Shown here one piece after another: positions 1 to 64,000 of a stretch of DNA of 64,000 nt. The notes beneath the pieces were generated by a model that was given only the letters and a program-made list of their open reading frames with translations, was not told the DNA's origin and made no database searches. Positions within the stretch are counted from its first letter, which is position 1; each line of letters starts with the position of its first letter. A program made the translations under genes and the position numbers. Source of the DNA: Lacipirellula parvula (GTDB lineage Bacteria > Planctomycetota > Planctomycetia > Pirellulales > Lacipirellulaceae); assembly GCF_009177095.1 (NCBI RefSeq), contig NZ_AP021861.1:5748501-5812500 (forward strand), given 5' to 3'.

Positions 1-681
1 CTCCTCTTTAAGGACGGAGCGATCGTTTACGACTTCCAGAAGTCCCGAGGGGACTTCGTCCAGTTGAGATGGAGGGACACACCCGAGAACCGCCAGAAGC
101 TGGAGGCATTCATCGCCGAACGCGGTCTTGGCCCCTCAGACTTTCGGTTTCCGCGGGAACATCGTGAGGATCGCAGCCTTCGTCAACGAATAGAAGAGGA
201 TGGCTTGACGACTGTTAGCGACAGTACGCCCCGCAACCGCGCCGACGACATTCGGTCCGCCGTCCACGAGTACGAGGCATCCCGGGGGCGCGAGACGTGG
301 AAAGAGAAGACGCTTCGTGAAGCCGACGAAGCCGAGGCGGCGGCAGAAGCCGCGCTGTCAGAAGCGGAACGCTATGCGAAACGAGCTGACCAGATTGAGC
401 ATGCAACGTGGGGCTATCTCCAGCTCGCGTTCTCTGACTGTCCGCAGAGCGAGATGGCCGCTGCACAACGTCGCCTTCAAGTCGCTCGCGAAGGCACCCC
501 GAAAGAATACGCAGCCGCCGATGCCGAGTATCGCGCGAAAGTCAAAGCCAATGCCGAGTTGGCGAAGGCCAATCTTGAGGGGCAGTTAGCTCAGCAAAAG
601 GAAGCCTACGAAAAACAAATTCAGTCAGTCGAGTCGACTGCTTGGGTCGACGCCACACCAACACCCCAACAGGAGCCCTAA
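1..681 (+). CDS. Hypothetical protein, 5'-truncated by window edge (phage-like module)
   Basis: The frame is open from base 1, so the gene begins before the window; the TTG at 64 is internal. The visible 226 residues start with a short beta-type segment, followed by a charged stretch and a long Ala/Glu/Lys/Gln-rich region (from about base 290) predicted to be coiled coil. No family is recognised. The stop overlaps the ATG of the next gene (TAATG), and the next six genes are chained the same way, which is typical of a phage structural operon. Its place upstream of a collagen-like fibre gene suggests a virion or tail accessory role, but that is inference from context only. Confidence 0.7.
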   Translation, partial: LLFKDGAIVYDFQKSRGDFVQLRWRDTPENRQKLEAFIAERGLGPSDFRFPREHREDRSLRQRIEEDGLTTVSDSTPRNRADDIRSAVHEYEASRGRETWKEKTLREADEAEAAAEAALSEAERYAKRADQIEHATWGYLQLAFSDCPQSEMAAAQRRLQVAREGTPKEYAAADAEYRAKVKANAELAKANLEGQLAQQKEAYEKQIQSVESTAWVDATPTPQQEP

Positions 682-887
682 TGCACCCGTTCAAAATTTT
701 CATCGACGGTGACCTCGTCTCTGCCGTCTCTGACACTGCCATCCTCTTTACCCGCATCCCCACGGCCGAGGCAGTCGAGCGACTCAGCAAGCACATCTCG
801 ATTGCTGAGGTCGACGACCTGTTCGCAAACTATGACGGCGGGACCGAATTCCGCCGTATCTACTTCCAGCTTAAGAAAGGCACCTAA
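681..887 (+). CDS. Small hypothetical protein of coupled phage-like operon
   Basis: 68 residues beginning MHPFKIFIDG. I chose the ATG at 681 because it overlaps the upstream stop (TAATG), as at the next junction; the longer reading from 642 would run through the previous gene. No signal peptide or membrane segment is visible. No known domain is recognised. It ends in an overlapping TAATG with the next gene, so its translation is probably coupled on both sides. Confidence 0.65.
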   Translation: MHPFKIFIDGDLVSAVSDTAILFTRIPTAEAVERLSKHISIAEVDDLFANYDGGTEFRRIYFQLKKGT

Positions 888-1099
888 TGTACAACGTCCA
901 CTACGTCAGCCAACACAATCTACCGACCCCCGGCTACACCTGTCAGGTGACTGGCACCGTCTACACCACTCAGGAAGAGGTCGAGGCCGCCCAAAAGCTC
1001 TTATTCGAGTCGCAAGACACCGTCAACGGCGTCTGGACTCCCCGGCTCCAGTTGTCGCTGGTCGATCGTAAGGCTTTATATGAGGCCTCGCAAGAGTGA
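887..1099 (+). CDS. Small hypothetical protein of coupled phage-like operon
   Basis: 70 residues, start ATG at 887 overlapping the previous stop. The protein is soluble and has no recognised domain. Its stop overlaps the GTG start of the next gene (GTGA at 1096-1099). Function unknown; the context is a translationally coupled series next to a collagen-like fibre gene. Confidence 0.65.
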   Translation: MYNVHYVSQHNLPTPGYTCQVTGTVYTTQEEVEAAQKLLFESQDTVNGVWTPRLQLSLVDRKALYEASQE

Positions 1100-1734
1100 T
1101 CCTCACCTACCAATCAGTCGACCAGCTCTGGACCGTCTGCCACTCAGAGCAAATCTTCTGCCACCGGGCGACCAAACCTCAAGCCCTGGCCGCCGTGGTG
1201 GCGGCATTCCCAGAGCTGCCATTGGCCGACATTGAAGCGGCCTTTGAGAATCCTGCCGATCCTCAAACATTCCGAGCCACGCTCCAGGCTGCCACGCAAT
1301 CAACGCTGGCGGCAGTCGAGGATGCGACGGAGCAATTGAGCGAATCGGCTGAGCTGGCTCGTATCAAGGCGCTAGTGACTCTCACCCACGCCGCCGTCAG
1401 CGACATGACGGCGGCAATCGAGCGAGAGAACGACACCCGCGCCGCGGAAACCAAAGTCAACGCCGAGCGGCTCGCCGCCTTCAAGGCGGAGCAAGCAAAA
1501 CAGGCAGCGGCAGCCGAGCAGAAGCGGCTGGCTGTCATTGCTCAGCAACAGCGCAAAGCGGCTGAAGCGGACAAAGCCCGGGACTTGAAAGCAGGTCGAT
1601 TGCGAGATGGGACGGTGGAAGTGACAGAAAATCATTTCACGACAATCGACGGCAACGTGCGGAAGGTCCGGCGAGTGGTGGCTCGCTATGCTGCGGGCGA
1701 GACCCTTCCACCTGGCGTGGAGGCGATGCTGTGA
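1096..1734 (+). CDS. Hypothetical coiled-coil protein of phage-like operon
   Basis: 212 residues from a GTG that overlaps the preceding stop. The first 60 residues look globular. Residues about 60-165 are rich in Ala, Glu, Lys and Gln, as expected for a long alpha-helical coiled coil. The C-terminus (about 170-212) returns to a globular, beta-like composition. The composition resembles the C-terminal half of the first gene in the window. No family recognised. A structural, chaperone or tail-assembly role would fit the operon, but nothing in the sequence proves it. Confidence 0.65.
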   Translation: MILTYQSVDQLWTVCHSEQIFCHRATKPQALAAVVAAFPELPLADIEAAFENPADPQTFRATLQAATQSTLAAVEDATEQLSESAELARIKALVTLTHAAVSDMTAAIERENDTRAAETKVNAERLAAFKAEQAKQAAAAEQKRLAVIAQQQRKAAEADKARDLKAGRLRDGTVEVTENHFTTIDGNVRKVRRVVARYAAGETLPPGVEAML

Positions 1735-2861
1735 AAAGACGTTTTCGGTTCGTCGGCGAATACCGAGACGGCATGCCACTTACCATTGGCGACATTTACA
1801 AGCGCGACGGCGTCGCCTGGATCGTCACCGCGGGTGGGCCCCGGCCCGCTGCCGTCGCGCCAGACCCAAGCGACAGAGGTCCTATTGGGCCGGCTGGAGC
1901 TGATGGCCGAGACGGAGCCCCTGGGCCTGCCGGCATCGACGGCGTTGGCTGGCGGTTCAAGGGAGCTTGGCGGAGCAACGCCGAGTACGTCCCCAACGAC
2001 GTGGTGAGTTTCGAGGGAGAGACCTGGCTGGTGGTGAAGGCCGTCACCAAGTCGAGGCCTGATGCGAGCAGGTCTTTTTCGCTGGTCGCCCGCGCGGGTC
2101 GAGACGGCAAGGACGGGAGCAACTCGCATTCAACGACTCGCATCGTTCGCGAGAACACCTCGTCAAGCGATATCGAATTGGCGTTCTTGGAAGACGTTCA
2201 CGCGGGTCAGCCCGTGTACCTGGAGGAAAACGATTCTTGTGGCGTGACGAACACCCTCAGTCATTGGCGCTCGAAAACGCTAATCGGGTTCGCGGTCAAT
2301 GATACCATCGGCGGCTCGCGAGGCCTTGTACGCACGGCAGGCTTGATCGTCGTACCTCAGACCCTCTCGCCGGGCTGGAACTACTTCCTAAGCGGCCGCG
2401 GCGGACTCTGTACATCGGGCGAAGGTGTCTCCGTCGTCGTCCACGCAGGCGTGGCGGTCCGCAGCGATACGTTGTTGATCCGGCCGGAAGTCTTGCACTA
2501 TACCCGCGATGTGCTTACGGCCAATGGTAGCGGTCCGAAGGGGGCTCCCGTCTACTTAAGTGGTCCCGACTCCGTCGATTTGGCGAGCATGCCAAACGAT
2601 TGGCAAGTGGTCGGTGTCCTCACCGAGGAAGCAAGCGGAACGGCGACCTTCGCCGCGATTGCCGATGTTGTGCAATCTGACTGGTCAGCCGTGCTTGAGG
2701 ATGAGTCGACGACGTTGACACCCAACCAAAGATATTACTTGAGCGAGACGCCTGGACGCATCGCCACAGACAGCGAAGGGCGGAAATTTATTGGCATCGC
2801 GAAGTCAACCACTAAGCTCGCCTTCGGTAGCGAAGGTAACGAAAGGAACATTGTAGGATGA
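1731..2861 (+). CDS. Collagen-like tail-fibre-type protein
   Basis: 376 residues, GTG start overlapping the previous stop. Residues about 45-72 are a run of Gly-X-Y triplets (GPIGPAGADGRDGAPGPAG), a collagen-like trimerisation stretch often found in phage tail fibres. It is followed by a module with the pattern GxW-x-Y-x-x-x-DVVSFEGExW, resembling carbohydrate-binding or fibre-attachment modules. The C-terminal part holds several repeats of a beta-rich unit containing a YYL or PVYL core followed by an IGFA/VGVL/IGIA core, which suggests a repetitive fibre tip. The neighbours are small coupled genes. A surface-exposed adhesin is the main alternative, but it has no signal peptide, which favours a phage or phage-derived particle. 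Confidence 0.7.
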   Translation: MKRRFRFVGEYRDGMPLTIGDIYKRDGVAWIVTAGGPRPAAVAPDPSDRGPIGPAGADGRDGAPGPAGIDGVGWRFKGAWRSNAEYVPNDVVSFEGETWLVVKAVTKSRPDASRSFSLVARAGRDGKDGSNSHSTTRIVRENTSSSDIELAFLEDVHAGQPVYLEENDSCGVTNTLSHWRSKTLIGFAVNDTIGGSRGLVRTAGLIVVPQTLSPGWNYFLSGRGGLCTSGEGVSVVVHAGVAVRSDTLLIRPEVLHYTRDVLTANGSGPKGAPVYLSGPDSVDLASMPNDWQVVGVLTEEASGTATFAAIADVVQSDWSAVLEDESTTLTPNQRYYLSETPGRIATDSEGRKFIGIAKSTTKLAFGSEGNERNIVG

Positions 2862-3040
2862 GCAAAGAACAAGCAGCCGCGGCGCTCGCGGCCAGTGAGG
2901 CACTTTTGGCACAGGGACTCGCTGCATACTGCCGCGCAGTAATTCAGACCCGAGACTATGATTTAATCGAGCGTTTGAAGAAAAGGTTCAAAGACCCTGC
3001 CACGGTCACGAAGATGGAAGACTTGTTGAATGAGTCCTGA
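2858..3040 (+). CDS. Small hypothetical protein of coupled phage-like operon
   Basis: 60 residues starting MSKEQAAAAL, predicted almost wholly helical. The ATG at 2858 overlaps the stop of the fibre gene, and its own end overlaps the next gene by 11 bases. No domain recognised. Probably a small accessory protein of the fibre gene. Confidence 0.6.
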   Translation: MSKEQAAAALAASEALLAQGLAAYCRAVIQTRDYDLIERLKKRFKDPATVTKMEDLLNES

Positions 3041-3377
3041 CCTAGTCGCGCAGGGAGATTTGAGCGAGGAAATCGCCATCCTAAGACGGCTCGTTCTCGC
3101 CAGTGAGGGGAACCCCAGTCTTCAGAGGGCCCTCATTGACACTCTCAGCAAGGTGGCGTTGAACCAAGATCGTAGAAACCTCTTTTACTCGTCTGTAATC
3201 GGCCGAGAGACGGCCTTGGGGTTCGCCGTGGATTGCATTCAGGCACTGACGGAATCGCTCCGCGCGGAAGAGGAGGTCAGCGATGATCTATTCGTTCGGG
3301 TGATGGATCGGGTAGAGGCCTCGCTGAGCGGCTTGAAGTTGGAGAACACGGCGAACGACTTAAAGTTGCTCCAGTAG
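3030..3377 (+). CDS. Hypothetical protein, last gene of phage-like operon
   Basis: 115 residues, ATG at 3030 inside the end of the preceding gene. Predicted all-helical and without membrane segments. No family recognised. It is the last gene before a strong terminator at 3451-3489, so it closes the coupled operon that begins before the window. Confidence 0.6.
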   Translation: MSPDLVAQGDLSEEIAILRRLVLASEGNPSLQRALIDTLSKVALNQDRRNLFYSSVIGRETALGFAVDCIQALTESLRAEEEVSDDLFVRVMDRVEASLSGLKLENTANDLKLLQ

Positions 3378-3450
3378 GGTGTTCAAACCGTCGTAACCAG
3401 ATATGATTAACGGCGGTGACGGGAAATGTATCTTCGCCCCGGAACCCAAC

Positions 3451-3489
3451 GAAAAGGCCGCAGGTAGTCTCACTACCTGCGGCCTTTTC
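3451..3489. terminator. Strong bidirectional intrinsic terminator
   Basis: A perfect 17-bp inverted repeat (3451-3467 and 3473-3489) with a 5-base loop. The stem contains a GC core (GGCCGCAGGTAG) flanked by A-run and T-run ends, so it can stop transcription on both strands. It lies between two convergent operons, which is where a two-way terminator is expected. Confidence 0.9.
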
Positions 3490-3505
3490 TCGTTTAGGAG
3501 TTGGA

Positions 3506-3706
3506 TCAGCGACTGTACGGGTTGAAGCCACCTCCGTAATACACGGCTCTTGGCTGCCGAACGGGTACGACGTAGATGATCACTTTGGGAGCACAGTACG
3601 TCGGCCGGGCTGGCAGCGCGACCTGCCGCATAGGCAATGATCGATGCTGGAGGGGCGCGGCGTTGGCGGTCGAAGACGTGAGTAGTAGGGCGAGGATGCT
3701 TTTCAT
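3506..3706 (-). CDS. Small exported hypothetical protein
   Basis: 66 residues with an N-terminal signal peptide: MKSILALLLTSSTANA, with a probable cleavage after the second Ala of TANA. The mature peptide of about 50 residues is basic and Pro/Tyr-rich, with a VIIYVVPV beta segment and a YYGGG motif near the end. No family recognised. Its ATG overlaps the stop of the upstream minus-strand gene (3703-3706), and it ends just beyond the shared terminator. It is the last of three coupled mini-genes. Confidence 0.6.
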   Translation of the reverse strand: MKSILALLLTSSTANAAPLQHRSLPMRQVALPARPTYCAPKVIIYVVPVRQPRAVYYGGGFNPYSR

Positions 3707-3894
3707 ACAGTAGCTCCAGAAAAGAGAAGAGGCGTAACCTTGCCGGTTTCGTCCATGCTTAGCATGCTGGCCGATCCGTACAGCTCAGCAATCCAGTAGT
3801 AGTAGTAGTAGGTGATGGCGTCGTCCATGTCGCTGAACCAATGGCGGGTAGACCGTTGGCCGGGCGTGCCGACTTCAAATCGAATGGTTCTCAT
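3703..3894 (-). CDS. Small hypothetical protein with tyrosine run
   Basis: 63 residues starting MRTIRFEVG. I chose the ATG at 3894 rather than the longer start at 3909 because it overlaps the stop of the upstream 37-codon gene (TAATG), matching the coupling seen on the other side. The middle carries a run of five tyrosines then Trp (ITYYYYYW), an odd aromatic cluster. No signal peptide or family recognised. Confidence 0.55.
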   Translation of the reverse strand: MRTIRFEVGTPGQRSTRHWFSDMDDAITYYYYYWIAELYGSASMLSMDETGKVTPLLFSGATV

Positions 3895-4007
3895 TACTTC
3901 GCCTCCCAAGTGCTGAACGCACGGTCGAGGGCGAAAAGTCGGAGCTGCTCGCCGTAGGCCTTAATTGAGGCCTCCAGGCTGGCGACTTGGGCGTCGAGGT
4001 CTGTCAT
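3894..4007 (-). CDS. 37-residue micro-protein, first of three coupled genes
   Basis: A short frame reading MTDLDAQVASLEASIKAYG and on to a TAA at 3894-3896. Leu, Val, Leu and Ile recur at heptad-like spacing, so a small coiled coil is likely. Its stop overlaps the ATG of the next gene in TAATG fashion, and that gene overlaps the third. This tight linkage is the main evidence that it is translated. No family recognised. It is a plausible phage-type accessory peptide. Confidence 0.5.
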   Translation of the reverse strand: MTDLDAQVASLEASIKAYGEQLRLFALDRAFSTWEAK

Positions 4008-4459
4008 TCTGCTACCCACTTATTGACGGCAATAAAAAAGGTCATACGAAGTCGAACCAAGTGGCTCGGCGCGTGCGTAGCAGAGTAGTCAGAGGCTAGA
4101 AAAGTCGAGAAACCCGAGAGATTCGGAGGTGACTGATCGACCCCCCTGGTATAGACAGGCGAAAACTGCCGGGTTAGGCTTGCCAGCCTACCCTGGGCGG
4201 ACCGTGGGGCGATTTGGCCATTGCCCCGCTCAGTTCGCCGCAACTGTCGCGCCTGCGGCGACTTACCGCTTGTCGGGCTACTCTCCCCTGCCCCACAAGT
4301 TCCTCCGCTCCTGGAGGATGACGCCGCTTCGCCGTCGATTGCTGGGAAGCGTGACCGAGCCGCGATTTCGTCGCCCTCGTACCGCCCTCCCGCGCCGGCG
4401 GAACCGCGAACGAATTGCCGAGGCCGGCGACGGAACCACCGTCGTCCACGAAGATAAGC
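4008..4459. other. Intergenic region without a supported gene
   Basis: This 450-bp gap separates the phage-like block from the ABC transporter operon. Open frames here (for example minus-strand 4004-4243 and plus-strand 4129-4572) have arginine-rich, non-protein-like composition and no start signals. It should contain the promoter of the downstream operon, but I could not assign its elements with confidence. It may also hold the right edge of the phage-like element; no attachment repeat was found. Confidence 0.5.
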
Positions 4460-5266
4460 ATGGAGTCGAGCCGTCGTATGAGTTCACTGCCGACCGACCG
4501 ACCGCGTGTCGCCGAGTTTGTTCCCGTCGAGCCCACGGGCGAGCCGATGATCGAAGCGATCGGGCTCTCTAAGTACTACGGCAACTTTGCCGCGTCGCGC
4601 GATGTGACATTCTCGATCAACAAGGGGGAAGTCGCCGCCTTCCTCGGCCCGAACGGCGCCGGCAAGAGCACGACGATGAAGCTGCTCACCGGTTACCTCG
4701 CCCCCTCGGCCGGCACCGCGAAGATCGCCGGCTTCAACATGGGAAGCGAGCGGCTGCTCGGCGCCGAACGGCTCGGCTACCTGCCGGAAAACGGCCCCCT
4801 CTACCCCGATATGTCGCCGCGGAGTCTGCTCACCTTCTTTGGCAACGCCCGCGGCATGTCGGGAATGGCGCTTCGCAAGCGGATTGAGGAAGTCATTAGC
4901 CGCTGCCATCTCGAAGCGGTGATCGGCAAACCGATCGGCAAGCTCTCGAAGGGTTATCGCCAACGCGTCGGCATGGCCCAGGCGCTGCTGCACAACCCCG
5001 ACGTGTTGATTCTCGACGAACCGACCGCAGGTCTCGATCCGAATCAAATTCGCGAAGTTCGTAAGTTGATCCGCGAACTTGGCGAAACGAAAACGATTCT
5101 TCTCTCGACCCACATTCTGCAAGAGGTCGAGGCGATGTGTAACCGCGTTCTGTTCATCAACGAAGGGCGCTTGGTGTTCGACGGCACGCCGCAGCAATTG
5201 GCGGCCGATCAGAGCGACTTTGACGAGCGTTTCCACGAGTTGACTCGCGGCGCGCGGCGGACTTAG
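4460..5266 (+). CDS. ABC transporter ATP-binding protein (GldA-like)
   Basis: Cytoplasmic ATPase that would power the membrane protein encoded next. It has a Walker A motif (GPNGAGKST), the ABC signature (LSKGYRQRVGMAQAL), Walker B (VLILDEPTAGLDP) and the switch histidine (STHILQE). The core starts at MIEAIGLSKYYG (ATG 4547); the ATG at 4460 gives a 29-residue extension and either start is possible. At 268 or 239 residues it is short for GldA types, ending soon after the ABC core. The order ATPase, GldF-GldG fusion, DUF4340 is a common set in planctomycetes. In Bacteroidota GldA/F/G are tied to gliding; here the transported substrate is unknown. Confidence 0.9.
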   Translation: MESSRRMSSLPTDRPRVAEFVPVEPTGEPMIEAIGLSKYYGNFAASRDVTFSINKGEVAAFLGPNGAGKSTTMKLLTGYLAPSAGTAKIAGFNMGSERLLGAERLGYLPENGPLYPDMSPRSLLTFFGNARGMSGMALRKRIEEVISRCHLEAVIGKPIGKLSKGYRQRVGMAQALLHNPDVLILDEPTAGLDPNQIREVRKLIRELGETKTILLSTHILQEVEAMCNRVLFINEGRLVFDGTPQQLAADQSDFDERFHELTRGARRT

Positions 5267-5286
5267 CAGGCAATCTCAAAAACATT

Positions 5287-5376
5287 ATCGACAGGAATAC
5301 AGGATTTCGCAGATCGACAGGATGCGTATCTACGAGACGATGATCCTGCCAATCCATTTCATCCTGTTATCCAGTC
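5287..5376. repeat. Imperfect inverted repeat of ACAGGAT / ATCCTGT units
   Basis: The gap between the ATPase and permease genes contains repeated ACAGGAT-like words on the left (5288-5325) and their complements ATCCTG-like on the right (5342-5376). Such dispersed CAGGAT/ATCCTG palindromic intergenic repeats are common in several bacterial phyla. It can fold in RNA and may tune expression within the operon. No coding potential. Confidence 0.5.
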
Positions 5377-5404
5377 CATCATTGGCCCAGGCCGATCAAA
5401 TATC

Positions 5405-8149
5405 ATGAAGTGGAATGTTCTCACCGCGATCTTCAAGCGCGATTTCGTCAGCTACTTTTCTAGCCCGACGGGATACGTGTTTATTTGCGTCTTCGTGGTG
5501 CTCAGCGCGCTGGCGACTTTTTGGCCGCCGGAGTTCTTCGCCAGCAACCTGGCGAACCTTGATCAGCTCAGCCACTGGCTGCCGTTCATCATGCTCGTCT
5601 TCATTCCGGCGATCACGATGAGCGCGTGGGCCGAAGAGCGCCGCCAAGGGACGGACGAGCTACTCCTGACGCTGCCGGCGAGCGACTTCGACGTCGTCCT
5701 CGGCAAGTATCTCGCCGGCGTGGCAATCTTCACTGTCTCGCTGCTCTTCTCAGCCGTGTCGATTTACACGGTGTTTCAGTACGGCCTCGGCGATCCCGAC
5801 GTCGGCTTGTACATCAGCACCTACATTGGCTACTGGTTCATGGGGATCGCGATGATCGCCATCGGCATGGTGGCCTCGTTTCTCACGGCAAACCTCACGG
5901 TCGGCTTCATCCTTGGCATGCTGTTCAACATGCCGCTGGCGCTGTTCGGCGTCGCCAATTGGTTTGTGAAAGACCCCGCCTGGGCGGAGTTGATTCGCCG
6001 CTGGAGCGCCGTCTACCAATTCGGCGACTTCAAGCGCGGCGTCCTCAGCCTCGGCGGCATGGCCTACTTTGTCGCCATCGCCGCGGTGATGGTTTACGTC
6101 AGCATGATTCTCATCGGCCGGCGTCACTGGCAATCGCGCGACGACGGCAAATACATGCTCGCCCACTACCTGACTCGCGCCCTCGCTTTGCTCGCGATCG
6201 CGGTCGGCGTGACGGTCGTCATCCAAGACCGTAACGCGCTGCGGGCCGACGTCAGTTCCGCGAAGCTCAGCACGCTCTCGCCCAACACGCTCAACCTTCT
6301 CTCCGAGTTGAGGGAAAACAAAGAAGTCAAGTCGATCAAAGTCGACGCCTACGTCAGCCCGCACGTCCCGACCGACTACGCGGCGGTCAAGCTCAACCTC
6401 ATCAGCACGCTTGAGGAAATCAAGTCGCTCAGCGCCGGCAAGATTGAAGTCGCGGTCCACGAGATTCCCAATTACGGCCCCGAAGCCGAACTCGCGGAAA
6501 AGAACTTCGGCATTGTCCCGCAAGAGCAGACGATCTCCACCGGCGGGGAGTACAAGAACGAAGAGTTCTTCATGGGCATCGCCGTCACGTCGGGGCTCGA
6601 CAAGGTCGTCACCCCCTTCGTGAACAAGGGCATTCCGATCGAGTACGAATTGATTCGCTCGATCATGACCGTCTCCGAAAAGCAGCGGCCAAAGCTCGGC
6701 GTCATCAACACCGGCGTCCCCATCATGAACCCCGACGGCTCGCTTCGCGGTGATTGGCCGCTGATCACCGAACTGCGCAAGCAATACGAAGTCGTCAGCG
6801 TCGACGCCGCGCAGCCGATTCGCGGCACGTACGACGTGCTGCTGGCGGTTCAGCCCTCGATGCTGAGCCCCGATGCGTTCGATCACTTCGTCGACGCGAT
6901 TCGCGCCGGCATTCCGACGGCCGTCCTGGAAGATCCGTTCCCGTACTTCTATCCGGCGAACATGCCGGGGACGGGCGAAGAGAAACAATCCCAGATGATG
7001 GGGATGTTCGGCGGCGGACAAGCGGAACCGAAGGGCGACATCGACCAACTGTGGCGCCTGCTCGGCATCCGCGTCAATCCGATGGAAGTCATCTGGCAGA
7101 ATTACGAGCCGGAAGCGAGCGTCCGCTCGATGCAAGACCCGCAATTTGTGTTCATCGACGCAGGCAATGGCAACAAGCAGGCGTTCAACCAGAATCTCGA
7201 CGTCTCATCGGGGCTGAATCAATTGCTGCTGCTCTACCCGGGGGCGATCACCCGCGTCGATGACTCGAAACTGAAGTTCGAACAGATCATCGCCTCCGGC
7301 GTCGGCAACTCCGGCACGGCGCCCGCGCGACTGCTACAGCGAGTAGAACAAGGCCAACCGAACGGCGAGAACGTGCCTCGTCAGCAGACGAAGGATGGCT
7401 ATATCCTGGCAGCTCACATTACCGGCCCGCCGCCGGAAGACGATTCCGCGCTCAACGCCCCGGCCAAAGAGGGCGTCGACCTCGCCGATGCTCCGGAGAA
7501 TGCCGAAGCAAGCGTCAAGGCGAAGAAGGCCAACCAGCGCGATATGAACGTCATCGTGGTGACTGACATCGATTGGATCATCCCCAGCTTCTTCACGATT
7601 CGCGACATCGGCGAGGAGAACTTTCTGCCTGCCACGCAAAACGTGCCGTTCATCCTGAACATCATCGACGAACTGGCCGGCATCGACCGCTTCATGGACA
7701 TCCGCAAGCGGGCCCGCGACCACCGCACGCTCGCGAAGATCGACGAAGCGACCGCCGAAAGTCGCAAGCAGGCTGCCGACGACCAAGACGCCTTCTTGAA
7801 AGAGATCACGAAGCAAGAAGAAGAAGCCCGCGCCACGATGATGAAGGCCATCGAAGAAGTTGAGAGTTCGAGCGCCAGCGACCGCGATAAGGCCGTCCTG
7901 CTGGAACAAGTGCGGATGCGCGAACAGCAACGTCTCGACGCCAAGGTTCGCGCTCTCGCTTCGCAGCGTCGCCGCGAGATTAAGCAGATCGACTACGACT
8001 TGGACAACAAGGTTCGCGCCGTTCAGGATCGGTACAAGCTGTACGCGATTCTGATCCCGCCCATTCCGCCGTTGCTACTGGCGCTAGCCGTCTTCTTCCG
8101 CCGCCGCGAATTGGAACGCCAAGGCGTCTCCCGTGAGCGGCTGAAGTAG
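5405..8149 (+). CDS. GldF-GldG fusion: ABC-2 permease plus ABC_transp_aux domain
   Basis: 914 residues. Residues about 1-240 form a six-helix ABC-2-type permease (GldF-like), beginning with an aromatic amphipathic helix and containing the AWAEERRQGTDELLLTLP segment typical of this family. A new transmembrane helix at about 258-276 starts the GldG-like part: a periplasmic ABC_transp_aux (DUF4350-related) domain from about 300 to 760, a charged helical stretch (about 770-880), and a final transmembrane helix (YAILIPPIPPLLLALAVFF). GldF and GldG are separate proteins in Bacteroidota, so the fusion fixes their 1:1 ratio. The ATPase is 138 bp upstream and the DUF4340 gene follows. Substrate unknown. 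Confidence 0.9.
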   Translation: MKWNVLTAIFKRDFVSYFSSPTGYVFICVFVVLSALATFWPPEFFASNLANLDQLSHWLPFIMLVFIPAITMSAWAEERRQGTDELLLTLPASDFDVVLGKYLAGVAIFTVSLLFSAVSIYTVFQYGLGDPDVGLYISTYIGYWFMGIAMIAIGMVASFLTANLTVGFILGMLFNMPLALFGVANWFVKDPAWAELIRRWSAVYQFGDFKRGVLSLGGMAYFVAIAAVMVYVSMILIGRRHWQSRDDGKYMLAHYLTRALALLAIAVGVTVVIQDRNALRADVSSAKLSTLSPNTLNLLSELRENKEVKSIKVDAYVSPHVPTDYAAVKLNLISTLEEIKSLSAGKIEVAVHEIPNYGPEAELAEKNFGIVPQEQTISTGGEYKNEEFFMGIAVTSGLDKVVTPFVNKGIPIEYELIRSIMTVSEKQRPKLGVINTGVPIMNPDGSLRGDWPLITELRKQYEVVSVDAAQPIRGTYDVLLAVQPSMLSPDAFDHFVDAIRAGIPTAVLEDPFPYFYPANMPGTGEEKQSQMMGMFGGGQAEPKGDIDQLWRLLGIRVNPMEVIWQNYEPEASVRSMQDPQFVFIDAGNGNKQAFNQNLDVSSGLNQLLLLYPGAITRVDDSKLKFEQIIASGVGNSGTAPARLLQRVEQGQPNGENVPRQQTKDGYILAAHITGPPPEDDSALNAPAKEGVDLADAPENAEASVKAKKANQRDMNVIVVTDIDWIIPSFFTIRDIGEENFLPATQNVPFILNIIDELAGIDRFMDIRKRARDHRTLAKIDEATAESRKQAADDQDAFLKEITKQEEEARATMMKAIEEVESSSASDRDKAVLLEQVRMREQQRLDAKVRALASQRRREIKQIDYDLDNKVRAVQDRYKLYAILIPPIPPLLLALAVFFRRRELERQGVSRERLK

Positions 8150-8153
8150 AGGT

Positions 8154-8246
8154 AGTTGCGAGTTACGAGTTGCGGGTAGCGAGTTGGAAGACCGCTGCTC
8201 CGCTTGCCTCGTAACTCGCTGCTCGCGACTCGCAACTCGCAACTCA
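8154..8246. repeat. Inverted repeat built from CGAGTTGC / GCAACTCG units
   Basis: The left arm (8154-8185) is made of repeats of an AGTTGCGAGTT-type word and the right arm (8209-8246) of the complementary CTCGCAACTC-type word, around a central CCGCTGCTCC stretch. The arms are imperfect but clearly complementary. It sits in the 129-bp gap between the GldFG gene and the DUF4340 gene and would form a long RNA hairpin inside the operon message. Confidence 0.6.
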
Positions 8247-8278
8247 AATCTCGCATTCATCGACTCTCGGAGTCTTTC

Positions 8279-10129
8279 ATGTCCGAATCTGCCAAGACCA
8301 TCGCCTTCGTCGTGCTCGGCGCCCTCGCCGTCGGCGCCGCTTATTTCATCGACCGCCCGACGGCACCGGTGAACGTCAACACGCTCGTGGGCACCACGCT
8401 CAATTCCGAGTTTGGAGTCGACGCGCCGAAACGGCTGCAAATCGTCAAGTTCGATCGAGAGACGGCCAAGACTAAGCAGTTCGAGGTCGCATCGACCGAT
8501 GGCGTGTGGCGCATTCCTTCGAAGCAAGACTATCCCGCGGACGCCACCCAGCAGATGGCTGCCGCCGCGAACGCATTGATTGACCGCAAAGTCCTCCGTG
8601 TCGCCGCTCAAACAGCGCAAGAACACGAAGCGCTCGGCGTCGTCGACCCGCAGTCGGCGAAGCTTGATTCGAATAGCGAAGGCGTCGGCACTCGCGTCGT
8701 GATGAGCGACGCCGATGGAAAAACGCTCGTCGACATGATCATCGGCAAGAAGGTGAAAGACGCCGAAGGTCAGCGCTACGTCCGCAACAGCAATCAAGAC
8801 GTCGTCTACATCGTCGAACTCGACCCAACCAGTCTCTCGACCGGCTTCGAGGACTGGATCGAAGACGACCTACTGCAACTCGCCCCGTTCGATTTGCAAT
8901 CGTTGTTCATCAACGACTACTCCGTCGAGCTAAGCTACGGCATGTCGCAAGACGGCCGCATTCAGACGCAAGTGAGTTGGGATCGCCGTAGCGAGATCAA
9001 GCTCGACTACGACGTCGAGGCCGCCAAGTGGGCGTTGAACGACCTCAAGGGCTACGATCGCTCAACGCAGCAGATGACCGAGCAGACGTTGCCTGCAGAC
9101 GACGAAGTCAATCAGGAAGCAATCGACAAGCTGCGCGACGGCCTGGATGATCTGTTGATTGTCGATATTGCCAAGAAGCCCACCGGCCTGAGCGACGACC
9201 TCAAGGCGGGCAGCGACTTCATGACGAACCAGGAGGCCTTCCGCGACCTCATCGACAAGGGCTTCTCGCCCGTACCGTTGAAGCCGGGAGCGCCGCCGGA
9301 GATTCTCTCCAGCGAAGGCGAGCTCGTCGCCACTCAGCGGGACGGCGTCGAATACGTCCTCCGTTTCGGTAAGTTGCAGTTGCAGACAGAGACCGCCGAG
9401 GGCGAGGCGCCGGTCGATCCCGCCGCCGCGGAGGAAGCCGCGAAAGCTGCCGCGGCTGAAGACGGCAAGGATCTGCGTCGCTATCTGTTCGTGATGGCCC
9501 GCTTCAACGAAGACGCGATCCCGAAGCCGCAACTCAAGGAGTTGCCGGGAACGGGCGACTCGACCGAAACGAAAGAAGAAGCGGCCCCGGCGGAAGCGGC
9601 CGAACCAGCCGCCGAGCCGAACCCCGAAGCAGCGGGCGGCGATCAGGCTGAGTCGCTGCAGAACAGCGAGCCGACCGACGAAACCGCTCCCGCTGATGCC
9701 GCCGGCGCAGCTGCAAAGCCCGCTACCGCTGAACCCGACGCCGAGAAGCCGGCGGAAGAGACTCCCGCCGCCGCGCCTGCAGCCCCCGCTAAACCAAGCG
9801 ACGAAGCGCCGGCGGCCGCTGAGAAACCGGCCGACCAACCCAGCGAAGATGCTGCCGCCGAGCGTGCAGCCATCGAGCAAGAGAATCAACGGCTTCAAGA
9901 CGAATACAACGAAACGGTCGCGAAGGGAAAGAAACGCGTCGCCGAGCTGAACCAACGCTTCGGCGATTGGTACTACGTCATTTCAAACGACGTCTACAAG
10001 CAAATCCATCTCAGCCGCGATCAGGTGTTCAAGAAGAAGGGTGCCGAAAGCGAGGGCGTTCCCGCCGACGATGCGAACCCGCTGCAAGGGTTGCCGAACC
10101 TGCCGATCGGCGCGCCGCCGGCGGAGTGA
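8279..10129 (+). CDS. DUF4340 domain-containing membrane-anchored protein
   Basis: 616 residues from the ATG at 8279 (MSESAKTIAF); the longer open frame from 8204 runs through the repeat and is unlikely. One N-terminal transmembrane helix (residues about 6-22) anchors the protein, with the rest outside the cytoplasmic membrane. Residues about 45-420 match the DUF4340 type, with two repeated beta-rich halves. Residues about 430-550 are a low-complexity Ala/Pro/Glu linker, followed by a coiled coil and a short conserved WYYVISNDVYKQI tail. DUF4340 genes habitually follow gldG-like genes, so it is probably the third component of the transporter. Role unknown. Confidence 0.85.
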   Translation: MSESAKTIAFVVLGALAVGAAYFIDRPTAPVNVNTLVGTTLNSEFGVDAPKRLQIVKFDRETAKTKQFEVASTDGVWRIPSKQDYPADATQQMAAAANALIDRKVLRVAAQTAQEHEALGVVDPQSAKLDSNSEGVGTRVVMSDADGKTLVDMIIGKKVKDAEGQRYVRNSNQDVVYIVELDPTSLSTGFEDWIEDDLLQLAPFDLQSLFINDYSVELSYGMSQDGRIQTQVSWDRRSEIKLDYDVEAAKWALNDLKGYDRSTQQMTEQTLPADDEVNQEAIDKLRDGLDDLLIVDIAKKPTGLSDDLKAGSDFMTNQEAFRDLIDKGFSPVPLKPGAPPEILSSEGELVATQRDGVEYVLRFGKLQLQTETAEGEAPVDPAAAEEAAKAAAAEDGKDLRRYLFVMARFNEDAIPKPQLKELPGTGDSTETKEEAAPAEAAEPAAEPNPEAAGGDQAESLQNSEPTDETAPADAAGAAAKPATAEPDAEKPAEETPAAAPAAPAKPSDEAPAAAEKPADQPSEDAAAERAAIEQENQRLQDEYNETVAKGKKRVAELNQRFGDWYYVISNDVYKQIHLSRDQVFKKKGAESEGVPADDANPLQGLPNLPIGAPPAE

Positions 10130-10132
10130 TAA

Positions 10133-10209
10133 AAGCCACCGGCTCTGCCGGTGGACGAAGTGGGAGCTGACCGCACGTTCGTTGCGTCCACCGGCGGAGC
10201 CGGTGGCTT
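10133..10209. repeat. Nested inverted repeat, REP-like; probable terminator
   Basis: Two 25-bp arms (10133-10157 and 10185-10209) are complementary at 24 of 25 positions. Each arm is itself a perfect small hairpin (CCACCGGC-TCT-GCCGGTGG and its partner), giving a palindrome of palindromes. It lies directly after the stop of the DUF4340 gene and before a convergent gene, so it can end transcription from both sides. The structure resembles bacterial REP/BIME elements. Confidence 0.75.
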
Positions 10210-10245
10210 GGATGGTTTAGCGCTCGGCGTTCTAACCGCACCGGT

Positions 10246-10569
10246 TCACGCAGACGCCACGCTGCCCAACTCCCGCAGCAACTCCAGCGTGTAAATCCCC
10301 GTGTCGTGCCCGTCGCTAAAGTCGATGCCGTAGGCGTACCGCCCCGCCGGCTCCATCGAGGCAATCCGCAGCGGGCGGATTTCAGCGGGACTAAGGACCG
10401 TGAGCGTCGTCGCTGGCGGCGGCTCCGCCGACTGTTTTTCGCGGCACGAGGCGCACGGGCAGCCCTCGCGGAGTTCGCGAATCGTGTACTCGCGCACTTG
10501 CCCGTCGCTCCAGACGATTCGCAGTCGCTCGGGCGACGTCAGTTTGAGTTCGGTCGGATGAATCGTCAC
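10246..10569 (-). CDS. DUF971 domain-containing protein
   Basis: 107 residues matching the DUF971 family (N-terminal domain of gamma-butyrobetaine hydroxylase type). Features are the LRIVWSDG start of the domain, a CPCASCREK cysteine cluster able to bind zinc, and the IDFSDGHDTGIYTLELLREL ending characteristic of the family. Stand-alone DUF971 proteins are common in bacteria and have been linked to Fe-S cluster or tRNA modification settings, but their role is not settled. The ATG overlaps the stop of the upstream minus-strand gene (10566-10569), so the two are translated together. Confidence 0.85.
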   Translation of the reverse strand: MTIHPTELKLTSPERLRIVWSDGQVREYTIRELREGCPCASCREKQSAEPPPATTLTVLSPAEIRPLRIASMEPAGRYAYGIDFSDGHDTGIYTLELLRELGSVASA

Positions 10570-11855
10570 GCACTTTCCCCTACGCGGCGCTCGTCGATGA
10601 AACGGCGCCCTTTTCCTTCAAACCGCGGCAACGACGCCGGCGGCGCCAACGCCACTTCAATCTTCAGCCCCAGTCGCAGCGACATCGCTTCCGCGATGCG
10701 CTCCGGGGCCGACCGTTGATCTTCCACTTCCACAAGCAGTTCGTCCATGGCGCCCCGCTTGCGAGCCGTGAGGCGATACTCGACCACTTCCGGGAAACTG
10801 CGAAGAATCTCCTCGACGGCCGACGGAAAGATGTTCACGCCGCGGATGATCATCATCTGATCAGCACGACCGAGCACGCCGCCCTCCAGCAACACGAACC
10901 GATTGCCGCCGCTACCGCGCCACGACGGCCGCACCAAATCGCCCGTCTGGTAGCGGATGATCGGCAATCCGTATCGACCAAGCGACGTGAGCAGCAGGCG
11001 AGCCAGCTCGCCCTCGCCGGCAGGCCGACCGGTTTCGACCGACTGGAACTCGGCGATGAATTCGCTTTCCAGCACATGGACGCCGCGCCGCTCGGCGTCG
11101 GCATACCCCCACGGCCCGACCTCGCTGGCGCCGGCATGGTCGACGACGCGCGCTTGCCAAGCTGCTTCGATCCGCTCCCGCACTGCCGGAATCGATCCTC
11201 CCGGTTCGCCGGCGACGATGATCCGCGTGACCGATGACGACGCCAAATCGAACCCGCACTCCGCGGCGACTTCAACGAGGTGCAACGCATAGGTCGGCGT
11301 GCAGAGCAGAATCGTCGGCCGGGTTCGTTCGATGAGATCGAGCCGCGCCCGCGAATTCATCCCGCCGCCGGGAATGACGAGCGCTCCGCGCGCGACGAGC
11401 GCATCGTGAGCGCTCCAGAATCCGATGAACGGCCCGAACGAAAACGCCAACATCGCGCGATCGGCAACGGTCGTCTCCGCGGCGTCGAGCACGAACTGCC
11501 AGCAGCCGATCCACCACCGCCAGTCCTCGGCCGTGTCGTACACCGGCATCGGCCGGCCGTGCGTTCCCGACGTTTGGTGGAAGCGGACGTAACGTTCGAT
11601 CGGCCAAGTGCGATTGGCGGGCAACTCGTCCGGTTCGCAGTCGGCGATCAGTTCCGCTTTCGCCGTCGTCGGCAGCGCGGCCAGATCCGCCAGCGAACCG
11701 AGCGGAAGCGAAACGCCCGCTAACTTATGAGCGTAAAACGAGTTCTCTGCTACGGCGCGAGCGAGCGTTGTGTTCAGCCGATCGAGTTGCAGCATTTCGA
11801 GCGACGCGCGATCGAGCGATTCCACCTCTCGCCGTTGTTCAAAATTCAATTCCAT
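10566..11855 (-). CDS. Phenylacetate-CoA ligase-like AMP-forming enzyme
   Basis: 429 residues of the adenylate-forming (ANL) superfamily, PaaK-like branch. The P-loop analogue reads FHQTSGTHGRPMP, a GEPGG motif lies in the middle, the adenine-binding YRTGD-type motif reads YQTGDLV, and a GRADQMMIIRGVNIFPSAVE hinge motif introduces the small C-terminal domain. Length fits PaaK-like proteins (430-440). It should activate a carboxylic acid, probably aromatic, to an acyl-CoA through an acyl-adenylate. No other phenylacetate pathway gene is nearby, so the true substrate is open. It is coupled to the DUF971 gene downstream. Confidence 0.85.
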   Translation of the reverse strand: MELNFEQRREVESLDRASLEMLQLDRLNTTLARAVAENSFYAHKLAGVSLPLGSLADLAALPTTAKAELIADCEPDELPANRTWPIERYVRFHQTSGTHGRPMPVYDTAEDWRWWIGCWQFVLDAAETTVADRAMLAFSFGPFIGFWSAHDALVARGALVIPGGGMNSRARLDLIERTRPTILLCTPTYALHLVEVAAECGFDLASSSVTRIIVAGEPGGSIPAVRERIEAAWQARVVDHAGASEVGPWGYADAERRGVHVLESEFIAEFQSVETGRPAGEGELARLLLTSLGRYGLPIIRYQTGDLVRPSWRGSGGNRFVLLEGGVLGRADQMMIIRGVNIFPSAVEEILRSFPEVVEYRLTARKRGAMDELLVEVEDQRSAPERIAEAMSLRLGLKIEVALAPPASLPRFEGKGRRFIDERRVGESA

Positions 11856-11882
11856 GGCCCATTCGCGAGAGTGGTCGATGAA

Positions 11883-13154
11883 TCACTCCGCAGGCAAGCA
11901 GGCGAGCGAAGATTCAGTCCGTAGAAACATCTTACCCTGATGAATGGCCGGCGTCGCATGGGAGGCTTGCCCGAGCTGTGAGCGCCCCAGCAGCTTGAAC
12001 TCGTCGGCCGCGGCGATGCAGACGACCTCTCCCTCGGCGTCAACGCAATAAATACGCTCGCCCGCCGCCACCGGCGACCCGTAGTAGTTGCCGCCGATCC
12101 GTTTCGTCCAGGCCGGCTCGCCGTCGACGGCGGAGTAGCACGCCACGACGCCCCGGTCGCTCCACACGAACAGCTTGTCGCCGATCGCAAGCGGCGTCGG
12201 CACCTGCGGCAGGCTCTTTTTCAACTCATACGCAATCTCGGGCTCATCGCCATCGCCGGTCGCCGGGCGCACGGCGGTGAGTTGCTTGCCGTTCCCCCCT
12301 TCCCCGCTGCCGCTCAGAATCATTCCCGCAGCGAGGAACGGCGAGTTCACGCAGCGAGCCGCGTAGAATTCAGGCAGCTGCCAGACCACGGCTCCATCGG
12401 CCGGCGCGAGCGCGGCGATCCCGTCGGCCGAACTGCAGACGACGATCTGCGGCTCGCCGTTCGCGGCTTCGTATACGAGCGGCGTGGCGTACGATTCGGT
12501 CCCCGCTTGTCGCGGCCGTCGCCAGCGTTCGTTGCCGGTCGCTGCGTCCAGCCCCGCAATGAAGCTCTCACCCATGTGGTCGTTTGCTACGATCAGCAGA
12601 TCATCCAGCAAAATCGGCGAGTTACCGGAGCCATGCTTGTAGTCGGCGGCGCCGAGCTCCCGCTGCCACGCCGGCTCGCCCGCATGCGTCACGGCAGCTG
12701 CATGGAGCACGCCATCTGCGGTCCACGTGACGTAGATGCGTTCATCGTCGACGGTCGGCGTGCCGGAAGCGTAGCTATTGGCGGCGTGGAGCGAATGCGC
12801 TGAAGCGGCGAACTCGCGCTTCCACAGCGTCTCGCCGCTCGCTGCGTCGATGGCGAGCAGCGTCATCGCTCCGGTGGTCGGATCGCCGGCGGTGACAAAG
12901 ATCTTGTCGCCCCAGCCAACCGGACTGCTATGCCCCTTGCCCGGCAGATCAACGCGCCAAAGGTAGGCTTCCTCGCTCCACTCGACGGGGAACGTCACGT
13001 CGGACGCCACGCCCGAGCCGTTCGGTCCGCGGAATCGCGTCCAGTTCTCGCCAGCCTGCGTTCTGCCGCCTAGCGGACCGAAAACCGCCGCTCCGAGCGC
13101 GAGCGCTACGACGGCGCGGCCAGCACATCGACTCCAGCTACCGCTCGATCCCAT
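11883..13154 (-). CDS. Exported PQQ-like beta-propeller repeat protein
   Basis: 423 residues from the ATG at 13154, which overlaps the end of the upstream regulator gene by 17 bases. An N-terminal signal segment (VVALALGAAVFGPLGG) directs export. The rest is a series of about seven beta-propeller blades with the recurrent core A-x-D-x-x-x-G-x-x-x-W and G-x-x-x-Y patterns (for example GDKIFVTAGD, ERIYVTWTADG). PQQ-like WD-type proteins of this kind are abundant in planctomycetes and mostly lack the residues of real PQQ dehydrogenases. Role unknown; probably a periplasmic scaffold or binding protein. Confidence 0.85.
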   Translation of the reverse strand: MGSSGSWSRCAGRAVVALALGAAVFGPLGGRTQAGENWTRFRGPNGSGVASDVTFPVEWSEEAYLWRVDLPGKGHSSPVGWGDKIFVTAGDPTTGAMTLLAIDAASGETLWKREFAASAHSLHAANSYASGTPTVDDERIYVTWTADGVLHAAAVTHAGEPAWQRELGAADYKHGSGNSPILLDDLLIVANDHMGESFIAGLDAATGNERWRRPRQAGTESYATPLVYEAANGEPQIVVCSSADGIAALAPADGAVVWQLPEFYAARCVNSPFLAAGMILSGSGEGGNGKQLTAVRPATGDGDEPEIAYELKKSLPQVPTPLAIGDKLFVWSDRGVVACYSAVDGEPAWTKRIGGNYYGSPVAAGERIYCVDAEGEVVCIAAADEFKLLGRSQLGQASHATPAIHQGKMFLRTESSLACLPAE

Positions 13155-15000
13155 AAAGTTCGATCTTTCGATAGAGAGTCGCCCGACCGATTGCGAGCAG
13201 CTTAGCCGCATCAGGGACGTTGCCGTCGCAGCGGCGGAGCGCCTCGAGAATCAACTTCTTTTCCCAAACATCAATCTGCAGCGAATCAAGCTGATCGCCT
13301 CCCGAGTCGCGGAGGCCGAGGTCGCGGGGCAGGATTTCATCTTCGTCTGCGAGCACCACGGCGCTGTCGAGCACATTCCGCAGCTGCCTGACGTTGCCCG
13401 GCCAGCGATAGCTCAGCAACTTGGCGCGTGCGGCGTCGCTCATCTGCAAATGCGGCCGACCGCGCTCCCGGCGATAGTAGCTGAGGAAGAAATCGATCAG
13501 CAGCTCGATGTCTCCCTCGCGATCGCGCAACGGCGGGATGTAGAGCTCGAAGACGCTCAGCCGGTAGTAAAGATCTTCGCGGAACTTTTTCTCGCGGACG
13601 TACGTCTGCAGGTCTTGGTTCGTCGCGGCGATCACCCGCACGTCCACGCGAACTTCCTGCGTGGCGCCGACCGGCAGGAAAGGATGGCCTTCCAAAATCC
13701 GCAGCAACTTGGCTTGCCCTTCGAGCGGCAGTTCGCCAACTTCGTCGAGGAACAACGTGCCCAGGTCGGCCTGCTGAAAGAAGCCGATGTGGTCGCGATC
13801 GGCGCTCGTGAACGAACCCGCCTTATGCCCGAAGAGCTGGCTCTCCATCAGGTCGGCGGGGATTGCAGCGCAGTTCACCGAGATCATCTGCCGATCGGCG
13901 CGATGGCTGCCGCGATGAATCGCCCGCGCGACGAGTTCCTTGCCGGAACCGCTCTCGCCGCGCACCAACACGCAGCCCGGCGCGCGGCTGACGCGTTCGA
14001 TCTTACCCTTGAGCGTCCGCATCGGCTTGCTCTCGCCGATGAGCTCATCGTAGCCCGGCGACGAGCGGACGAGCTGCTTGTAGTCGCTCTGCAGCGAAAT
14101 GTGGGCTCGCGCCCGCACGAGCGCGATTACCACCAGATTCGCCACCGCAATGATGAAATCAAAATCGGACTGCCTGAAGCGGCCCGCTTCGAGGTAAACG
14201 TGAATGGCGCCAACCGTCTGCCGTTCGCCGTCGCGGCTCTTCCGCACGAGCGGCGCGCACACCGCGTCCGCGAAGTGCTCGACCTTCTTCGCCTCGCCGC
14301 CCGCCGCTTGGTTGGCAACCCACACGGCATGGCCCTGGCTCAGCACCAATTCGGTGAGATTTTTGTTAAGCGTCACGCGATCGGCCGCTCCGACCGGAAT
14401 CACCAGCTTCGGCTTGAGTTGATCTTCGTCATCGACCCACAAGAACCCCACGACCGCTGCCTGCGTGCGAACCTTCAGCAGTTCGAGCGAAACGCGAATC
14501 ACCTCGTCGGGATCGTCGCAGCCCAGGAGCCGAATCGACAACTGGTAGAGCAGCATCAGCTCCTGCACCTGCTCCGGCGTCGGCAGCGCGGCCAACACCT
14601 CTTCATTGCTCTGGCGCACGGCGATCGGCAGGTCTTGCACGATCGTCTGCGTCTGCCCGCCGCCGTCGCCCTGCGCCGTCGCCGGTTCGTCGGAGAGGCG
14701 GAACTCAAACTCGTTGCTGCCAAGCTTGATCTGGTTCCCGTCCGCCAGCGTCGCATCGGTAATCTTCTGCCCATTGACCATCGTGCCGTTGCGGCTGCCT
14801 TGGTCGTCGATCACCCACCGTTCGCCATCCTCGTAATGGATGATGGCGTGGACCCGCGAGCAGAGCGGGTCGGTGAGCGAAATATGGCAGTCGGTGCCGC
14901 GGCCGAGGAGCGTGTCGCGCGAGGGATCGAGCGGGAAGTTCGTTCCCGAGTGCTTGCCGGTAAGGATGGTCAGATAAGCGTACACAGCGAAGCCACGCAT
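13138..15000 (-). CDS. FHA-GAF-AAA+ sigma-54-type activator with Fis-type HTH
   Basis: 620 residues from ATG 15000 (MRGFAVYAYL); an upstream extension to 15129 is open but looks non-coding. Order: FHA phosphothreonine-binding domain (about 8-95, with LGRGTDCHISL and RNGTMVNGQ motifs), GAF sensor domain (about 150-300), AAA+ domain with Walker A GESGSGKE and Walker B-type LGTLFLDEVGELP, then a Fis-type helix-turn-helix at the end (DAAKLLAIGRATLYRKIELY). The sigma-54 contact loop, normally GAFTGA, reads GSFTSA. It should be an enhancer-binding regulator responding to Ser/Thr phosphorylation. The altered loop makes sigma-54 contact uncertain. Confidence 0.9.
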   Translation of the reverse strand: MRGFAVYAYLTILTGKHSGTNFPLDPSRDTLLGRGTDCHISLTDPLCSRVHAIIHYEDGERWVIDDQGSRNGTMVNGQKITDATLADGNQIKLGSNEFEFRLSDEPATAQGDGGGQTQTIVQDLPIAVRQSNEEVLAALPTPEQVQELMLLYQLSIRLLGCDDPDEVIRVSLELLKVRTQAAVVGFLWVDDEDQLKPKLVIPVGAADRVTLNKNLTELVLSQGHAVWVANQAAGGEAKKVEHFADAVCAPLVRKSRDGERQTVGAIHVYLEAGRFRQSDFDFIIAVANLVVIALVRARAHISLQSDYKQLVRSSPGYDELIGESKPMRTLKGKIERVSRAPGCVLVRGESGSGKELVARAIHRGSHRADRQMISVNCAAIPADLMESQLFGHKAGSFTSADRDHIGFFQQADLGTLFLDEVGELPLEGQAKLLRILEGHPFLPVGATQEVRVDVRVIAATNQDLQTYVREKKFREDLYYRLSVFELYIPPLRDREGDIELLIDFFLSYYRRERGRPHLQMSDAARAKLLSYRWPGNVRQLRNVLDSAVVLADEDEILPRDLGLRDSGGDQLDSLQIDVWEKKLILEALRRCDGNVPDAAKLLAIGRATLYRKIELYGIER

Positions 15001-15219
15001 TCCGTGCGGCGGGAAGAAATTGCCTGCGTCAATCGTAACGGACCGGCGGGGCGTTGGAAACGCAGCGGCCGCGGCGATTCGGGCCGAAAACAGCCGCGAA
15101 AAGGCGTTGGAGAAGCGGCGGGAATTCATCGAATCAGCCGACTCAGCCCGCCTTGTGGGAGTCGGCCCTCTCCAGTAAACTCGGTAGCTTCCCTACGGTT
15201 CGCCACGGCGAACCAGGAT

Positions 15220-15294
15220 CGGGCTGTAGCTCAGCTTGGCTAGAGCGCTGCGTTCGGGACGCAGAGGTCGAAGGTTCAAATCCTTTCAGCCCGA
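15220..15294 (+). tRNA. tRNA-Pro, anticodon CGG
   Basis: A 75-nt cloverleaf. The acceptor stem CGGGCTG pairs fully with CAGCCCG, and C1-G72 is typical of bacterial tRNA-Pro. The anticodon stem CTGCG/CGCAG encloses the loop TTCGGGA with anticodon CGG at 15255-15257. The T arm has GAAGG, loop TTCAAAT and CCTTT (one G-T pair). The discriminator base is A at 15294, and CCA is not encoded. An integrase gene starts 121 bp downstream, so the 3' end of this tRNA is the likely integration site. Confidence 0.95.
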
Positions 15295-15369
15295 CTCTCT
15301 TAAATCTCGCCGAAATAAGAGTTTCTGTTACCTGCCGACGTTCGGCAGTGCGGCGTTTCCCTCAGCCAA

Positions 15370-15387
15370 AAACGGTAAATACCGTTT
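15370..15387. promoter_or_regulatory. 18-bp perfect palindrome upstream of integrase
   Basis: AAACGGTAAATACCGTTT: two perfect 8-bp arms around AA, ending 28 bases before the integrase ATG. Its position suggests an operator for a regulator of the integrase, or a recombinase arm-binding site. No downstream T-run is present, so it is not a terminator. Confidence 0.45.
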
Positions 15388-15415
15388 GTGGCTCGCTCTA
15401 AGGGAGATCCGCATC

Positions 15416-16594
15416 ATGCCGTGGCCAGCTAACCACCTGCCCAAGTACCGCAAGCATCGCGCGAGCGGCCAAGCCGTCGTCACCCTAAGCGGCCGCGATC
15501 ACTACCTCGGCCCCCACGGGACGAAGGCAAGCAGAGACTTTTACGACCGGCTGATCGCTGAATGGCTTCAGCATCAACGCCAGCCAGTGCCGGAAGGCTC
15601 AGACACGATTACCGTCGTCGAACTCTGTGCGCGCTACCTGAAGTTCGCCCAGGCCTACTACCAGAAAGACGGACGCTGCACCAAGGTGACGCCAGCCGTG
15701 AAAGCGTGCATCAAATACCTGCGTGCTTGGTACGGTCGAGAACCTGCCACGGAGTTCGGGCCGTTGGCTCTAAAGTCGGTTCGCCAACGAATGGTCGCCG
15801 ATGGTTTGTCTCGACGATACGTCAACGATCACGTCGCTCGTATCAAGCGAATGTTTAAATGGGCCGTCGCCGAGGAACTGGTGCCGCCCGCAACCTACCA
15901 AGCCCTAACGGCCGTCTCCGGCCTGAAACGGGGAAGAACTGAGGCGCGCGAGCCTGCCCCGATCCTCCCGGTAGACGATGCGGCAGTCGAAGCAACGCTG
16001 GAACATCTCCCCGAAGTCGTGGCTGATATGGTGCGACTTCAGAGCGTTACGGGGATGCGTCCGGCTGAAGTGTGCATTGTTCGCCCCTGCGACATCGACC
16101 GCTCGGCAGACGTTTGGCTCTACCGACCGGCATCGCACAAGACGCAGCATCGCGGGCGAGAGCGAACCGTTTTCTTGGGGAAGACCGCGCAGGCCGTCTT
16201 GCTCAAGTACCTGGCCCGTGCAGCAGAAACCTACTGCTTCCGCCCCTGCGACAGCGAGCAAAAGCGCCTGGCCGTTGCTCATGCGAACCGCAAAACCCCG
16301 CTCACAGCGGGAAATCGTCCCGGCACTAACCGCAGCGCCAATCCGGCACGGAAGCCAGGCGAGCGGTACGCCGTAGACGCCTATCGCCGCGCAATAACCA
16401 GAGCCTGCGAGGTCGCGGAGATTGAGCATTGGGCGCCCAATCGCCTCCGCCACTCGTACGCAACGCGGGTCAGAAAGGAATGCGGCCTCGAAGCGGCGCA
16501 AGTCGCACTTGGCCACAGTTCGGCAGATGTGACGCAAATCTACGCAGAACGGGATTTGAACTACGGAATCGAGGTTGCACGACGCATCGGCTGA
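15416..16594 (+). CDS. Tyrosine recombinase / integrase of tRNA-Pro element
   Basis: 392 residues, ATG 15416 preceded by AGGGAGA at suitable spacing. The N-terminal part (about 1-60) is basic; the SAM-like core-binding domain spans about 65-170; the catalytic domain about 180-390. The active-site set is visible: Arg in TGMRPAEV, Lys region HKTQHRG, HxxR in RLRHSYATRV, His in LGHSSADVT and the nucleophile Tyr in QIYAERD. It should catalyse site-specific integration and excision at the adjacent tRNA-Pro. The two genes behind it on the same strand look like element cargo. A decayed relative of its N-terminal domain occurs at 57761-57967. Confidence 0.93.
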   Translation: MPWPANHLPKYRKHRASGQAVVTLSGRDHYLGPHGTKASRDFYDRLIAEWLQHQRQPVPEGSDTITVVELCARYLKFAQAYYQKDGRCTKVTPAVKACIKYLRAWYGREPATEFGPLALKSVRQRMVADGLSRRYVNDHVARIKRMFKWAVAEELVPPATYQALTAVSGLKRGRTEAREPAPILPVDDAAVEATLEHLPEVVADMVRLQSVTGMRPAEVCIVRPCDIDRSADVWLYRPASHKTQHRGRERTVFLGKTAQAVLLKYLARAAETYCFRPCDSEQKRLAVAHANRKTPLTAGNRPGTNRSANPARKPGERYAVDAYRRAITRACEVAEIEHWAPNRLRHSYATRVRKECGLEAAQVALGHSSADVTQIYAERDLNYGIEVARRIG

Positions 16595-16642
16595 AATCGC
16601 GTCAATTCGGGTAGGGAAAGGCTGCACTCAAGCAGGCGATCT

Positions 16643-17308
16643 ATGGCATCGAAAAAGCGTAAAAAGTCGGACAATGCGCAAGGCATCTACCCCAAGAATA
16701 TTGAGCTGGCGCCGGAAGTTTTCAGCGAGTTTCGCCGGAAGTTCGCCAGAAAGTCAGCCTTTCCTAACCCGTTAGTTCGCATCAGCGACGATCTCAAACT
16801 ACTAATCGAAGCCTCTCGGACTGACGACGACGAAGAGTGGCGAGCCTACGCCGCAGCGTCACATGGCCTAACCGCGGCCGATGCCGCAGATCCTGACGTT
16901 GTCGCCGACGCAAATCAGGCTTGGGCGCTCTGTCGGGAATCTGCGAGTTTCGCCGAATTGGAATTTCCGCCGGCCGTCGTCGATCAACGAAAACTGTTTG
17001 AGTTACTGGAAAAGACGCTGCGATTGGGACGATTGCTGGAGAAATTGCACGTGCGAGCATTTGAAGATGCCGTGCGAGAGAGCAACTCAAGAAAACCGGG
17101 ACAACGGCGCGCAGCCGCGATCACGAACTCAGCCCATGTCGAGCAACACGACAAGTATCAGCCGCTGGTCAATGAAGCGATGCGAGCCAATGGCATCAAA
17201 TATACGCCTGCCGCTGAACAGGTCGCCCGCCAGCTAGGCGTCTCCGCGAAAACCGTCTTGCGCCATACGACGAACCCGAATACCCAATCTGCCCCCCGCC
17301 CGGAGTAG
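16643..17308 (+). CDS. Hypothetical accessory protein with C-terminal HTH-like segment
   Basis: 221 residues, 48 bp after the integrase on the same strand. The N-terminus is basic (MASKKRKKSD) and the middle is helical and acidic. Near the end (about 190-212) PAAEQVARQLGVSAKTVLRH has the spacing of a helix-turn-helix. Not recognised as a named family. Location between an integrase and a DUF1580 gene suggests a DNA-binding accessory or regulatory protein of the integrative element. Confidence 0.6.
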   Translation: MASKKRKKSDNAQGIYPKNIELAPEVFSEFRRKFARKSAFPNPLVRISDDLKLLIEASRTDDDEEWRAYAAASHGLTAADAADPDVVADANQAWALCRESASFAELEFPPAVVDQRKLFELLEKTLRLGRLLEKLHVRAFEDAVRESNSRKPGQRRAAAITNSAHVEQHDKYQPLVNEAMRANGIKYTPAAEQVARQLGVSAKTVLRHTTNPNTQSAPRPE

Positions 17309-17393
17309 GTCACCGCTGGGCGTTGTCCTATTTCCTGCCCACTCAATCGATTGCAATCCTCCTTATTCAGTCTTGCGAATAAGAGGCCTGCAA

Positions 17394-17693
17394 ATGTCCG
17401 ATTACCTGAACGAGACCCGAGTTTCACTTTCTGAACTTGCCACGCGCGAAGGCGTGAATGTCTCCACCGTCTGGCGGTGGACGCTTCGCGGCGTGCGTGG
17501 CGTGACTCTGGAAAGCTTCGCCGTCGGGGGCCGGCGCTTCACCACGCTCCAAGCGTTTGAGCGGTTCGTCGAAAAGAGCACCGCTGCATCGCCTAGTCTC
17601 GCCAGCGCGGCCCCCAGGCCCTCCACTCACTCGTCTCAGCGCGAAGCCGCCATCCAGGCGGCCGAGAACGAACTCGACAACGCCGGCGTCTAG
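17394..17693 (+). CDS. DUF1580-like HTH protein (excisionase-like)
   Basis: 99 residues from ATG 17394 (MSDYLNETRV). Residues 8-30 form an N-terminal helix-turn-helix (LSELATREGVNVSTVWRW), followed by RGVRGVTLESFAVGGRRF and TTLQAFERFVE, the pattern of planctomycete DUF1580 proteins. These small winged-HTH proteins usually lie next to tyrosine recombinases and are thought to act as directionality factors. The C-terminus is Ser/Ala/Pro-rich and probably disordered. The context here fits that role. Confidence 0.75.
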   Translation: MSDYLNETRVSLSELATREGVNVSTVWRWTLRGVRGVTLESFAVGGRRFTTLQAFERFVEKSTAASPSLASAAPRPSTHSSQREAAIQAAENELDNAGV

Positions 17694-17906
17694 AGATGCC
17701 TCCGACGACAATTTGAGGGAGAGCCGATCGCCCTAGCGCCGGTCATTGCGACGCGGCCAAGGATCGCAGTGAGTCACCGGAGCAGGTGCAGCGTTTTCCG
17801 GATGACCGCAGCGGTAGAGTGACGACGAACAAACGCTGAGACCGGCCCGGCGTCGTGGGGGAACCTGCACGCGACGTGAAACCAAGGTGCAGGCGAGTGT
17901 CGAGGG

Positions 17907-18686
17907 CTAAGGGCGGCAACGTCGCTCGATGAGAACCTTGGCCTCCAGCAGCATATCGAACTGCTCTCGCGCCAACAGTTCGTCGCGCAGCTTGCCGTTG
18001 AAGCTTTCAACGTAGCCGTTCTCCCAAGGGCTGCCCGGCTCGATGAACAGCGTCTTCACGCCGACCCGAGCCAACCATTCCCGCACCTTCGCCGCCGTGA
18101 ACTCCGCTCCGTTGTCGCTGCGGATGTAGGTCGGCACTCCGCGGCGGACGAATAGGTCGCTGAGTCGCTCAAGCACGTCTTCGCTCTTAAGGCTGCGAGC
18201 CACGTCGATCGCCAGGCACTCGCGAGTATGCTCGTCGATCAGCGTCAGCATGCGGATTGGTCGGCGGTGGCTGGTCCGATCGGCGACGAAGTCGTAGCTC
18301 CAGACGTGATCCTTATAGGCAGGGCGCAGCCGCACGCACGATCCGTCGGCCAGCCACAGTCGCTTGCGTTTGGAGTGCTTCTGCGGCACTTTCAGCCCCT
18401 CCTGACGCCAAAGACGTTCGACCCGTTTGTGATTGACCGCCCAGCCCTCGCGTCGCAACAGCGCCGTCACCCGACGATAGCCGTACCGGCCGTAGTCGCT
18501 TGCCAGTTCGACGATCCGCTTCAGCAGCCGCGGTTCGTCGCTGGGAACGTGCCGCTTCCGCCGCTGCGTGCTGCGATGTTGGCTCAGCACCTGGCAAGCC
18601 CGACGCTCCGACACCCGGACGCGTCCAAGAGAATCTCGAACGTGCTCGACCGCCCGGCGTCGTTTCGTCGGGCTCAGAAGTTTCCC
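17907..18686 (-). pseudogene. IS3 orfB transposase, C-terminally truncated
   Basis: Reads from the frameshift site (LLSPTKRRRAVEHV region) through an HTH_21 segment and an rve integrase core. The three DDE residues are present: D in WSYDFVADRT, D in IRSDNGAEF and E in NGYVESFNGK. The protein stops at LIERRCRP, lacking the usual last 30-40 residues, so transposition competence is doubtful. It is made by -1 frameshifting from orfA, or independently from the GTG at 18614. Confidence 0.8.
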
Positions 18687-18955
18687 GAGGCGGCTTCTTT
18701 CAAGATCGCCTTGTCAGGCTCCGCGTCGGCTAGCAGACGCTTCAGCCGGGCGTTCTCTTTCTCTAGCTCTTTGAGACGCTTCGCCTGGTTCATCCGCAGG
18801 CCGTCGTGCTCTTCCTTCCAGCGATAGTACGTCTGCTCCGTCACCCCGATCTGCTTGCAGACTTCGGGAATCTTCTTCCCGCGAGCCAGTTCGACTTCGG
18901 CCTCACGCAGCTTCGAGATGATCTCTTCCGGCTTGAACTTAGTTCCTCGCGGCAT
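18674..18955 (-). CDS. IS3 orfA (HTH_Tnp_1 / transposase N-terminal)
   Basis: 93 residues from ATG 18955 (MPRGTKFKPEEI). It has the HTH of IS3 OrfA proteins (EIISKLREAEVELARGKKIP, then VCKQIGVTEQTYYRWKEE), a leucine-rich coiled coil (MNQAKRLKELEKENARLKRL) and ends SGNF. The stop at 18674 follows a slippery heptamer. A truncated homologue differing at several residues is at 39262. Confidence 0.85.
   Translation of the reverse strand: MPRGTKFKPEEIISKLREAEVELARGKKIPEVCKQIGVTEQTYYRWKEEHDGLRMNQAKRLKELEKENARLKRLLADAEPDKAILKEAASGNF
18680..18686 (-). promoter_or_regulatory. Programmed -1 frameshift heptamer G GGA AAC
   Basis: On the minus strand, orfA codons read tcG GGA AAC TTC TGA. G-GGA-AAC fits the X-XXY-YYZ slippery consensus, and slipping gives GGG AAA CTT CTG, which enters the orfB frame two codons before the orfA stop. 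A GCCC/GGGC pairing lies just downstream and could act as stimulator. Confidence 0.7.
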
Positions 18956-19034
18956 CGGACTGCTCTCCTTCGACTTGCGCCCCAGACCTTGGATTCTCGC
19001 TCCAAGCGTGGGCTCTTTTGAAGGGGGCACGTCA

Positions 19035-19259
19035 GGCCGCACCGGCAAGAATAAAGTGGTCGTATTTCCCGGACAACCCCTTCTCATCCATCGCTCGTGC
19101 GATCAGGTTGAAGAATCGAAAGTCGATACAGGTCAGCAGCAGGGCTTCGGCATGCTCATGAGATTTATCGACTTTGATTGAACGAGCGAATTGCTCAAAT
19201 GGCGACGGCGCCGACGCGAGCGATTTTTTGCCATCGATTGGTTTCGCTTTCTGTCGCAA
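19035..19259 (-). pseudogene. Truncated beta-carbonic-anhydrase-like gene
   Basis: On the minus strand, after a possible TTG at 19259, the frame reads EALLLTCIDFRFFNLIARA and then KYDHFILAGAA before running into the IS end at 19034. The pattern LLLTCxDxR followed by YDHxxLAGAAL is that of a carbonic-anhydrase-related family in which Cys binds zinc. The rest of the gene, expected beyond the IS, is absent. About 75 residues of N-terminal sequence remain, so it is non-functional. Confidence 0.6.
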
Positions 19260-19863
19260 CGAATGCGACACCAGAATGTCCTTCGAACTGCAACGCTGCG
19301 GCGCGCCGACTATTCCTTCACCAGGAAGAACTCGAGGGGGCACCATGGTAGACCGTGACGGCCGCTCGTCATGCGAGTGTCGGTATTCATGACCTGCGCA
19401 GGGTGTTAAGCAATGCAACTTGTCGTCACTCGCGACGTCCCCACCGCGCGCAATGGAGGCTACCGTTGCGAGGCGAGGTGGAATTCTGCCCAAGGAGCGC
19501 GGGGGCCCGGTGCCTTTCGCATACCGCTCCCGTTGCAACTTGTCGACGAAATTGTTGCGCCAATGGCCGATCAGGGCCACGGGATGAAAGGCATCGATCA
19601 CCGACCGCCTGCTACAACCTACGAACGGCAGGGACTCCCTCCCTCGACCACACAAACACTTAAAGCGATAGATGACACAGCAGCCCAGGAGAGATCCCAC
19701 TACGTCGTCTACTGGATTTTTCGTTCGCAGGCTCTTTGCTCTGAGGCGCGTAGATGCACTCCTCGACGGAGGCGCGATGCCTCTATAAACTGGATCGATT
19801 ATAGAAATTTCCCGCCGATGCACCAACCATCTTGAGCCTTCTGCGCCCTCTGGGAGAAACTGC
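19260..19863. other. No supported gene
   Basis: Several overlapping open frames exist on both strands (including a long minus-strand one continuous with the carbonic anhydrase fragment), but none has protein-like composition or a recognisable family. The long frame changes character before residue 290, so only its end is real. It may contain decayed sequence and the promoter of the MauE-like gene. Confidence 0.5.
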
Positions 19864-20833
19864 ATGGAGATTACAGACCTGCCCTCCGAACCGGCAGTGC
19901 GTGAATCAACTGCTGTAATATTCGTTCGGTTGACAATTGGCAGTCTCCTCTTTGCCACGGCGGCAATGAAGATTATTTCCCCCGCCGAATCGGCCACACT
20001 CGCCGTCGCATACCGAATCCCATCGCTCCTTACAGCCACGGTCGTACATGTGGAACTGGCGATTGCCGCCCTATTGATATTTGGCTGCTGGACCAGAAAA
20101 ACGCTGGCCACTTCCGCAGTCATGTTCGGCGTCTTTGGAGCCTTTTCGATCTACCGCGGCTCGATGGGCTATGAGTCTTGCGGTTGCTTCGGATCCCTTC
20201 AGGTTAATCCCTGGATCACTGCGACGCTCGACGGACTTATGCTCTTGCTCGCAGCGTGGGGAGCTTGGAAATCTACGCCTAGTCGCCGGAAAGCGATGCC
20301 GCCCCGACTCTACCGCGCCAGCGGTGTGTACGCCCTGGCGGCATTATTGGCGGCGGGTGTGCTGAATAGCCCCCCCCCCCCTGGAGGACGTTTTCCGTGA
20401 GGTCGGCGGATTAGTCATTCTTGAACCCGAGACGTGGATCGGAAGGCCGTTTCCGCTTGCCGCCCATCTATCGCCCGAAGTTCCACTTGACGAAGGAAGT
20501 TGGACGATTCTTATCTACCATCATGACTGCCCCCACTGCCAGGAAGCAGTGCCACAGTATGAACGATTGGCGATGAAAGATCGGAAACGTGGCGTCGCGC
20601 TTGTTGAAACACCACCCTACGAATCAGATCACGCAGCGGAAGGAGTTGCGCGCCATGTTCGGCTATCCGACGCCCGCGAGTGGTTTGTTCAGACGCCCGT
20701 CGAAATTCAAATTGCCGACGGAATTGTCGTCAGCACTTCGCTCGACCTACCGGCCATAGCAGAGGAGCCGTCGCCCCACTCCGCCATACGCTCATTGGAT
20801 ATTATTGTGTCCAGAAATTCGTTAACCGATTGA
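19864..20833 (+). pseudogene. MauE/DoxX-like membrane protein fused to thioredoxin-like domain, frameshifted at a C12 tract
   Basis: The first part (19864-20400, 178 codons) has four transmembrane helices and the CGCFG motif of MauE/DoxX-type proteins. At 20370-20381 lies a run of 12 Cs; the frame then ends at 20400. In the +1 frame the reading continues LEDVFREVGGLVILEPETW and gives a periplasmic thioredoxin-like domain with a CPHC active site (IYHHDCPHCQEA), ending at 20833. Eleven Cs would join them into one protein of about 322 residues. MauE and MauD (thioredoxin-like) cooperate in disulfide maturation of methylamine dehydrogenase, so a joined protein would be a disulfide oxidase or reductase system. 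It could be switchable, decayed or misread in the homopolymer. Confidence 0.75.
20370..20381 (+). repeat. Homopolymeric C12 tract at frameshift
   Basis: Twelve consecutive Cs located between the membrane and thioredoxin domains. Loss of one C (or of any 3n+1 Cs), or gain of two, restores a single reading frame. Such tracts are typical slipped-strand switches, and also typical homopolymer sequencing errors. Confidence 0.85.
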
Positions 20834-21591
20834 GTATAGTGCCGCGTGACCGTTTTCCAGCGGGCTACCAGATTGTAGTAAAAGACGTAATAGATGGCCC
20901 AAAGACCGTCGGTGAAGCGGATCTTCTTACCTTGAGCGACGTTGCGTGGAGCGTAAGCAACCGGTACTTCTAGCAGTCGAGCGTTGGTTTGGCTAGCTAG
21001 CGCCGTAATTTCGATCTCCATGCCGAACCGCTTGCTAGTGAGAGTCAGTTTTTTAAGAAGGGGGGCTCGAAACGCTTTATAACACGTCTCCACGTCGGTT
21101 AGCCGCCAGTGTGTAAAGCAATTGCTGACCGCCGTGATGACCCTGTTGCCCGCGTAGTGCCAGAAAGGCCAATCGCCTCGCGCTGGTCGATGCATGAGTC
21201 GGCTACCGTAGACAACGTCAGCCCGACCTAACTGTATCGCCTCAATGAGCCGCGGTATCTCGGTGGCATCGTATTCGAGATCGGCGTCTTGAATGACAAT
21301 TGCGCCCCCCTGAGCCTCTTCTATGCCTCTTCGCACGGCGGCCGTCTTGCCGGAGTTCGCTTCCAGGCGAATCGATCGAATTCGGTGGTCGGCTCGGGCC
21401 GCTTCGGCGATAATAGTTTTGGTCTGATCCGTTGAGCCATCATCTACGACAATTGCTTCCACATCCCCGGGGAGTTTCAGGACTCGCTCCAGCACTTCAC
21501 CCAACGTCGCCTCTTCGTTGTAAACTGGAATAATGACAGACAGCAGTGTTGATCCGTCGATTGAGCGTGAGGTGAAAGAGTCGTGCGACAT
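20707..21591 (-). CDS. Family 2 glycosyltransferase (dolichol/polyprenyl-phosphate hexosyltransferase-like)
   Basis: 294 residues. It starts with the GT-A fold signature LSVIIPVYNEEATLGEVL, then VDDGSTDQT, a nucleotide/metal site (QDADLEYDATE) and the acceptor-side motif DVETCYKAFR seen in DPM1-like enzymes. It should transfer a sugar from a nucleotide sugar to a polyprenyl phosphate on the inner face of the membrane, providing donors for membrane glycosyltransferases such as the one at 22589. No transmembrane helix. The last 127 bases overlap the thioredoxin domain coded on the other strand. Its start codon shares CATG with the divergent small gene. Confidence 0.9.
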   Translation of the reverse strand: MSHDSFTSRSIDGSTLLSVIIPVYNEEATLGEVLERVLKLPGDVEAIVVDDGSTDQTKTIIAEAARADHRIRSIRLEANSGKTAAVRRGIEEAQGGAIVIQDADLEYDATEIPRLIEAIQLGRADVVYGSRLMHRPARGDWPFWHYAGNRVITAVSNCFTHWRLTDVETCYKAFRAPLLKKLTLTSKRFGMEIEITALASQTNARLLEVPVAYAPRNVAQGKKIRFTDGLWAIYYVFYYNLVARWKTVTRHYTQSVNEFLDTIISNERMAEWGDGSSAMAGRSSEVLTTIPSAI

Positions 21592-21805
21592 GGCGGACTC
21601 GGCTGCGGACGACTGGCGCGAAACACTCCCGGCGGCGGAATTCTGCTGCTGGGTAGTCGTACTTCTCGCGCCGATTCTGCGGTTGATTAATGGGGCGGCG
21701 GTGACCGACGACCAGTTCTACATTCAAATAGCGTTGGTGACGCTGACGCTCGCTGGGGCGGTTTCACTGCGGATTTGGAATTGCCGCCGCGCCCGGCGAG
21801 TATAG
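21590..21805 (+). CDS. Small two-helix membrane protein
   Basis: 71 residues from ATG 21590 (MADSAADDW), chosen because the longer frame from 21533 lies inside the divergent glycosyltransferase gene. Two hydrophobic segments (CCWVVVLLAPILRLI and IQIALVTLTLAGAVSL) and a basic tail indicate an inner-membrane protein. Family not recognised. Its ATG overlaps the glycosyltransferase ATG on the opposite strand. Confidence 0.5.
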   Translation: MADSAADDWRETLPAAEFCCWVVVLLAPILRLINGAAVTDDQFYIQIALVTLTLAGAVSLRIWNCRRARRV

Positions 21806-22588
21806 TTGATCTCGTGCGTCCAGGCGACCTAATGGTGAAAAGAAATTTACGCGTGATGGAGGCATTAAGATCGATCGCATAGCTGGAAATCGAACTCACG
21901 ATGCGATAGCTTCGCTGGGAGCACATCTCGTCCGATTTATGTTCGACGCATCGCTCGACCGCACAGCGATTGCGATCCGCGACACGCGGGATGTAGACGA
22001 AGCTATTGACTAGGGAACGAGACTACTGATGTTCGTCATTTCGCCTCGCGTCGCTGAGTTTCCCCCCAAGCTCCTTCGGAGTTGGATCGAGGCGGCGGCA
22101 TTCGTGGCTGCGAAATCAGCTTAGGCCGTGAATTTCCAAGATGCGCTTCATGGAGATTCCGATATTATGGCCCAGCTAAAGTGCGGTTTCGTACGAGAAC
22201 GGTGCATGATTGGCACGCAACTCCAATCTTAGCGTTCCCCGCCGTCGAGTCTCCAGCGAACTGAATAGCGCCCACCGAGTTTCCGGGGCCTCGAAAACAT
22301 TGAAAATCGCTTTAACCTGCTTAAAACTTGCACAATTCTTCGGCAAGCCTCTCATCGATTCAGCTATCGCCGCAAATCCTTCTCCCGTCTGAGCGCCGAG
22401 ACAGCTCTTTGCCATGTACACGTCGCTACATCAGTCGGGACGCGCAGATTGACGCGCCCCCTCAATAGGAGCCGCGCTCGATTGCGAATCTGCCCCCCGA
22501 GGCTGTAGCGGTCCAATTTTATCCCCGCAGCCTAGGTTTCCCCTCCAATCGATGAGGGCCACGAGCTCACCGAGAAAGCGCGCAACAA
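21806..22588. other. Long intergenic region, no firm gene
   Basis: A 780-bp low-coding stretch. Between about 21815 and 22012 one frame reads protein-like (IDRIAGNRTHDAIASLGAHL, ending VDEAID and TAG) but has no usable start and no recognised family; it may be a gene remnant. The rest shows nothing clear. The region before 22589 probably contains the promoter of the next gene. Confidence 0.45.
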
Positions 22589-24373
22589 ATGGAGAACGCC
22601 AATGCGTCCGGTTTGGTAAGAATCGCGAAAAATTCAGCATTCCACAACAAATTGGCTTCTCACCGGCTTAAAGCGATAGTCGCTTCCCTGCTAGGGATCC
22701 ACACTCTGCTACTTGCCTATGGGGCGGCGGTACATAGCCCAACTTATAATGAGCCGGCGCACCTCGTTGCAGGAATAAGCTATTGGAAGTTTCGCCGATT
22801 CGAAGTCTATCGCGTCAATCCGCCGTTAGTACGCCTTATCGCCGCGGTCCCCGCGATATTTGCCGGCTGTCAAACCGATTGGACAAGTTATTGGGAGGGC
22901 CCCGCAGCGAGACCCGAGATGGCTTTGGGAAGCGATTTCTGCGATGCAAACGGGCTTCGCACGTGTGAGCTGGTGACGCTCGCTAGATGGGCGTGCATAC
23001 CGTTCAGCTTGCTGGGCGGATACGTCTGTTTTCTGTGGGGCCGCGATCTATATGGGCCGACCTCTGGGCTTCTCGCCCTTACCCTATGGTGTTTTTGCCC
23101 CAATATCCTAGGGCATGGGCAGCTCATTACGAGCGATGTCTCTGCAACAGCCCTTAGTTTGGCAGCATGTTTCTCATTCTGGCGCTGGCTGAAGAAGCCA
23201 ACATGGCGATTAACCATTTCCAGCGGCGTTATCCTGGGCATTGCAGAGCTATCTAAAACGACGCTAATTGTACTCTACCCCCTTTGGCCTGTGCTTTGGC
23301 TGATTTATCGCTGTGCACACCGTGATAAAATTGGCCTACGCATCTGGCTTACGGAGTTTGCAAAACTCTGCGTTCGTGGCCTGATCGGACTGTACGTCGT
23401 CAACCTAGGCTACGGCTTTGAGGGGTCTTTCACGCAATTGGGGGATTACACCTTCGTAAGCGAAGCGTTGACCGGCCTCGAGGCGGAGAACGCAAAGACT
23501 GGCGGAAATAGGTTTGCGGAGACCTGGGTCGCGGACGTCCCGGTGCCGCTTCCGAAGAATTATGTCTGCGGCATCGACTTGCAACGAAAGGACTTCGAGC
23601 ACTTTGACAGCCAGTTTTATCTCGCAGGTACATGGTCCAAAACCGGCTGGTGGCACTACTATCTCTCCGCGTTGGCCCTAAAGGTTCCGCTAGGGACATT
23701 GATGCTGATTATTGCCGCAACGCTACGTGGGTCACCTGCAAGGCGAGCCGACGAATTCATCCTTCTTGCTCCAGCAACGGTCGTTTTCGCGCTTGTAAGC
23801 TCGCAGACTGGCATGAATATGCACTTTAGATATGCGATGCCTGCTCTCCCATTTCTATTCATCTGGGCTAGCCGCCTCGCAGCTGCCGCCTCATTCCTGG
23901 GACGGCGGGTCCAGAAATCTCGCGTGCCGCCAAATCTTCTGTCTGTTTTTATTATTTGCGCATTGAGTTGGTCTGTCGCAAGCAGCCTCTTTTGCTTTCC
24001 GCACACTCTGGCTTACTTCAATGAAATAACCGGAGGACCTAGGAATGGATGGCAATACCTCACAAGTAGCAATATCGATTGGGGGCAAGACTTGCTCTTG
24101 ATGAAGCGATGGCTGGAAAGCCACGGCACCGAACTGCCAACGCGATATTTCGTAACCAGCCCGGCACCGCTGGATTTTCTGGATCTGGAAGTAAAGCAAG
24201 CTTCGGAAGGGACCGAGGATGCCAACCAATCCCTGCCCCCAGGGCGTTATGTGGTAAGCGCTTGCGAGCTTATAGGTGTCATCGGCGAAAATCATAGATT
24301 CCGAGAACTTCGCCAGCGAATTCCAACGGCTCGGGTAGGATACTCCATATTTATTTACGACGTCACCGAGTGA
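22589..24373 (+). CDS. Membrane glycosyltransferase, PMT_2/GT39-ArnT-like
   Basis: 594 residues with about ten transmembrane helices. After the first helix comes the loop SPTYNEPAHLVAGISYW, where the TYNEP acidic motif corresponds to the catalytic D/E of the GT-C fold, followed by RVNPPLVRL. A large periplasmic loop with SNIDWGQDLLLMKRWL near residue 490 is frequent in planctomycete members. It should move a sugar from a polyprenyl-phosphate donor to an acceptor outside the cytoplasmic membrane. The family 2 glycosyltransferase upstream could make its donor. Acceptor unknown; the exported proteins downstream are possible targets (inference). Confidence 0.85.
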   Translation: MENANASGLVRIAKNSAFHNKLASHRLKAIVASLLGIHTLLLAYGAAVHSPTYNEPAHLVAGISYWKFRRFEVYRVNPPLVRLIAAVPAIFAGCQTDWTSYWEGPAARPEMALGSDFCDANGLRTCELVTLARWACIPFSLLGGYVCFLWGRDLYGPTSGLLALTLWCFCPNILGHGQLITSDVSATALSLAACFSFWRWLKKPTWRLTISSGVILGIAELSKTTLIVLYPLWPVLWLIYRCAHRDKIGLRIWLTEFAKLCVRGLIGLYVVNLGYGFEGSFTQLGDYTFVSEALTGLEAENAKTGGNRFAETWVADVPVPLPKNYVCGIDLQRKDFEHFDSQFYLAGTWSKTGWWHYYLSALALKVPLGTLMLIIAATLRGSPARRADEFILLAPATVVFALVSSQTGMNMHFRYAMPALPFLFIWASRLAAAASFLGRRVQKSRVPPNLLSVFIICALSWSVASSLFCFPHTLAYFNEITGGPRNGWQYLTSSNIDWGQDLLLMKRWLESHGTELPTRYFVTSPAPLDFLDLEVKQASEGTEDANQSLPPGRYVVSACELIGVIGENHRFRELRQRIPTARVGYSIFIYDVTE

Positions 24374-24844
24374 ATCTTGTCAGGCGCCGAAAAAATGGTG
24401 ATCCTCACTCGCACTAGCCGAATTACACCGGGACACTAAAAAGAGCATTTCCGGATTTAGACGCTTTAAGATCGCATGTGCCCGCATTCCGTACGGCCCT
24501 TACTAAGCCTGCAGCGCGATACAGCTGTTACCGTGGCGGGTGCCGTCGATGCGAAGCACCAACAGTCCGATTGCAGCTATTGACCGCCACTTCGAGAGTG
24601 CTATTCTGTCAACACACTAATAAGATGCGCAATAACGCCATCATGACTCATCCCCGTCGGTACTGAGACTGTCCGATACGAACCTTACACAGGACGGCGC
24701 ATCGAAGTTAAAGTTTACCGTCTATACCGCAAGATCGAGTGTTCGAGCCATGGGCCCGATGCTTCCTAGCCGTGGACTGTTGGTCAGGACACTTTAAGGC
24801 TGATGCTCAAGGTCCTTACTCCACCATACGAAAGGAATCTCCTA
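24374..24844. other. Intergenic region, no supported gene
   Basis: About 470 bp with only short out-of-context frames. AT content is higher than in the flanks. It probably holds the promoter of the Cys-rich protein gene. Confidence 0.45.
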
Positions 24845-25366
24845 ATGCGGCAGGTTTACTCGAGAGCAATATTATTAGGTTCATCGCTGTCGGTCGCAGC
24901 CCTTGTGTATGCGTGCAGTCCAACAGCGTGGTCATCGGTTTTCGGCGCTGTCACCCAACAGGGCTGCAAAGGCGAGTGCTCAGTCGACTCAATGACTGTG
25001 GATGAATGCTTGCATTCACCCGCCCAGAACTGTGATCCTGCCACTGACCCTCACGCCTGCTGCGACGTTTCTCGGTGTACGCGCAACGAAGTGCGTTTTG
25101 CTAAATGTCAGGTTGGCAACAACCCTGAGGATCCTTGCAAAATCCACACCGACATGGACGACTGGTGGCGCAAGCTCACCATCCGGCGTGAGGAATGCGC
25201 AGACCAGGGCTATTCCAGCTTTGAGTATGTTCCCAATCAGACATGGTGCGTCTGGGATGGCCCTAGTAATGCGCGAGGCGAAACGCCTTGCAAAACTAGT
25301 GCTTGTAGCACGGGGCCAATCGTTTCGATTTCGACGTATGCAGGCAGGATGGTCTGCGGCGACTGA
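24845..25366 (+). CDS. Exported Cys-rich small protein (module A)
   Basis: 173 residues from ATG 24845, with GGAATC upstream. The N-terminus has a signal peptide (AILLGSSLSVAALVYA); a Cys follows directly (YAC), so it could be a lipoprotein, though Tyr at -2 is not ideal. The protein has 15 cysteines, with a CKGEC pair, a CC pair and many single Cys, suggesting several disulfide bonds. Family not recognised. It is parallel in position and character to the protein at 28702. A disulfide-type oxidase gene lies 4 kb upstream. Confidence 0.65.
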   Translation: MRQVYSRAILLGSSLSVAALVYACSPTAWSSVFGAVTQQGCKGECSVDSMTVDECLHSPAQNCDPATDPHACCDVSRCTRNEVRFAKCQVGNNPEDPCKIHTDMDDWWRKLTIRREECADQGYSSFEYVPNQTWCVWDGPSNARGETPCKTSACSTGPIVSISTYAGRMVCGD

Positions 25367-25755
25367 GAACCGCTGCCACAATAGGCGCGCAAGGGCTCGA
25401 CATCCGGCCTCGGCTTATATCGGCCGGTACGTATGAGCGGCAGCTTGATGGCCTCGGGTGGCGGAATGGTCGTTCCTGCCGGAATCCGGCTTGCTCCTCA
25501 GTTTACTCGCCATCGACAGAAGGGTAATGACCGCCAGCGATTGCCCTCGCACTTGATACCCGGAACTTGGCGCCCGCTGTCGAAGCTGCCGCGGCGGACA
25601 GTGTGCAGTGCTTAATCGCCCTAGCAATTCATTCCTACTGCATCTTTTTTCACGCTAAGTTCATTCAATTATGCCTAGTGAGGCTAATTGACATTGCGGA
25701 CGACGCAAGAGCGCCGCTTCACTAACAACATAAGCTGCGGTTTGCCAGCGACCGA
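25367..25755. other. Intergenic region, no supported gene
   Basis: About 390 bp. Short frames overlap on both strands without protein-like features. The 3' half is AT-richer (around 25615-25690) and is a likely promoter area for the following gene. Confidence 0.45.
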
Positions 25756-26982
25756 ATGCCTACTAAGTCCATCAGATTTATTGTTGCGGCTATTGGCGTC
25801 GCGATTGCATTGCCCTATGAACCAAACGCCATGGGTCAGGGGCGAGGGTCGGAGCCAGCAATCCACGCACTTGACGACAGCACCGTAGACGTCGAGAGCG
25901 TATTGCATCACTTGAGACAGTTTGACTCCGTCTTCGTAGCAGGATTTAAGGCCACTGCAATTGAAGACAGGATTGACCGACTTAGCCCTAGGGGTCCCTT
26001 CTTTAAGGTGAAAGCCCGTTGGACCTTCACTGCCGAGGCAGACAAAACAGCGTACCTTATGGAGATCGTAGATTACGAAACCCCCCATTATGTGCCGCCT
26101 TCCGAGCGGGAGTGGGACACGGATGGAATGCGATTTGGCAATGCTGCGAAACCCGCAGCCGTTGCAGGATCAGATGAGAGTATGGCTGCGACTGTGCGCG
26201 CGACGGAATGGGGTTACTGGGGCTCAGATGCTTGCGGAAATCATCAGATCGATCTCTCCCTTCTGGTGTCTAGAGAGGGCCAGAGGCAGGAGGTTGGAAA
26301 GCTTTACAACTCCTACGTCTACCCTCCTCGAGATCTCTCGCCCATTATGAATCAGCTGACCTATCAGTGGGCAATGGGCCGATTCTTCTCGGGTAGCATC
26401 GACAAGGTCCTGACGGTAGATAAGACTTCTAAGAATCGTCTTCATGTCACTGCGCTGGGTCGAGCTTACTCAGGCGCCAATGGCAAATGGGATCTTGAAA
26501 TTGAGCCGGCTGCGGCCTGGATCGTGCGAAAAGCCAAGTTCTATGCGGCCGCAAGTCCCGCAGTGGTTTTTGCGGAGATGGCGAATGAGGGCGTCACTTG
26601 GAGCGGCTCATACTGCATCCCGAAAGATTCGTACGTCAACTTCCTTGGCCCGCTTGAGGACATGAAGTCATCGCCCGGTGCAACAACGGTGCATCTCGCT
26701 TTTGAGCCTGCCGTCGAGGAGTTCGACAGCACGCTGTATAGCCGCTCCCAGGAGGCCGTACTACGGAGCAATGAGCCCAAGCTCACCCTTACGGACGGCC
26801 GTGTTTCCCCTGCGATAGTGTCGCAGCCCAACCTGCCAGACTTGAGCTTGGCACTGACTGAAGGCTCGTCAAACGCTGGGCGACAATGGTTTCTGACGGT
26901 AAACATAGTAGTAGTTGCCGGAATCCTGGCGGCGATCGCGTATAGAAGATGGTGGAAAAGCGACGGAATACCGCCCGCGTAA
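25756..26982 (+). CDS. LolA-like exported protein with C-terminal membrane anchor (module A)
   Basis: 408 residues. A signal peptide (FIVAAIGVAIALP) is followed by a beta-rich domain whose blocks (FFKVKARWTFTAEADKTAYL, WDLEIEPAAAWIVRKAKFY) recall LolA/LolB-like half-barrels. The C-terminus has the anchor RQWFLTVNIVVVAGILAAIA followed by YRRWWK. The same ending pattern, Arg-x-Trp then Asn, a hydrophobic run with LAAIA, aromatic and Arg/Lys, is found in the protein at 29306, so the two are paralogues in architecture. Probably anchored in the inner membrane facing the periplasm. The LolA-like assignment is from pattern only. Confidence 0.6.
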   Translation: MPTKSIRFIVAAIGVAIALPYEPNAMGQGRGSEPAIHALDDSTVDVESVLHHLRQFDSVFVAGFKATAIEDRIDRLSPRGPFFKVKARWTFTAEADKTAYLMEIVDYETPHYVPPSEREWDTDGMRFGNAAKPAAVAGSDESMAATVRATEWGYWGSDACGNHQIDLSLLVSREGQRQEVGKLYNSYVYPPRDLSPIMNQLTYQWAMGRFFSGSIDKVLTVDKTSKNRLHVTALGRAYSGANGKWDLEIEPAAAWIVRKAKFYAAASPAVVFAEMANEGVTWSGSYCIPKDSYVNFLGPLEDMKSSPGATTVHLAFEPAVEEFDSTLYSRSQEAVLRSNEPKLTLTDGRVSPAIVSQPNLPDLSLALTEGSSNAGRQWFLTVNIVVVAGILAAIAYRRWWKSDGIPPA

Positions 26983-26996
26983 AATGGAGAGCTACA

Positions 26997-27521
26997 GTGA
27001 TTCGACGACTGATTTTTGCGATCATCGCTGTCGCATGCGTGGCCTCCGCCACGCATGCGATGGATTCAGTGAGCAGCGAAGGAACGTGGCCGACCTCGTG
27101 GCCGAAGGAGCTAGAGGGGCTGCGCAAGCAAGCCATTTCCGTCGTGGGCGGCACTGACTGTCGAATTCACCACGAAATCACTTTCGACCAGCGCGATGCA
27201 TTCGAAGCGGCTTGGCCATTCATCCTCGCACTGAAATCGAAAGGAGCTCCACTGATCATTCTTCGAAGTCCAGACCCGAATATGAGTCGCGCGCTCGAAT
27301 CTGGTGTAAGGGTTTGGCCCGCCGTACGTAGTGCTCCGAAGAGTGAGGTGGCAACACCGCGAAACCCTAATGCATCGAACATGAGAGCGCGCTGGGCCAA
27401 TTGCACATTCATTGAACTAGTTGTAGACGGGAAGGTAGTTGACTTGAATCGCATTAGCTTGCCCGCAGATACCCCAATCATCGATCGCCGATTCGACGTC
27501 AAGAAAAGAATAGATAAATGA
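26997..27521 (+). CDS. Exported hypothetical protein (module A)
   Basis: 174 residues from GTG 26997, chosen because it is preceded by GGAGAG and yields a clean signal peptide (MIRRLIFAIIAVACVASATHA); the frame also runs from 26949 inside the previous gene. The mature part of about 150 residues has two cysteines. Family not recognised. Its stop overlaps the ATG of the DUF1573 gene (ATGA at 27518), and it starts 14 bp after the LolA-like gene, so the three form an operon. Confidence 0.6.
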   Translation: MIRRLIFAIIAVACVASATHAMDSVSSEGTWPTSWPKELEGLRKQAISVVGGTDCRIHHEITFDQRDAFEAAWPFILALKSKGAPLIILRSPDPNMSRALESGVRVWPAVRSAPKSEVATPRNPNASNMRARWANCTFIELVVDGKVVDLNRISLPADTPIIDRRFDVKKRIDK

Positions 27522-28654
27522 AAAAATACGGCGCTACTGTTGGAATAAATCGCAATATAAGGTGCCACCTTTCTTTTCATCTCATGGTCGCGATAGTGAC
27601 GATTGCGTGCGCGACCGGTTGTACTCCCTCGCAGCAGGAGAGCCTCTCGGCAGCTAAGCAACTGCAGACGGCGTCGTTGGTCTGTACTGAAGCCACATGG
27701 AACTTGGGGGAAGTACTGGTAAAAGGCAAGGCTCTCGACTTCACCCACGTTTTTCATGTCGAGAACCGTTCAACAAAGAGCATTAAGCTTGCTGATGTCC
27801 GATCTGATTGCGGGTGCGTAGTCGCCGATGACTACGAATCCGAGATCCCCCCAGGGCATTTTACAGATATTAGCGTCACTATTTCCGTGTTCGGGCCGCC
27901 GGGCGGTTTTCGAAAGACGATCATGGTGATAGACGACGACACTTCCCAGCCCCCCTGCGCGCTGTCGATAGTGGGCAGTCGAGCAGTTAGCGACCTTCTC
28001 TATTGTTATCCCGCCAAGATTAACTTTGGGAGGATCTGCCGCGGTGATTCGAAAACGAAAGAGATTCTAATCTCACGCTACGACGGCAGTGCGGTCAACT
28101 TTAGAACTTTCGTGAGCGACGAATGCCGCCTGAAGATCGACGGCAAACCAACTAGCCTCACGCGGAGCGACGAAATCTTGCGTCGAAATTGCGAATTGAT
28201 TCAGGTGCCACTAAAACTCGAACTGGATACGGAGCCTGTAGGTCTGTTTAAATCCAAGGCTAGAATCCTCACGGAGTCGACAGACGAGGGCACAGCCGAG
28301 CTTGAGATTGAATTGGAGGCTACTATTATCGACAAGGCCACGCCATGGGTTCCGTCTATATTTGTCGGCCGACTACCCGCTGACGAAATTATTGAACGCA
28401 GCCTTGTGGCGATCGACGACCTTGAACAGATTCCGCGCATCATCTCCGCTTCGTATAGCGGCGATGCTTCAATGCATACTGAAGTTATCGATAGCAACGA
28501 CCTCGACTCAACCAAGGCTCCTAGAGTTCGAATCACCCGAATTGGTGTTGGTTCCGGAAATCGCCTGGCCCGCGGGCGACTAACAATTGAAACGTCACGC
28601 TCGCCGGACGCGACGCCCGCCGTCGTTGAGATTTCGGCCTTTCTTTCTCCTTAA
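27518..28654 (+). CDS. DUF1573-type lipoprotein (module A)
   Basis: 378 residues. The N-terminus is a lipoprotein signal (VAIVTIACATGC with lipobox ATGC). Residues about 55-150 match DUF1573, an Ig-like domain: WNLGEV start, FHVENRS strand, then SDCGCVVADDYESEIPPG, where the DCGC and PPG elements are family hallmarks. The remainder is another pair of beta-sandwich-like domains of unknown type. DUF1573 is thought to be a periplasmic or outer-surface binding domain. Overlaps the upstream gene by four bases. Partner in module B is the C39-DUF1573 protein at 30494. Confidence 0.75.
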   Translation: MKKYGATVGINRNIRCHLSFHLMVAIVTIACATGCTPSQQESLSAAKQLQTASLVCTEATWNLGEVLVKGKALDFTHVFHVENRSTKSIKLADVRSDCGCVVADDYESEIPPGHFTDISVTISVFGPPGGFRKTIMVIDDDTSQPPCALSIVGSRAVSDLLYCYPAKINFGRICRGDSKTKEILISRYDGSAVNFRTFVSDECRLKIDGKPTSLTRSDEILRRNCELIQVPLKLELDTEPVGLFKSKARILTESTDEGTAELEIELEATIIDKATPWVPSIFVGRLPADEIIERSLVAIDDLEQIPRIISASYSGDASMHTEVIDSNDLDSTKAPRVRITRIGVGSGNRLARGRLTIETSRSPDATPAVVEISAFLSP

Positions 28655-28701
28655 TCTACCGTCCGAAGCTACCTTATTAGTCGTACTTTCAGGATTTTAC
28701 T

Positions 28702-29079
28702 ATGCGTAATTTGATTAAATGCACTTGCCTCGCTGCCATGCTTTACGCCACAGCAGTTGCCGCCGGAGCCGATCCGTTGCCCAACGCGACCTGCTTGCCC
28801 AAACGTACCTGGGCGTGCGCGGAGCAGGGCACGCTCTCTTGCAACTACCAGCAGTCGACTTGCAGCGGCGAATGTAAAACTTGCCTTGGTAATGATACGG
28901 TGCCTGCAAAGATGTGCTTCAGAAGCGAAGGCGGCGAATGCCCACCCGCCGCTTCGTATATTTGCGGCCAGCGGTTTGATAATGGCGTTTGCACCGATGT
29001 GGAGGGAAACTGCATCTGCGTGAATAACCTGGTCACGGGCGAAGACGGAACCTGCACGTTTTGGTCGTGCAACAATTAG
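28702..29079 (+). CDS. Exported Cys-rich small protein (module B)
   Basis: 125 residues with a signal peptide ending AVAAGA. The mature protein of about 100 residues has 14 cysteines in motifs such as CSGECKTC, GNCICVNN and FWSCNN at the C-terminus, so up to seven disulfides. Family not recognised; it is knottin- or EGF-like only in composition. It stands 47 bp after the DUF1573 lipoprotein gene and upstream of a LolA-like and a C39-DUF1573 gene, mirroring module A. Possible substrate of the C39-like peptidase or of the disulfide system (inference). Confidence 0.7.
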   Translation: MRNLIKCTCLAAMLYATAVAAGADPLPNATCLPKRTWACAEQGTLSCNYQQSTCSGECKTCLGNDTVPAKMCFRSEGGECPPAASYICGQRFDNGVCTDVEGNCICVNNLVTGEDGTCTFWSCNN

Positions 29080-29305
29080 CGTTGCTTGGCTTCTCTTGTC
29101 AACATGCTTCAGTTCGTAGGCACTCGCTCAGCAAGGCTGTAGCTGAAGGTTTTTCTGCCGCACCGAGGCCGCCTGCGGCGATTATCGATGGCAACCGGAA
29201 TGCGTGAGAAACCGCGTCACAACAGCTACTTCTGCCTCAGGCATTAGCCAGCAAGAACCATTCGATCGTTGCATTGGCTATTGATCTCATCGCGCGCTGA
29301 AAATC

Positions 29306-30463
29306 ATGCTAGCTACGATTGCGAAAACTGTGAAAGCTTCGAATTTCCGAGTTGCCCGACTGGCTGGGATGCACGCGGCAATCGTATGCACCGCGGCTTC
29401 GTCGCTCCTCGCGATGCCGCGCCCATGCGCAGCGCAGATGACCGCTCGGGACTTCGAAAGCTTATCTGAAACAGACAAGCGAGCCGTTCTGACGAGCGTG
29501 CTGCGGGAGCGCGAAATAGCAGTAAGAAATGTTAGGGCGAAGTCAATTTCACGGGTTCTCGTGCTGGAATATCGGGGCGATAAGCCTGGCCCCGTGCTTA
29601 GTGATAAGGTCGGTCGTTTCGAATGCGAAACTCGTCGCAAAGATGGGAATCGCTGGACGAGCGTCAACTGGTATCTTCCGACATCCGCTCACCCCAACCA
29701 GAAGGTTGTCACCTCGATAGACTCTTCCTCCGGCACCGCGCGGTCTGTAGCCGAGCAACATGGCTATGCGGGCATTTACGGCGCGGTCGACACCAAAGAA
29801 GACCAACTTGTCCGGTCAAGTCGATTTCAATACTGGTTCGACGGCAATTACGATAGGGCAGCGAACTTTCCAATTAGCTTCCTGCTCAAGAACATTGGGG
29901 CTGTCGAATTTGAAGGCACGAGCAGCGATGGCGGCGATATCAAGATATCTCTTCAAGTAGACCTTAAGGAGGGCACTCCTTACCACGATAAACGCACTAT
30001 CTGGCTCGATCCTCGCAGGGGCTTCATGCCCGTGCGAATGGAGTGGCATTGGGATTTCGAGTCCTCTCCGCCCTTAGACCAGGATTTGACGCTCGAAGTT
30101 AAGGCGATGAGCGAGGACAAAGGGGTGTGGTTTCCGACTCATTTCATTGAGACCGTTGTCTCGACACGCTCCATTGAAGAAGGTTTTTGCACTCAATACG
30201 AAACGACGGCGAGCGACATTCAAGTCGGGGTCGTGACCGCGGAGGACCTTAAGGTCCACTTCGGCAAGGAGGTGGAAATTCATGACCGAATTACGGGCAC
30301 GCGAACGAAAGCAGGTAAGGTCATTCAGTCGGGAGACAATCTCACGCCACTAGTCGCCGATGGAGATACTGCTCCACTCCGAACTTGGTGGGTGCCCCTT
30401 AATGTCACCCTCATTGCAGTGCTCCTGGCGGCTATTGCATGGCGCAAACTAAAACGCAGCTGA
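29306..30463 (+). CDS. LolA-like exported protein with C-terminal membrane anchor (module B)
   Basis: 385 residues. The N-terminal signal region ends near PRPCAA. The body is beta-rich, with the LolA-like block TIWLDPRRGFMPVRMEW and FEGTSSDGGDIKISLQV. The C-terminal anchor LRTWWVPLNVTLIAVLLAA then IAWRKLKR matches the anchor of the module A protein in spacing and in the Trp, Asn, LAAIA and basic elements. Probably a periplasm-facing membrane protein binding a hydrophobic or peptide ligand. Sequence similarity between the two bodies is low, so this is architecture-level paralogy. Confidence 0.6.
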   Translation: MLATIAKTVKASNFRVARLAGMHAAIVCTAASSLLAMPRPCAAQMTARDFESLSETDKRAVLTSVLREREIAVRNVRAKSISRVLVLEYRGDKPGPVLSDKVGRFECETRRKDGNRWTSVNWYLPTSAHPNQKVVTSIDSSSGTARSVAEQHGYAGIYGAVDTKEDQLVRSSRFQYWFDGNYDRAANFPISFLLKNIGAVEFEGTSSDGGDIKISLQVDLKEGTPYHDKRTIWLDPRRGFMPVRMEWHWDFESSPPLDQDLTLEVKAMSEDKGVWFPTHFIETVVSTRSIEEGFCTQYETTASDIQVGVVTAEDLKVHFGKEVEIHDRITGTRTKAGKVIQSGDNLTPLVADGDTAPLRTWWVPLNVTLIAVLLAAIAWRKLKRS

Positions 30464-30493
30464 TTGGTTACAAGATCTTAGGAAACTGCGATA

Positions 30494-32056
30494 GTGTTCA
30501 AAAAAGGTCTTTGCGTCGTGCTTGTCGGATGCCTGCTAGGTTTTGCCGCGAGATGGGGCGCAATTGCAAAGTATCGGCTAGCTTCGGAAATCAACCCGTC
30601 GCACGCAGATTATTACAAAGTGATCTGCGGGCCCATGAGCTTGTCATGCGCGATGGCGCGCCTTGGCGTGAACGCAACCGCGGCGCAGGTGGCAAAAACT
30701 TGTCGCGTGACCCCGTACGGTGTTTCCCTGATCGATTTAGCGGACTTCGCAGGCGGGCAGTCAACGATAGCCAACACCATTACAGAGTTAAGTTGGGATG
30801 ACCTGCGCAATATTAATGGCGTTGCGGTCCTGTTCGTCAACGGCGACCACTACATCTGCGTCGATCCACGAGTCGACAACTCCGACGGGAGCTTAAGGGT
30901 CTACGACGGCGACGCTCCTGCTCGATGGTGCTCTAGGACAGAATTGGAGAGAATCTGGACGGGCAAAGCGTTGGTGCTGGAGAAGCGACGTCCAGCTACG
31001 CCGAGCGATCGCCCCCAACTAGAATGGGACGAATGCTATATAGACCATGGACTTATCCCCCAGGGCGAAGCCCCCGTCTATGCATTCGAGTTTCACAATC
31101 GCGGCTGCCAGGATCTCATAGTTCAAGACATTAAAGTGAGTTGCGGTTGCACCAAGCCGACGCTTTCTCAAAAAAGAGTGGCCCCAGGCGAAACGGCTCG
31201 GATTGAAGTCAGCTTAAACCTCGAGGGCCGGGAGGGTCGCGTGCAGCAATCGGTATTCGTCGAGACTAATGACCCGATAATTCCGATATCTCTTTTAAGA
31301 GTGGCATGTGCGACTCCCAGGAGAAGAGCGATCTCGACTGAGGCAATGCGCTTCGACGACATCTCGCGGGGCGGTCAACTCAAGCAACAATTTATCGTCG
31401 CTGCCCCCGGCTTCGAAGGCATCGAAGTGCGAAATGCAAACTTCAATTTGGAGGGGAACGCGATTTCCGACCGAGACTTGTCTTGCTCAATATCGTGGAA
31501 GCCTATCCGTGCAGCAACCAAGATGTTGAGTAGTCGACTGGGATTCGCGGCGACGCCTGGCGACTATTTGATTGAAGTGGCGTTCGAGGCGCGGAACAAC
31601 TGTCCTATTGAGACTTTCCGCGGTGAGTTAGTAATCACAGTAGACAGCAACGCAGTTCCAGCAACCCATAGGGTTTCCATCGAAGGCAGTGTCGTTCAGG
31701 ACGCCTACGCGGCCCCGCAGGTGGCCCTCATTACCCTCGGTCCTGGTCCTAATGACGGCGGCGCAGCCGAAATTCGTTTGCGGAGCCGAACGCATAAGAG
31801 AATCCAAGTGAATAGGATAAACACGGGAGGCGTTCATGCCTTACAAATTGCGCTGAAGAAAGGAACAGGGGAACGCGAAGCGACGTATGTCGTAAGTACG
31901 CGCTTGCCCAAAATACTGCCCGGAGATGTTCCAGTCAGCGGCGAGGTCGTGTTCGAGCTGGAGGGCAATTCGCGGGTGACTGTGCCGGTCACGATATTTC
32001 GTGCTCCCGCAATTAAACTTCCGGAAGATCGATCGAATGGGTCGCAAGCTCAGTGA
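30494..32056 (+). CDS. C39-like peptidase fused to DUF1573 domains, 3' end replaced by IS
   Basis: 520 residues from GTG 30494. An N-terminal signal anchor (VLVGCLLGFAARWG) is followed by a papain-fold C39-like domain (about 35-160): catalytic Cys in KVICGPMSLSCAMARLG, His in NGDHYICVD, Asp in VYDGDAP. Residues about 175-280 are DUF1573 (DECYIDHGLIPQGE, then VSCGCTKP and VAPGETARIEV), and two more beta domains follow. C39 peptidases usually sit in bacteriocin exporters and cut after Gly-Gly leaders; here the domain is extracytoplasmic and has no ABC partner. The stop codon (32054-32056) is the first three bases of an IS3 element, so the native C-terminus, probably some 15 residues longer, was lost. 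Confidence 0.75.
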   Translation: MFKKGLCVVLVGCLLGFAARWGAIAKYRLASEINPSHADYYKVICGPMSLSCAMARLGVNATAAQVAKTCRVTPYGVSLIDLADFAGGQSTIANTITELSWDDLRNINGVAVLFVNGDHYICVDPRVDNSDGSLRVYDGDAPARWCSRTELERIWTGKALVLEKRRPATPSDRPQLEWDECYIDHGLIPQGEAPVYAFEFHNRGCQDLIVQDIKVSCGCTKPTLSQKRVAPGETARIEVSLNLEGREGRVQQSVFVETNDPIIPISLLRVACATPRRRAISTEAMRFDDISRGGQLKQQFIVAAPGFEGIEVRNANFNLEGNAISDRDLSCSISWKPIRAATKMLSSRLGFAATPGDYLIEVAFEARNNCPIETFRGELVITVDSNAVPATHRVSIEGSVVQDAYAAPQVALITLGPGPNDGGAAEIRLRSRTHKRIQVNRINTGGVHALQIALKKGTGEREATYVVSTRLPKILPGDVPVSGEVVFELEGNSRVTVPVTIFRAPAIKLPEDRSNGSQAQ

Positions 32057-32136
32057 CCTGCTACCCAAAAACGAGTCCGTCGGTTAGAAGACTGTGGAGG
32101 CGAGATCTGGCCAAGCGTTTTTTGGGAGGATTGGTC

Positions 32137-32403
32137 ATGAAGAAGTCTCAGTTCACGGATCAGCAGATTGCGTTTACCGTTCAACAGGCGGAGGCTGGCA
32201 TGGCGGTGGAGGAGGTCTGCCGGAAGCCTGGGATCACCCAGCAGACGTTCCACCGCTGGAAGAAGAAGTTCGCGGGCCTAGGCGTCGCCGAGGTGCGGCG
32301 TTTGAAGCTACTGGAAGAAGAGAACAAGAAGCTGAAGGCTCTGGTAGCCGACCTCAGCCTCGACAAGCAGATCTTGCAGGACGTCCTGTCAAAAAAGCTT
32401 TAA
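32137..32403 (+). CDS. IS3/IS407-type orfA
   Basis: 88 residues from ATG 32137, preceded by GGGAGG. Contains the IS3-type HTH (IAFTVQQAEAGMAVEEVCRK, then PGITQQTFHRWKKKF) and a leucine-rich coiled coil (KLLEEENKKLKALVADL). It ends DVLSKKL at TAA 32401. Binds the terminal repeats and joins orfB by frameshift. Confidence 0.9.
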   Translation: MKKSQFTDQQIAFTVQQAEAGMAVEEVCRKPGITQQTFHRWKKKFAGLGVAEVRRLKLLEEENKKLKALVADLSLDKQILQDVLSKKL

Positions 32404-33236
32404 GGCCTGCTCGTCGCCGCGAATTGGTCCGCGAAGCGGAGGCCCGCTACGGGATCAGCGAGCGGAAGGCGTGTCGAGTGCTCGGTTGCCCGCGCTCCAG
32501 CCAGCGCTACCGAGTTCAACGAGACGAGCAGGCCGCGTTGAGGATGCGGTTGAGAGAGTTGGCGGCGGCCCGCGTGCGGTACGGCTACCGGCGATTGCAC
32601 ATCCTAATGCAGCGCGAGGGCTGGCAGATCAACGCCAAGCGGGTCTATCGGCTGTATTGCGAGGAGCACCTGGGATTACGGACGCGAACTCCCAAGCGTC
32701 GAGTCAGTTGTCGAACGCGAGTCGGTCGACCGGCGGCAGAGCAGATCAACGACTGCTGGGCGATGGACTCCATGGCTGACGAACTGTTCGACGGCCGTCG
32801 GATCCGGGTGTTAACGATAGTCGATCACTTTTCACGTGAGAGCTTAGCGATAGAAGTCGGCCAGCGGTTCCGCGGGCAGGACGTCGCTCGCGTGCTCATG
32901 TGGATCGGCGCCGAGCGCGGTCTGCCCAAAACGATTCGCGTGGACAATGGAACCGAATTCACCTCGAAGGCGCTAGATCAATGGGCCTATGCCAACAGCG
33001 TCCAGCTTGACTTCAGTCGTCCTGGCAAGCCCACGGACAACGCCTTGATTGAATCCTTCAACGGCCGGCTCCGCGCCGAGTGCCTGAATGAAAACTGGTT
33101 CTTGTCCTTGGAGGGCGCCGAAGAGAAGATCAGCAACTGGCGGACAGACCACAACGAACATCGACCTCATAGCGTCCTGGGGAACCTGGCCCCCAAGGAG
33201 TTCGCTTCAACTTGCCAGGCATGCCTGGCAAGTTGA
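32389..33236 (+). CDS. IS3/IS407-type orfB transposase (DDE)
   Basis: Read after -1 frameshifting (KALRPARRRELVREAEARYG). HTH_21 region, then rve core with D in CWAMDSMADEL, D in IRVDNGTEF and E in NALIESFNGRLR, and the family ending EHRPHSVLGNLAPKEFA. Full length. The open frame also runs upstream out of phase from 32094, which is not coding. Confidence 0.9.
32391..32397 (+). promoter_or_regulatory. Programmed -1 frameshift heptamer A AAA AAG
   Basis: orfA codons read tcA AAA AAG CTT TAA. A-AAA-AAG is the classic IS3-family slippery site; slipping back one base gives AAA AAA GCT TTA, the orfB frame, just before the orfA stop. Confidence 0.85.
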
Positions 33237-33284
33237 AGCCCCGCAATTCTTACTTACCTTGGACCAGTTTCTGGTAGCAGGTCA

Positions 33285-33805
33285 AGCAAGCCAATTCCTA
33301 GCGTTCCGACTGGATCAAGATTAGGGTGAAGGTCAAGCATAGAAAGGTTGCGTAAAGCGGAACAATTGAGTTCAATATTCAATACAAATGCAATCGGCCG
33401 CGAATAACCTGCGCGTCACGCGGCGATTGCTGGATCGCTCGAACCAATGTCATTGCCTGCTAACATCGGCAGTTATCAAAGTGCTACTTTATGCGTTAAA
33501 TAGCGGAGCCATCGACTATTTTAAACGGACCCTTCCCTCTCGATTTAGATAAAAGAAAAATTCCATTTCCTCCGCAGGTATCAACCACAACATATTCAGT
33601 TGTTTTCGAGAGTTGCTGCTTTCCCCTTTGCGAGGCCAACATCGCCGTGGTCGACAGGTAGTGCATTTACTGCGTGAAGATAGCCGCCCTGATTCAATTT
33701 CTCTAGTGATTGATGCCTTTGCAGAAGTTCGCATACTCCTGTGCAACGCAGGCTGAAAATTGCTTCAATACATCCTCTTCTAATTCGTTAATTTTATAAA
33801 TTAAT
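33285..33805. other. Intergenic region after IS; remnant of interrupted gene tail
   Basis: The first 45 bases can complete the interrupted gene: after Q, the frame reads SKPIPSVPTGSRLG then TGA (33285-33329). The remaining 480 bp is AT-richer and non-coding, and should include the promoter of the DUF1559 gene. Confidence 0.5.
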
Positions 33806-34609
33806 ATGCCGATTCGCCGTGCACTAACGCTGATTGAAGTTCTCGTGGTAATCGCCATTATTGGCGTTTTAATTGGCCTGATTCTGCCAGCCGTGGAAAT
33901 GTCGCGTGAGTCGGCCCGTCGTACCACATGTGCCAACAATATGCGGCAATTGGGTATAGCCGCCAAGCTCCATCTTGATGCGCACCAGACGTTTCCGACT
34001 GGCGGATGGGGCCCAGGATGGATGGGGGATCCAGACGCTGGGTTCGGGACGCGTCAGCCGGGGGGATGGGTCTATAACGTTTTGCCGTTCATCGAGCAAC
34101 AATCGCTCCGCGAACAAGGAACTCGGCAAGCGCAACAAGAAAAACGAATTGCGATTGCAGCTGTGATGGCTACGCCGCTTGAAAGTTTTACTTGCCCTAG
34201 CCGTCGATTGCCTCGGCCCTATCCATTCCAAGGCGATCGAACTTTGAAGAATGCGATAGCTCCGGAGAAATGCGCCAAGAGCGATTATGCCGTCAATTCG
34301 AAAGTGTCCTATGAGAAGTCAGAGGTCATCGCCAGTGAAGTGCAGTTGCGCGGTCGAGGCATGAGTAATACGGTTTTTGCCGGCGAGAAGTCCGTCGCTT
34401 CGGATCACTACGTCGACGGGGCCGCCGCTGGGGATCAAAGAGCGATGTATCTCGGCGCCTGCGATGACGTCGGTCGAGCGCCCGGTGGAAATCCGCGGCA
34501 AGATAGCGGCGGCGGCAGCGGTTTTGGAAGCAGCCATCCGTCTGGATGCAATTTCGTCTATTGCGATGGATCGGTACGCTATATCAGCTACGACGAGTCG
34601 TTGGAATAA
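33806..34609 (+). CDS. DUF1559 prepilin-type protein
   Basis: 267 residues. The N-terminus is a type IV pilin-like methylation segment, RRALTLIEVLVVIAIIGVLI, with Glu at +5 and a short leader before Leu. This is followed by the family hallmarks RRTTCANNMRQLGIA, then LPFIEQQ, CPSRR and a C-terminal H-x9-DG motif (HPSGCNFVYCDGSVRYISYD). DUF1559 proteins are hugely expanded in planctomycetes and thought to form pseudopilus-like structures outside the inner membrane after prepilin peptidase cleavage. A second copy is at 35961. Confidence 0.92.
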   Translation: MPIRRALTLIEVLVVIAIIGVLIGLILPAVEMSRESARRTTCANNMRQLGIAAKLHLDAHQTFPTGGWGPGWMGDPDAGFGTRQPGGWVYNVLPFIEQQSLREQGTRQAQQEKRIAIAAVMATPLESFTCPSRRLPRPYPFQGDRTLKNAIAPEKCAKSDYAVNSKVSYEKSEVIASEVQLRGRGMSNTVFAGEKSVASDHYVDGAAAGDQRAMYLGACDDVGRAPGGNPRQDSGGGSGFGSSHPSGCNFVYCDGSVRYISYDESLE

Positions 34610-34678
34610 CACAGCCCTGTGAGCCAACTGAGTCGATTGGTCGATTTGCCGGCGAGTAAGCGCAAGGGAGAGTGGAAA

Positions 34679-35812
34679 ATGGCAGGGCGTGAGTTTTCCC
34701 GCTTGGAGGAGTGCTACGCACGCGGTTCGCAACTGGCGCATCGTGAGAGGAACTATCCCTACGCGCACGAGCTGTTTACGCAATGCGTTATTGCAGCACC
34801 AGGAAATCCTCAATATGCGGACGCGTTCCTGCAGAACCTGCGCCGCCTCTTTCCCCGTAAGCAAAGCCCCGCTTGGCAAGCCATTGCAAAGCGCCGTAAC
34901 GTTCCGCTCAAGAAGAAGCTGGCGGCAGGCGAATGGGAAGACGCAATGCGACTTGGGATCGACCTCTTAAGGCAAGATCCCTGGAATGTGGACGTTCTAC
35001 GGGCCATGGCGACGTCCTGCGAGCATCTTCACTGCAACGAGTCCGAACTTGTCTATCTCAAGCAAGCGTTAAACTCGGCGCCTCGCAACGTGGAGGTAAA
35101 TCGGCATTGCGCTCTTTCGCTAGCACGGATGGGCCAATTCGATCAGGCGATTGCCTGTTGGCATCGCATTGAGTCGATAGCCCCGCGCAATCGAGAGGCC
35201 GCCGAAATGATCTCTCGACTCTGCCAAGAACGATTGCGATATCCTGACGGTAAGCCGTCTGTGGCAGACGCTGCTTCTCGCGGTAGTGCTCCGTGCGCTG
35301 AAGAAGCGGCGCAAGCCATGGAAATGGCGCCTGTTGTGTTGTCGCCCATCGAAACACTAGAGCGCGCTATTGCCCAGGCCCCAAACGCTTCGGAAAATTA
35401 TCTCCGTCTTGCAGAGCTTCATGTCGAACGGGGACGCTATCTGGACGCGCAATCGGTCCTCTATCGCGGGATCAGCAACTGCGGCGAAGTCGCTAAGCTG
35501 GACGAACTGCTTGAGCTTGTTGGGAAACGCTTGAAAGAACAAGAGATTGAGCGACAAGCTCTGGAGGCGATGCGGATTCATGCGAACGATATCGCTCTCC
35601 CAGCCATTCCTTGGCTAGAGCTAACGCTGACTGGAGCGATAGGACTTCTCATACTGCAATTTCTTCCTGACGTTGGAACCAGGATATTGGCTGCGGTAAA
35701 CGTCGCTCAGTGGAGCCGCGGCACATGGGCGATGGCAAACTTTTACGCGCTCTTCGGCTTACTGCTGGTTCGATATCGAGTGGAACTGACTTCACTGTGG
35801 CGAGAGCGATAA
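34679..35812 (+). CDS. TPR-repeat membrane protein
   Basis: 377 residues from ATG 34679, preceded by a strong AGGGAGAG; the frame also opens at GTG 34619. Several TPR units are visible (AHRERNYPYAHELFTQCVIA, then LVYLKQALNSAPRNVEVNRH, ALSLARMGQFDQAIACW, ENYLRLAELHVERGRYLDAQ). Two C-terminal transmembrane helices (ELTLTGAIGLLILQFL and ANFYALFGLLLVRY) place the TPR domain on the cytoplasmic side if the N-terminus is inside. Sits between two DUF1559 genes with short gaps, so probably an assembly or partner protein of these pseudopilins. Confidence 0.75.
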   Translation: MAGREFSRLEECYARGSQLAHRERNYPYAHELFTQCVIAAPGNPQYADAFLQNLRRLFPRKQSPAWQAIAKRRNVPLKKKLAAGEWEDAMRLGIDLLRQDPWNVDVLRAMATSCEHLHCNESELVYLKQALNSAPRNVEVNRHCALSLARMGQFDQAIACWHRIESIAPRNREAAEMISRLCQERLRYPDGKPSVADAASRGSAPCAEEAAQAMEMAPVVLSPIETLERAIAQAPNASENYLRLAELHVERGRYLDAQSVLYRGISNCGEVAKLDELLELVGKRLKEQEIERQALEAMRIHANDIALPAIPWLELTLTGAIGLLILQFLPDVGTRILAAVNVAQWSRGTWAMANFYALFGLLLVRYRVELTSLWRER

Positions 35813-35960
35813 GGCCCATTCGTCGGTCTAGAACTGTCCTATCGCATCGACGTTGTAAGCAAGCGCTGTTCTTGTCTGTCGAGTAGCGCAACTACTTGAA
35901 TTGTGGAAAGCAATAAGTGGATCAGCCGTGATAACAAGAGAACCAGTCGCTGATGACCGA

Positions 35961-36917
35961 ATGGCGCTCACCGTCGTAGCATTGCGGGGATTCACGCTCG
36001 TTGAGCTTCTAATCGTTATCGCCATTATCGGGCTCTTACTGCAGCTAACGTTGCCCGCAGTAGAAATGGCGAGAGAGTCTGCGCGCGGCGCAACGTGTCA
36101 GAATAATCTTCGACAAACGGCCATGGCATTTCAGCTTCACCACGGAGCTCAAGGGCATTTTCCGTCGGGCGGTTGGGGATTCACTTGGGCTCCTGATCCT
36201 GACGGCGGATCCGGAAAAAAGCAACCAGGCGCCTGGGCGTACTCGCTGTTGCCTTATTGCGAACAGCAACAGCTCCATCGGCTTGGGGCGGGAGCCAGCG
36301 AGGCCGACAAACGGGGAGCCAACCGACGACGGATTGAAACGCCCGTCGCTATTTACTACTGTCCCTCCAGACGACTTCCGCGAGCCTATCGTATCAACAC
36401 TGGCATTCCCCATTCGCTTGAGCCGAAGGGCTCTGATCCGTTGGAAGTGGGCGGGCGCATCGACTACGCGGCGAACGGCGGCGGAAAAGGATACCGCTAC
36501 TGGAAAGCGGGGCCTGAAACGATCGCGGAAGCGGATAGGTACGAGTTCTTCGACCCTGCGGACGGGTTCGGCGTGGTTTACCCGAGGAGCGAGATTACAT
36601 TTGCCCAGCTCGTCGACGGCTCATCGAATACTTACTTGGCCGGTGAAAAGTCTCTCGACACTAGGCGATATACGGACGGACTCTCATTGGGCGACGACCA
36701 AGGGCCGTTTGTGTCTGATGATCGAGACAGCGTGCGCTATGCTGGTCCCGGTTACGCGTTGACTCCCGCGCAAGACGCAGAGGAGGACAACACGACGGCT
36801 TTTGGCAGCGCTCATCCGTCCGGATTTTTCATGTCGTTCTGCGACGGATCGGTCCAACGAATTCATTATGACGTCGATTCCGAAGTCCATGCGGCGCGCG
36901 CTAATATTGCCGAATGA
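35961..36917 (+). CDS. DUF1559 prepilin-type protein (second copy)
   Basis: 318 residues from ATG 35961 ([10 protein letters not shown]); an earlier frame from 35901 lacks a good signal. Prepilin segment [20 protein letters not shown] with the +5 Glu, then [36 protein letters not shown] and the terminal [20 protein letters not shown]. Shares the FPxGGWGxxWxxDPDxG block with the copy at 33806, so the two derive from a duplication. The additional middle part (about 150-200) is longer. Confidence 0.92.
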
Positions 36918-36996
36918 AGTCTTCTCCTAGATTGCTGTCGAAGTCCTCGCTACAGCAAGTAAAGTAATTGGTTCATCCTAATTCGAGGGACTGCGA

Positions 36997-38040
36997 TTGA
37001 ATCGGTTAACGCTATTCGTGGTTCAAGCCGGCCTTGGCATCGCTTGGGGATGCCAGGACGTCTCTTTGCTCATCGCCCAGGAGCACGTCATCCCCCATGC
37101 GTCATTGTTTGAGGAGGGGGCTTTCAACGTCAATGACGGCGTTCATGCGACAGAGCGGTTCGTCTATCGAATCTTTAAACCGGATGTGAGACATGACGCT
37201 GGCGCCAAAGAAAAGTTACCTATGCTCGTGTGGTTTCATGGACACGGCCCCTTAGAGTTTTCAACCAACAACCGCGGGCAATTACTCTATGTTCACGAAT
37301 GCGTCTTTTCTCAGTTCGAACGACCTTCCGACTGCCGATGCTATCTATTAGCCGTCCAATGTCCCGACGCATCTCGCATGTGGTTCGGCCATCAGGGCGA
37401 AGACGGCGGAAAACCGCTCATCGAGCCTGGGGAAGCCGTAGCCCGCATCGTGCAAACCCTCTGTGTAACGGAACCAGTAGACTCCGATCGCATCGGTCTC
37501 GTCGGCATCTCAAGCGGTGGCAACGCTGTCTGGGAATTTGCGATGCGTTATCCTGATCTCGTCTCCGCTATTGCACCGACGTCGGCTAGCGGCGGCGACG
37601 TTGCTGCGATCGCTCAGATGAAGAAAGTGCCAGTCTGGGCGTTTCATAACGCCCATGATTCTTCCGATCTCAGGGACGGGACGTTAGCGACCCTGTTCGC
37701 CCTTCAACAAAATGGCGGAGTCGGCTGGTTTACGGAAGTGCTAGGGAAAGATGTTGATCCGCACAATGCGTGGCGCGAGGCATTTTTGGAGCATGGTCTG
37801 TTGCAATGGCTAACGAGTCAGAAGAGAGGTCAAACGCCGCCGCAAAGTCACTGGCAGTTCTGGAAGCATCCCAAGTTCAATTCCCAATGGCTGCTTCCCG
37901 CTTGGGTCTTAATAGCCGCGACAATTACGGTCTATGTTGTCTTGATTCGGCGATCTAAAAGGAAAGCCGCGGAGTTGCCCTGGCCGTTTGATAAAGGCTC
38001 GGGACAAATGCAAATCGGTTCGCCGCCCGAAAACCGCTAG
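36997..38040 (+). CDS. Exported alpha/beta hydrolase (esterase-like) with C-terminal anchor
   Basis: 347 residues from a TTG start behind CGAGGGA. Signal-like N-terminus. Fold markers: oxyanion region LPMLVWFHGHGPLEF, nucleophile elbow GISSGGN (G-x-S-x-G), Asp in HNAHDSSD and a His in VDPHNAW. This matches the PHB-depolymerase/feruloyl-esterase-like or dienelactone-hydrolase-like exported enzymes. A C-terminal transmembrane helix (LLPAWVLIAATITVYVVLI) then basic residues anchors it, resembling the anchors at 26.9 and 30.4 kb. Same-strand neighbour of the DUF1559 group. Substrate unknown. Confidence 0.75.
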   Translation: MNRLTLFVVQAGLGIAWGCQDVSLLIAQEHVIPHASLFEEGAFNVNDGVHATERFVYRIFKPDVRHDAGAKEKLPMLVWFHGHGPLEFSTNNRGQLLYVHECVFSQFERPSDCRCYLLAVQCPDASRMWFGHQGEDGGKPLIEPGEAVARIVQTLCVTEPVDSDRIGLVGISSGGNAVWEFAMRYPDLVSAIAPTSASGGDVAAIAQMKKVPVWAFHNAHDSSDLRDGTLATLFALQQNGGVGWFTEVLGKDVDPHNAWREAFLEHGLLQWLTSQKRGQTPPQSHWQFWKHPKFNSQWLLPAWVLIAATITVYVVLIRRSKRKAAELPWPFDKGSGQMQIGSPPENR

Positions 38041-38069
38041 CATTCAACTAGCGTGCACGCCCGAGAGTT

Positions 38070-38981
38070 TCACTCTTCAAGAACGTCAAAAGAAACACCT
38101 GAAACGCCAGCGCCGACCTGCTTGGGACCAGGAGCGGCGACGATGACGAAGGTATCGCCGGGACTGGCGCCGGCTACGTCAAAGAAACTCATGTCGACGA
38201 AGCGATTCGGAGCCAGAATCTTACTGCCGCGCTCTACTCCGCCGACATGTTTCAAGAATACCTGCCCTGGCGAGACATCGACGTTGTCCAGTCCATCTGT
38301 CATCACTCCGACGCGAAATCGCTTCGGTACGCCAGAACCAACCGTGAACGACCAGCGATCGCATTTGACGCCAAGTTCAGGGGCATCGCCCTTCATGTCG
38401 GGCCCATCCAAGATGCCAATCTTCAAATAAGGAACGACGCTGGTTGCATTCGTTGAATTTTTTACTGGGTAGTTTTTTCCGTCGAACGTATTCCGTCGCT
38501 CGCCATGCTGAGAACGTGGATCGTCCACGAGTGCATACGACCAACCGCCAGCCATCCGAGTACACAGGACATCCCAGTGATTAACAAAGCTGGGCAGAGA
38601 AGCAATGGTTGGGTAGTCTCGTGAACTACTTAGATGCCCATGCCGCGGCAACTCCTCTATGGCAGCATTTGGAGCGGGGCCTGCGTTTGCGTCCGGAAAG
38701 CTGAATCTAGTGGCAAATAAAACATAGCCGTCTTCACCATAGTACCTGTCTCCGTCGCGCTCTATCGCATAGACGTTCTCTTCAGAATTGCTGCGCCACG
38801 GGACGATGTTCTCTTGAGGAAAAAGGTAAGTCGGGTAGAGCGTTCCGCCAATGTCTTCGTGAGACCCAACATAAGAAATCGTCGCTCGAGTCTGTGAAGG
38901 GCCCTTGATTAACCAACGAATTAGCGCCGGCAGAATTATACCAGAAGTAATGATAACAGCCACGACAATCCGTCCGTTCAT
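38070..38981 (-). CDS. Membrane-anchored hypothetical protein
   Basis: 303 residues from ATG 38981, preceded by GGGGAGACG at good spacing; the open frame continues to 39362 into the IS remnant and is not used. One N-terminal transmembrane helix (IVVAVIITSGIILPALIRWL), the rest outside. The C-terminus (about 215-300) is a beta-type domain with FTVGSGVPKRFRVGVMTDG and FDVAGASPGDTFVIVA. Family not recognised. Convergent with the hydrolase gene, 29 bp apart. Confidence 0.65.
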   Translation of the reverse strand: MNGRIVVAVIITSGIILPALIRWLIKGPSQTRATISYVGSHEDIGGTLYPTYLFPQENIVPWRSNSEENVYAIERDGDRYYGEDGYVLFATRFSFPDANAGPAPNAAIEELPRHGHLSSSRDYPTIASLPSFVNHWDVLCTRMAGGWSYALVDDPRSQHGERRNTFDGKNYPVKNSTNATSVVPYLKIGILDGPDMKGDAPELGVKCDRWSFTVGSGVPKRFRVGVMTDGLDNVDVSPGQVFLKHVGGVERGSKILAPNRFVDMSFFDVAGASPGDTFVIVAAPGPKQVGAGVSGVSFDVLEE

Positions 38982-39183
38982 TAATCGTCTCCCCGTCCAC
39001 CTTCTGCACAGCAGGAATAAGAGTAGCTTTAGGCATTTAATAGAATACTGGATTGTCGTATGGGCGACCATCTCCGGATAGAAATGCTGCAAGTAATGCG
39101 AAAATTGTGCAGCGTGGTCGAATTCGCAGCATTGAATCGTTGCGGTGGAGGGTCGGGGAGTGACAATTGCTTTTCTGATTGTT

Positions 39184-39417
39184 TGACGTGCCCCCTTCAA
39201 AAGAGCCCGCGATTGGAGCGAGAATCCGGGTTGTGGGCGCAAGTCGAAGGAGAGCAATCCGATGCTTCGAGGAACGAAGTTCAAGCCGGAAGAGATCATC
39301 TCGAAGCTGCGTGAGGCCGCGGTGGAACTGGCTCGGGGGAAGAAGATTCCCGAATTCTGCAAGCAGATCGGCGTGACGGATCAGACGTACTACCTCTGGA
39401 AGAAGGAGTATGGCGGC
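39184..39417 (+). mobile_element. IS3 left-end remnant, inverted relative to the 17907 copy
   Basis: Begins with the same terminal sequence TGACGTGCCCCCTTCAAAAG as the 17907-19034 element, then a near-identical leader, then the first 52 codons of orfA. Similarity ends at about 39417. Together with the other copy it brackets 20 kb with left ends facing inwards. Confidence 0.8.
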
Positions 39418-39498
39418 TTCCAACCATGACGGTTGGGAGTACCACACTGCTGTCACTTTCGATTTCGCAATCAAGAAATCTCACTGGGAAATTGCTAG
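39262..39498 (+). pseudogene. Truncated IS3 orfA
   Basis: Reads MLRGTKFKPEEIISKLREAA, ..., IGVTDQTYYLWKKEYGG, close to the intact orfA at 18674-18955 for 52 residues, then unrelated sequence to a stop at 39498. HTH is present but the coiled coil and frameshift site are gone. Confidence 0.8.
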
Positions 39499-39910
39499 CT
39501 TGGATTTCACTCTAGGGATGCGAACATTAGATGAATGTCGGTCGAAATAAAGAGGGAAATCTTTGCTTGCAATTTGCACCGCCTGAATCCACTTAGCTTC
39601 TAAGAAAACCTCGGCGAGAAACTATTGCATTTTACAATCCGGACATTAGAACTGGTCATTTCTTCTCCGGCTGCATGCTGTGGACGGCCCACTTTCCTTC
39701 CGATTTCGAAGCTCGTCGCGCACGATGCCGTTCTATTCGCCGAGTTGCGAGCCACTGAACGACAACGGCAGCAAATCCAGAACTGAAACGCCGGCGACGC
39801 AAGCTACGCGACTGTCGCGGTCGAACACAAATGGAATCCCCACTGAAGTACGGTTAGGAGAGCGAGGCACTTAAGCGTAGATCTGGCCGTTTAGGCGAGC
39901 AGGAGATCAG
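39499..39910. other. Intergenic region, no supported gene
   Basis: About 410 bp. A 64-codon frame (39680-39874) is Ser/Arg/Thr-rich and has no support. Probably non-coding, with the promoter of the next gene. Confidence 0.45.
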
Positions 39911-40630
39911 GTGAGCGACAGCCCCAATAAATTCATCCGTGCCTTCTCAATGTTGCTAGAAGCCTATGACTATGCGGCAGACACGCAAAGTACCCTTTGG
40001 GATTTCGCAGTTCCGATTCGCAGCCTGAAGGAATGTGGACTCGATTGGTCTGATTTCCGCTGGTTGGCGCGCAAAGGCTTTGTTAGGCACGCCCAAGAGG
40101 TCACGCTTTTGGGAGACGATGGCAGAGACTTTCGCGCGACTGGCGACCTGACGTTTACCCGTCGCACCTGTTTTGTTTTGACTGAATCAGGGGTGCTCGC
40201 CGCGGCCGGTGCTTGCAATAAGCAGCGCAACGCGGATTCGGTGAATGTCTTTTCGAAGAACTTGGTCGCTAAAAGTCGCCGGCCGTTCGCCGAAGACGAC
40301 GGCCAAGCTGCTGGCCCATCGCTTACGACTCCTCAGCCTCACATCATTCAATGGGACACAAACTCACGCCAGCTTCACATGAACGGCAAGCTCGTGAAGC
40401 GTTTCAAGTGGCCAGCTGCAAACCAGGAAGCTTTACTCAATGCCTTTCAGGAAGAACATTGGCCCCAGCGAATCGATGATCCGCTACCACCTCAGACTGA
40501 CCAGGACCCTAAGCGCCGCCTAGCGGACACGATCAAGTGCCTCAACCGCAAGCAAATCAACCGTCTGTTACAGTTCCACGGGGACGGCACTGGCGAGGGG
40601 GTTATATGGGAAGTGATCGAACCCGCATGA
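39911..40630 (+). CDS. Conserved planctomycete-type hypothetical protein
   Basis: 239 residues from GTG 39911. The N-terminal part has a winged-helix-like pattern (LKECGLDWSDFRWLARKGFV, ..., FTRRTCFVLTESG). The C-terminal part has a distinctive block: IIQWDTNSRQLHMNGKLVKR, then FKWPAANQEALLNAFQEEHW, RIDDPLPP, DPKRRLADTIKCLNRKQ and GDGTGEGVIWE. I have the impression this block recurs in planctomycete genomes next to mobile DNA (recollection, not checked). A DNA-binding function is possible but unproven. Confidence 0.65.
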   Translation: MSDSPNKFIRAFSMLLEAYDYAADTQSTLWDFAVPIRSLKECGLDWSDFRWLARKGFVRHAQEVTLLGDDGRDFRATGDLTFTRRTCFVLTESGVLAAAGACNKQRNADSVNVFSKNLVAKSRRPFAEDDGQAAGPSLTTPQPHIIQWDTNSRQLHMNGKLVKRFKWPAANQEALLNAFQEEHWPQRIDDPLPPQTDQDPKRRLADTIKCLNRKQINRLLQFHGDGTGEGVIWEVIEPA

Positions 40631-40752
40631 CCTGCTTGGCCATATCGGCAGGATCGGATTCTTTTCCAACTTCTGTCCGTAGCGGATAGGTCTAGCCATC
40701 AGTTTAATACCGCAGTGAGCCTCAACCACCGTCGATCGATCATGCTTCCACC

Positions 40753-41655
40753 GTGTCCAAGTTCATTCCAAAAGGCATGGGTTGGATTCCAGACCTGCCA
40801 GACCCACGCGACTTTACTTATCGAAGCACCGCGGTTCTACCGCTTTTGGTGCGGCTAAATCGCACGCAGAGCGAGACGCTACCCGACGAAGTTGACCTAC
40901 GTCGGGATGAAGAAGTCGACTACTTCACCGACGTGGAAGACCAGGGGACGCTCAACAGCTCTGCCGCCTTCGCTGTACTAAGCCTGATCGAGTACTTCGA
41001 GCGTCGAGTACGTGGCCATACGTTCGAGGGCTCCAAGCTCTTTCTCTACAAAGTTACGCGAAATCTACGACAAAAGCGGCCGGCAAACTGCCTAGGGTCG
41101 CATTCTAGGGAGGATACCGGGGCCGATCTACGCACAACTCTCAAGGTGATGACGCGGGTAGGCGCCCCCCCTGAAGAGATCGCTCCCTACGAGATGGAGC
41201 GGTTCGATCAGGAACCAAGCGCGTTTCAGTATGCACTCGCCAGGCCGCTGACTGACGTCAGGTATTTTCGACTCGACGAACCCACTCAAGACGCTTCCAT
41301 TCTGTGGGAAGTGATCACCTCGTTTCTGAGCGCGGGGTTTCCAATCGCTATCGGGTTTCCCGTTCCCACGTCGCTCACCATCGATCCCGATATTCCCTAT
41401 CGGAGCAGCTTGGAACGTATTCGGGGCGGTCAAGCAGTCGTTGCGGTCGGTTACAGAAAAGATCACCTCGGACGGGGGCAGCATGCGATATTAATTCGCA
41501 GCTCATGGGGGAGCCATTGGGGAGACGGTGGGAACGGTTGGCTCCCCTTCACTTATCTGCGAAACCGCATGGCTCGCGACTTGTGGACGCTCATCAGCCC
41601 GCGCTGGCTCGAACCCGGCGAACTGCTTCAGCCAACAGTGAGCACAGTACGCTGA
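40753..41655 (+). CDS. Papain-fold (C1 family) protein with all catalytic residues replaced
   Basis: 300 residues, GTG start. The fold is recognisable by order: propeptide-like GMGWIPDLPDPRDF, PDEVDLR, the active-site helix, DTGADLRTTLKVMTRVGAPP, then GGQAVVAVGYRKD and IRSSWGSHWGDGGNGWLP. The helix reads VEDQGTLNSSAAFA where active enzymes have DQGxCGSCWAF, so Cys is Ser; GGHAV is GGQAV, so His is Gln; RNSWG is RSSWG, so Asn is Ser. It cannot be a cysteine protease of the normal kind. A binding or inhibitor role is more likely. No signal peptide. Next gene is a giant peptidase fusion. Confidence 0.85.
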   Translation: MSKFIPKGMGWIPDLPDPRDFTYRSTAVLPLLVRLNRTQSETLPDEVDLRRDEEVDYFTDVEDQGTLNSSAAFAVLSLIEYFERRVRGHTFEGSKLFLYKVTRNLRQKRPANCLGSHSREDTGADLRTTLKVMTRVGAPPEEIAPYEMERFDQEPSAFQYALARPLTDVRYFRLDEPTQDASILWEVITSFLSAGFPIAIGFPVPTSLTIDPDIPYRSSLERIRGGQAVVAVGYRKDHLGRGQHAILIRSSWGSHWGDGGNGWLPFTYLRNRMARDLWTLISPRWLEPGELLQPTVSTVR

Positions 41656-41877
41656 ATCCGAAGAGTGGCCAAGTCTTGCGTGCGATCTCTGACTTCGACT
41701 CACAACGACAGGCGGTGACGCTCGAGCTTTCAGGAATTGACAAAGAATTCATTCCCGTATCGACCCAACTCTCCCCAATCCAATCCCAAGCAGTTCCGTA
41801 GTGCCCTCTAGCGCGTCCGCCTATGTTTTGAAGGCAAGGGGATCGTCGCATAAGAAACATGGTTACGGAACGCTGTT

Positions 41878-44800
41878 ATGTCAGGGTCAGCAGCTAGTGA
41901 CCGGGCGAGAACTGCCGCCAGCGCAACAGCGCCCAGAACGGTCATCTTTTTCGACATCGGCGGAACTTTGGCGTCACCTAGAATTTCGACTGCCGGGACG
42001 CTGATTGGCCTCGATGCTGACCCGCAAGTAATCCCCATCCTAGAGCGCCTGCGAAGCCGACAACTGCGGCTAGGGATTATTTCTAACACGCCTCCCTCCG
42101 AAACTGCCGATTCAATGCGGAAGGCGTTGACGGATTGCGGCCTCTATAAATTCTTTGACCCGGATTTGCTTGTCTATAGTTCAATTTTTCCACCTTCAGA
42201 TCCTAATTCTGGAGAGGCGATCAAACCCAAACCCGACCCTTCAATCTTTCGGTATGCGGTCGGGCTGACGGAATTAGAAGCCAACCATTGCGTCTTTGTT
42301 GGCGAAGACGCTCTGGAGCGAGGGGGCGCAATAAGCGCGGGAATGCGCGTCGCTCCCGACCCTCGACTTGCAGAAGACGTTCTAGAGAACGTCCCGCTAC
42401 GCTATCTGCGGATCGGAGCCCCTCAGGGAGAAGAGGGGAACTCGTGGTTTAGCAACCTGCAAGATTTGCCGATTGTCGCGCTGGGGTTACTAGCCGGGAA
42501 AGTACTGGCGATCGCGAGCGCAAAAACAGCGGCAAACCTGGACGATGCCGGCTACGACGTCATTCGCTTGGGTGCGCCCAACGCTCCCGACGCAACCGAC
42601 GTGTATCTCCTGCGCGATGACGCCCGCGTGAACATTGCTGCCGAAGGATTCGCTGCTGCGAAGGATGGGAAAGAGGGATCGTCGAGTCAGTTCTTTGGCG
42701 CTTCACGCCACGCAGATGCGGGGCACGACTCGAACGCTGATGCATTTACTGGCAACAGAGAGGGGACGGCTGACGAGCCGTGGAACTGGGTACTCATGTC
42801 CGACTACTCGGGATTGCTCGTAGGGATTCCGGCTGGCGAGACCATCGAGAGCTTTCACTTCACGGGTAGTAGGCACGGTCACACTTTAAAGCTGATGCCT
42901 TCGCCGCATCGTTTGAGAGAGTTCACGGCCGGCGTCGGGTTTGGACCTGCGACGACGTTCCGTGACCTTCGTTCCGACGAAATTGACCAGCTCTCACAAT
43001 TGGATGCCGAGCACATTCGTCTTAACCTCGACCGGTTCGTAGGACTAGCCGATGTCGGCGACGGCAATGGACCAATTCGCAGCCGGCACATCAAGCATCC
43101 CGATAACCGCCGCGCCGTCCAAGCGCTGGCTGCCGAATTCGAAAATCTGGGCCTCTCCACGCGGTTTCATCGATTCACGCACGAGGGAAGCTCGCTTGAT
43201 AACGTCGAAGCCGAGCTGCCCGGGATTGACAACGAAATAATCCTAATTACAGCACACTTAGATTCGACCGCTGCAGAGGGAGACGCGATATTCCGCCCAA
43301 GCCAGGATGCTGCTCCAGGGGCAGACGATGATGGCAGCGGAGTTGCAGCGGCGCTTTCTCTAGCTCGAATCATATTCGAGAAATCGACGGCGCGCCAGCT
43401 TCAGCGAACCGTGCGATTTGTCCTGTTTAATGCCGAGGAGCAGGGACTTGTAGGGAGTCAGGCTTACGCGAGCGAAGCAGCGGACCGTGGAGACCACATC
43501 GTCGCTGTCTTTCAGATGGACATGATCGGATACACGGGGGACAACCAAACCTCTCCGCGACCGTTCGAGATTCACATCGGTCATCAAAGCGACGCCATGA
43601 CGACGGCTTCCCGTCCGCTGGCGGATTTGATCCGCCGGTTCCAACCGTCCGTCGCAACCGACCTCCTGCCACCTCAGGTCTATGACAACACGCACCCACC
43701 AGGCGGAGATCCCGCGGCGGGACGCAGCGACCATGCGAGCTTTCATGACCACGGTTACCCGGCCTGTGTCTTGTCGGAGGACTTCTTCGTAGGGCCTGAC
43801 ACGACGTCGCCTGCTCCCCAAGACAACCCGAATTACCACAAGCCCGGCGACACCTCCGTTGAATATGACTACGCCGCACAAATTGCCCGCTGTATCGGCG
43901 CGGCAGTATTCGTGATCGCGGACCCCGCAGACGCGGCTGATTCCTTTGACTCACAGTCGTCCTTAGGAGTGCACTCAATGTCTAGCTATTTGAATATTGA
44001 CAAGGCTCGCGAAGCCCGAAAGAGCAGTTCGTTTGCCGAAGGCCGTTCGACCGATGGGTTTCAAAATTTCCTTTTGAACGACCCGGCCCTGAAGGGCGAG
44101 GCCCCCCCGGTCGTTAGCGGCGCCAATTTGCTGACCGGAACCTCACGTCGCATCGTGCTCAATAGACCGGCCGGTTTTGGTATTCCAGAAGACGCCACCC
44201 CCGCTGGACGCATCTCGCAGGCGCTGGCTCTCGTCCGGCATATCGATGCCGCTCAAAGTTCGGAAAGTCACGTTGGAAACCGTAGATTTGCTTCCTATTT
44301 AGGGGATGATTCGACGACGGAAGACCAGCCCGGAGCGGCTGATTTTTTTGCCGACCCCGTGGTCCAGCAAATCGCCTCGGGAGATCAGTTCGTTTATCTG
44401 AACCAGCACTATCGCGGGATTCCCGTCTTCACGATGGCGCGGACGGTTCGGTTTGCCTCGAAGGGTTCGGCGGTGGAACTGACCGGCGACCATGCACCTT
44501 ACATCTCCCCCAGCCTGGAAGTTCGACCGGCGGTGCCGGCCGCCGATGCTGTACGGGCCGCAGTGCAATACATTTCCGAACATCAGGCGGAAGATGATAC
44601 TCCCGATGAATATGGCCAACTCCATCCCGCTTCGCAAATTAACCTGCAAGCGTTTTCCCCAGTCGTGCACGCCCGGTTCAGTTCGCCGAGCCAGCCCATC
44701 ATCTATGAAGCGCAAGGGCTGGGGGCCACGGTGCCCGCAAGTCTAGTCGTGTACATGTCCGGCATCGAAGCTCCGCGTCTCGCCTGGGACATTCTCGTTA

Positions 44801-46347
44801 CGTTGCCGCTCGGGGAACGGCAATATCGAGTCCTAGTTCCAGCCGACGAACAGGACGGGGAATTGCTGTATGTCAGGCAGGTTTCAACCACCATGGGCAA
44901 GACTCCAGGCCATGAGCCGGAGCCAAAGGTATGGGCGACGGATGCCGCCGTGGCTGCCAGGACTGCTGATGCAGCGAATACCCCTCAACCTCCCGCCACT
45001 CCAAGTTACGCCGCGGCGGCGCCCGCTACTGCGGCAGGAACCGCTGTCAGCGCCGGGGTCTACTTTCCGAGCCCAGCCAGTAGCTCGCTTCAGGACACGA
45101 GCTTTCCTCTCGATGTCAGTAAATACCCACTGGGCATCACCACTCCTCCAGCGGCACTGAACTTGTCGTGGGTGGATGCTGGCCAAGCGTACGCAGTGGG
45201 CCCGAATGCGATCGCGGTGCGCGGATTCGGCAGTCCGAACCTCCCCTCGAAGCGATTGAAAGGAGATGACAGCGTCACTGGGAAGCTGACGTTTAACTCC
45301 AGCGATCCAGTCGATCAGCAACTCGCAAATATCTTCTTTTTCTGCAACTACATTCACGACTTCTTCTTTCTCTTAGGATTCGACGTCGCGGCAGGAAATT
45401 TCGAGGGAGATGACGGAGTGATTGCACGGTCGCATCCCGGTCCGGTAGCTGGAACCGCTAACATGCTCACCCATCCCGATCACCAGCGGCCCGTGATGAA
45501 CATGGGCCTGGTGGCTGGTGTGAACCGACATACGGCTTTCGACGCCGATGTCGTGTTTCACGAATACGTCCACGGCGTCAGTAACCGACTAGTTGGCGGT
45601 CCGATGAACGCTCTCGCGCTGGAAGCTGAACAGAGCGGGTCGATGGGCGAGGGCTGGTCGGATTATTTTGCGCTCACCATTCAGAACTACTCGTCCCCGG
45701 GCCAGGAACGCACAACGACTGGCGATTGGGTTGTGGATCAGCCAGGCGTCGGCATACGCAGTGCACCGTATGACGACAAATACCATTCCGACTTCGGAGA
45801 CATGGCCACCGTGTTCGAATTGCAGGAAGTACACAACGCCGGCGAGATCTGGTGTGCGTGTCTCATGCATTTGACTCGCAAGATGGTAACCGCGCTGGGA
45901 AACCGCGACCGAGCCTATCGGGAGTGCTGGCAAATCGTGGTGGATTCCTTCAAAGTTTGTCCTGCGAACCCCAGCTTCATTGACGCTCGCGATGCGATTC
46001 TGACGGCACTCGAGGGTAGACACACGGCTCAAAAGCTGAATGCGGCCGAGTTTCAGGACTGTCGTAAGGCTGCCTGGACGGCCTTCGCCGGATTTGGGAT
46101 GGGAGCGAAAGCGCCGAACAATGGCAGCGACTTCGCTAGCGCCATTAGCGACAACCACCTTCCGCAAGACCTGGGCGGGACGGTCGTGGCCCGGACGAAG
46201 AAACCCCGACCGAGCGGTTGGACAAGCGCCAAGCCATTGAATGGAACGACTCCGCCCGAAAACAACCTACAGCAAATCCAACGACTTGTTGCTGGTCTTT
46301 CGGCCCGCGAAAAAGCGAAGCTGTTTAGCGCACTTAAGGACGCTTGA
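41878..46347 (+). CDS. HAD-like / M28 peptidase / M36 (fungalysin) fusion protein
   Basis: 1489 residues, ATG 41878. Residues about 20-165: HAD-like domain (FFDIGGTL, ISNT, IKPKPDPSIF, FVGEDALERGG); the second Asp of DxDxT is Gly. Residues about 380-690: M28 aminopeptidase with all zinc ligands (AHLDS near 458, ADDDGSG near 482, NAEEQG near 517, MDMIGY near 546, DHASFHDHG near 617). Residues about 780-900: FTP-like prodomain. Residues about 1080-1450: M36 metallopeptidase with HEYVHG near 1227 and GEGWSDYFAL. No signal peptide is visible, odd for M36 enzymes, which are normally secreted. It would combine endo- and exo-peptidase activities. Confidence 0.85.
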   Translation: MSGSAASDRARTAASATAPRTVIFFDIGGTLASPRISTAGTLIGLDADPQVIPILERLRSRQLRLGIISNTPPSETADSMRKALTDCGLYKFFDPDLLVYSSIFPPSDPNSGEAIKPKPDPSIFRYAVGLTELEANHCVFVGEDALERGGAISAGMRVAPDPRLAEDVLENVPLRYLRIGAPQGEEGNSWFSNLQDLPIVALGLLAGKVLAIASAKTAANLDDAGYDVIRLGAPNAPDATDVYLLRDDARVNIAAEGFAAAKDGKEGSSSQFFGASRHADAGHDSNADAFTGNREGTADEPWNWVLMSDYSGLLVGIPAGETIESFHFTGSRHGHTLKLMPSPHRLREFTAGVGFGPATTFRDLRSDEIDQLSQLDAEHIRLNLDRFVGLADVGDGNGPIRSRHIKHPDNRRAVQALAAEFENLGLSTRFHRFTHEGSSLDNVEAELPGIDNEIILITAHLDSTAAEGDAIFRPSQDAAPGADDDGSGVAAALSLARIIFEKSTARQLQRTVRFVLFNAEEQGLVGSQAYASEAADRGDHIVAVFQMDMIGYTGDNQTSPRPFEIHIGHQSDAMTTASRPLADLIRRFQPSVATDLLPPQVYDNTHPPGGDPAAGRSDHASFHDHGYPACVLSEDFFVGPDTTSPAPQDNPNYHKPGDTSVEYDYAAQIARCIGAAVFVIADPADAADSFDSQSSLGVHSMSSYLNIDKAREARKSSSFAEGRSTDGFQNFLLNDPALKGEAPPVVSGANLLTGTSRRIVLNRPAGFGIPEDATPAGRISQALALVRHIDAAQSSESHVGNRRFASYLGDDSTTEDQPGAADFFADPVVQQIASGDQFVYLNQHYRGIPVFTMARTVRFASKGSAVELTGDHAPYISPSLEVRPAVPAADAVRAAVQYISEHQAEDDTPDEYGQLHPASQINLQAFSPVVHARFSSPSQPIIYEAQGLGATVPASLVVYMSGIEAPRLAWDILVTLPLGERQYRVLVPADEQDGELLYVRQVSTTMGKTPGHEPEPKVWATDAAVAARTADAANTPQPPATPSYAAAAPATAAGTAVSAGVYFPSPASSSLQDTSFPLDVSKYPLGITTPPAALNLSWVDAGQAYAVGPNAIAVRGFGSPNLPSKRLKGDDSVTGKLTFNSSDPVDQQLANIFFFCNYIHDFFFLLGFDVAAGNFEGDDGVIARSHPGPVAGTANMLTHPDHQRPVMNMGLVAGVNRHTAFDADVVFHEYVHGVSNRLVGGPMNALALEAEQSGSMGEGWSDYFALTIQNYSSPGQERTTTGDWVVDQPGVGIRSAPYDDKYHSDFGDMATVFELQEVHNAGEIWCACLMHLTRKMVTALGNRDRAYRECWQIVVDSFKVCPANPSFIDARDAILTALEGRHTAQKLNAAEFQDCRKAAWTAFAGFGMGAKAPNNGSDFASAISDNHLPQDLGGTVVARTKKPRPSGWTSAKPLNGTTPPENNLQQIQRLVAGLSAREKAKLFSALKDA

Positions 46348-46478
46348 TCGGAATCACGATGAGCCGACGCCGATTCAGCTGTCATCCGTCGGGTCGGACA
46401 TGAGCGACATCGATCAGATCCGGTCTGCCTGATTGCCGGCGGCGATTGCCCAAGCCTCGTTTCCTTGCAGAGTGGCCA

Positions 46479-48902
46479 ATGTCCAAGTTTGATATTGACG
46501 CTAGTTTTGTCAGCGAAGGTCCATCCCGGCAGTCTATCGCTGCCTATCAACATGCGGAGAGCGCTCCGAGTTGGAGCTTGCCGGCTCGCGTGGAGATGGA
46601 TTCTGATCCCACCTCCCCAGACGCAGCATCGTTCGCCGTCGCTGCCTGGTTCCTAGGGACGAAAGGCGAAAATGTTGACGTCTTTGAGCGAATGATCGTC
46701 GAAGCCATTCGCGATCATGTTTATTGGAGGCGAAATTTTCATCCCGGAGATCCCACCTTCATCACGGAGGAGACGAAGGCCCACCCTGGGTACCTGCAGG
46801 CGCTGTCGGCATTGAAAGATGCCCACAACGAACTGTTGGCTCAGCTCAAGAAGTCCGTGCCGTTCTTCAGCATGCGATATCAGGGGCACATGAACTGGGA
46901 TCTGACGCTGCCGGGCATGCTGGGGTACTTTTCGACGATGCTATACAACCCCAACAATGTCGCTTTCGAGGGCTCAGCAGCGACTACCATCCTGGAGATG
47001 CTCGTAGGTGATGACATCTGTCGAATGATGGGGTACCAGACCGATATAACGGCGCAAGACGCTGGCAGCCAATCTTTTGACGACTCCTCAGAAAATAGTG
47101 CCGCTGCCGCCAGTATCCTGGAAATGTGGCGACGCATTCCGGAGGCTGATCGCAATCAGTTCCTGGAACACATCGCTCAAACCACAACCAACGCAACATC
47201 CACTGCAGTTCGTGCGTGGGGACACATCACCTGCGATGGCACCGTGGCCAACATCGAAGCCATGTGGGCCGCACGCAACTTGAAGTTCTATCCTGTATCG
47301 CTGCGGACGTTGCTAAGAGAGGCCCGGAATGATCTTGCCTCACCGCTGCGACCCGCGATCGATATGACCGTGGATTTGCCGACAGGGTCTTCGAAAAAGC
47401 TTACAGACACATCAGACTGGGAGGTCCTGAATCTGGACGCAGACGTCATCCTAGACCTCTCGGCACAGTTGACCAATACGTTTAAGATTCCTCGGGCAGT
47501 GGTCACCGCCGAGTTGGCCAGACAGTCCGTGCAGACCCTTGGTATGGCGGACTTCATGTCCCGCCACCTGCCGGATACTCCGGCGCCCGTTGTCACCGTT
47601 CCGGGAACCAAGCACTATTCCTTCCCCAAGGCTGCAGCATTGTTGGGCATTGGCTCGACTCATCTGCTTGATGTCGCCGTCGATGCTGACGGGCGTCAGG
47701 ATCTGACTGCACTCCGCTCCATTCTAGAGAATTGTGCTGACGAAGGTCGCCCGGTGCTGGCCGTTGTGGCGGTGATTGGTACGACTGAAGAGAGCGCCGT
47801 GGATCCGCTGGCAGGAATTCTCGATTTACGCAATGACCTACGGCGTGACCGCGGGCTGAACTTTTCTGTCCATGCGGATGCGGCCTGGGGTGGCTATCAC
47901 GTGTCGTTGATCAACGAACCGGAAGACGACGCAGGTCTGGCTACACCTGGGTTTGTCCATCCTAACCCGCCGCCCGAGCTCGGGCTGAGTCGGTATGTAA
48001 CCGAGCAATTCAAGAACCTGAGACGAGCCGACTCCATTACAGTAGATCCACACAAGTCAGGTTATATCCCCTATCCTGCCGGTGCATTGTGCTATCGCAA
48101 TTCGGCGATGCGCGATCTGGTAACGTTTTCAGCGCCTGTGATCTACCGCGGAGAAGCCGAACCCACCGTTGGAATCTACGGTGTTGAAGGTTCCAAGCCT
48201 GGCGCCGCCCCCGCAGCCGTTTATCTGACGCACAAGGTCATTCGCCCTACGAAAGCGGGGTACGGACGGATCATTGGGCAGGCCCTCTATAGCTGCCGGC
48301 GGCTCTATGCACGGCTGTTAAATATGTCTCGTCCAGGGGATCCCTTCATCGTAGTTCCCGTTCCCAGGTTGCCCGCCGAGCGTGCGGGCGAGAACGCAGC
48401 TGACATCGAAGCCCAACGAAGCTTCGTCCGCGAGCGCATTGATCGGGTCAACAACCAGACGATACGCGACGACAGCGAGGCCATTGATTTACTCATGGAA
48501 CTGGGCCCAGATCAGAACATCCTTAGCTACGCCTTTAACCTTCGACATCCCAATGGCGATGTGAACGACCAGCTGGAAATCGCCAACAAGTTAAACAAGG
48601 GGGTGTATGCCGCACTCAGCCTAAAACCCGGGCAAGACATTTACAGCCAGGGCATGGTGGTCAGTACAACGGACCTCGAACTTGCCACGTACAAAGAGGC
48701 ATTCTTCACGGACTATACACGCCGCCTGGGCGTGGTCGGCTCGGCAGGCGACCGAATTACTGTCATCCGGTCGGTAGTCATGGATCCTTGGATGACCGAG
48801 ACCACGCGGGGATCCTTTATTGATGTGCTTGAGACCGAACTCCGCAAGGCCGTGCTCGCCTCGGTTGAGGAGCTTCGTCCATCTCGTGCCCGGGGTTACT
48901 AG
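46479..48902 (+). CDS. PLP-dependent group II amino-acid decarboxylase
   Basis: 807 residues from ATG 46479. Family marks: FHADAAWGG-type motif (SVHADAAWGGYHVS) holding the pyridine-binding Asp, the PLP lysine in TVDPHKSGYIPYPAGA (Lys about 525), and MRYQGHMNWDLTLPGMLGYF near the substrate site. Length exceeds glutamate and aromatic decarboxylases (460-620) and is close to the large tyrosine-decarboxylase-like group. It should convert an L-amino acid, possibly tyrosine or phenylalanine, to its amine and CO2 in the cytoplasm. The next gene follows after 2 bp, so the two are co-expressed. Confidence 0.85.
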   Translation: MSKFDIDASFVSEGPSRQSIAAYQHAESAPSWSLPARVEMDSDPTSPDAASFAVAAWFLGTKGENVDVFERMIVEAIRDHVYWRRNFHPGDPTFITEETKAHPGYLQALSALKDAHNELLAQLKKSVPFFSMRYQGHMNWDLTLPGMLGYFSTMLYNPNNVAFEGSAATTILEMLVGDDICRMMGYQTDITAQDAGSQSFDDSSENSAAAASILEMWRRIPEADRNQFLEHIAQTTTNATSTAVRAWGHITCDGTVANIEAMWAARNLKFYPVSLRTLLREARNDLASPLRPAIDMTVDLPTGSSKKLTDTSDWEVLNLDADVILDLSAQLTNTFKIPRAVVTAELARQSVQTLGMADFMSRHLPDTPAPVVTVPGTKHYSFPKAAALLGIGSTHLLDVAVDADGRQDLTALRSILENCADEGRPVLAVVAVIGTTEESAVDPLAGILDLRNDLRRDRGLNFSVHADAAWGGYHVSLINEPEDDAGLATPGFVHPNPPPELGLSRYVTEQFKNLRRADSITVDPHKSGYIPYPAGALCYRNSAMRDLVTFSAPVIYRGEAEPTVGIYGVEGSKPGAAPAAVYLTHKVIRPTKAGYGRIIGQALYSCRRLYARLLNMSRPGDPFIVVPVPRLPAERAGENAADIEAQRSFVRERIDRVNNQTIRDDSEAIDLLMELGPDQNILSYAFNLRHPNGDVNDQLEIANKLNKGVYAALSLKPGQDIYSQGMVVSTTDLELATYKEAFFTDYTRRLGVVGSAGDRITVIRSVVMDPWMTETTRGSFIDVLETELRKAVLASVEELRPSRARGY

Positions 48903-48904
48903 GT

Positions 48905-49843
48905 ATGCCCAACCGTCGCTTCAAGCTCTATTTTGCCTGGAACTGGGTTGCTGAGAATTCCGCCAAACTCGGAGTCTTGGAACACAGATACCCGACGCTG
49001 TTCGAGTTCAGGCGCGAGATATGGCCGCACTACGAACATAATGCAGCTCAAGCAGATCAGGGCGTCCTCGGCTTCATGGAACACGTGGTGTTGTCCGACT
49101 TCCAGCACTTTCGCGATGTCATTCGTGACGCGACTGGGAATGATGTTGAGGTGGTTCATCGATACGTCGACAAACTGATTCCATTGACCGAAGAACTGCT
49201 TGATTCTACTGACACTTTAATCGTCGTCAGTCTTGATCACTCTTGCACTTCGCAATTACCGACGGCGGCCGAGATTGCAGCGGTAAATAAATTCCTTTCG
49301 AGGACCGAAGCGTGCTTGATCGTGAGTCCACACCACGACATCGGTACGATCGGAAGTGACGTTGAGAGTCAGGAAGTCGAACATCGGCATCATAGCGACC
49401 AACTTGTCCCGGCCGCGCAGGACATCGGAGGTTATGCCAGATGCTTGCTGGAGGCCATCGGAGTGCCAGTTCGCAATCGATTTGGATTAAATCCTGCGAC
49501 CACGCCTGAAGGCTCACCAGAGTCGATCATCGTTGCGCCACTCGACGACCTCGGGGTCTTAGCTGACGTCAGTACGTTCAACGCACACCCGCACTTGCCA
49601 CACCTGGAAATTCGGCCCGGAGCAAAAGGCAAAGTTCGCGTCCTGGCCAAGCAACCGATTAATCCACTCGCAGCGCCGCACCCCTTCTCGCGCATAAACA
49701 CCCACTTCGACGCGTTGCTTTGGGCGCCGCCCGACGGTGAGCGTCGCGGACAAACCGTGATCTGTGATGCAACTCTGTGGAGCGCCGCTTTTGGAGGACT
49801 GGCAAGCCTAGAGACATTGTGGCGCAACTTAGCAAGAATGTAG
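48905..49843 (+). CDS. Hypothetical protein coupled to decarboxylase
   Basis: 312 residues, ATG two bases after the decarboxylase stop. The middle contains LIVVSLDHSCTSQLPTAAEI, then LIVSPHHDIG, and the end LEIRPGAKGKVRVLAKQPIN, VICDATLWSAAFGG. The alternating beta/alpha pattern suggests a Rossmann-like or amidotransferase-like fold, and the two His/Asp-containing segments might bind metal, but no family is recognised. Operon position suggests it acts with the decarboxylase, for example on its product. Confidence 0.6.
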   Translation: MPNRRFKLYFAWNWVAENSAKLGVLEHRYPTLFEFRREIWPHYEHNAAQADQGVLGFMEHVVLSDFQHFRDVIRDATGNDVEVVHRYVDKLIPLTEELLDSTDTLIVVSLDHSCTSQLPTAAEIAAVNKFLSRTEACLIVSPHHDIGTIGSDVESQEVEHRHHSDQLVPAAQDIGGYARCLLEAIGVPVRNRFGLNPATTPEGSPESIIVAPLDDLGVLADVSTFNAHPHLPHLEIRPGAKGKVRVLAKQPINPLAAPHPFSRINTHFDALLWAPPDGERRGQTVICDATLWSAAFGGLASLETLWRNLARM

Positions 49844-50232
49844 TGCGAGGCTTTGTCATCGCCAGCTTGGCGCATAAATTTGTTGCGAGCTATTTATCGT
49901 TTGCGTGCAATAGCTTACGAAAAATGACATTCTCACGCACAGATCCAAGACACAGCTAGGCTGAGGGCCGCGATGAAAGCGTGCAGCTGTAATTCTTAAT
50001 CTTGTCGAAAGCCGGGGAATTCAAATCCTGTCGCCACTATCGAGATTGGTTGTTGATTAGGGCCGTCTCGGGTAGGGATGGCCGGGTAACCCTGTATCCT
50101 AGGTGGACTGGCGCATCATACGCAGCGGCGAGGATTTGCGCACCCGCTGCATGCGTAAACTCAACGCTCGCCAGCGCACCAACTTATCCACGAAGAACAC
50201 GCTGAGCGGCGTTGCGCATATCTTCGGCGCTG
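49844..50232. other. Intergenic region with a weak tRNA-like fragment
   Basis: No supported gene. At 50020-50045 a stretch with AATTCAAATCCTGTCGCC recalls a tRNA T-loop and acceptor end, but the T-stem does not pair. Lies between convergent operons; no strong terminator was found. Confidence 0.4.
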
Positions 50233-51909
50233 CTACCCGAGATAGCGTGAAAGCCTCAGAGCGAGTCCTACCAACGTGCGCACCGGGTTGGCGGCGGTGC
50301 TAATCGGCATAACCGACATATCGCAGACATAGAGCCGGTCGGTCCCCACCACTTTCAGGTCCTCATCTACAACGGAGGCCGTAGCGAACGGCTGATCGTA
50401 TCGAGGTCGCGCGGGCATTCGCAGAGAACCAACAGCGTGGTGAACGGTGCCGTAACCGAAGCCCTTGTTGCTTTGGCCATACCAGGCTTCTTCTGCCGGT
50501 CGCGCCGGCTGCCCGTTGATGCGGAACTGCGAGAAAATCCGATAGGTGACTTCATTGAGAACGGACCAAATCTCTTCCGGACTTTTGTGCCAGCCGGCCA
50601 GCGCCGGGAAGCGCGACTGCGATAGGCGATTGGCGCGTTTTAGATTGTGGAAGACGATTTCCGGCACGTATTGGAACGGAGGCGCTGGCTTCACTTCGTT
50701 GTCGTCGTCTAAGCAGTTGCCGAAGCTGAATTTGATGTCAACCCGCGCCACGCCGCCAGTAGGAGCGGGCCCGTCTTCGCTTGGATCGTTCTCCCGCAAG
50801 TGCCAATATTCATGGTTGAGATTCATTTCGACATTGAAGGGAAAACGGATCTCGTTTCCATCCCGGATGCCGCGTGAGTAAAAAACGATCTTAGCATGGT
50901 CGCCATGATCCAGATTCACGTCGCCAATGCCATCCACGAACGTGGTGACGCCGTCCGTGGTCGGGTGGTCCGTAAAGCCGCGGCCCACGAGTCCTTTCAC
51001 ACTGTCGGACAGCCAAGGAAACATACTAGACCTGCGCAAGAGCTTCGCGCTTTCGACAGAGCCAGCTGCGAGCACTACTTTACCGGCTCGGAGTATTCTC
51101 GCCTGACCGGTGACCAGGTTGCGGGCCACGATTGCCAAGTGACTGCCATGATCCTGCACGTCTTCGACGAAGTGTCGAAAGAGAATATGCAGACCGGGGC
51201 CATCGCCGTGACTTACGCCCGGAGTCAGACCAACTTGATTGATGAGGAGTTCGGCCGTATTGAAGACCCCCGTGGGCTCCGTAAAGAACTCGTCTTTCGG
51301 CGTGCCATCCGCCTGCAGGTACGGCTGATGCAGCGCGCGTGGAGTCTCTTGAATGGAAAAATCGGCGGCGAGCGAGGAACTGCGCAATCGAGAGACAACG
51401 GCTTGGGCAACCGCTCCCATAGAGCGCGACTCATTCATCGCATCGCCGGCCTGATTGAGCAGGCCAGCCTGCAGATCCTGGCGAACACGTGGAGGAAAGA
51501 AATCGAGTTCCCAGCCTTGAATGGTCGGGATGAGACCTGACCAGAAAATGGACCTCCCCCCAAAATTCAACTGCGGTCGCTCACCCACAAATAGTTCATC
51601 TTGATCCGAGCCGCCAGCCTGCCAGAACGTGTCACAACCAAAGTGCTTGGCCAGACTCGCGTTCGGAAAACGGGAAAAGTTATAGACATGCGTGGGATAC
51701 AGAAAGGATCCCGCTTCAACGACGAGTATGCGCAGCTGTCTGCCGAGCCGTTCAGCTAAGTCGTCAGCTAGAACGCCGCCACCCATTCCAGATCCGATTA
51801 CGACAATGTCAAAGTCATTTCGATCACTGAGGTACTGCAAGACCAGTCGCTCTCGGGCCGGGGTGTCGACAGCGACAAAGTTGGGGTAGGTCGAAGCTTG
51901 AAAGGTCAT
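50233..51909 (-). CDS. GMC-family FAD oxidoreductase
   Basis: 558 residues. The dinucleotide-binding motif reads FDIVVIGSGMGGGVLADDLA near the N-terminus. NFGGRSIFWSGLIP is a flavin-near motif, VVLAAGSVESAKLL is the second GMC signature-like segment, and the C-terminal catalytic region reads FGYGTVHHAVGSLRMP, with the His pair, then VCDMSVMPISTAANPVRTLV. No signal peptide. It should oxidise an alcohol or similar group with oxygen or another acceptor. It is 46 bp downstream of a small gene and divergent from the quinone-cofactor-like cluster, so the two may belong to one pathway. Substrate unknown. Confidence 0.88.
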   Translation of the reverse strand: MTFQASTYPNFVAVDTPARERLVLQYLSDRNDFDIVVIGSGMGGGVLADDLAERLGRQLRILVVEAGSFLYPTHVYNFSRFPNASLAKHFGCDTFWQAGGSDQDELFVGERPQLNFGGRSIFWSGLIPTIQGWELDFFPPRVRQDLQAGLLNQAGDAMNESRSMGAVAQAVVSRLRSSSLAADFSIQETPRALHQPYLQADGTPKDEFFTEPTGVFNTAELLINQVGLTPGVSHGDGPGLHILFRHFVEDVQDHGSHLAIVARNLVTGQARILRAGKVVLAAGSVESAKLLRRSSMFPWLSDSVKGLVGRGFTDHPTTDGVTTFVDGIGDVNLDHGDHAKIVFYSRGIRDGNEIRFPFNVEMNLNHEYWHLRENDPSEDGPAPTGGVARVDIKFSFGNCLDDDNEVKPAPPFQYVPEIVFHNLKRANRLSQSRFPALAGWHKSPEEIWSVLNEVTYRIFSQFRINGQPARPAEEAWYGQSNKGFGYGTVHHAVGSLRMPARPRYDQPFATASVVDEDLKVVGTDRLYVCDMSVMPISTAANPVRTLVGLALRLSRYLG

Positions 51910-51955
51910 GACATGCTCCTGTGCCAGGCAGGCATAATCTCTTGAAGTCGCTTAC

Positions 51956-52423
51956 TTAAAACCGCAGAGTGAACGATTCCACGGGGCAATACTGGCCATC
52001 GAGCACCAGAGCATTTGCCACCAAATGACCTGGCAAGTTGTGCAGTAAGTCTGGCCCGACATACAACGTCAGATTTCGCGATGCTTCGTAAATGAAGTAA
52101 CTGGGGCTGAGACCGTTATTATCCTTTCTGGCGACATAGAGCGCGACCTGCCCGGCAGCAGAATGGTTTTGCGAGAAGTAACCGGAGGATAGAGAGGTCT
52201 GCTGCTCCAGAACTTCGTAGCGCTCGCCTGGCTGGCGCAGCGTCAGATCCAGTTGAGCCAATGAGGCAGCATCAGAAACATTGTGCACCGCGCCCCAGCC
52301 CTGGGCCGGCCCGAAGTAGAAGCGAAGCGTAGTCAGCAACATCTCTTTCTCGCGAGTGTTGCCGCCGCCATCGAGGTCAGTTGCTTGGAGTGCGGCGAGA
52401 AAAAACTCATCACGCGGCAACAT
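51956..52423 (-). CDS. Small hypothetical protein upstream of GMC oxidoreductase
   Basis: 155 residues from ATG 52423. No signal peptide; beta-rich middle (YEVLEQQTSLSSGYF, GQVALYVARKDNN, FIYEASRNLTLYVGPDLL). Family not recognised. GMC dehydrogenases often need a small partner encoded just upstream, but those normally carry Tat signals, which this does not. It probably shares a transcript with the GMC gene. Confidence 0.55.
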   Translation of the reverse strand: MLPRDEFFLAALQATDLDGGGNTREKEMLLTTLRFYFGPAQGWGAVHNVSDAASLAQLDLTLRQPGERYEVLEQQTSLSSGYFSQNHSAAGQVALYVARKDNNGLSPSYFIYEASRNLTLYVGPDLLHNLPGHLVANALVLDGQYCPVESFTLRF

Positions 52424-53188
52424 TATCAGGCCTCTAAGGGAAAAATCCGATTCTGTTCGTCAAATTGCCTTAGCGAGATCTCAATGAGAATACTCTAGTT
52501 TCCTGCGGCGCATACTCCGCAGAAACTAATAATTCCTTCGAAGGGGCACGCCTGCCTACTGGCACTGATAGTGGTTCCAAAGAATTGGCGCCCGTTCTCG
52601 CAGAAAACATTCTTACGGCATCTGCAATACTCGAGCGATCTACTTCGAGTGCGGCCATCCCGGACCGTTATAGGAAGTGCTGAGCGTTGCAGACTCATTG
52701 AACATCGCTGCTATCCCTCCACCGCCCAAACGACGCCGCGCCGACGAGGACAATGTGCTGCAGCAAACCAGCATCCTTGCAGCCCCCAAGCCCTTCGCAG
52801 ACCACCGCAGGGGTGCACGACGCCCCTACAGACACCGTCAAATGAAGCAAAAACCCCAACCACCCCGCAAATGGGGCAATGGGCAATCCGCGACGAATGC
52901 GAGTGATCCTGCAAATGCTCGACCGTCCATTAATAGCTCTTGTGATGTATCTATCTTTCTTGTGAATTCGCTGGACGCACGCGCACGAATCGATACACTA
53001 CCCTCCCAATCCCCCTAAAGTCGCTGCGCATAGCTTTTTTATTTCCCCTGGGTAGTCAGCCATTTAGCGGTCGCGATTGGATCACGGACCATAGCCTGCG
53101 CTGAGCGCGATACGCAGTCTCAGAGGGTGGTTTGCGATATGCGTGCTTCACCATTTATTCTCATTCACGAGCCACTTAAGGAATCGCA
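52424..53188. other. Divergent intergenic region, no supported gene
   Basis: 765 bp between the minus-strand GMC unit and the plus-strand quinone-cofactor-like cluster. Overlapping short frames have Pro/Arg/Gln-rich, non-protein-like composition. It should hold promoters for both directions. No palindromic operator stood out. Confidence 0.45.
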
Positions 53189-53961
53189 ATGAGTATCGCA
53201 ACGCAAATGGCGGCGGTCATTGATCGATGGCGTTCGACGGCCGTTAACGTGCCTAGCCACCAGTCGCATCAGCTGTCCAGCCATCCGGTTGCATGGTGGT
53301 TCAACACTCAAAATGCGACAACCGTCGAATTGATGCGGGCTCTCGCCTCGGATACGGCATATGTCACCCCAGGGAATCCCGAGACAAGTCGCATCATCAA
53401 GGTATTTCTTCGCAACGACCGCCCGATGGGAAGAACGTTGGCCGGCGACCTCCCTGTCATCCGGCAATGGATCGCTGAGGGGGCGCCGACTGAGCTAGGG
53501 GAGGTCGCTCCCGTTGCGCCATCCCCCCCACAGAAGTCGCCGTGCCACTTCCCACGCCGGAGGAGGAAAAACAAGCCTTCCACAAGTTGGTAAACATCGA
53601 GAGCTATCCCGAATTTCTTCCCCGAGCGAACGAGATCGCGAGGGCCTATCTAGCGAACGTCGATTACACGCAGGACGAACTTCATACGCCAGGCGCAGCA
53701 GCCCCCGGAACGGCCTCGCGGTCTTTAAGCTTTCGTCTCCATATCCTTCCTTGTTTCAGCGACGAAGATATCGAGGTGATGAAAGATTTCGGCCTGGACC
53801 TCTCCGACGTTAATCAGGTCGCCGCACGAAGTAGGCAAATACTCGGCAGGCTTAAGGGAACCACTGGCGCGATCATGCCGCCCGCTGATCATGATGGGCC
53901 GTGGCCTGAAGAGTGGATTCGGACATTTGAGCGATGGATCAACGAGGGGCATGCGCCATGA
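53189..53961 (+). pseudogene. Two-repeat hypothetical protein, frameshifted at a C7 tract
   Basis: The first frame (ATG 53189 behind AAGGA) gives about 113 residues ending in a repeat-like block GDLPVIRQWIAEGAP. At C7 (53523-53529) the sensible reading moves to another frame: TEVAVPLPTPEEEKQAFHKL, continuing to IMPPADHDGPWPEEW and FERWINEGHAP at 53961. Both parts end in a W-I-x-E-G-x-P motif as in cytochrome-c-like C-termini, but no CxxCH haem site is present. Eight or five Cs would restore one protein of about 257 residues. First gene of the quinone-cofactor-like cluster; its end overlaps the next start (ATGA). Confidence 0.6.
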
Positions 53962-54718
53962 AAGAGATCAAAGCCAAGAATCTGTCGGCTCAGATTAACT
54001 ATAAGGCTGAAGGAAACCCTCCGGGACGCTGCCTTACACTAGCATCTCCAACTGCTACCCCGGGCTTGAGTTCGACTTCAGAGCCGTATGGAAGAGTTTA
54101 TTCGAGGGCATCGAACTTCACGAGTGCGGCTTGACGGACTTAGGGCACATCGTTGTGCATGTCGAAAGAGATTCGAAAGCCTACAGTGCCGGCGTTCGCG
54201 ACCTCGACTTGCTGGTTGCCGTCGAGGGCGTCCGCGTCGTGGCATCGGAATCCAGCACGGGAGCTCCCCTTGAGTTTTCGAATGCTCTCGCCGATGTGCT
54301 GGAAAAAGTCGGTGCCGAGGTGGAATGCACATTCTTCTCGACCGATAGCGGGACGAGCAAGGTTGTCGCACTTTTCGTTCATCCCATCTTGATTGACGGA
54401 GTGATTTCCTCCGACCTCGCGCCTCCCGGGCGTCTCACTCAAGGGCTTTGCTCGCCTTGGTTGGCTGATTATCGAGAATGCGGGTGCTACTATTGGGCGG
54501 CAAGTCGTCCCGATTTTGTTAATGCTCGATTGGAAGGAGCCGGTGGAGCGAGCGGAAATAGCTGGATGCAACGTGATCGCACGATCCGAAATCGCCCCGA
54601 TGCTCGTCCATATCCGAATTCGCCGACTCCAGACCTGACTCATTTCACCTATCAGGAACTCTACTTAGAGTGGCAGAGCAAGCTGAAGTTCGTCGTGCGC
54701 GGGCAGGATTCAGAGTGA
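53958..54718 (+). pseudogene. LodA-like (quinone-cofactor oxidase) domain protein with a frameshift
   Basis: Starts MKEIKAKNLSAQINYKAEG at ATG 53958. Around 54018-54025 the plausible continuation (TLPYTSISNCYPGLEFDFRA, then VWKSLFEGIELHE) lies in the -1 frame and runs to 54718, about 254 residues in total. The C-terminal block GRLTQGLCSPWLADYRECGC, followed by YYWAASRPDFVN, resembles the region of LodA/GoxA-type oxidases where a Cys and a Trp form cysteine tryptophylquinone. Full LodA is near 700 residues, so this is a short relative or one domain. Next to a radical SAM/SPASM gene and a FAD enzyme, as in quinone-cofactor maturation systems. The frameshift may be decay or an error. Confidence 0.55.
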
Positions 54719-54719
54719 A

Positions 54720-56120
54720 ATGAATCAGCATACCAGTCATCATCGACCGCTAAAATCCAGCGGCGCGCTTCCGGTTATCAATCCGCCTCCTCTGCCGCCG
54801 CCAGCGTCGTTCGAGCTGTTTGCCTACAATCCGCACGTCCATATCTTTGACTCTGAAGGCGGACCACATGCGTATGTCGCCAATCAGTCTCAAGTATTTT
54901 CAATCCCGGCGTCTCTCGCAGCCCGCCTGTCAGACCAAACCGATTTCGCCTGCGATCCTCGGGAACTACTCAGTCAAGTAGGAATCTCCTCATTCGCAAA
55001 CTCCGCCGGCGACGCCGCGACAACGTCCCCCATTCGGTCGCTGTCTCTGGCTGTGGCTCAAAAGTGCAATTTGAGTTGTGGGTATTGTTATGCGCAGGAA
55101 GGAAGCTTCGGAGGGCCAGTAGCTTCGATGTCCCCGGACGTTGCGAGAGCGGCCGTCAATCGCCTGCTTGCTACGGCAATGCCCGGCGATAAGTGCCATC
55201 TAATATTTCTTGGCGGCGAGCCGCTGCTGGCGCGCGACGTCTTAAGGATGACGACAGAATTTGCCGCTGAGCTTGCCGAACTACGCCGCGTGGCAATTGG
55301 TTTCTCGATTACATCAAACGGCACTCTAATCACCCCCGATGACGGTGATTTCTTTGAGAAGCACAGATTTTCTGTAACTATCAGCCTAGATGGATTGGGA
55401 AGCGTGCATGACCGGCTACGTCCATTCAAAAGCGGAGCCGGCACTTTTGATCGGATCATGAGCAATATTCAACCGCTGCTCGAGCAACAAGGCGAGATGC
55501 AAGTCTCTGCTCGCGTTACGGTTACCCCGCGCAACCTCAATCTCGCTGATACCCTTGTCGGTCTTATCGATCGAGGATTCCATTCCGTTGGCTTCTCTCC
55601 AATGCTCACATCACCCACCGGAGTAGATCAAATGGATTGGAGTCATCTTCAGGTGATGCTTGAGCAGATGATCATCTGCGGTAAGGAATTCGAAAGGCAC
55701 GTTCGCGGCGGCATTAGATTTCCATTTAGCAATATGATGGCCGCGATGGAGGAAATTCATCGAGGTTCGAGCCGCCCCTATCCCTGCGGCGCCGGGATTA
55801 GTTACTACGGCGTCTCCGCCGAGGGCGAATTGTCGGCATGCCATCGATTCGTGGGCGATGCAAAGGGAAGCATGGGGAACATCGCGACTGGAGTCGACGC
55901 GAGCCTTCAGCGGCAATGGATGACTGAGCGACATGTCGACTCGCAGGAACCTTGCCGGTCGTGCTGGGCTCGCTACCTGTGCGGCGGCGGCTGTCACCAT
56001 GAAGTACTTCACCGCGGTCGCCCCTCCTGCGACTACATTCGTGGATGGCTTCACTACAGTCTTCAAGCGTACATCCGATTACTTTCTCACGTGCCGGATT
56101 ATTTCTCGCGCGACCGTTGA
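54720..56120 (+). CDS. Radical SAM/SPASM peptide-modifying enzyme (QhpD/anSME-like)
   Basis: 466 residues, ATG one base after the preceding stop. Residues about 1-100 form a PqqD/RRE-like or leader-binding N-terminal part. The radical SAM site is C116-x3-C120-x2-C123 in CNLSCGYCYAQEG, with LIFLGGEPLLA and FSITSNGTLIT as further SAM-binding motifs. The C-terminal SPASM region has PCGAG, LSACHRFVG, and PCRSCWARYLCGGGCHHE, giving ligands for two more Fe-S clusters. Such enzymes make thioether or C-C crosslinks in peptides; QhpD crosslinks the CTQ-bearing subunit of quinohaemoprotein amine dehydrogenase. The LodA-like product upstream is the likely substrate (inference). Confidence 0.88.
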   Translation: MNQHTSHHRPLKSSGALPVINPPPLPPPASFELFAYNPHVHIFDSEGGPHAYVANQSQVFSIPASLAARLSDQTDFACDPRELLSQVGISSFANSAGDAATTSPIRSLSLAVAQKCNLSCGYCYAQEGSFGGPVASMSPDVARAAVNRLLATAMPGDKCHLIFLGGEPLLARDVLRMTTEFAAELAELRRVAIGFSITSNGTLITPDDGDFFEKHRFSVTISLDGLGSVHDRLRPFKSGAGTFDRIMSNIQPLLEQQGEMQVSARVTVTPRNLNLADTLVGLIDRGFHSVGFSPMLTSPTGVDQMDWSHLQVMLEQMIICGKEFERHVRGGIRFPFSNMMAAMEEIHRGSSRPYPCGAGISYYGVSAEGELSACHRFVGDAKGSMGNIATGVDASLQRQWMTERHVDSQEPCRSCWARYLCGGGCHHEVLHRGRPSCDYIRGWLHYSLQAYIRLLSHVPDYFSRDR

Positions 56121-56123
56121 TCA

Positions 56124-57560
56124 ATGTTAAACGCTGAAGTATGCGTTATAGGCGCTGGGCCCGCTGGCAGCACAATCGCTGCAGAGCTCGCCAAGGCGGG
56201 ACGCGAAGTCATACTGCTCGAGGCGCATAGGCTTCCACGGCCACGCGTCGGCGAATCCCTGGCGCCGACAATTCTGCCTTTACTTGAGTTCTTAGGAATA
56301 AAAGAAGCTGTTGTCGCTTCGCAGTTTCTCCGTCCGCAAGCGACAATTGTGCGTTGGGGCGCACGCTCCCAAACCCGAGAGGTCGAGGGTGACATTCCAG
56401 GATTTCAAGTCGATCGCGGAGAATTTGATTCGATCTTGGTGGAGATGTCGCGCCGAAATGGGGTTTGCTTCAGGCAATCGACCCGTGCCTTGACAGCAAC
56501 TCGCGATGAAAATGGTAGATGGAGAATTCGTGCCGCAGCGGACGGCGTTCTGGAAACGATCAACTGCGACTTTGTTGTTGATGCGGCAGGGCGTAGTTCC
56601 TTCTTGCGTAGACAACGACTCAGCCTAACCTGTCCAACCATGGCCATCTATGGCTACTGGCGGGATGCGCAGCTAAGCGGCGATGAAACTCGCATCGAGG
56701 CAGGACCTGAACAGTGGTATTGGGGAGCTCCTCTTCCGAGCGGCTGTTTCAATGCGACGGTATTTGTGGATCTATGCCGCATTCGAGCTGCAGACAATCC
56801 AGTTACGTTGTACCGAGCGTTGCTATACGAATCGGAGCTACTTAGAGATTGCTTGCGGGGTATCTTAACGGCAGATCCGAGGGTTTGCTGCGCCACGCCC
56901 TCCGTCGCGTCAGAGGTCGTAGGCGAGGGATGGATCAAATGCGGTGAAGCCGCTTTTACTATCGATCCACTATCGTCTCAAGGCGTTCAGTCTGCAATTA
57001 GCAATGCGATTCAAGCAGCAGCGGTAGTGCACTCCCTTCTCGGTTGCCCAGGCGGTAGTACGGTATTAGCCCGGCAGTTTTACCGTGAGCGAGTGCAAGC
57101 AGCCGCATTTCGCAATGCCATGTTCGCGAGTTCGATGTACCGCGAACCAGCTGAAAACTTTCAGACGAGTTTCTGGTGGAGTCGCGCACAAGTTCATGCC
57201 CCTACGATTAGTACGTCTGTGGCCAGACTGCCTAGTAGCGAAGATGTTCTCATGTGGTCGACAGATGCTGCCGTGCTGCAAACTCCCGTCATCGACGGTT
57301 TCTGCGTCCGTCTGGGAACTGCGGTTGTGCCTCCGGGCGCTAAGCCAGTAGCCTTTGTTGGAACAGTTCCAATTGTTGACCTGCTAGAAATATTGCGATT
57401 TCCTCGCATCGCCAAGTCTTTACTGAGCATACTGCGCTCGCGATACGGCTGCCAAGTCGGAAACGAAGTGTATCGATGGTTAATCGAGTCTGGCGTCGTG
57501 CGACAAAAGAGCGCGGTCTCTCAGAACACACAGGAACAAAAGAAGGTCAACATAGATTAG
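56124..57560 (+). CDS. FAD-dependent monooxygenase (LodB/QhpG-like)
   Basis: 478 residues, start 3 bp after the radical SAM stop. FAD-binding motif VCVIGAGPAGSTIAAELAKA at the N-terminus, HRLPRPRVGESLAPTILPLL (the GESL segment of tryptophan-halogenase/LodB-type flavoproteins), VDAAGRSSFLRR in the middle, and the second FAD motif IDPLSSQGVQSAISNAIQAA. In LodA and QHNDH systems, LodB or QhpG is the flavoprotein that oxygenates the Trp during CTQ formation. The gene order here (LodA-like, radical SAM, flavoenzyme) supports this role; a halogenase or other hydroxylase is the alternative. Confidence 0.85.
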   Translation: MLNAEVCVIGAGPAGSTIAAELAKAGREVILLEAHRLPRPRVGESLAPTILPLLEFLGIKEAVVASQFLRPQATIVRWGARSQTREVEGDIPGFQVDRGEFDSILVEMSRRNGVCFRQSTRALTATRDENGRWRIRAAADGVLETINCDFVVDAAGRSSFLRRQRLSLTCPTMAIYGYWRDAQLSGDETRIEAGPEQWYWGAPLPSGCFNATVFVDLCRIRAADNPVTLYRALLYESELLRDCLRGILTADPRVCCATPSVASEVVGEGWIKCGEAAFTIDPLSSQGVQSAISNAIQAAAVVHSLLGCPGGSTVLARQFYRERVQAAAFRNAMFASSMYREPAENFQTSFWWSRAQVHAPTISTSVARLPSSEDVLMWSTDAAVLQTPVIDGFCVRLGTAVVPPGAKPVAFVGTVPIVDLLEILRFPRIAKSLLSILRSRYGCQVGNEVYRWLIESGVVRQKSAVSQNTQEQKKVNID

Positions 57561-57760
57561 TTTGATCTGACGAAACCCGGTGTGCTTGGCTCGGCGAACT
57601 GAGTTCGAATCCTGCACAAATGCAAATTCTTTTGCGATTCTGCGTCGAATTGGGACAATTGCTTGATTGCACGCTAGCATGCGATCTTAAATATGAGATT
57701 AAATTGAGTTGAGAATCCTGCGAGTGCATTCACCGAAGATAATAAGGTGACACAAGATAC

Positions 57761-57967
57761 CAATTCGTTACGAAAAAGCAGCCGCATGTATATGACGCAC
57801 TAGCGCCCTTTGAAACAAACATCGACACGGTAGAGGTGATCACTGTCACTGTGCTCTGCGGGCGGTATCTGCGGTTCGCGAAGGGCTACTACCTGAAGAA
57901 CAGTAGGTGTACCGGGGCCACGCGGGCGATCAAGTCGTCGATCCGCTACCGACGGTCCGTTCGCTGA
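57761..57967 (+). pseudogene. Integrase N-terminal fragment
   Basis: In frame from 57761 the translation contains VITVTVLCGRYLRFAKGYYL, then KNSRCTGATRAIKSSIRY, aligning with DTITVVELCARYLKFAQAYY, then QKDGRCTKVTPAVKACIKYL of the integrase at 15416. The fragment has no start codon and breaks off at about 57948 just before a stop. The catalytic domain is missing. It marks the edge of a second, degraded integrative element. Confidence 0.8.
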
Positions 57968-58016
57968 TGTTAAAACGTTTGGCGGCTTGCTTCACTGCAA
58001 GCAGTTCCGGCGCTAC
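57930..58016 (-). pseudogene. HTH (excisionase-like) N-terminal fragment, inverted
   Basis: On the minus strand from a possible GTG at 58016 the frame reads VAPELLAVKQAAKRFNISER then TV, a typical MerR/excisionase-type helix-turn-helix start. It ends near 57951, abutting the inverted integrase fragment, so two element genes were joined head to head by deletion or inversion. Confidence 0.5.
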
Positions 58017-58034
58017 CTCTCCCTCGCCGCATCG

Positions 58035-58470
58035 TGGCAAAGCTGCGCTAGCGTCCGCCAGTGCCGCGTGAGCCTTTCGAACGATGGAGCGGGGCCAACG
58101 CTCAAGGCCTGGACGACTTCGCGGCAAGATTTCTTGTGCGTGAATGCTGCTGCGCCATCGAAACGGCAACAGCTAGTCATTCCGCGTCGTCCGGCTCACT
58201 CTCCCCGGCCCGACGTGAGCCGATATGGCTTCGGTGTAGGCGTCGAGTTCTTTCAGGTTTCAGATTCCCCGTACCGAGGTACGTAGTGCAGACTTCGCGT
58301 GAATAGAGATGCAGTAAGCATGCCGACGCCAAATCGGAGCGGTTAAGTCCTCCAATCTCCAAAAATAGGCCGGGATAACCTGAAAACGCACCATCGACGT
58401 TGCGAAGCTGACCTAAGCAAGGCTCATAAATAGACTATTCGCCATAATTTTTCCACGAATCAATTAAAGA
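58035..58470. other. Degraded intergenic DNA
   Basis: About 430 bp with no supported gene. Several frames overlap but none is protein-like. Probably relics of the same element as the integrase fragment. Confidence 0.45.
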
Positions 58471-58479
58471 TCTATGCGG

Positions 58480-59099
58480 ACAATATCCGTTTCATCTGCC
58501 CGAAATGCCGGAAGTCCATCAAAGTGCCTTCCGCGATGGCGGGCCGACAGGGTAAATGTCCTGGCTGCGGTGATCGTGTGACAGTCCCGCCATTCGAAAC
58601 GGCCGGCTCTTTCGCTGGCCCACCCGCGACGCCCAAAACGGCGTTGCCGCCGATACCGCCTCTTGCCGCCGCGCCCGTGCATGGGGTCAATCAGCCGCAG
58701 GATATCGTCGAACACGTCTCCGCCACTCCCGCGCATCCGCCGGTCGCTGTTCAATTGAACGTCAGCCAAACGACTACTGCTCCATCCAATGCGTTCAGTA
58801 GCCTCGGAATCTCATCCCTAATGATTGGCATGCTAAGCCTATTCACGTTTTGCATCCCCCTTGTTGGCATTCTCGTTTCGTTACTGGGGCTTGGCCTTGG
58901 AGCCGCCGGGCTAACGATGGCCATCCTCCGCAAGGGGCGCGGAATCGGTTTCTCCATCGCTGGTATCGTACTCAGCGGGATAACCTTGCTTATTGCCTTG
59001 TTCTTCATGTTCGTCATGAGTGCAGGCGTCACGGCGATGGATCAGGCGATCAAAGAAGCGGAAGCACGACAACGGGCGCAGCAGAACCAGCGACCTTAA
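58480..59099 (+). pseudogene. Zinc-ribbon plus transmembrane protein with frameshift (DUF4190-like tail)
   Basis: From 58525 or so the frame reads KCRKSIKVPSAMAGRQGKCP then GCGDRVTVP, the second half of a planctomycete-type zinc ribbon. The expected first CxxC is read only in another frame (DNIRFIC before 58500), so one base seems missing at about 58500. After a Pro-rich linker come two or three transmembrane helices with the repeat pattern LGISSLMIGMLSLF and GLGLGAAGLTMAILRKGRGI, as in DUF4190-like proteins. The ORF from GTG 58524 lacks half of the ribbon. Role unknown. Confidence 0.6.
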
Positions 59100-59112
59100 C
59101 CGGAGTTTCCGC

Positions 59113-59418
59113 ATGTCAGACTGTGCGAACCTCAAAGCTCCTGAAGAGGCAGCTGTTCTTGCTCTTTACAAGCAGACGTACGATGAAACCGTTCGCTATC
59201 GTGACTACCCTTAGAAAGTAACCGCTTGGACATTCGCGATACGACTAGGTTCGGTTAAGCTCAGGCCGGTTGACGCCAGTGTAAATCAATGCGAGGTAGA
59301 TTTAGTTCTCGTTGGCATCTTAGTCGTGGCATTCGTAGCGAGCCAAAACATTCTCCACGGACTGCAGCGGGAGTTTGTTGAATGCCGCCAGCGACTAAGA
59401 AAAATTGAGGATCGCTAA
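59113..59418 (+). pseudogene. Small membrane protein with in-frame TAG
   Basis: ATG 59113 opens MSDCANLKAPEEAAVLALYK, continuing QTYDETVRYRDYP then TAG at 59212. The same frame continues KVTAWTFAIRLG, a transmembrane helix (VDLVLVGILVVAFVA) and a charged helix (LQREFVECRQRLRKIEDR) to TAA at 59418. Coding character is kept on both sides of the stop; a TGG to TAG change at an expected Trp would explain it. 13 bp behind the zinc-ribbon gene. Family not firmly recognised. Confidence 0.55.
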
Positions 59419-60844
59419 ATCTTTTATATCCATATCCCAATCATAACTGCAAGACGCTCCTTCCGAGCAGAAGCAAGCTGATTGACTACAGGTGGGAAAA
59501 TGCAAATGGATACTTCCACGCTTGGACTGCCGTTAACACCGCAACGTTGATCTACTATCTCTGTAGCGTTTGTTGCTAGCTGCCCGCACCGTAGCCACTT
59601 CGGGTTCATCGTGACGTAATGGCTAACCTAATCGCTGGCCTTCCCAGCAATTCAGGTAGCAGCCGCCAACGTCGCTAAAGACGCGCATCGCATGTCTTTT
59701 CTAGCGCGCCAGGGTGTAACCCAATTCTTGAGACTCTCTGGAGTCGTTTTCGCTGAGTGCAGCGTCGAGACGATCTGAAATACGGACTGGCTGGCTTCGC
59801 CGTTGGAATTCACGAACGCGTAGAACAAATTGTCATTCGATAACTCTTCATTCTTCTGGCTTAGCAGCCATTGCCGCTTGCTACCTAGTTCGCCTTCACC
59901 TAAATGCCCACGGAGTACGCGCCGTCAGTTGTGGACGCCACTATGTCGATGCCCTGCGCGTTGCGCAGCGCAACAACGGCGAAGTAGGCTCTGCGCGACA
60001 ACTCGGCAGCGACGAAGTATTGGCCAGACATTCCTAACAGAATCTTCTCTAGACGGACGCCCTGGTGGAACCTCATGCGATTGCGATGCCCCCTGATATC
60101 GCAACCTCGTGACGTAGTGGCGTCGCCGCGTAAGCTATTCGCGATTGCTGAGAAAATCCAAGCGAGAATAGCAGAGATTAGATCGCAGGGGTCGATGGGG
60201 CTGCAGGGCTCGCTCTGCCCCGCCCTCCCCCGCCGTTGCATCCTTCATCCTCGCAGTTCCGGTCCCCCTGCCGTCTGCTCATTCTGCCAGCTTTTTCCAC
60301 AGACACGCTTTCCATGACCTTGCATGTCTTCTGCAATCCTCTTCCAGGGCAAACTGAATTATAAAAGGTTGCAGATTGAGGTTCATAGCGCCTAGAAATC
60401 TTTTGTACCTCGGCTCGAACTCGACGCAGGGCAGCCGCTTCCGTCTCCACCACCGCCTCGGCCCCAGCAGCGGCGAGGGTTGATGCGACGGCGAAGGCGG
60501 GAGGGCGAACAGATCTGCGAGCAGCAAAAACTTGCTTCGCATGCGCTTGATCGCCGCGGTAGTGCGATCTCTTGTGATGCGATGGCGTGGCGAGCATTGG
60601 CGCTATCAGGGCGCCATTTTGCCAGTGCAGCGATGCATTGAGATTCGACGTCGAGAGCGAGCACGACGCTCACGAACACTTCACAGACTCTTCATTGGCT
60701 GAGAACCCAGCCGCGACTTGCCGGCCCCTACACTCGCTCTCGCCGGTGAATGCTGCATTGGTTGGGCCTGACCATCCTTGATACCCATGGTCAGGACGGG
60801 CATCTCGCCGGTTTTTTAAGACATCCTCTCTCCGGGAGCTCGAG
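59419..60844. other. Long intergenic region (1.4 kb), no supported gene
   Basis: Frames on both strands are short or of Arg/Ser/Ala-rich shadow type, and none matches a family. The 3' end (60740-60844) contains a perfect 9-bp hairpin (60767-60795) and a T6 run after CTCGCCGG (60811-60816), features of a leader or terminator before the PEP-CTERM gene. AT content is higher at 59220-59900. Likely a gene-poor boundary between accessory and conserved DNA. Confidence 0.5.
60767..60795. promoter_or_regulatory. Hairpin upstream of PEP-CTERM gene
   Basis: CCTGACCAT (60767-60775) and ATGGTCAGG (60787-60795) are perfectly complementary around an 11-base loop, 49 bp before the ATG at 60845. There is a second motif CTCGCCGG followed by TTTTTT. 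It may be a 5' leader structure, or the operator of a dimeric regulator. Confidence 0.4.
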
Positions 60845-61855
60845 ATGAAACGTCCGATTCGTCGTTGTGGAGTCGCATTAGCACTTGGGATTTGCCTTGC
60901 GCAAGGCGCTCTAGGGGCCGTCTCGTTCACCGGGAGCTATGCGGAAACTTTCGATTCGCTGCCAAGCTCGGGCGCCGCCACCGGGTGGACGAACGACAGC
61001 ACGTTGCCGGGATGGTCGCTGTTTAAGCGTCCGGCCCCCGGGTCTCCGCTGGCATCGATCACCCCCGGCACTGGCAGCAGCAATGCCGGTGCAATCTACA
61101 GCTTTGGCGGCTCGGGCGAAGCCGACCGCGCTTTGGGCGGCGTTGGCTCCGGCGGCACCTACTGGGGCAGCCCGAGCACGAACGCAGTTGCAGGGTGGTT
61201 CGCGGTCGCCCTCACCAACGGCACTAGCTCGCTGATCGACTCGGTGACGTTGGCCTTCGACGGCGAGCAGTGGCGCGACGGCGGCAACACCAGCGCTCAA
61301 ACGATGGTGCTGGAGTACGGCATCGGAGCCGCGTTTGAAGCTGTTACCTGGACCGCGCCGGGTGGGAATTTTGATTTTGTTTCTCCGATTCACTCTGCCG
61401 CTGCCGCTTTGAACGGCAACGACCCCGCCAATCGCGTGGCCGGTCTCGGCGGCAGCCTTAGCGGCTTGCCGTGGGGCGTCGGCGAAACGCTGTGGGTTCG
61501 CTGGATCGAGAACAACGACGCCGGAAACGATCACGGCCTCGCGGTCGACGACTTTTCGGTGACCTCCTCCGTGGTTCAACCGCCGGCCGACGATGCAGAT
61601 TTCAATGCCGACGGCACGGTCGACGGGGCGGACTTCTTGGCGTGGCAGCGCGGATTCGGCGCGGGCTCGACGCTCGGCGAAGGGAACGCCAACGGCGACG
61701 GCGTGGTCGACGCGGCTGACCTCGAAATCTGGAAGGCTCAGTACGGCCAGTCTTCTGCGACGGTTGCCGTCGGTGCGGTGCCCGAGCCTTCGACGTGCCT
61801 GTTGGGCGCGATTGGCTTGGTTGTATCGCTGGGCGTCGTTCGTCGCCGCTCTTAG
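60845..61855 (+). CDS. PEP-CTERM exported protein with dockerin-like repeat
   Basis: 336 residues. Signal peptide VALALGICLAQGALG. Residues about 20-245 form a beta-sandwich-type domain without a named family. Residues about 250-300 carry two calcium-binding dockerin-type loops (DFNADGTVDGADFLAWQ and NANGDGVVDAADLEIWK). The C-terminus is a PEP-CTERM sorting signal: VPEPST, a hydrophobic helix (CLLGAIGLVVSLGVV) and RRRS. It should be cleaved by an exosortase and released or anchored at the cell surface. No exosortase is in the window. GGGAGCTCGAG lies just before the ATG. Confidence 0.88.
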   Translation: MKRPIRRCGVALALGICLAQGALGAVSFTGSYAETFDSLPSSGAATGWTNDSTLPGWSLFKRPAPGSPLASITPGTGSSNAGAIYSFGGSGEADRALGGVGSGGTYWGSPSTNAVAGWFAVALTNGTSSLIDSVTLAFDGEQWRDGGNTSAQTMVLEYGIGAAFEAVTWTAPGGNFDFVSPIHSAAAALNGNDPANRVAGLGGSLSGLPWGVGETLWVRWIENNDAGNDHGLAVDDFSVTSSVVQPPADDADFNADGTVDGADFLAWQRGFGAGSTLGEGNANGDGVVDAADLEIWKAQYGQSSATVAVGAVPEPSTCLLGAIGLVVSLGVVRRRS

Positions 61856-61932
61856 CAACCCATTGATCCCGCATCTGAAACCCCAATTCAAATTTCCAGC
61901 ATCGCCTAAACATCTTTGGAAGGGTTTGTCTA

Positions 61933-63672
61933 ATGAAACTAAAAGTTCGGTACGCGCTCGCGGCCCTCGCCGCGCTGGGGCTCGCTGCCCCAGCCACTGC
62001 GGCGGTGGTCCACAGCAATCCGATTACAGGTTCCAATCCGGGACTAGTGAGCCCCTACACGACCGGGCAAACGGTGGCGGCTAATTTGTCCGCTTCGGGC
62101 ATCGGTCATGGTGCGGGCGCCACGGGCACGAGCGCAAACGACCGCTACGCCGCCAACTCCTGGAATACGACTAGCCTCGACAACACGGCGTACTTCGATT
62201 GGACGCTGAGTCCATCGAGCGGATTCTCCATCGATTTCGCGTCGCTGACCGGTAATTGGCAGCGGTCGAGCACCGGGCCCAGCTCCTACTCGCTGCGGTC
62301 CTCGCTCGACGGCTATGGAGCGGACCTCGTCACGGGCTCCATCGGCGGATCAGGGACGGCCGAAGCTTTCAATCTGAGCTTGGCTTCCGCGACGTTGAAC
62401 TCCGTCGTTGCTCCGATCACGTTCCGCCTCTACGCCTGGGGGACGACGAACTCCGGTGGAACGTTCAGCATCAACGACTTTTCGTTCGATGCGGCGATCG
62501 CCGCCGTGGCGACGGGGAACAACTCGGTCATCACCGGTCCTGTTCCGCAGTCGTTCGGTCGCGTCATGGTCGGACAAACGCCGTCGATCAACTTCAATCT
62601 TGCCAAGACCGGCAGCGATGCTACGACCTACGCGGCGACCGCGAACAACAATGGCGTCGTCGTGACTGCTGATGGAGCGATTGCCAGCGGCAGCCAGAGT
62701 GAGAACGTCTCGCTACAGTTGCAGAACAACGCCAATGGTTCCGCCAACACCGGCGTCAAAGCGTTCTCCGTGGCAGTCGACAACTTGGCCGCTACGAGCG
62801 CTGCCGCCGGTCAAGGCTCGGCAGATCCCAACGATGCAGTCGCCGTTTCAGCGACCGTCGTGGCGAATCGGGTGCTCGCCGCTTCGCAGGTTGACTTGGG
62901 AAGCGTCATCGTCGGCGTCGCGACGCCGTCGCAACTCACGACCGTCACCACCACGGGCGATGACAATAACAACACCCGCGTCACGCTCAACGGCGGTTCG
63001 GCGACCGATAGTTTCGTTACCGTGGCTGCCGCCGCCACGCAGTTGTTCGACAATTCGGCCGATTCGACGGCTCGGGGCGTTGCCGGAACATTCGCCACGG
63101 CTGGCGCCAAAAGCGGTAGCGTCGCCCTTGCTGTGACGGGCGAAGGCCTCGCTGGCGAAGCGGTGCAGAGTGCGGCAGTCGACTACGTCGCTACGGCATT
63201 CGATCCCAGCGCCGCCGCCTTCTTGTCGAACGCCGGCACGACGCTGACGCTCGACTTCGGCACGGTACTCCAGGGAAGCGGCGTCCATTCGCTCGGCGAC
63301 GCGATCTACAACGTCTTGCAGACGCTGGACTACACGGCAGGGCTCGACCTCGACTCAGTGCTCGGCAGCGGCGACCTGAGCGTGCTGTCGGCCGACTTGG
63401 TCAGCGGAGCGTTCACGAACCGCGCGGCGGGGCAAACGAACGCCTTCGACTTCTTAGCTTCGTTCGACGGCAATGCTCCGATCGGCACGTACTCGACGAC
63501 GTACACGCTCGGATTTTCGGACGCCGACGGCATCGCCGGCGCCAGTTCGTTCGGCGCTCAGCAACTGACGCTGCAGTTGACCGGCACGGTCGGCGTTCCC
63601 GAACCGTCGACGTTCGTCATGGGACTTGCCGGTTGCGTGGCATTGCTCCGCTGTCGACGGATGCTGGCATAG
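61933..63672 (+). CDS. PEP-CTERM exported protein with choice-of-anchor-type domains
   Basis: 579 residues. Signal peptide ending ATAA. Residues about 20-190 form a jelly-roll-like domain (FDWTLSPSSGFSIDFASLTG, ..., GTFSINDFSFDAA). After that come repeated Ig-like units with the pattern F-G-x-V-M-V-G-Q (SFGRVMVGQTPSINF) and VDLGSVIVGVATPSQ, as in choice-of-anchor-D or ASPM/SPD-2-like repeats. The C-terminus is VPEPSTFVMGLAGCVALL plus RCRRMLA, a PEP-CTERM signal. Same strand as the previous PEP-CTERM gene with a 77-bp gap. Cell-surface or matrix protein of unknown role. Confidence 0.85.
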   Translation: MKLKVRYALAALAALGLAAPATAAVVHSNPITGSNPGLVSPYTTGQTVAANLSASGIGHGAGATGTSANDRYAANSWNTTSLDNTAYFDWTLSPSSGFSIDFASLTGNWQRSSTGPSSYSLRSSLDGYGADLVTGSIGGSGTAEAFNLSLASATLNSVVAPITFRLYAWGTTNSGGTFSINDFSFDAAIAAVATGNNSVITGPVPQSFGRVMVGQTPSINFNLAKTGSDATTYAATANNNGVVVTADGAIASGSQSENVSLQLQNNANGSANTGVKAFSVAVDNLAATSAAAGQGSADPNDAVAVSATVVANRVLAASQVDLGSVIVGVATPSQLTTVTTTGDDNNNTRVTLNGGSATDSFVTVAAAATQLFDNSADSTARGVAGTFATAGAKSGSVALAVTGEGLAGEAVQSAAVDYVATAFDPSAAAFLSNAGTTLTLDFGTVLQGSGVHSLGDAIYNVLQTLDYTAGLDLDSVLGSGDLSVLSADLVSGAFTNRAAGQTNAFDFLASFDGNAPIGTYSTTYTLGFSDADGIAGASSFGAQQLTLQLTGTVGVPEPSTFVMGLAGCVALLRCRRMLA

Positions 63673-63692
63673 CCCGCAGTTTCGATTTCTTG

Positions 63693-63731
63693 AACGCCGC
63701 CGCACTCAGCAATGCGTGCGGCGGCGTTTTC
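63693..63731 (+). terminator. Intrinsic terminator after second PEP-CTERM gene
   Basis: AACGCCGCCGCAC (63693-63705) pairs perfectly with GTGCGGCGGCGTT (63716-63728), loop of 10 bases, followed by TTTTCTTT. It begins 21 bases after the stop of the PEP-CTERM gene. Confidence 0.85.
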
Positions 63732-63848
63732 TTTAATGCGATTTCCCGCCTTTTTTCGATCAGTGTCTGGCAATGCGCCGATTAGATCATTGCCGCGCAC
63801 GACGTCGACCGCGTCGACGCCTCACGTTTTGGAGCATTGTAGTTCGCT

Positions 63849-64000
63849 ATGTTCATTTGCCGGTTCCGCGCCATCGTTACATTCCTGGCCCTTGTTTGCT
63901 TGACCGCTGCCGCCGCCCACGCGCAATACAATCCGCCGACGACTTACTACAACTCGGCGACCGGCACAGGCGCGACTCTTAAGAGCCAGCTGCAGACCAT
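63849..64000 (+). CDS. Exported endonuclease I-type protein, 3'-truncated by window edge
   Basis: ATG 63849 opens a frame that runs to the end of the window (50 codons). A signal peptide (IVTFLALVCLTAAAAHA) is followed by QYNPPTTYYNSATGTGATLK and SQLQT. The pattern YYNSATGTGATLKSQL is the usual start of exported endonuclease I-like nucleases in planctomycetes. The catalytic region is outside the window, so this rests on a short N-terminal match. Confidence 0.6.
   Translation, partial: MFICRFRAIVTFLALVCLTAAAAHAQYNPPTTYYNSATGTGATLKSQLQT

Follow-up and report, generated by a model that had tools for sequence, protein, structure and literature searches.

A candidate extracytoplasmic C39 peptidase system for disulfide-rich exported proteins of planctomycetes

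Gene content of the locus

The window, by which we mean the whole stretch of 64,000 nt analysed here, carries a run of genes designated A1 to A4 and B1 to B3 (Table 1). All were in place where the original prediction had put them. A1 contained the 15 Cys claimed for it, 14 of them beyond the predicted leader site, while the 14 Cys claimed for B1 held for the part after the signal peptide and not for the whole protein, which has 16. DUF1573 was confirmed in A4 (PF07610, 50.4 bits, E 2.3e-13) and in B3 (74.9 bits, E 5.3e-21), with a cut-off of 26.1; this genome contains 5 DUF1573 genes. The C39-like peptidase said to be joined to DUF1573 in B3 was also recovered, with a match to PF03412 (Peptidase_C39) of 34.6 bits (cut-off 22, E 2e-8). 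The protein-family scan assigned no family to A1 or B1, and a comparison of A1 with all PDB chains, methylamine dehydrogenase included, gave no match at E up to 1. A3 had 0 BLAST homologues in the collected loci and only a sub-threshold match to DUF3054 in the Pfam scan. The leader site of A1 and the GT39, GT2 and MauE neighbours did not figure in the prediction.

A2 and B2 fall into no Pfam family, and Pfam LolA_like barely reached one of the 55 members of the LolA-like family (E 0.0064). The AlphaFold model of A2, with a mean pLDDT of only 63, has a predicted LolA/LolB fold, the best match being the DUF1329 protein 4z48 (Z 10.7), with the LolA-superfamily protein 3buu at Z 10.3 and LolB 9tpm at Z 10.0. 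A2 differs from LolA and LolB, which are free or lipid-anchored carriers, in its C-terminal membrane anchor. B2 matched a LolA-like profile built without B2 and without the anchor (E 3.7e-8). Pairwise similarity between A2 and B2 was confined to the C-terminal half, mostly the anchor region, and both end in a membrane helix of like type. Their description as LolA-like proteins with the same kind of anchor was thus upheld, for A2 by its predicted fold and for B2 by the anchor-free profile. Unrelated folds in A and B had been named as a result that would count against the prediction; here the profile match of B2 speaks for relatedness, the structural part of the comparison covering A2.

Table 1. 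Genes and features of the window (positions within the 64,000-nt stretch)
Feature	Position	Strand	Remarks
MauE reading frame	19864..20400	+	interrupted relative to the L045 copy
GT2 glycosyltransferase	20707..21591	-	
GT39-like (PMT_2) membrane glycosyltransferase	22589..24373	+	recurrent neighbour; PF13231 E 5.4e-9
A1, Cys-rich exported protein precursor	24845..25366	+	N-terminal hydrophobic segment, then GA site, then 14-Cys mature region; homologues in other loci
Predicted leader cleavage site V-F-G-A, A1 residues 32-35	24938..24949	+	predicted cut after A35
A2, LolA/LolB-fold protein with C-terminal membrane anchor	25756..26982	+	predicted structure
A3, small protein with N-terminal hydrophobic segment	26949..27521	+	start uncertain
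A4, DUF1573 protein, probable lipoprotein	27518..28654	+	PF07610 E 2.3e-13; ATGC box read from sequence
B1, second Cys-rich exported protein	28702..29079	+	ordinary signal peptide by eye; 14 Cys beyond signal peptide
B2, second LolA-like protein with C-terminal anchor	29306..30463	+	profile match
B3, N-terminal hydrophobic segment, C39 domain (about residues 27-165) and Ig-like domains including DUF1573	30494..32056	+	
Catalytic Cys45 codon of B3	30626..30628	+	alignment of C39 proteins
His119 codon of B3	30848..30850	+	
Asp138 codon of B3	30905..30907	+	
Insertion sequence between the module and the DUF1559 genes	32053..33236	+	sequence only; presumably IS3-like
DUF1559 prepilin-like protein	33806..34609	+	second one at 35901-36917

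A recurrent gene set around stand-alone C39 peptidases

The set composed of an exported Cys-rich protein, an anchored LolA-fold protein and a DUF1573 protein with C39 recurred in two other planctomycete families, often adjoined by a PMT-type glycosyltransferase. Its genes were contiguous, in the order Cys-rich, LolA-like, C39-DUF1573, in L042, L061, L062 (where the Cys-rich gene is cut by the contig end), L063, L064 and L067, and A1, A2 and B3 are the window homologues of this trio. Homologues of A1 were present in L042, L061, L063, L064 (two), L065 and L067; identities to the L042 proteins were 39% for B3, 38% for A2 and about 29% for A1. The view of A and B as parallel copies of one three-part module could not be maintained, since the homologues of A1, A2 and B3 lie side by side elsewhere and A1 and B1 showed no detectable relationship. 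Instead, A4, B1 and B2 seem to form a second set placed inside the first; the Cys-rich protein of this second set has an ordinary signal peptide. L061 likewise possesses a second set (DUF1573, a Cys-rich protein with a plain signal peptide, LolA-like), there located downstream of the first. B1 and B2 had no pairwise similarity to the members of that set and resemble them in kind and order only; for B1 no homologue was detected.

Of 57 loci of other planctomycetes with a stand-alone C39 gene, 39 had LolA-like genes within 5 kb of C39 (34 with an anchor-free profile); DUF1573 genes came within this distance in 26 and Cys-rich ORFs with a hydrophobic start in 25. About half of the loci (30/57) had, beside C39, a gene recognisable as coding for an exported Cys-rich precursor. 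LolA-like, DUF1573 and Cys-rich genes numbered 0.65-1.4 per 10 kb in the nearest 2 kb around C39, dropped to 0.06 per 10 kb at 4-6 kb and did not appear at 6-8 kb, a range for which the loci offered just 33 kb of sequence. Because these genes cluster round C39, the arrangement is more than chance. It might be thought that the two blocks of the window are coincidental neighbours drawn from common planctomycete families, as DUF1573, DUF1559 and LolA-like proteins are widespread and DUF1573 is repeated in this genome. This explanation is hardly credible in view of the distance profiles, the contiguous modules in six other loci and the gene order, the Cys-rich gene lying upstream of the LolA-like gene closest to it in 50/60 cases on the same strand; the co-occurrence counts already contradict it. 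The three families therefore do co-occur far from this locus, as the original prediction of a working set had implied.

The C39 domain

Most of what is known of C39 peptidases concerns domains of ABC transporters, which lie in the cytoplasm and trim peptides as these are exported. The family profile matched the C39 domains of ComA (E 3e-6), PCAT1 and HlyB. Among 78 C39 proteins examined the catalytic Cys was present in all 75 that aligned, the catalytic His in 56/66 and the catalytic Asp in 56/62, with Glu in 4 more; B3 carries all three residues. A hydrophobic segment ahead of the catalytic Cys (67/78) suggests that the peptidases are exported. A peptidase-containing ABC transporter (PCAT/AMS) was considered and rejected: B3 has no ABC domain in the Pfam scan, the genome search returned no PF03412 match besides B3 and hence no transporter-bound C39, and the surroundings of the 57 C39 loci contained a single ABC-ATPase-like ORF. 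The likeness to ComA, PCAT1 and bacteriocin exporters extends to the C39 domain and the leader motif described below; here, however, no transporter is fused to the peptidase, and a hydrophobic segment precedes the leader.

Leader motif and cysteine parity

The motif [VILMFYW]xG[GAS] was sought between the hydrophobic segment and the first Cys of the Cys-rich proteins. It was present in 30/43 C39-linked and 2/26 C39-less proteins (Fisher p 2.9e-7) or, counted by locus, in 29/40 and 2/21 (p 2.4e-6), the distance limits used for collection differing between the two groups (4.5 kb versus 1 kb) and some loci being cut by contig ends. Shuffled sequences gave an expectation of 8.6/43, with a maximum of 19 in 500 shuffles. 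The motif was found in only 5/11 precursors of the discovery set alone and in 25/32 of the set fetched after the idea had formed. Outside the pattern, the 30 sites had a hydrophobic residue at -12 in 70%, Glu at -8 in 12/30 and a hydrophobic residue at -7 in 60%. These positions, which the search did not impose, repeat the classic double-glycine leader, given as LSX2ELX2IXGG (PMC3897388), so that by sequence the group as a whole is one of predicted double-glycine-type leaders.

The leader of A1 appears to be a weak example of this type: it has V at -4, W at -7 and GA at the predicted cut and lacks the LSxxE part. The eight members of the A1 family share 13 invariant columns, comprising 11 Cys, the Gly at -2 (8/8) and one Asn; at the cut itself one member has GR and another GT. 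A GG site was also present in L113, where the C39 search gave nothing at E 1e-3 and only a partial, weak match at E 0.045; the hydrophobicity filter keeps this protein out of both groups.

Whether the motif marks the cut could be questioned. The sites follow the hydrophobic 15-mer by about 21 residues (median), with R, F, Q or K at -3 in 16/30; both this spacing and this choice are atypical of signal peptidase I sites. They argue, together with the dependence of the motif on C39, its excess over shuffles and the preferences at -12, -8 and -7, against the idea that C39 acts on some other substrate, GG/GA being a linker and signal peptidase I making the cut. We regard that idea as rather unlikely, although 13/43 C39-linked precursors are without the motif as defined, Cys-rich proteins can evidently do without C39 in the C39-less loci, and the target of the related peptidase FapD was unclear in the 2017 paper (PMC5557850).

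Cysteine counts bear on the removal of the N-terminal segment. Of the 43 C39-linked precursors, 20 had an even number of Cys over their whole length and 35 once the leader was discounted. The latter count departs from one half with p 4.2e-5 and from the 60% seen in control ORFs (178/297) with p 0.002. In the later set alone the even count rose from 18 to 25 of 32 (p 0.02 against the 60% baseline), and C39-less proteins were even after the signal in 20/26. The parity shows disulfides and the loss of an N-terminal segment; it is silent on the cutting enzyme because C39-less proteins and control ORFs are also mostly even.

Double-glycine leaders on small Cys-rich proteins whose mature regions are mostly unrelated (5/903 pairs related) might suggest bacteriocin- or microcin-like toxins. 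In an NCBIfam scan of 10 precursors none scored above cut-off, and two had weak sub-threshold matches to bacteriocin-like families. Substrates of peptidase-containing transporters, however, differ from these precursors with their N-terminal hydrophobic segment, the transporter itself is missing as described above, LolA-like, DUF1573 and GT39 neighbours of the envelope would be unusual for toxins, and no immunity genes were noticed in passing. A toxin function is therefore unlikely.

A putative maturation pathway

We consider it probable, judging from gene content and sequence motifs, that the locus encodes an extracytoplasmic maturation system in which C39 removes the leader of Sec-exported disulfide-rich proteins outside the cytoplasm. 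Processing of disulfide-rich exported proteins, one of the functions originally proposed, is also the reading that best suits the leader-motif and Cys-parity data. The hydrophobic segment of A1 would direct it to the Sec pathway, followed by the double-glycine-type leader ending in GA. After translocation the C39 domain, tethered to the outer side of the inner membrane through the hydrophobic segment of B3, would cut past GA and release a mature domain with 14 Cys paired as disulfides. In some precursors signal peptidase I could make the first cut. Substrate binding, or transport through the envelope, might fall to the Ig-like DUF1573 domains and the anchored LolA-fold A2. We lean, if only slightly, towards a general planctomycete pathway for disulfide-rich, probably glycosylated surface proteins, with double-glycine leaders cut by extracytoplasmic C39 and with LolA-fold and DUF1573 carriers. 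Such a pathway seems to be undescribed so far.

The closest parallel is FapD of the Pseudomonas Fap system, the one periplasmic C39 that we found in print. According to the 2017 paper, FapD is a Sec-exported, active periplasmic C39 with no ABC transporter attached, it is needed for the secretion of exported partners, the Fap proteins are without canonical C39 sites, its target was not identified, and the authors regarded this C39 class as yet to be characterised (PMC5557850). The planctomycete enzymes resemble it in being stand-alone C39 proteins with an export-type N-terminal segment, presumably periplasmic and without ABC transporter. They differ in being often fused to or near DUF1573, together with LolA-like and glycosyltransferase genes, and in their candidate substrates, which have double-glycine-type leaders and are Cys-rich, not N/Q-rich as in the Fap system; no N/Q-rich amyloid repeats were seen by eye in the candidates. 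If the proposed pathway is correct, these would be the first canonical substrates for the periplasmic class. With dozens of stand-alone C39 genes, about half beside a precursor that mostly has a double-glycine-type leader, the substrate question becomes testable in vitro. Several planctomycete families still without a name, namely the DUF1573 fusions and the anchored LolA-fold proteins, would then acquire a function. A class of disulfide-rich envelope proteins would also come to light, one that escapes annotation for lack of sequence common to the mature parts.

Redox, glycosylation and DUF1559 genes

In the mau system, MauE and a thioredoxin mature the disulfide-rich subunit of a dehydrogenase. 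MauE also occurred here beside an exported disulfide-rich protein. It lay within 5 kb in 10/74 GT39 loci and 6/57 C39 loci (profile from one sequence), and the sister locus L045 combines MauE, a DUF1573-thioredoxin and a 49-Cys exported protein. A mau-like maturation of a cofactor or redox protein is nevertheless quite improbable: MauE is found in a minority of loci, C39, DUF1573 and LolA-like genes are added, no dehydrogenase or other catalytic subunit was recognised among the window genes scanned, A1 lacks any PDB match as stated above, and the cargo sequences are mutually unrelated. Within the C39-dependent pathway, a redox contribution may come from MauE and DUF1573-thioredoxins of the L045 type, and O-glycosylation of the product from the PMT-type GT39 together with GT2, as their place in the gene neighbourhood suggests. 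The density of DUF1559 genes round C39 did not fall with distance, so that they are not localised to the module. In the window, a stretch resembling the C-terminal part of MauE follows in another frame at 20549-20800.

Gene content of the locus

The genes named in the original prediction were all found where it had placed them, on the + strand (see the table). The host genome is a single contig of 6.9 Mb and is 96% complete. The same genome has a sister locus (L045, at 4346000-4363000) that carried, at its positions 3304-12965, genes for MauE, a GT2 glycosyltransferase, two DUF1559 proteins, a DUF1573-thioredoxin protein, a TPR protein with a C-terminal anchor and an exported protein of 589 residues with 49 cysteines. 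In the window the MauE frame is broken with respect to the intact L045 copy, and a C-terminal-like stretch goes on in another frame (19864-20800). A further likeness between the two loci concerns otherwise different proteins at window 38070-39362 and L045 12225-12965, which share a very similar stretch near the N-terminus (MISSGLNFVPR...), perhaps a recombination scar or a common upstream region.

Genes of the Cys-rich/LolA-like/DUF1573 set and of its flanks in the window
Gene	Position	Strand	Pfam match or place
A1, Cys-rich	24845-25366	+	no Pfam match
A2, LolA-like	25756-26982	+	no Pfam match
A3	26949-27521	+	sub-threshold DUF3054 match only
A4, DUF1573	27518-28654	+	DUF1573
B1, Cys-rich	28702-29079	+	no Pfam match
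B2, LolA-like	29306-30463	+	no Pfam match
B3, C39 + DUF1573	30494-32056	+	DUF1573 and Peptidase_C39
MauE frame, interrupted	19864-20400		flank of gene set
GT2	20707-21591		flank of gene set
PMT_2/GT39-like glycosyltransferase	22589-24373		flank of gene set
Insertion sequence; two DUF1559 prepilin-like genes and a TPR gene			flank of gene set

Relationship of the two gene sets

It had been proposed that the window contains two parallel modules, A and B. This was not borne out, and the idea of a duplicated module was dropped because homologues of A1, A2 and B3 (Cys-rich, LolA-like and C39-DUF1573) are contiguous in six other loci (L042, L061, L062, L063, L064 and L067) and because no kinship could be detected between A1 and B1. 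In view of this contiguity the window is best read as a first module (A1, A2, B3) that encloses another set (A4, B1, B2). A second set made up of these kinds comes after the first module in L061. A correspondence between that set and A4-B1-B2 beyond kind and order was rejected, as B1 and B2 gave no pairwise similarity; A4 had the DUF1573 domain alone in common with it (E 2e-6, 47 residues), and an apparent identity of 30% was the product of a forced alignment.

A2 and B2 are members of the same LolA-like family: B2 was matched by a profile built without it and without anchors (E 3.7e-8; hhalign E 1.3e-5). The AlphaFold model of A2 showed a LolA/LolB fold followed by a C-terminal helix (mean pLDDT 63). 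That the membrane anchor drives the LolA-like profile was excluded, since an anchor-free version matched 106 of 115 labelled ORFs; in the later set it matched 38 of 45. An Asn near the start of the C-terminal helix was present in 67 of 108 LolA-like proteins with such a helix, compared with 41 of 125 other C-terminal helices. This residue might be a sorting signal; a common sorting tail with a conserved Asn was too weak to build on.

Occurrence in other genomes

Searched alone, A2 matched 3 of 59 relatives, the own genome counted. The other two matches were weak and were rejected, one (G001) looking like an antisense frame and the other (G018) being a remote LolA-like gene that lies beside no module. 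In a sample of the phylum A2 matched 2 of 294 genomes. B1 (59 relatives) and B2 (43 relatives) were found in the own genome only. B3 matched 38 of 43 genomes of the family, but in all except the own genome the match began at residue 160 and so covered the DUF1573 part alone; a scan of the contig database with the B3 pair gave no confirmed relatives. A profile made from A2 and its homologue in G134, a genome of another family, matched 9 of 397 genomes of the class, again with the own genome counted.

The locus in G134 (L042) is a compact module of a Cys-rich protein, a LolA-like protein (38-39% identical to A2) and a C39-DUF1573 protein (39% to B3). Its third-position GC of 0.26-0.36 is lower than that of most nearby genes (roughly 0.4-0.6), which suggests recent transfer. 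Reading of neighbourhoods revealed whole or partial modules in G615 (three contigs, L061-L063), G578 (L064), G506 (L065, L066) and G454 (L067), and none in L044, L060, L068 and L069. Of the two G506 loci, L065 is without C39 and L066 has C39 and DUF1573 as separate genes; in this variant (1964-5508) they come after the genes for a Cys-rich and a second LolA-like protein. A GT39-like gene accompanied six of the nine module loci (the window, L061 and L063-L066), with a fragment in L067; it was not seen in L042 or in the 3.8 kb contig L062.

A scan for the GT39 family in a contig database of 84,980 species yielded 79 loci, the best of 154 relatives, and 74 after removal of copies. Within 5 kb of these 74 best-matching loci there were LolA-like genes in 48, DUF1573 in 32, DUF1559 in 28, a hydrophobic-start Cys-rich ORF in 24, GT2 in 15, and C39 and MauE in 10 each. 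The same count around 57 stand-alone C39 loci gave LolA-like 39, DUF1559 30, DUF1573 26, Cys-rich 25, GT39 14, MauE 6 and GT2 5. With the anchor-free profile, LolA-like genes were still found at 46 of the 74 GT39 loci (from the best 79 of 154) and 34 of the 57 C39 loci. Loci L106, L107, L108, L112, L121, L159, L186 and L192 had been removed before counting as copies of others. The set recurs away from the window, the three kinds co-occurring round GT39 and C39 loci of other genomes.

LolA-like genes are concentrated close to C39, with densities per 10 kb of 1.4 (<2 kb), 0.8 (2-4 kb) and 0.06 (4-6 kb) and none in the 33 kb of sequence seen at 6-8 kb. The fall-off is similar for DUF1573 and Cys-rich ORFs. 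Other sequence, 103 kb in all, contained one LolA-like and two DUF1573 genes, all of them from loci that had been retrieved by means of the family in question, and no Cys-rich ORF of the hydrophobic-start kind. DUF1559 genes lie near 30 of the 57 C39 loci, yet they were not counted as part of the module because they do not thin out with distance (0.51, 0.64, 0.56 and 1.21 per 10 kb). Candidates had been picked from the same strand as the anchor gene; of 60 same-strand pairs, 50 had the Cys-rich gene upstream of the LolA-like gene closest to it (median gap 193 bases).

Two GT39 contigs (L126 and L118) are filed under gammaproteobacterial MAGs and represent either mis-binned planctomycete sequence or transfer; L126 also has C39, DUF1573 and a GG-leader Cys-rich gene. 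L127 (5887-9255), a locus with no C39 match, encodes a fused LolA-like and DUF1573 protein of 953 aa adjoining a Cys-rich precursor in which a leader-like VPDSA stretch is kept and GG is absent.

The C39 peptidase

The C39 family profile matched the C39 domains of ComA, PCAT1 and HlyB, for which structures have been solved. The catalytic Cys was present in all 75 aligned proteins (of 78), the His in 56 of 66 and the Asp in 56 of 62, and a hydrophobic segment preceded the catalytic Cys in 67 of the 78. Only one ABC-ATPase-like ORF was located near the 57 stand-alone C39 loci. In the window's genome no Peptidase_C39 match other than B3 was found; L045 is therefore without C39, and the search gave no transporter-bound C39 capable of processing A1. 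In the AlphaFold model of B3, which is of moderate overall confidence (66), a C39 domain (block pLDDT mostly 72-89) is followed by Ig-like domains; this Ig-like part matched cilium HYDIN-type chains. FapD of Pseudomonas is a precedent for an active, Sec-exported C39: its authors report that the C38A mutation abolishes secretion, describe its target as still unclear and regard this class of C39 as yet to be characterised (PMC5557850).

Leader motif and cysteine content of the precursors

Many Cys-rich precursors near C39 showed a hydrophobic N-terminal segment and then GG or GA just ahead of the Cys-rich part, as in LSAAEMRMIRGG (L126) of the first set. After this had been noticed a further 60 C39 regions were fetched, hand-picked as non-transporter frames (<620 aa) high in the match list, a non-exhaustive choice that left out one such frame in G402. 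They gave the 57 distinct loci, 30 of which had a Cys-rich candidate under the filters of the leader test. Among the leaders of the precursors in these regions are LSDRELAQVRGG (L149), LDDAQLSGLRGG (L157) and LTIDELNQSRGG (L205). The stretch from the hydrophobic segment to the first Cys was searched for the pattern [VILMFYW]xG[GAS], which had been drawn up once both sets had been inspected by eye. It occurred in 30 of 43 C39-linked precursors, compared with 2 of 26 where the locus has no C39 (Fisher p 2.9e-7), or by locus in 29 of 40 and 2 of 21. The later set alone contributed 25 of 32, the first 5 of 11. The excess is not a matter of segment length, since shuffling each segment gave 8.6 of 43 (maximum 19 in 500 shuffles) and 2.2 of 26.

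Positions outside the pattern agree with the classic double-glycine leader: -12 is hydrophobic in 70%, -8 is Glu in 12 of 30 and -7 is hydrophobic (mostly Ala) in 60%. In 16 of 30 an R, F, Q or K stands at -3, and the median distance of the site past the hydrophobic 15-mer is about 21 residues; neither feature suits the sites of signal peptidase I. In the A1 family Gly at -2 is invariant (8/8), with A (5), G, T or R at -1.

Precursors more than 4.5 kb from C39 (A1 of the window), with no K/R ahead of the hydrophobic segment (L063) or overlapping the LolA-like frame (A1 of L061) were excluded from the test; these carry VFGA, VYGA and VTGA, respectively. GG or GA sites were likewise seen in filtered-out precursors of L155, L184, L200, L205 and L207. 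L113 was left out for low hydrophobicity; its Cys-rich precursor (13602-14141) has a GG-type leader (LSGG), and C39 gave no match there at E 1e-3, only a weak partial one (E 0.045).

The Cys-rich precursors matched no sensible Pfam family, and, cysteines aside, their mature regions are unrelated to one another (5 of 903 pairs are related). In whole C39-linked precursors the number of cysteines was even in 20 of 43, as by chance, and on removal of the N-terminal segment in 35 of 43 (p 4.2e-5 against one half; p 0.002 against the baseline of unselected Cys-containing ORFs, even in 178 of 297). When the leader held an odd number, 18 of 21 precursors turned even on its removal. The rise was from 18 to 25 of 32 in the later set alone (p 0.02 for the latter against the same baseline) and from 14 to 20 of 26 in C39-less precursors (p 0.06). 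A1 goes from 15 to 14 cysteines and B1 from 16 to 14. This rise on removal of the N-terminal segment fits mature domains with all cysteines paired.

Proposed pathway

A1 would be exported by Sec through its own hydrophobic segment, and B3 would cleave its leader after GA outside the cytoplasm. The mature 14-Cys domain might then be oxidised and passed on by envelope proteins. Judging from family and place, GT39 and GT2 may act in O-glycosylation and MauE and thioredoxin in a redox role, while the LolA-like and DUF1573 proteins could be carriers or serve in docking. C39 peptidases, double-glycine leaders and a periplasmic C39 are already known. What appears to be new, being found nowhere in those parts of the literature that were examined, is the combination of Sec-exported precursors bearing double-glycine leaders with an adjoining stand-alone C39 and LolA-fold/DUF1573 proteins. 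The sections covered on C39, DUF1573, MauE, planctomycete Cys-rich walls and double-glycine leaders (PMC5557850, PMC3482391 and PMC3897388 included) do not describe such a system.

Other genes of the window

A papain-family protein is encoded at 40753-41655. Tyrosine-decarboxylase-like, GMC oxidoreductase, radical SAM and FAD-dependent halogenase-like proteins at 46446-57560 form a possible biosynthetic cluster.
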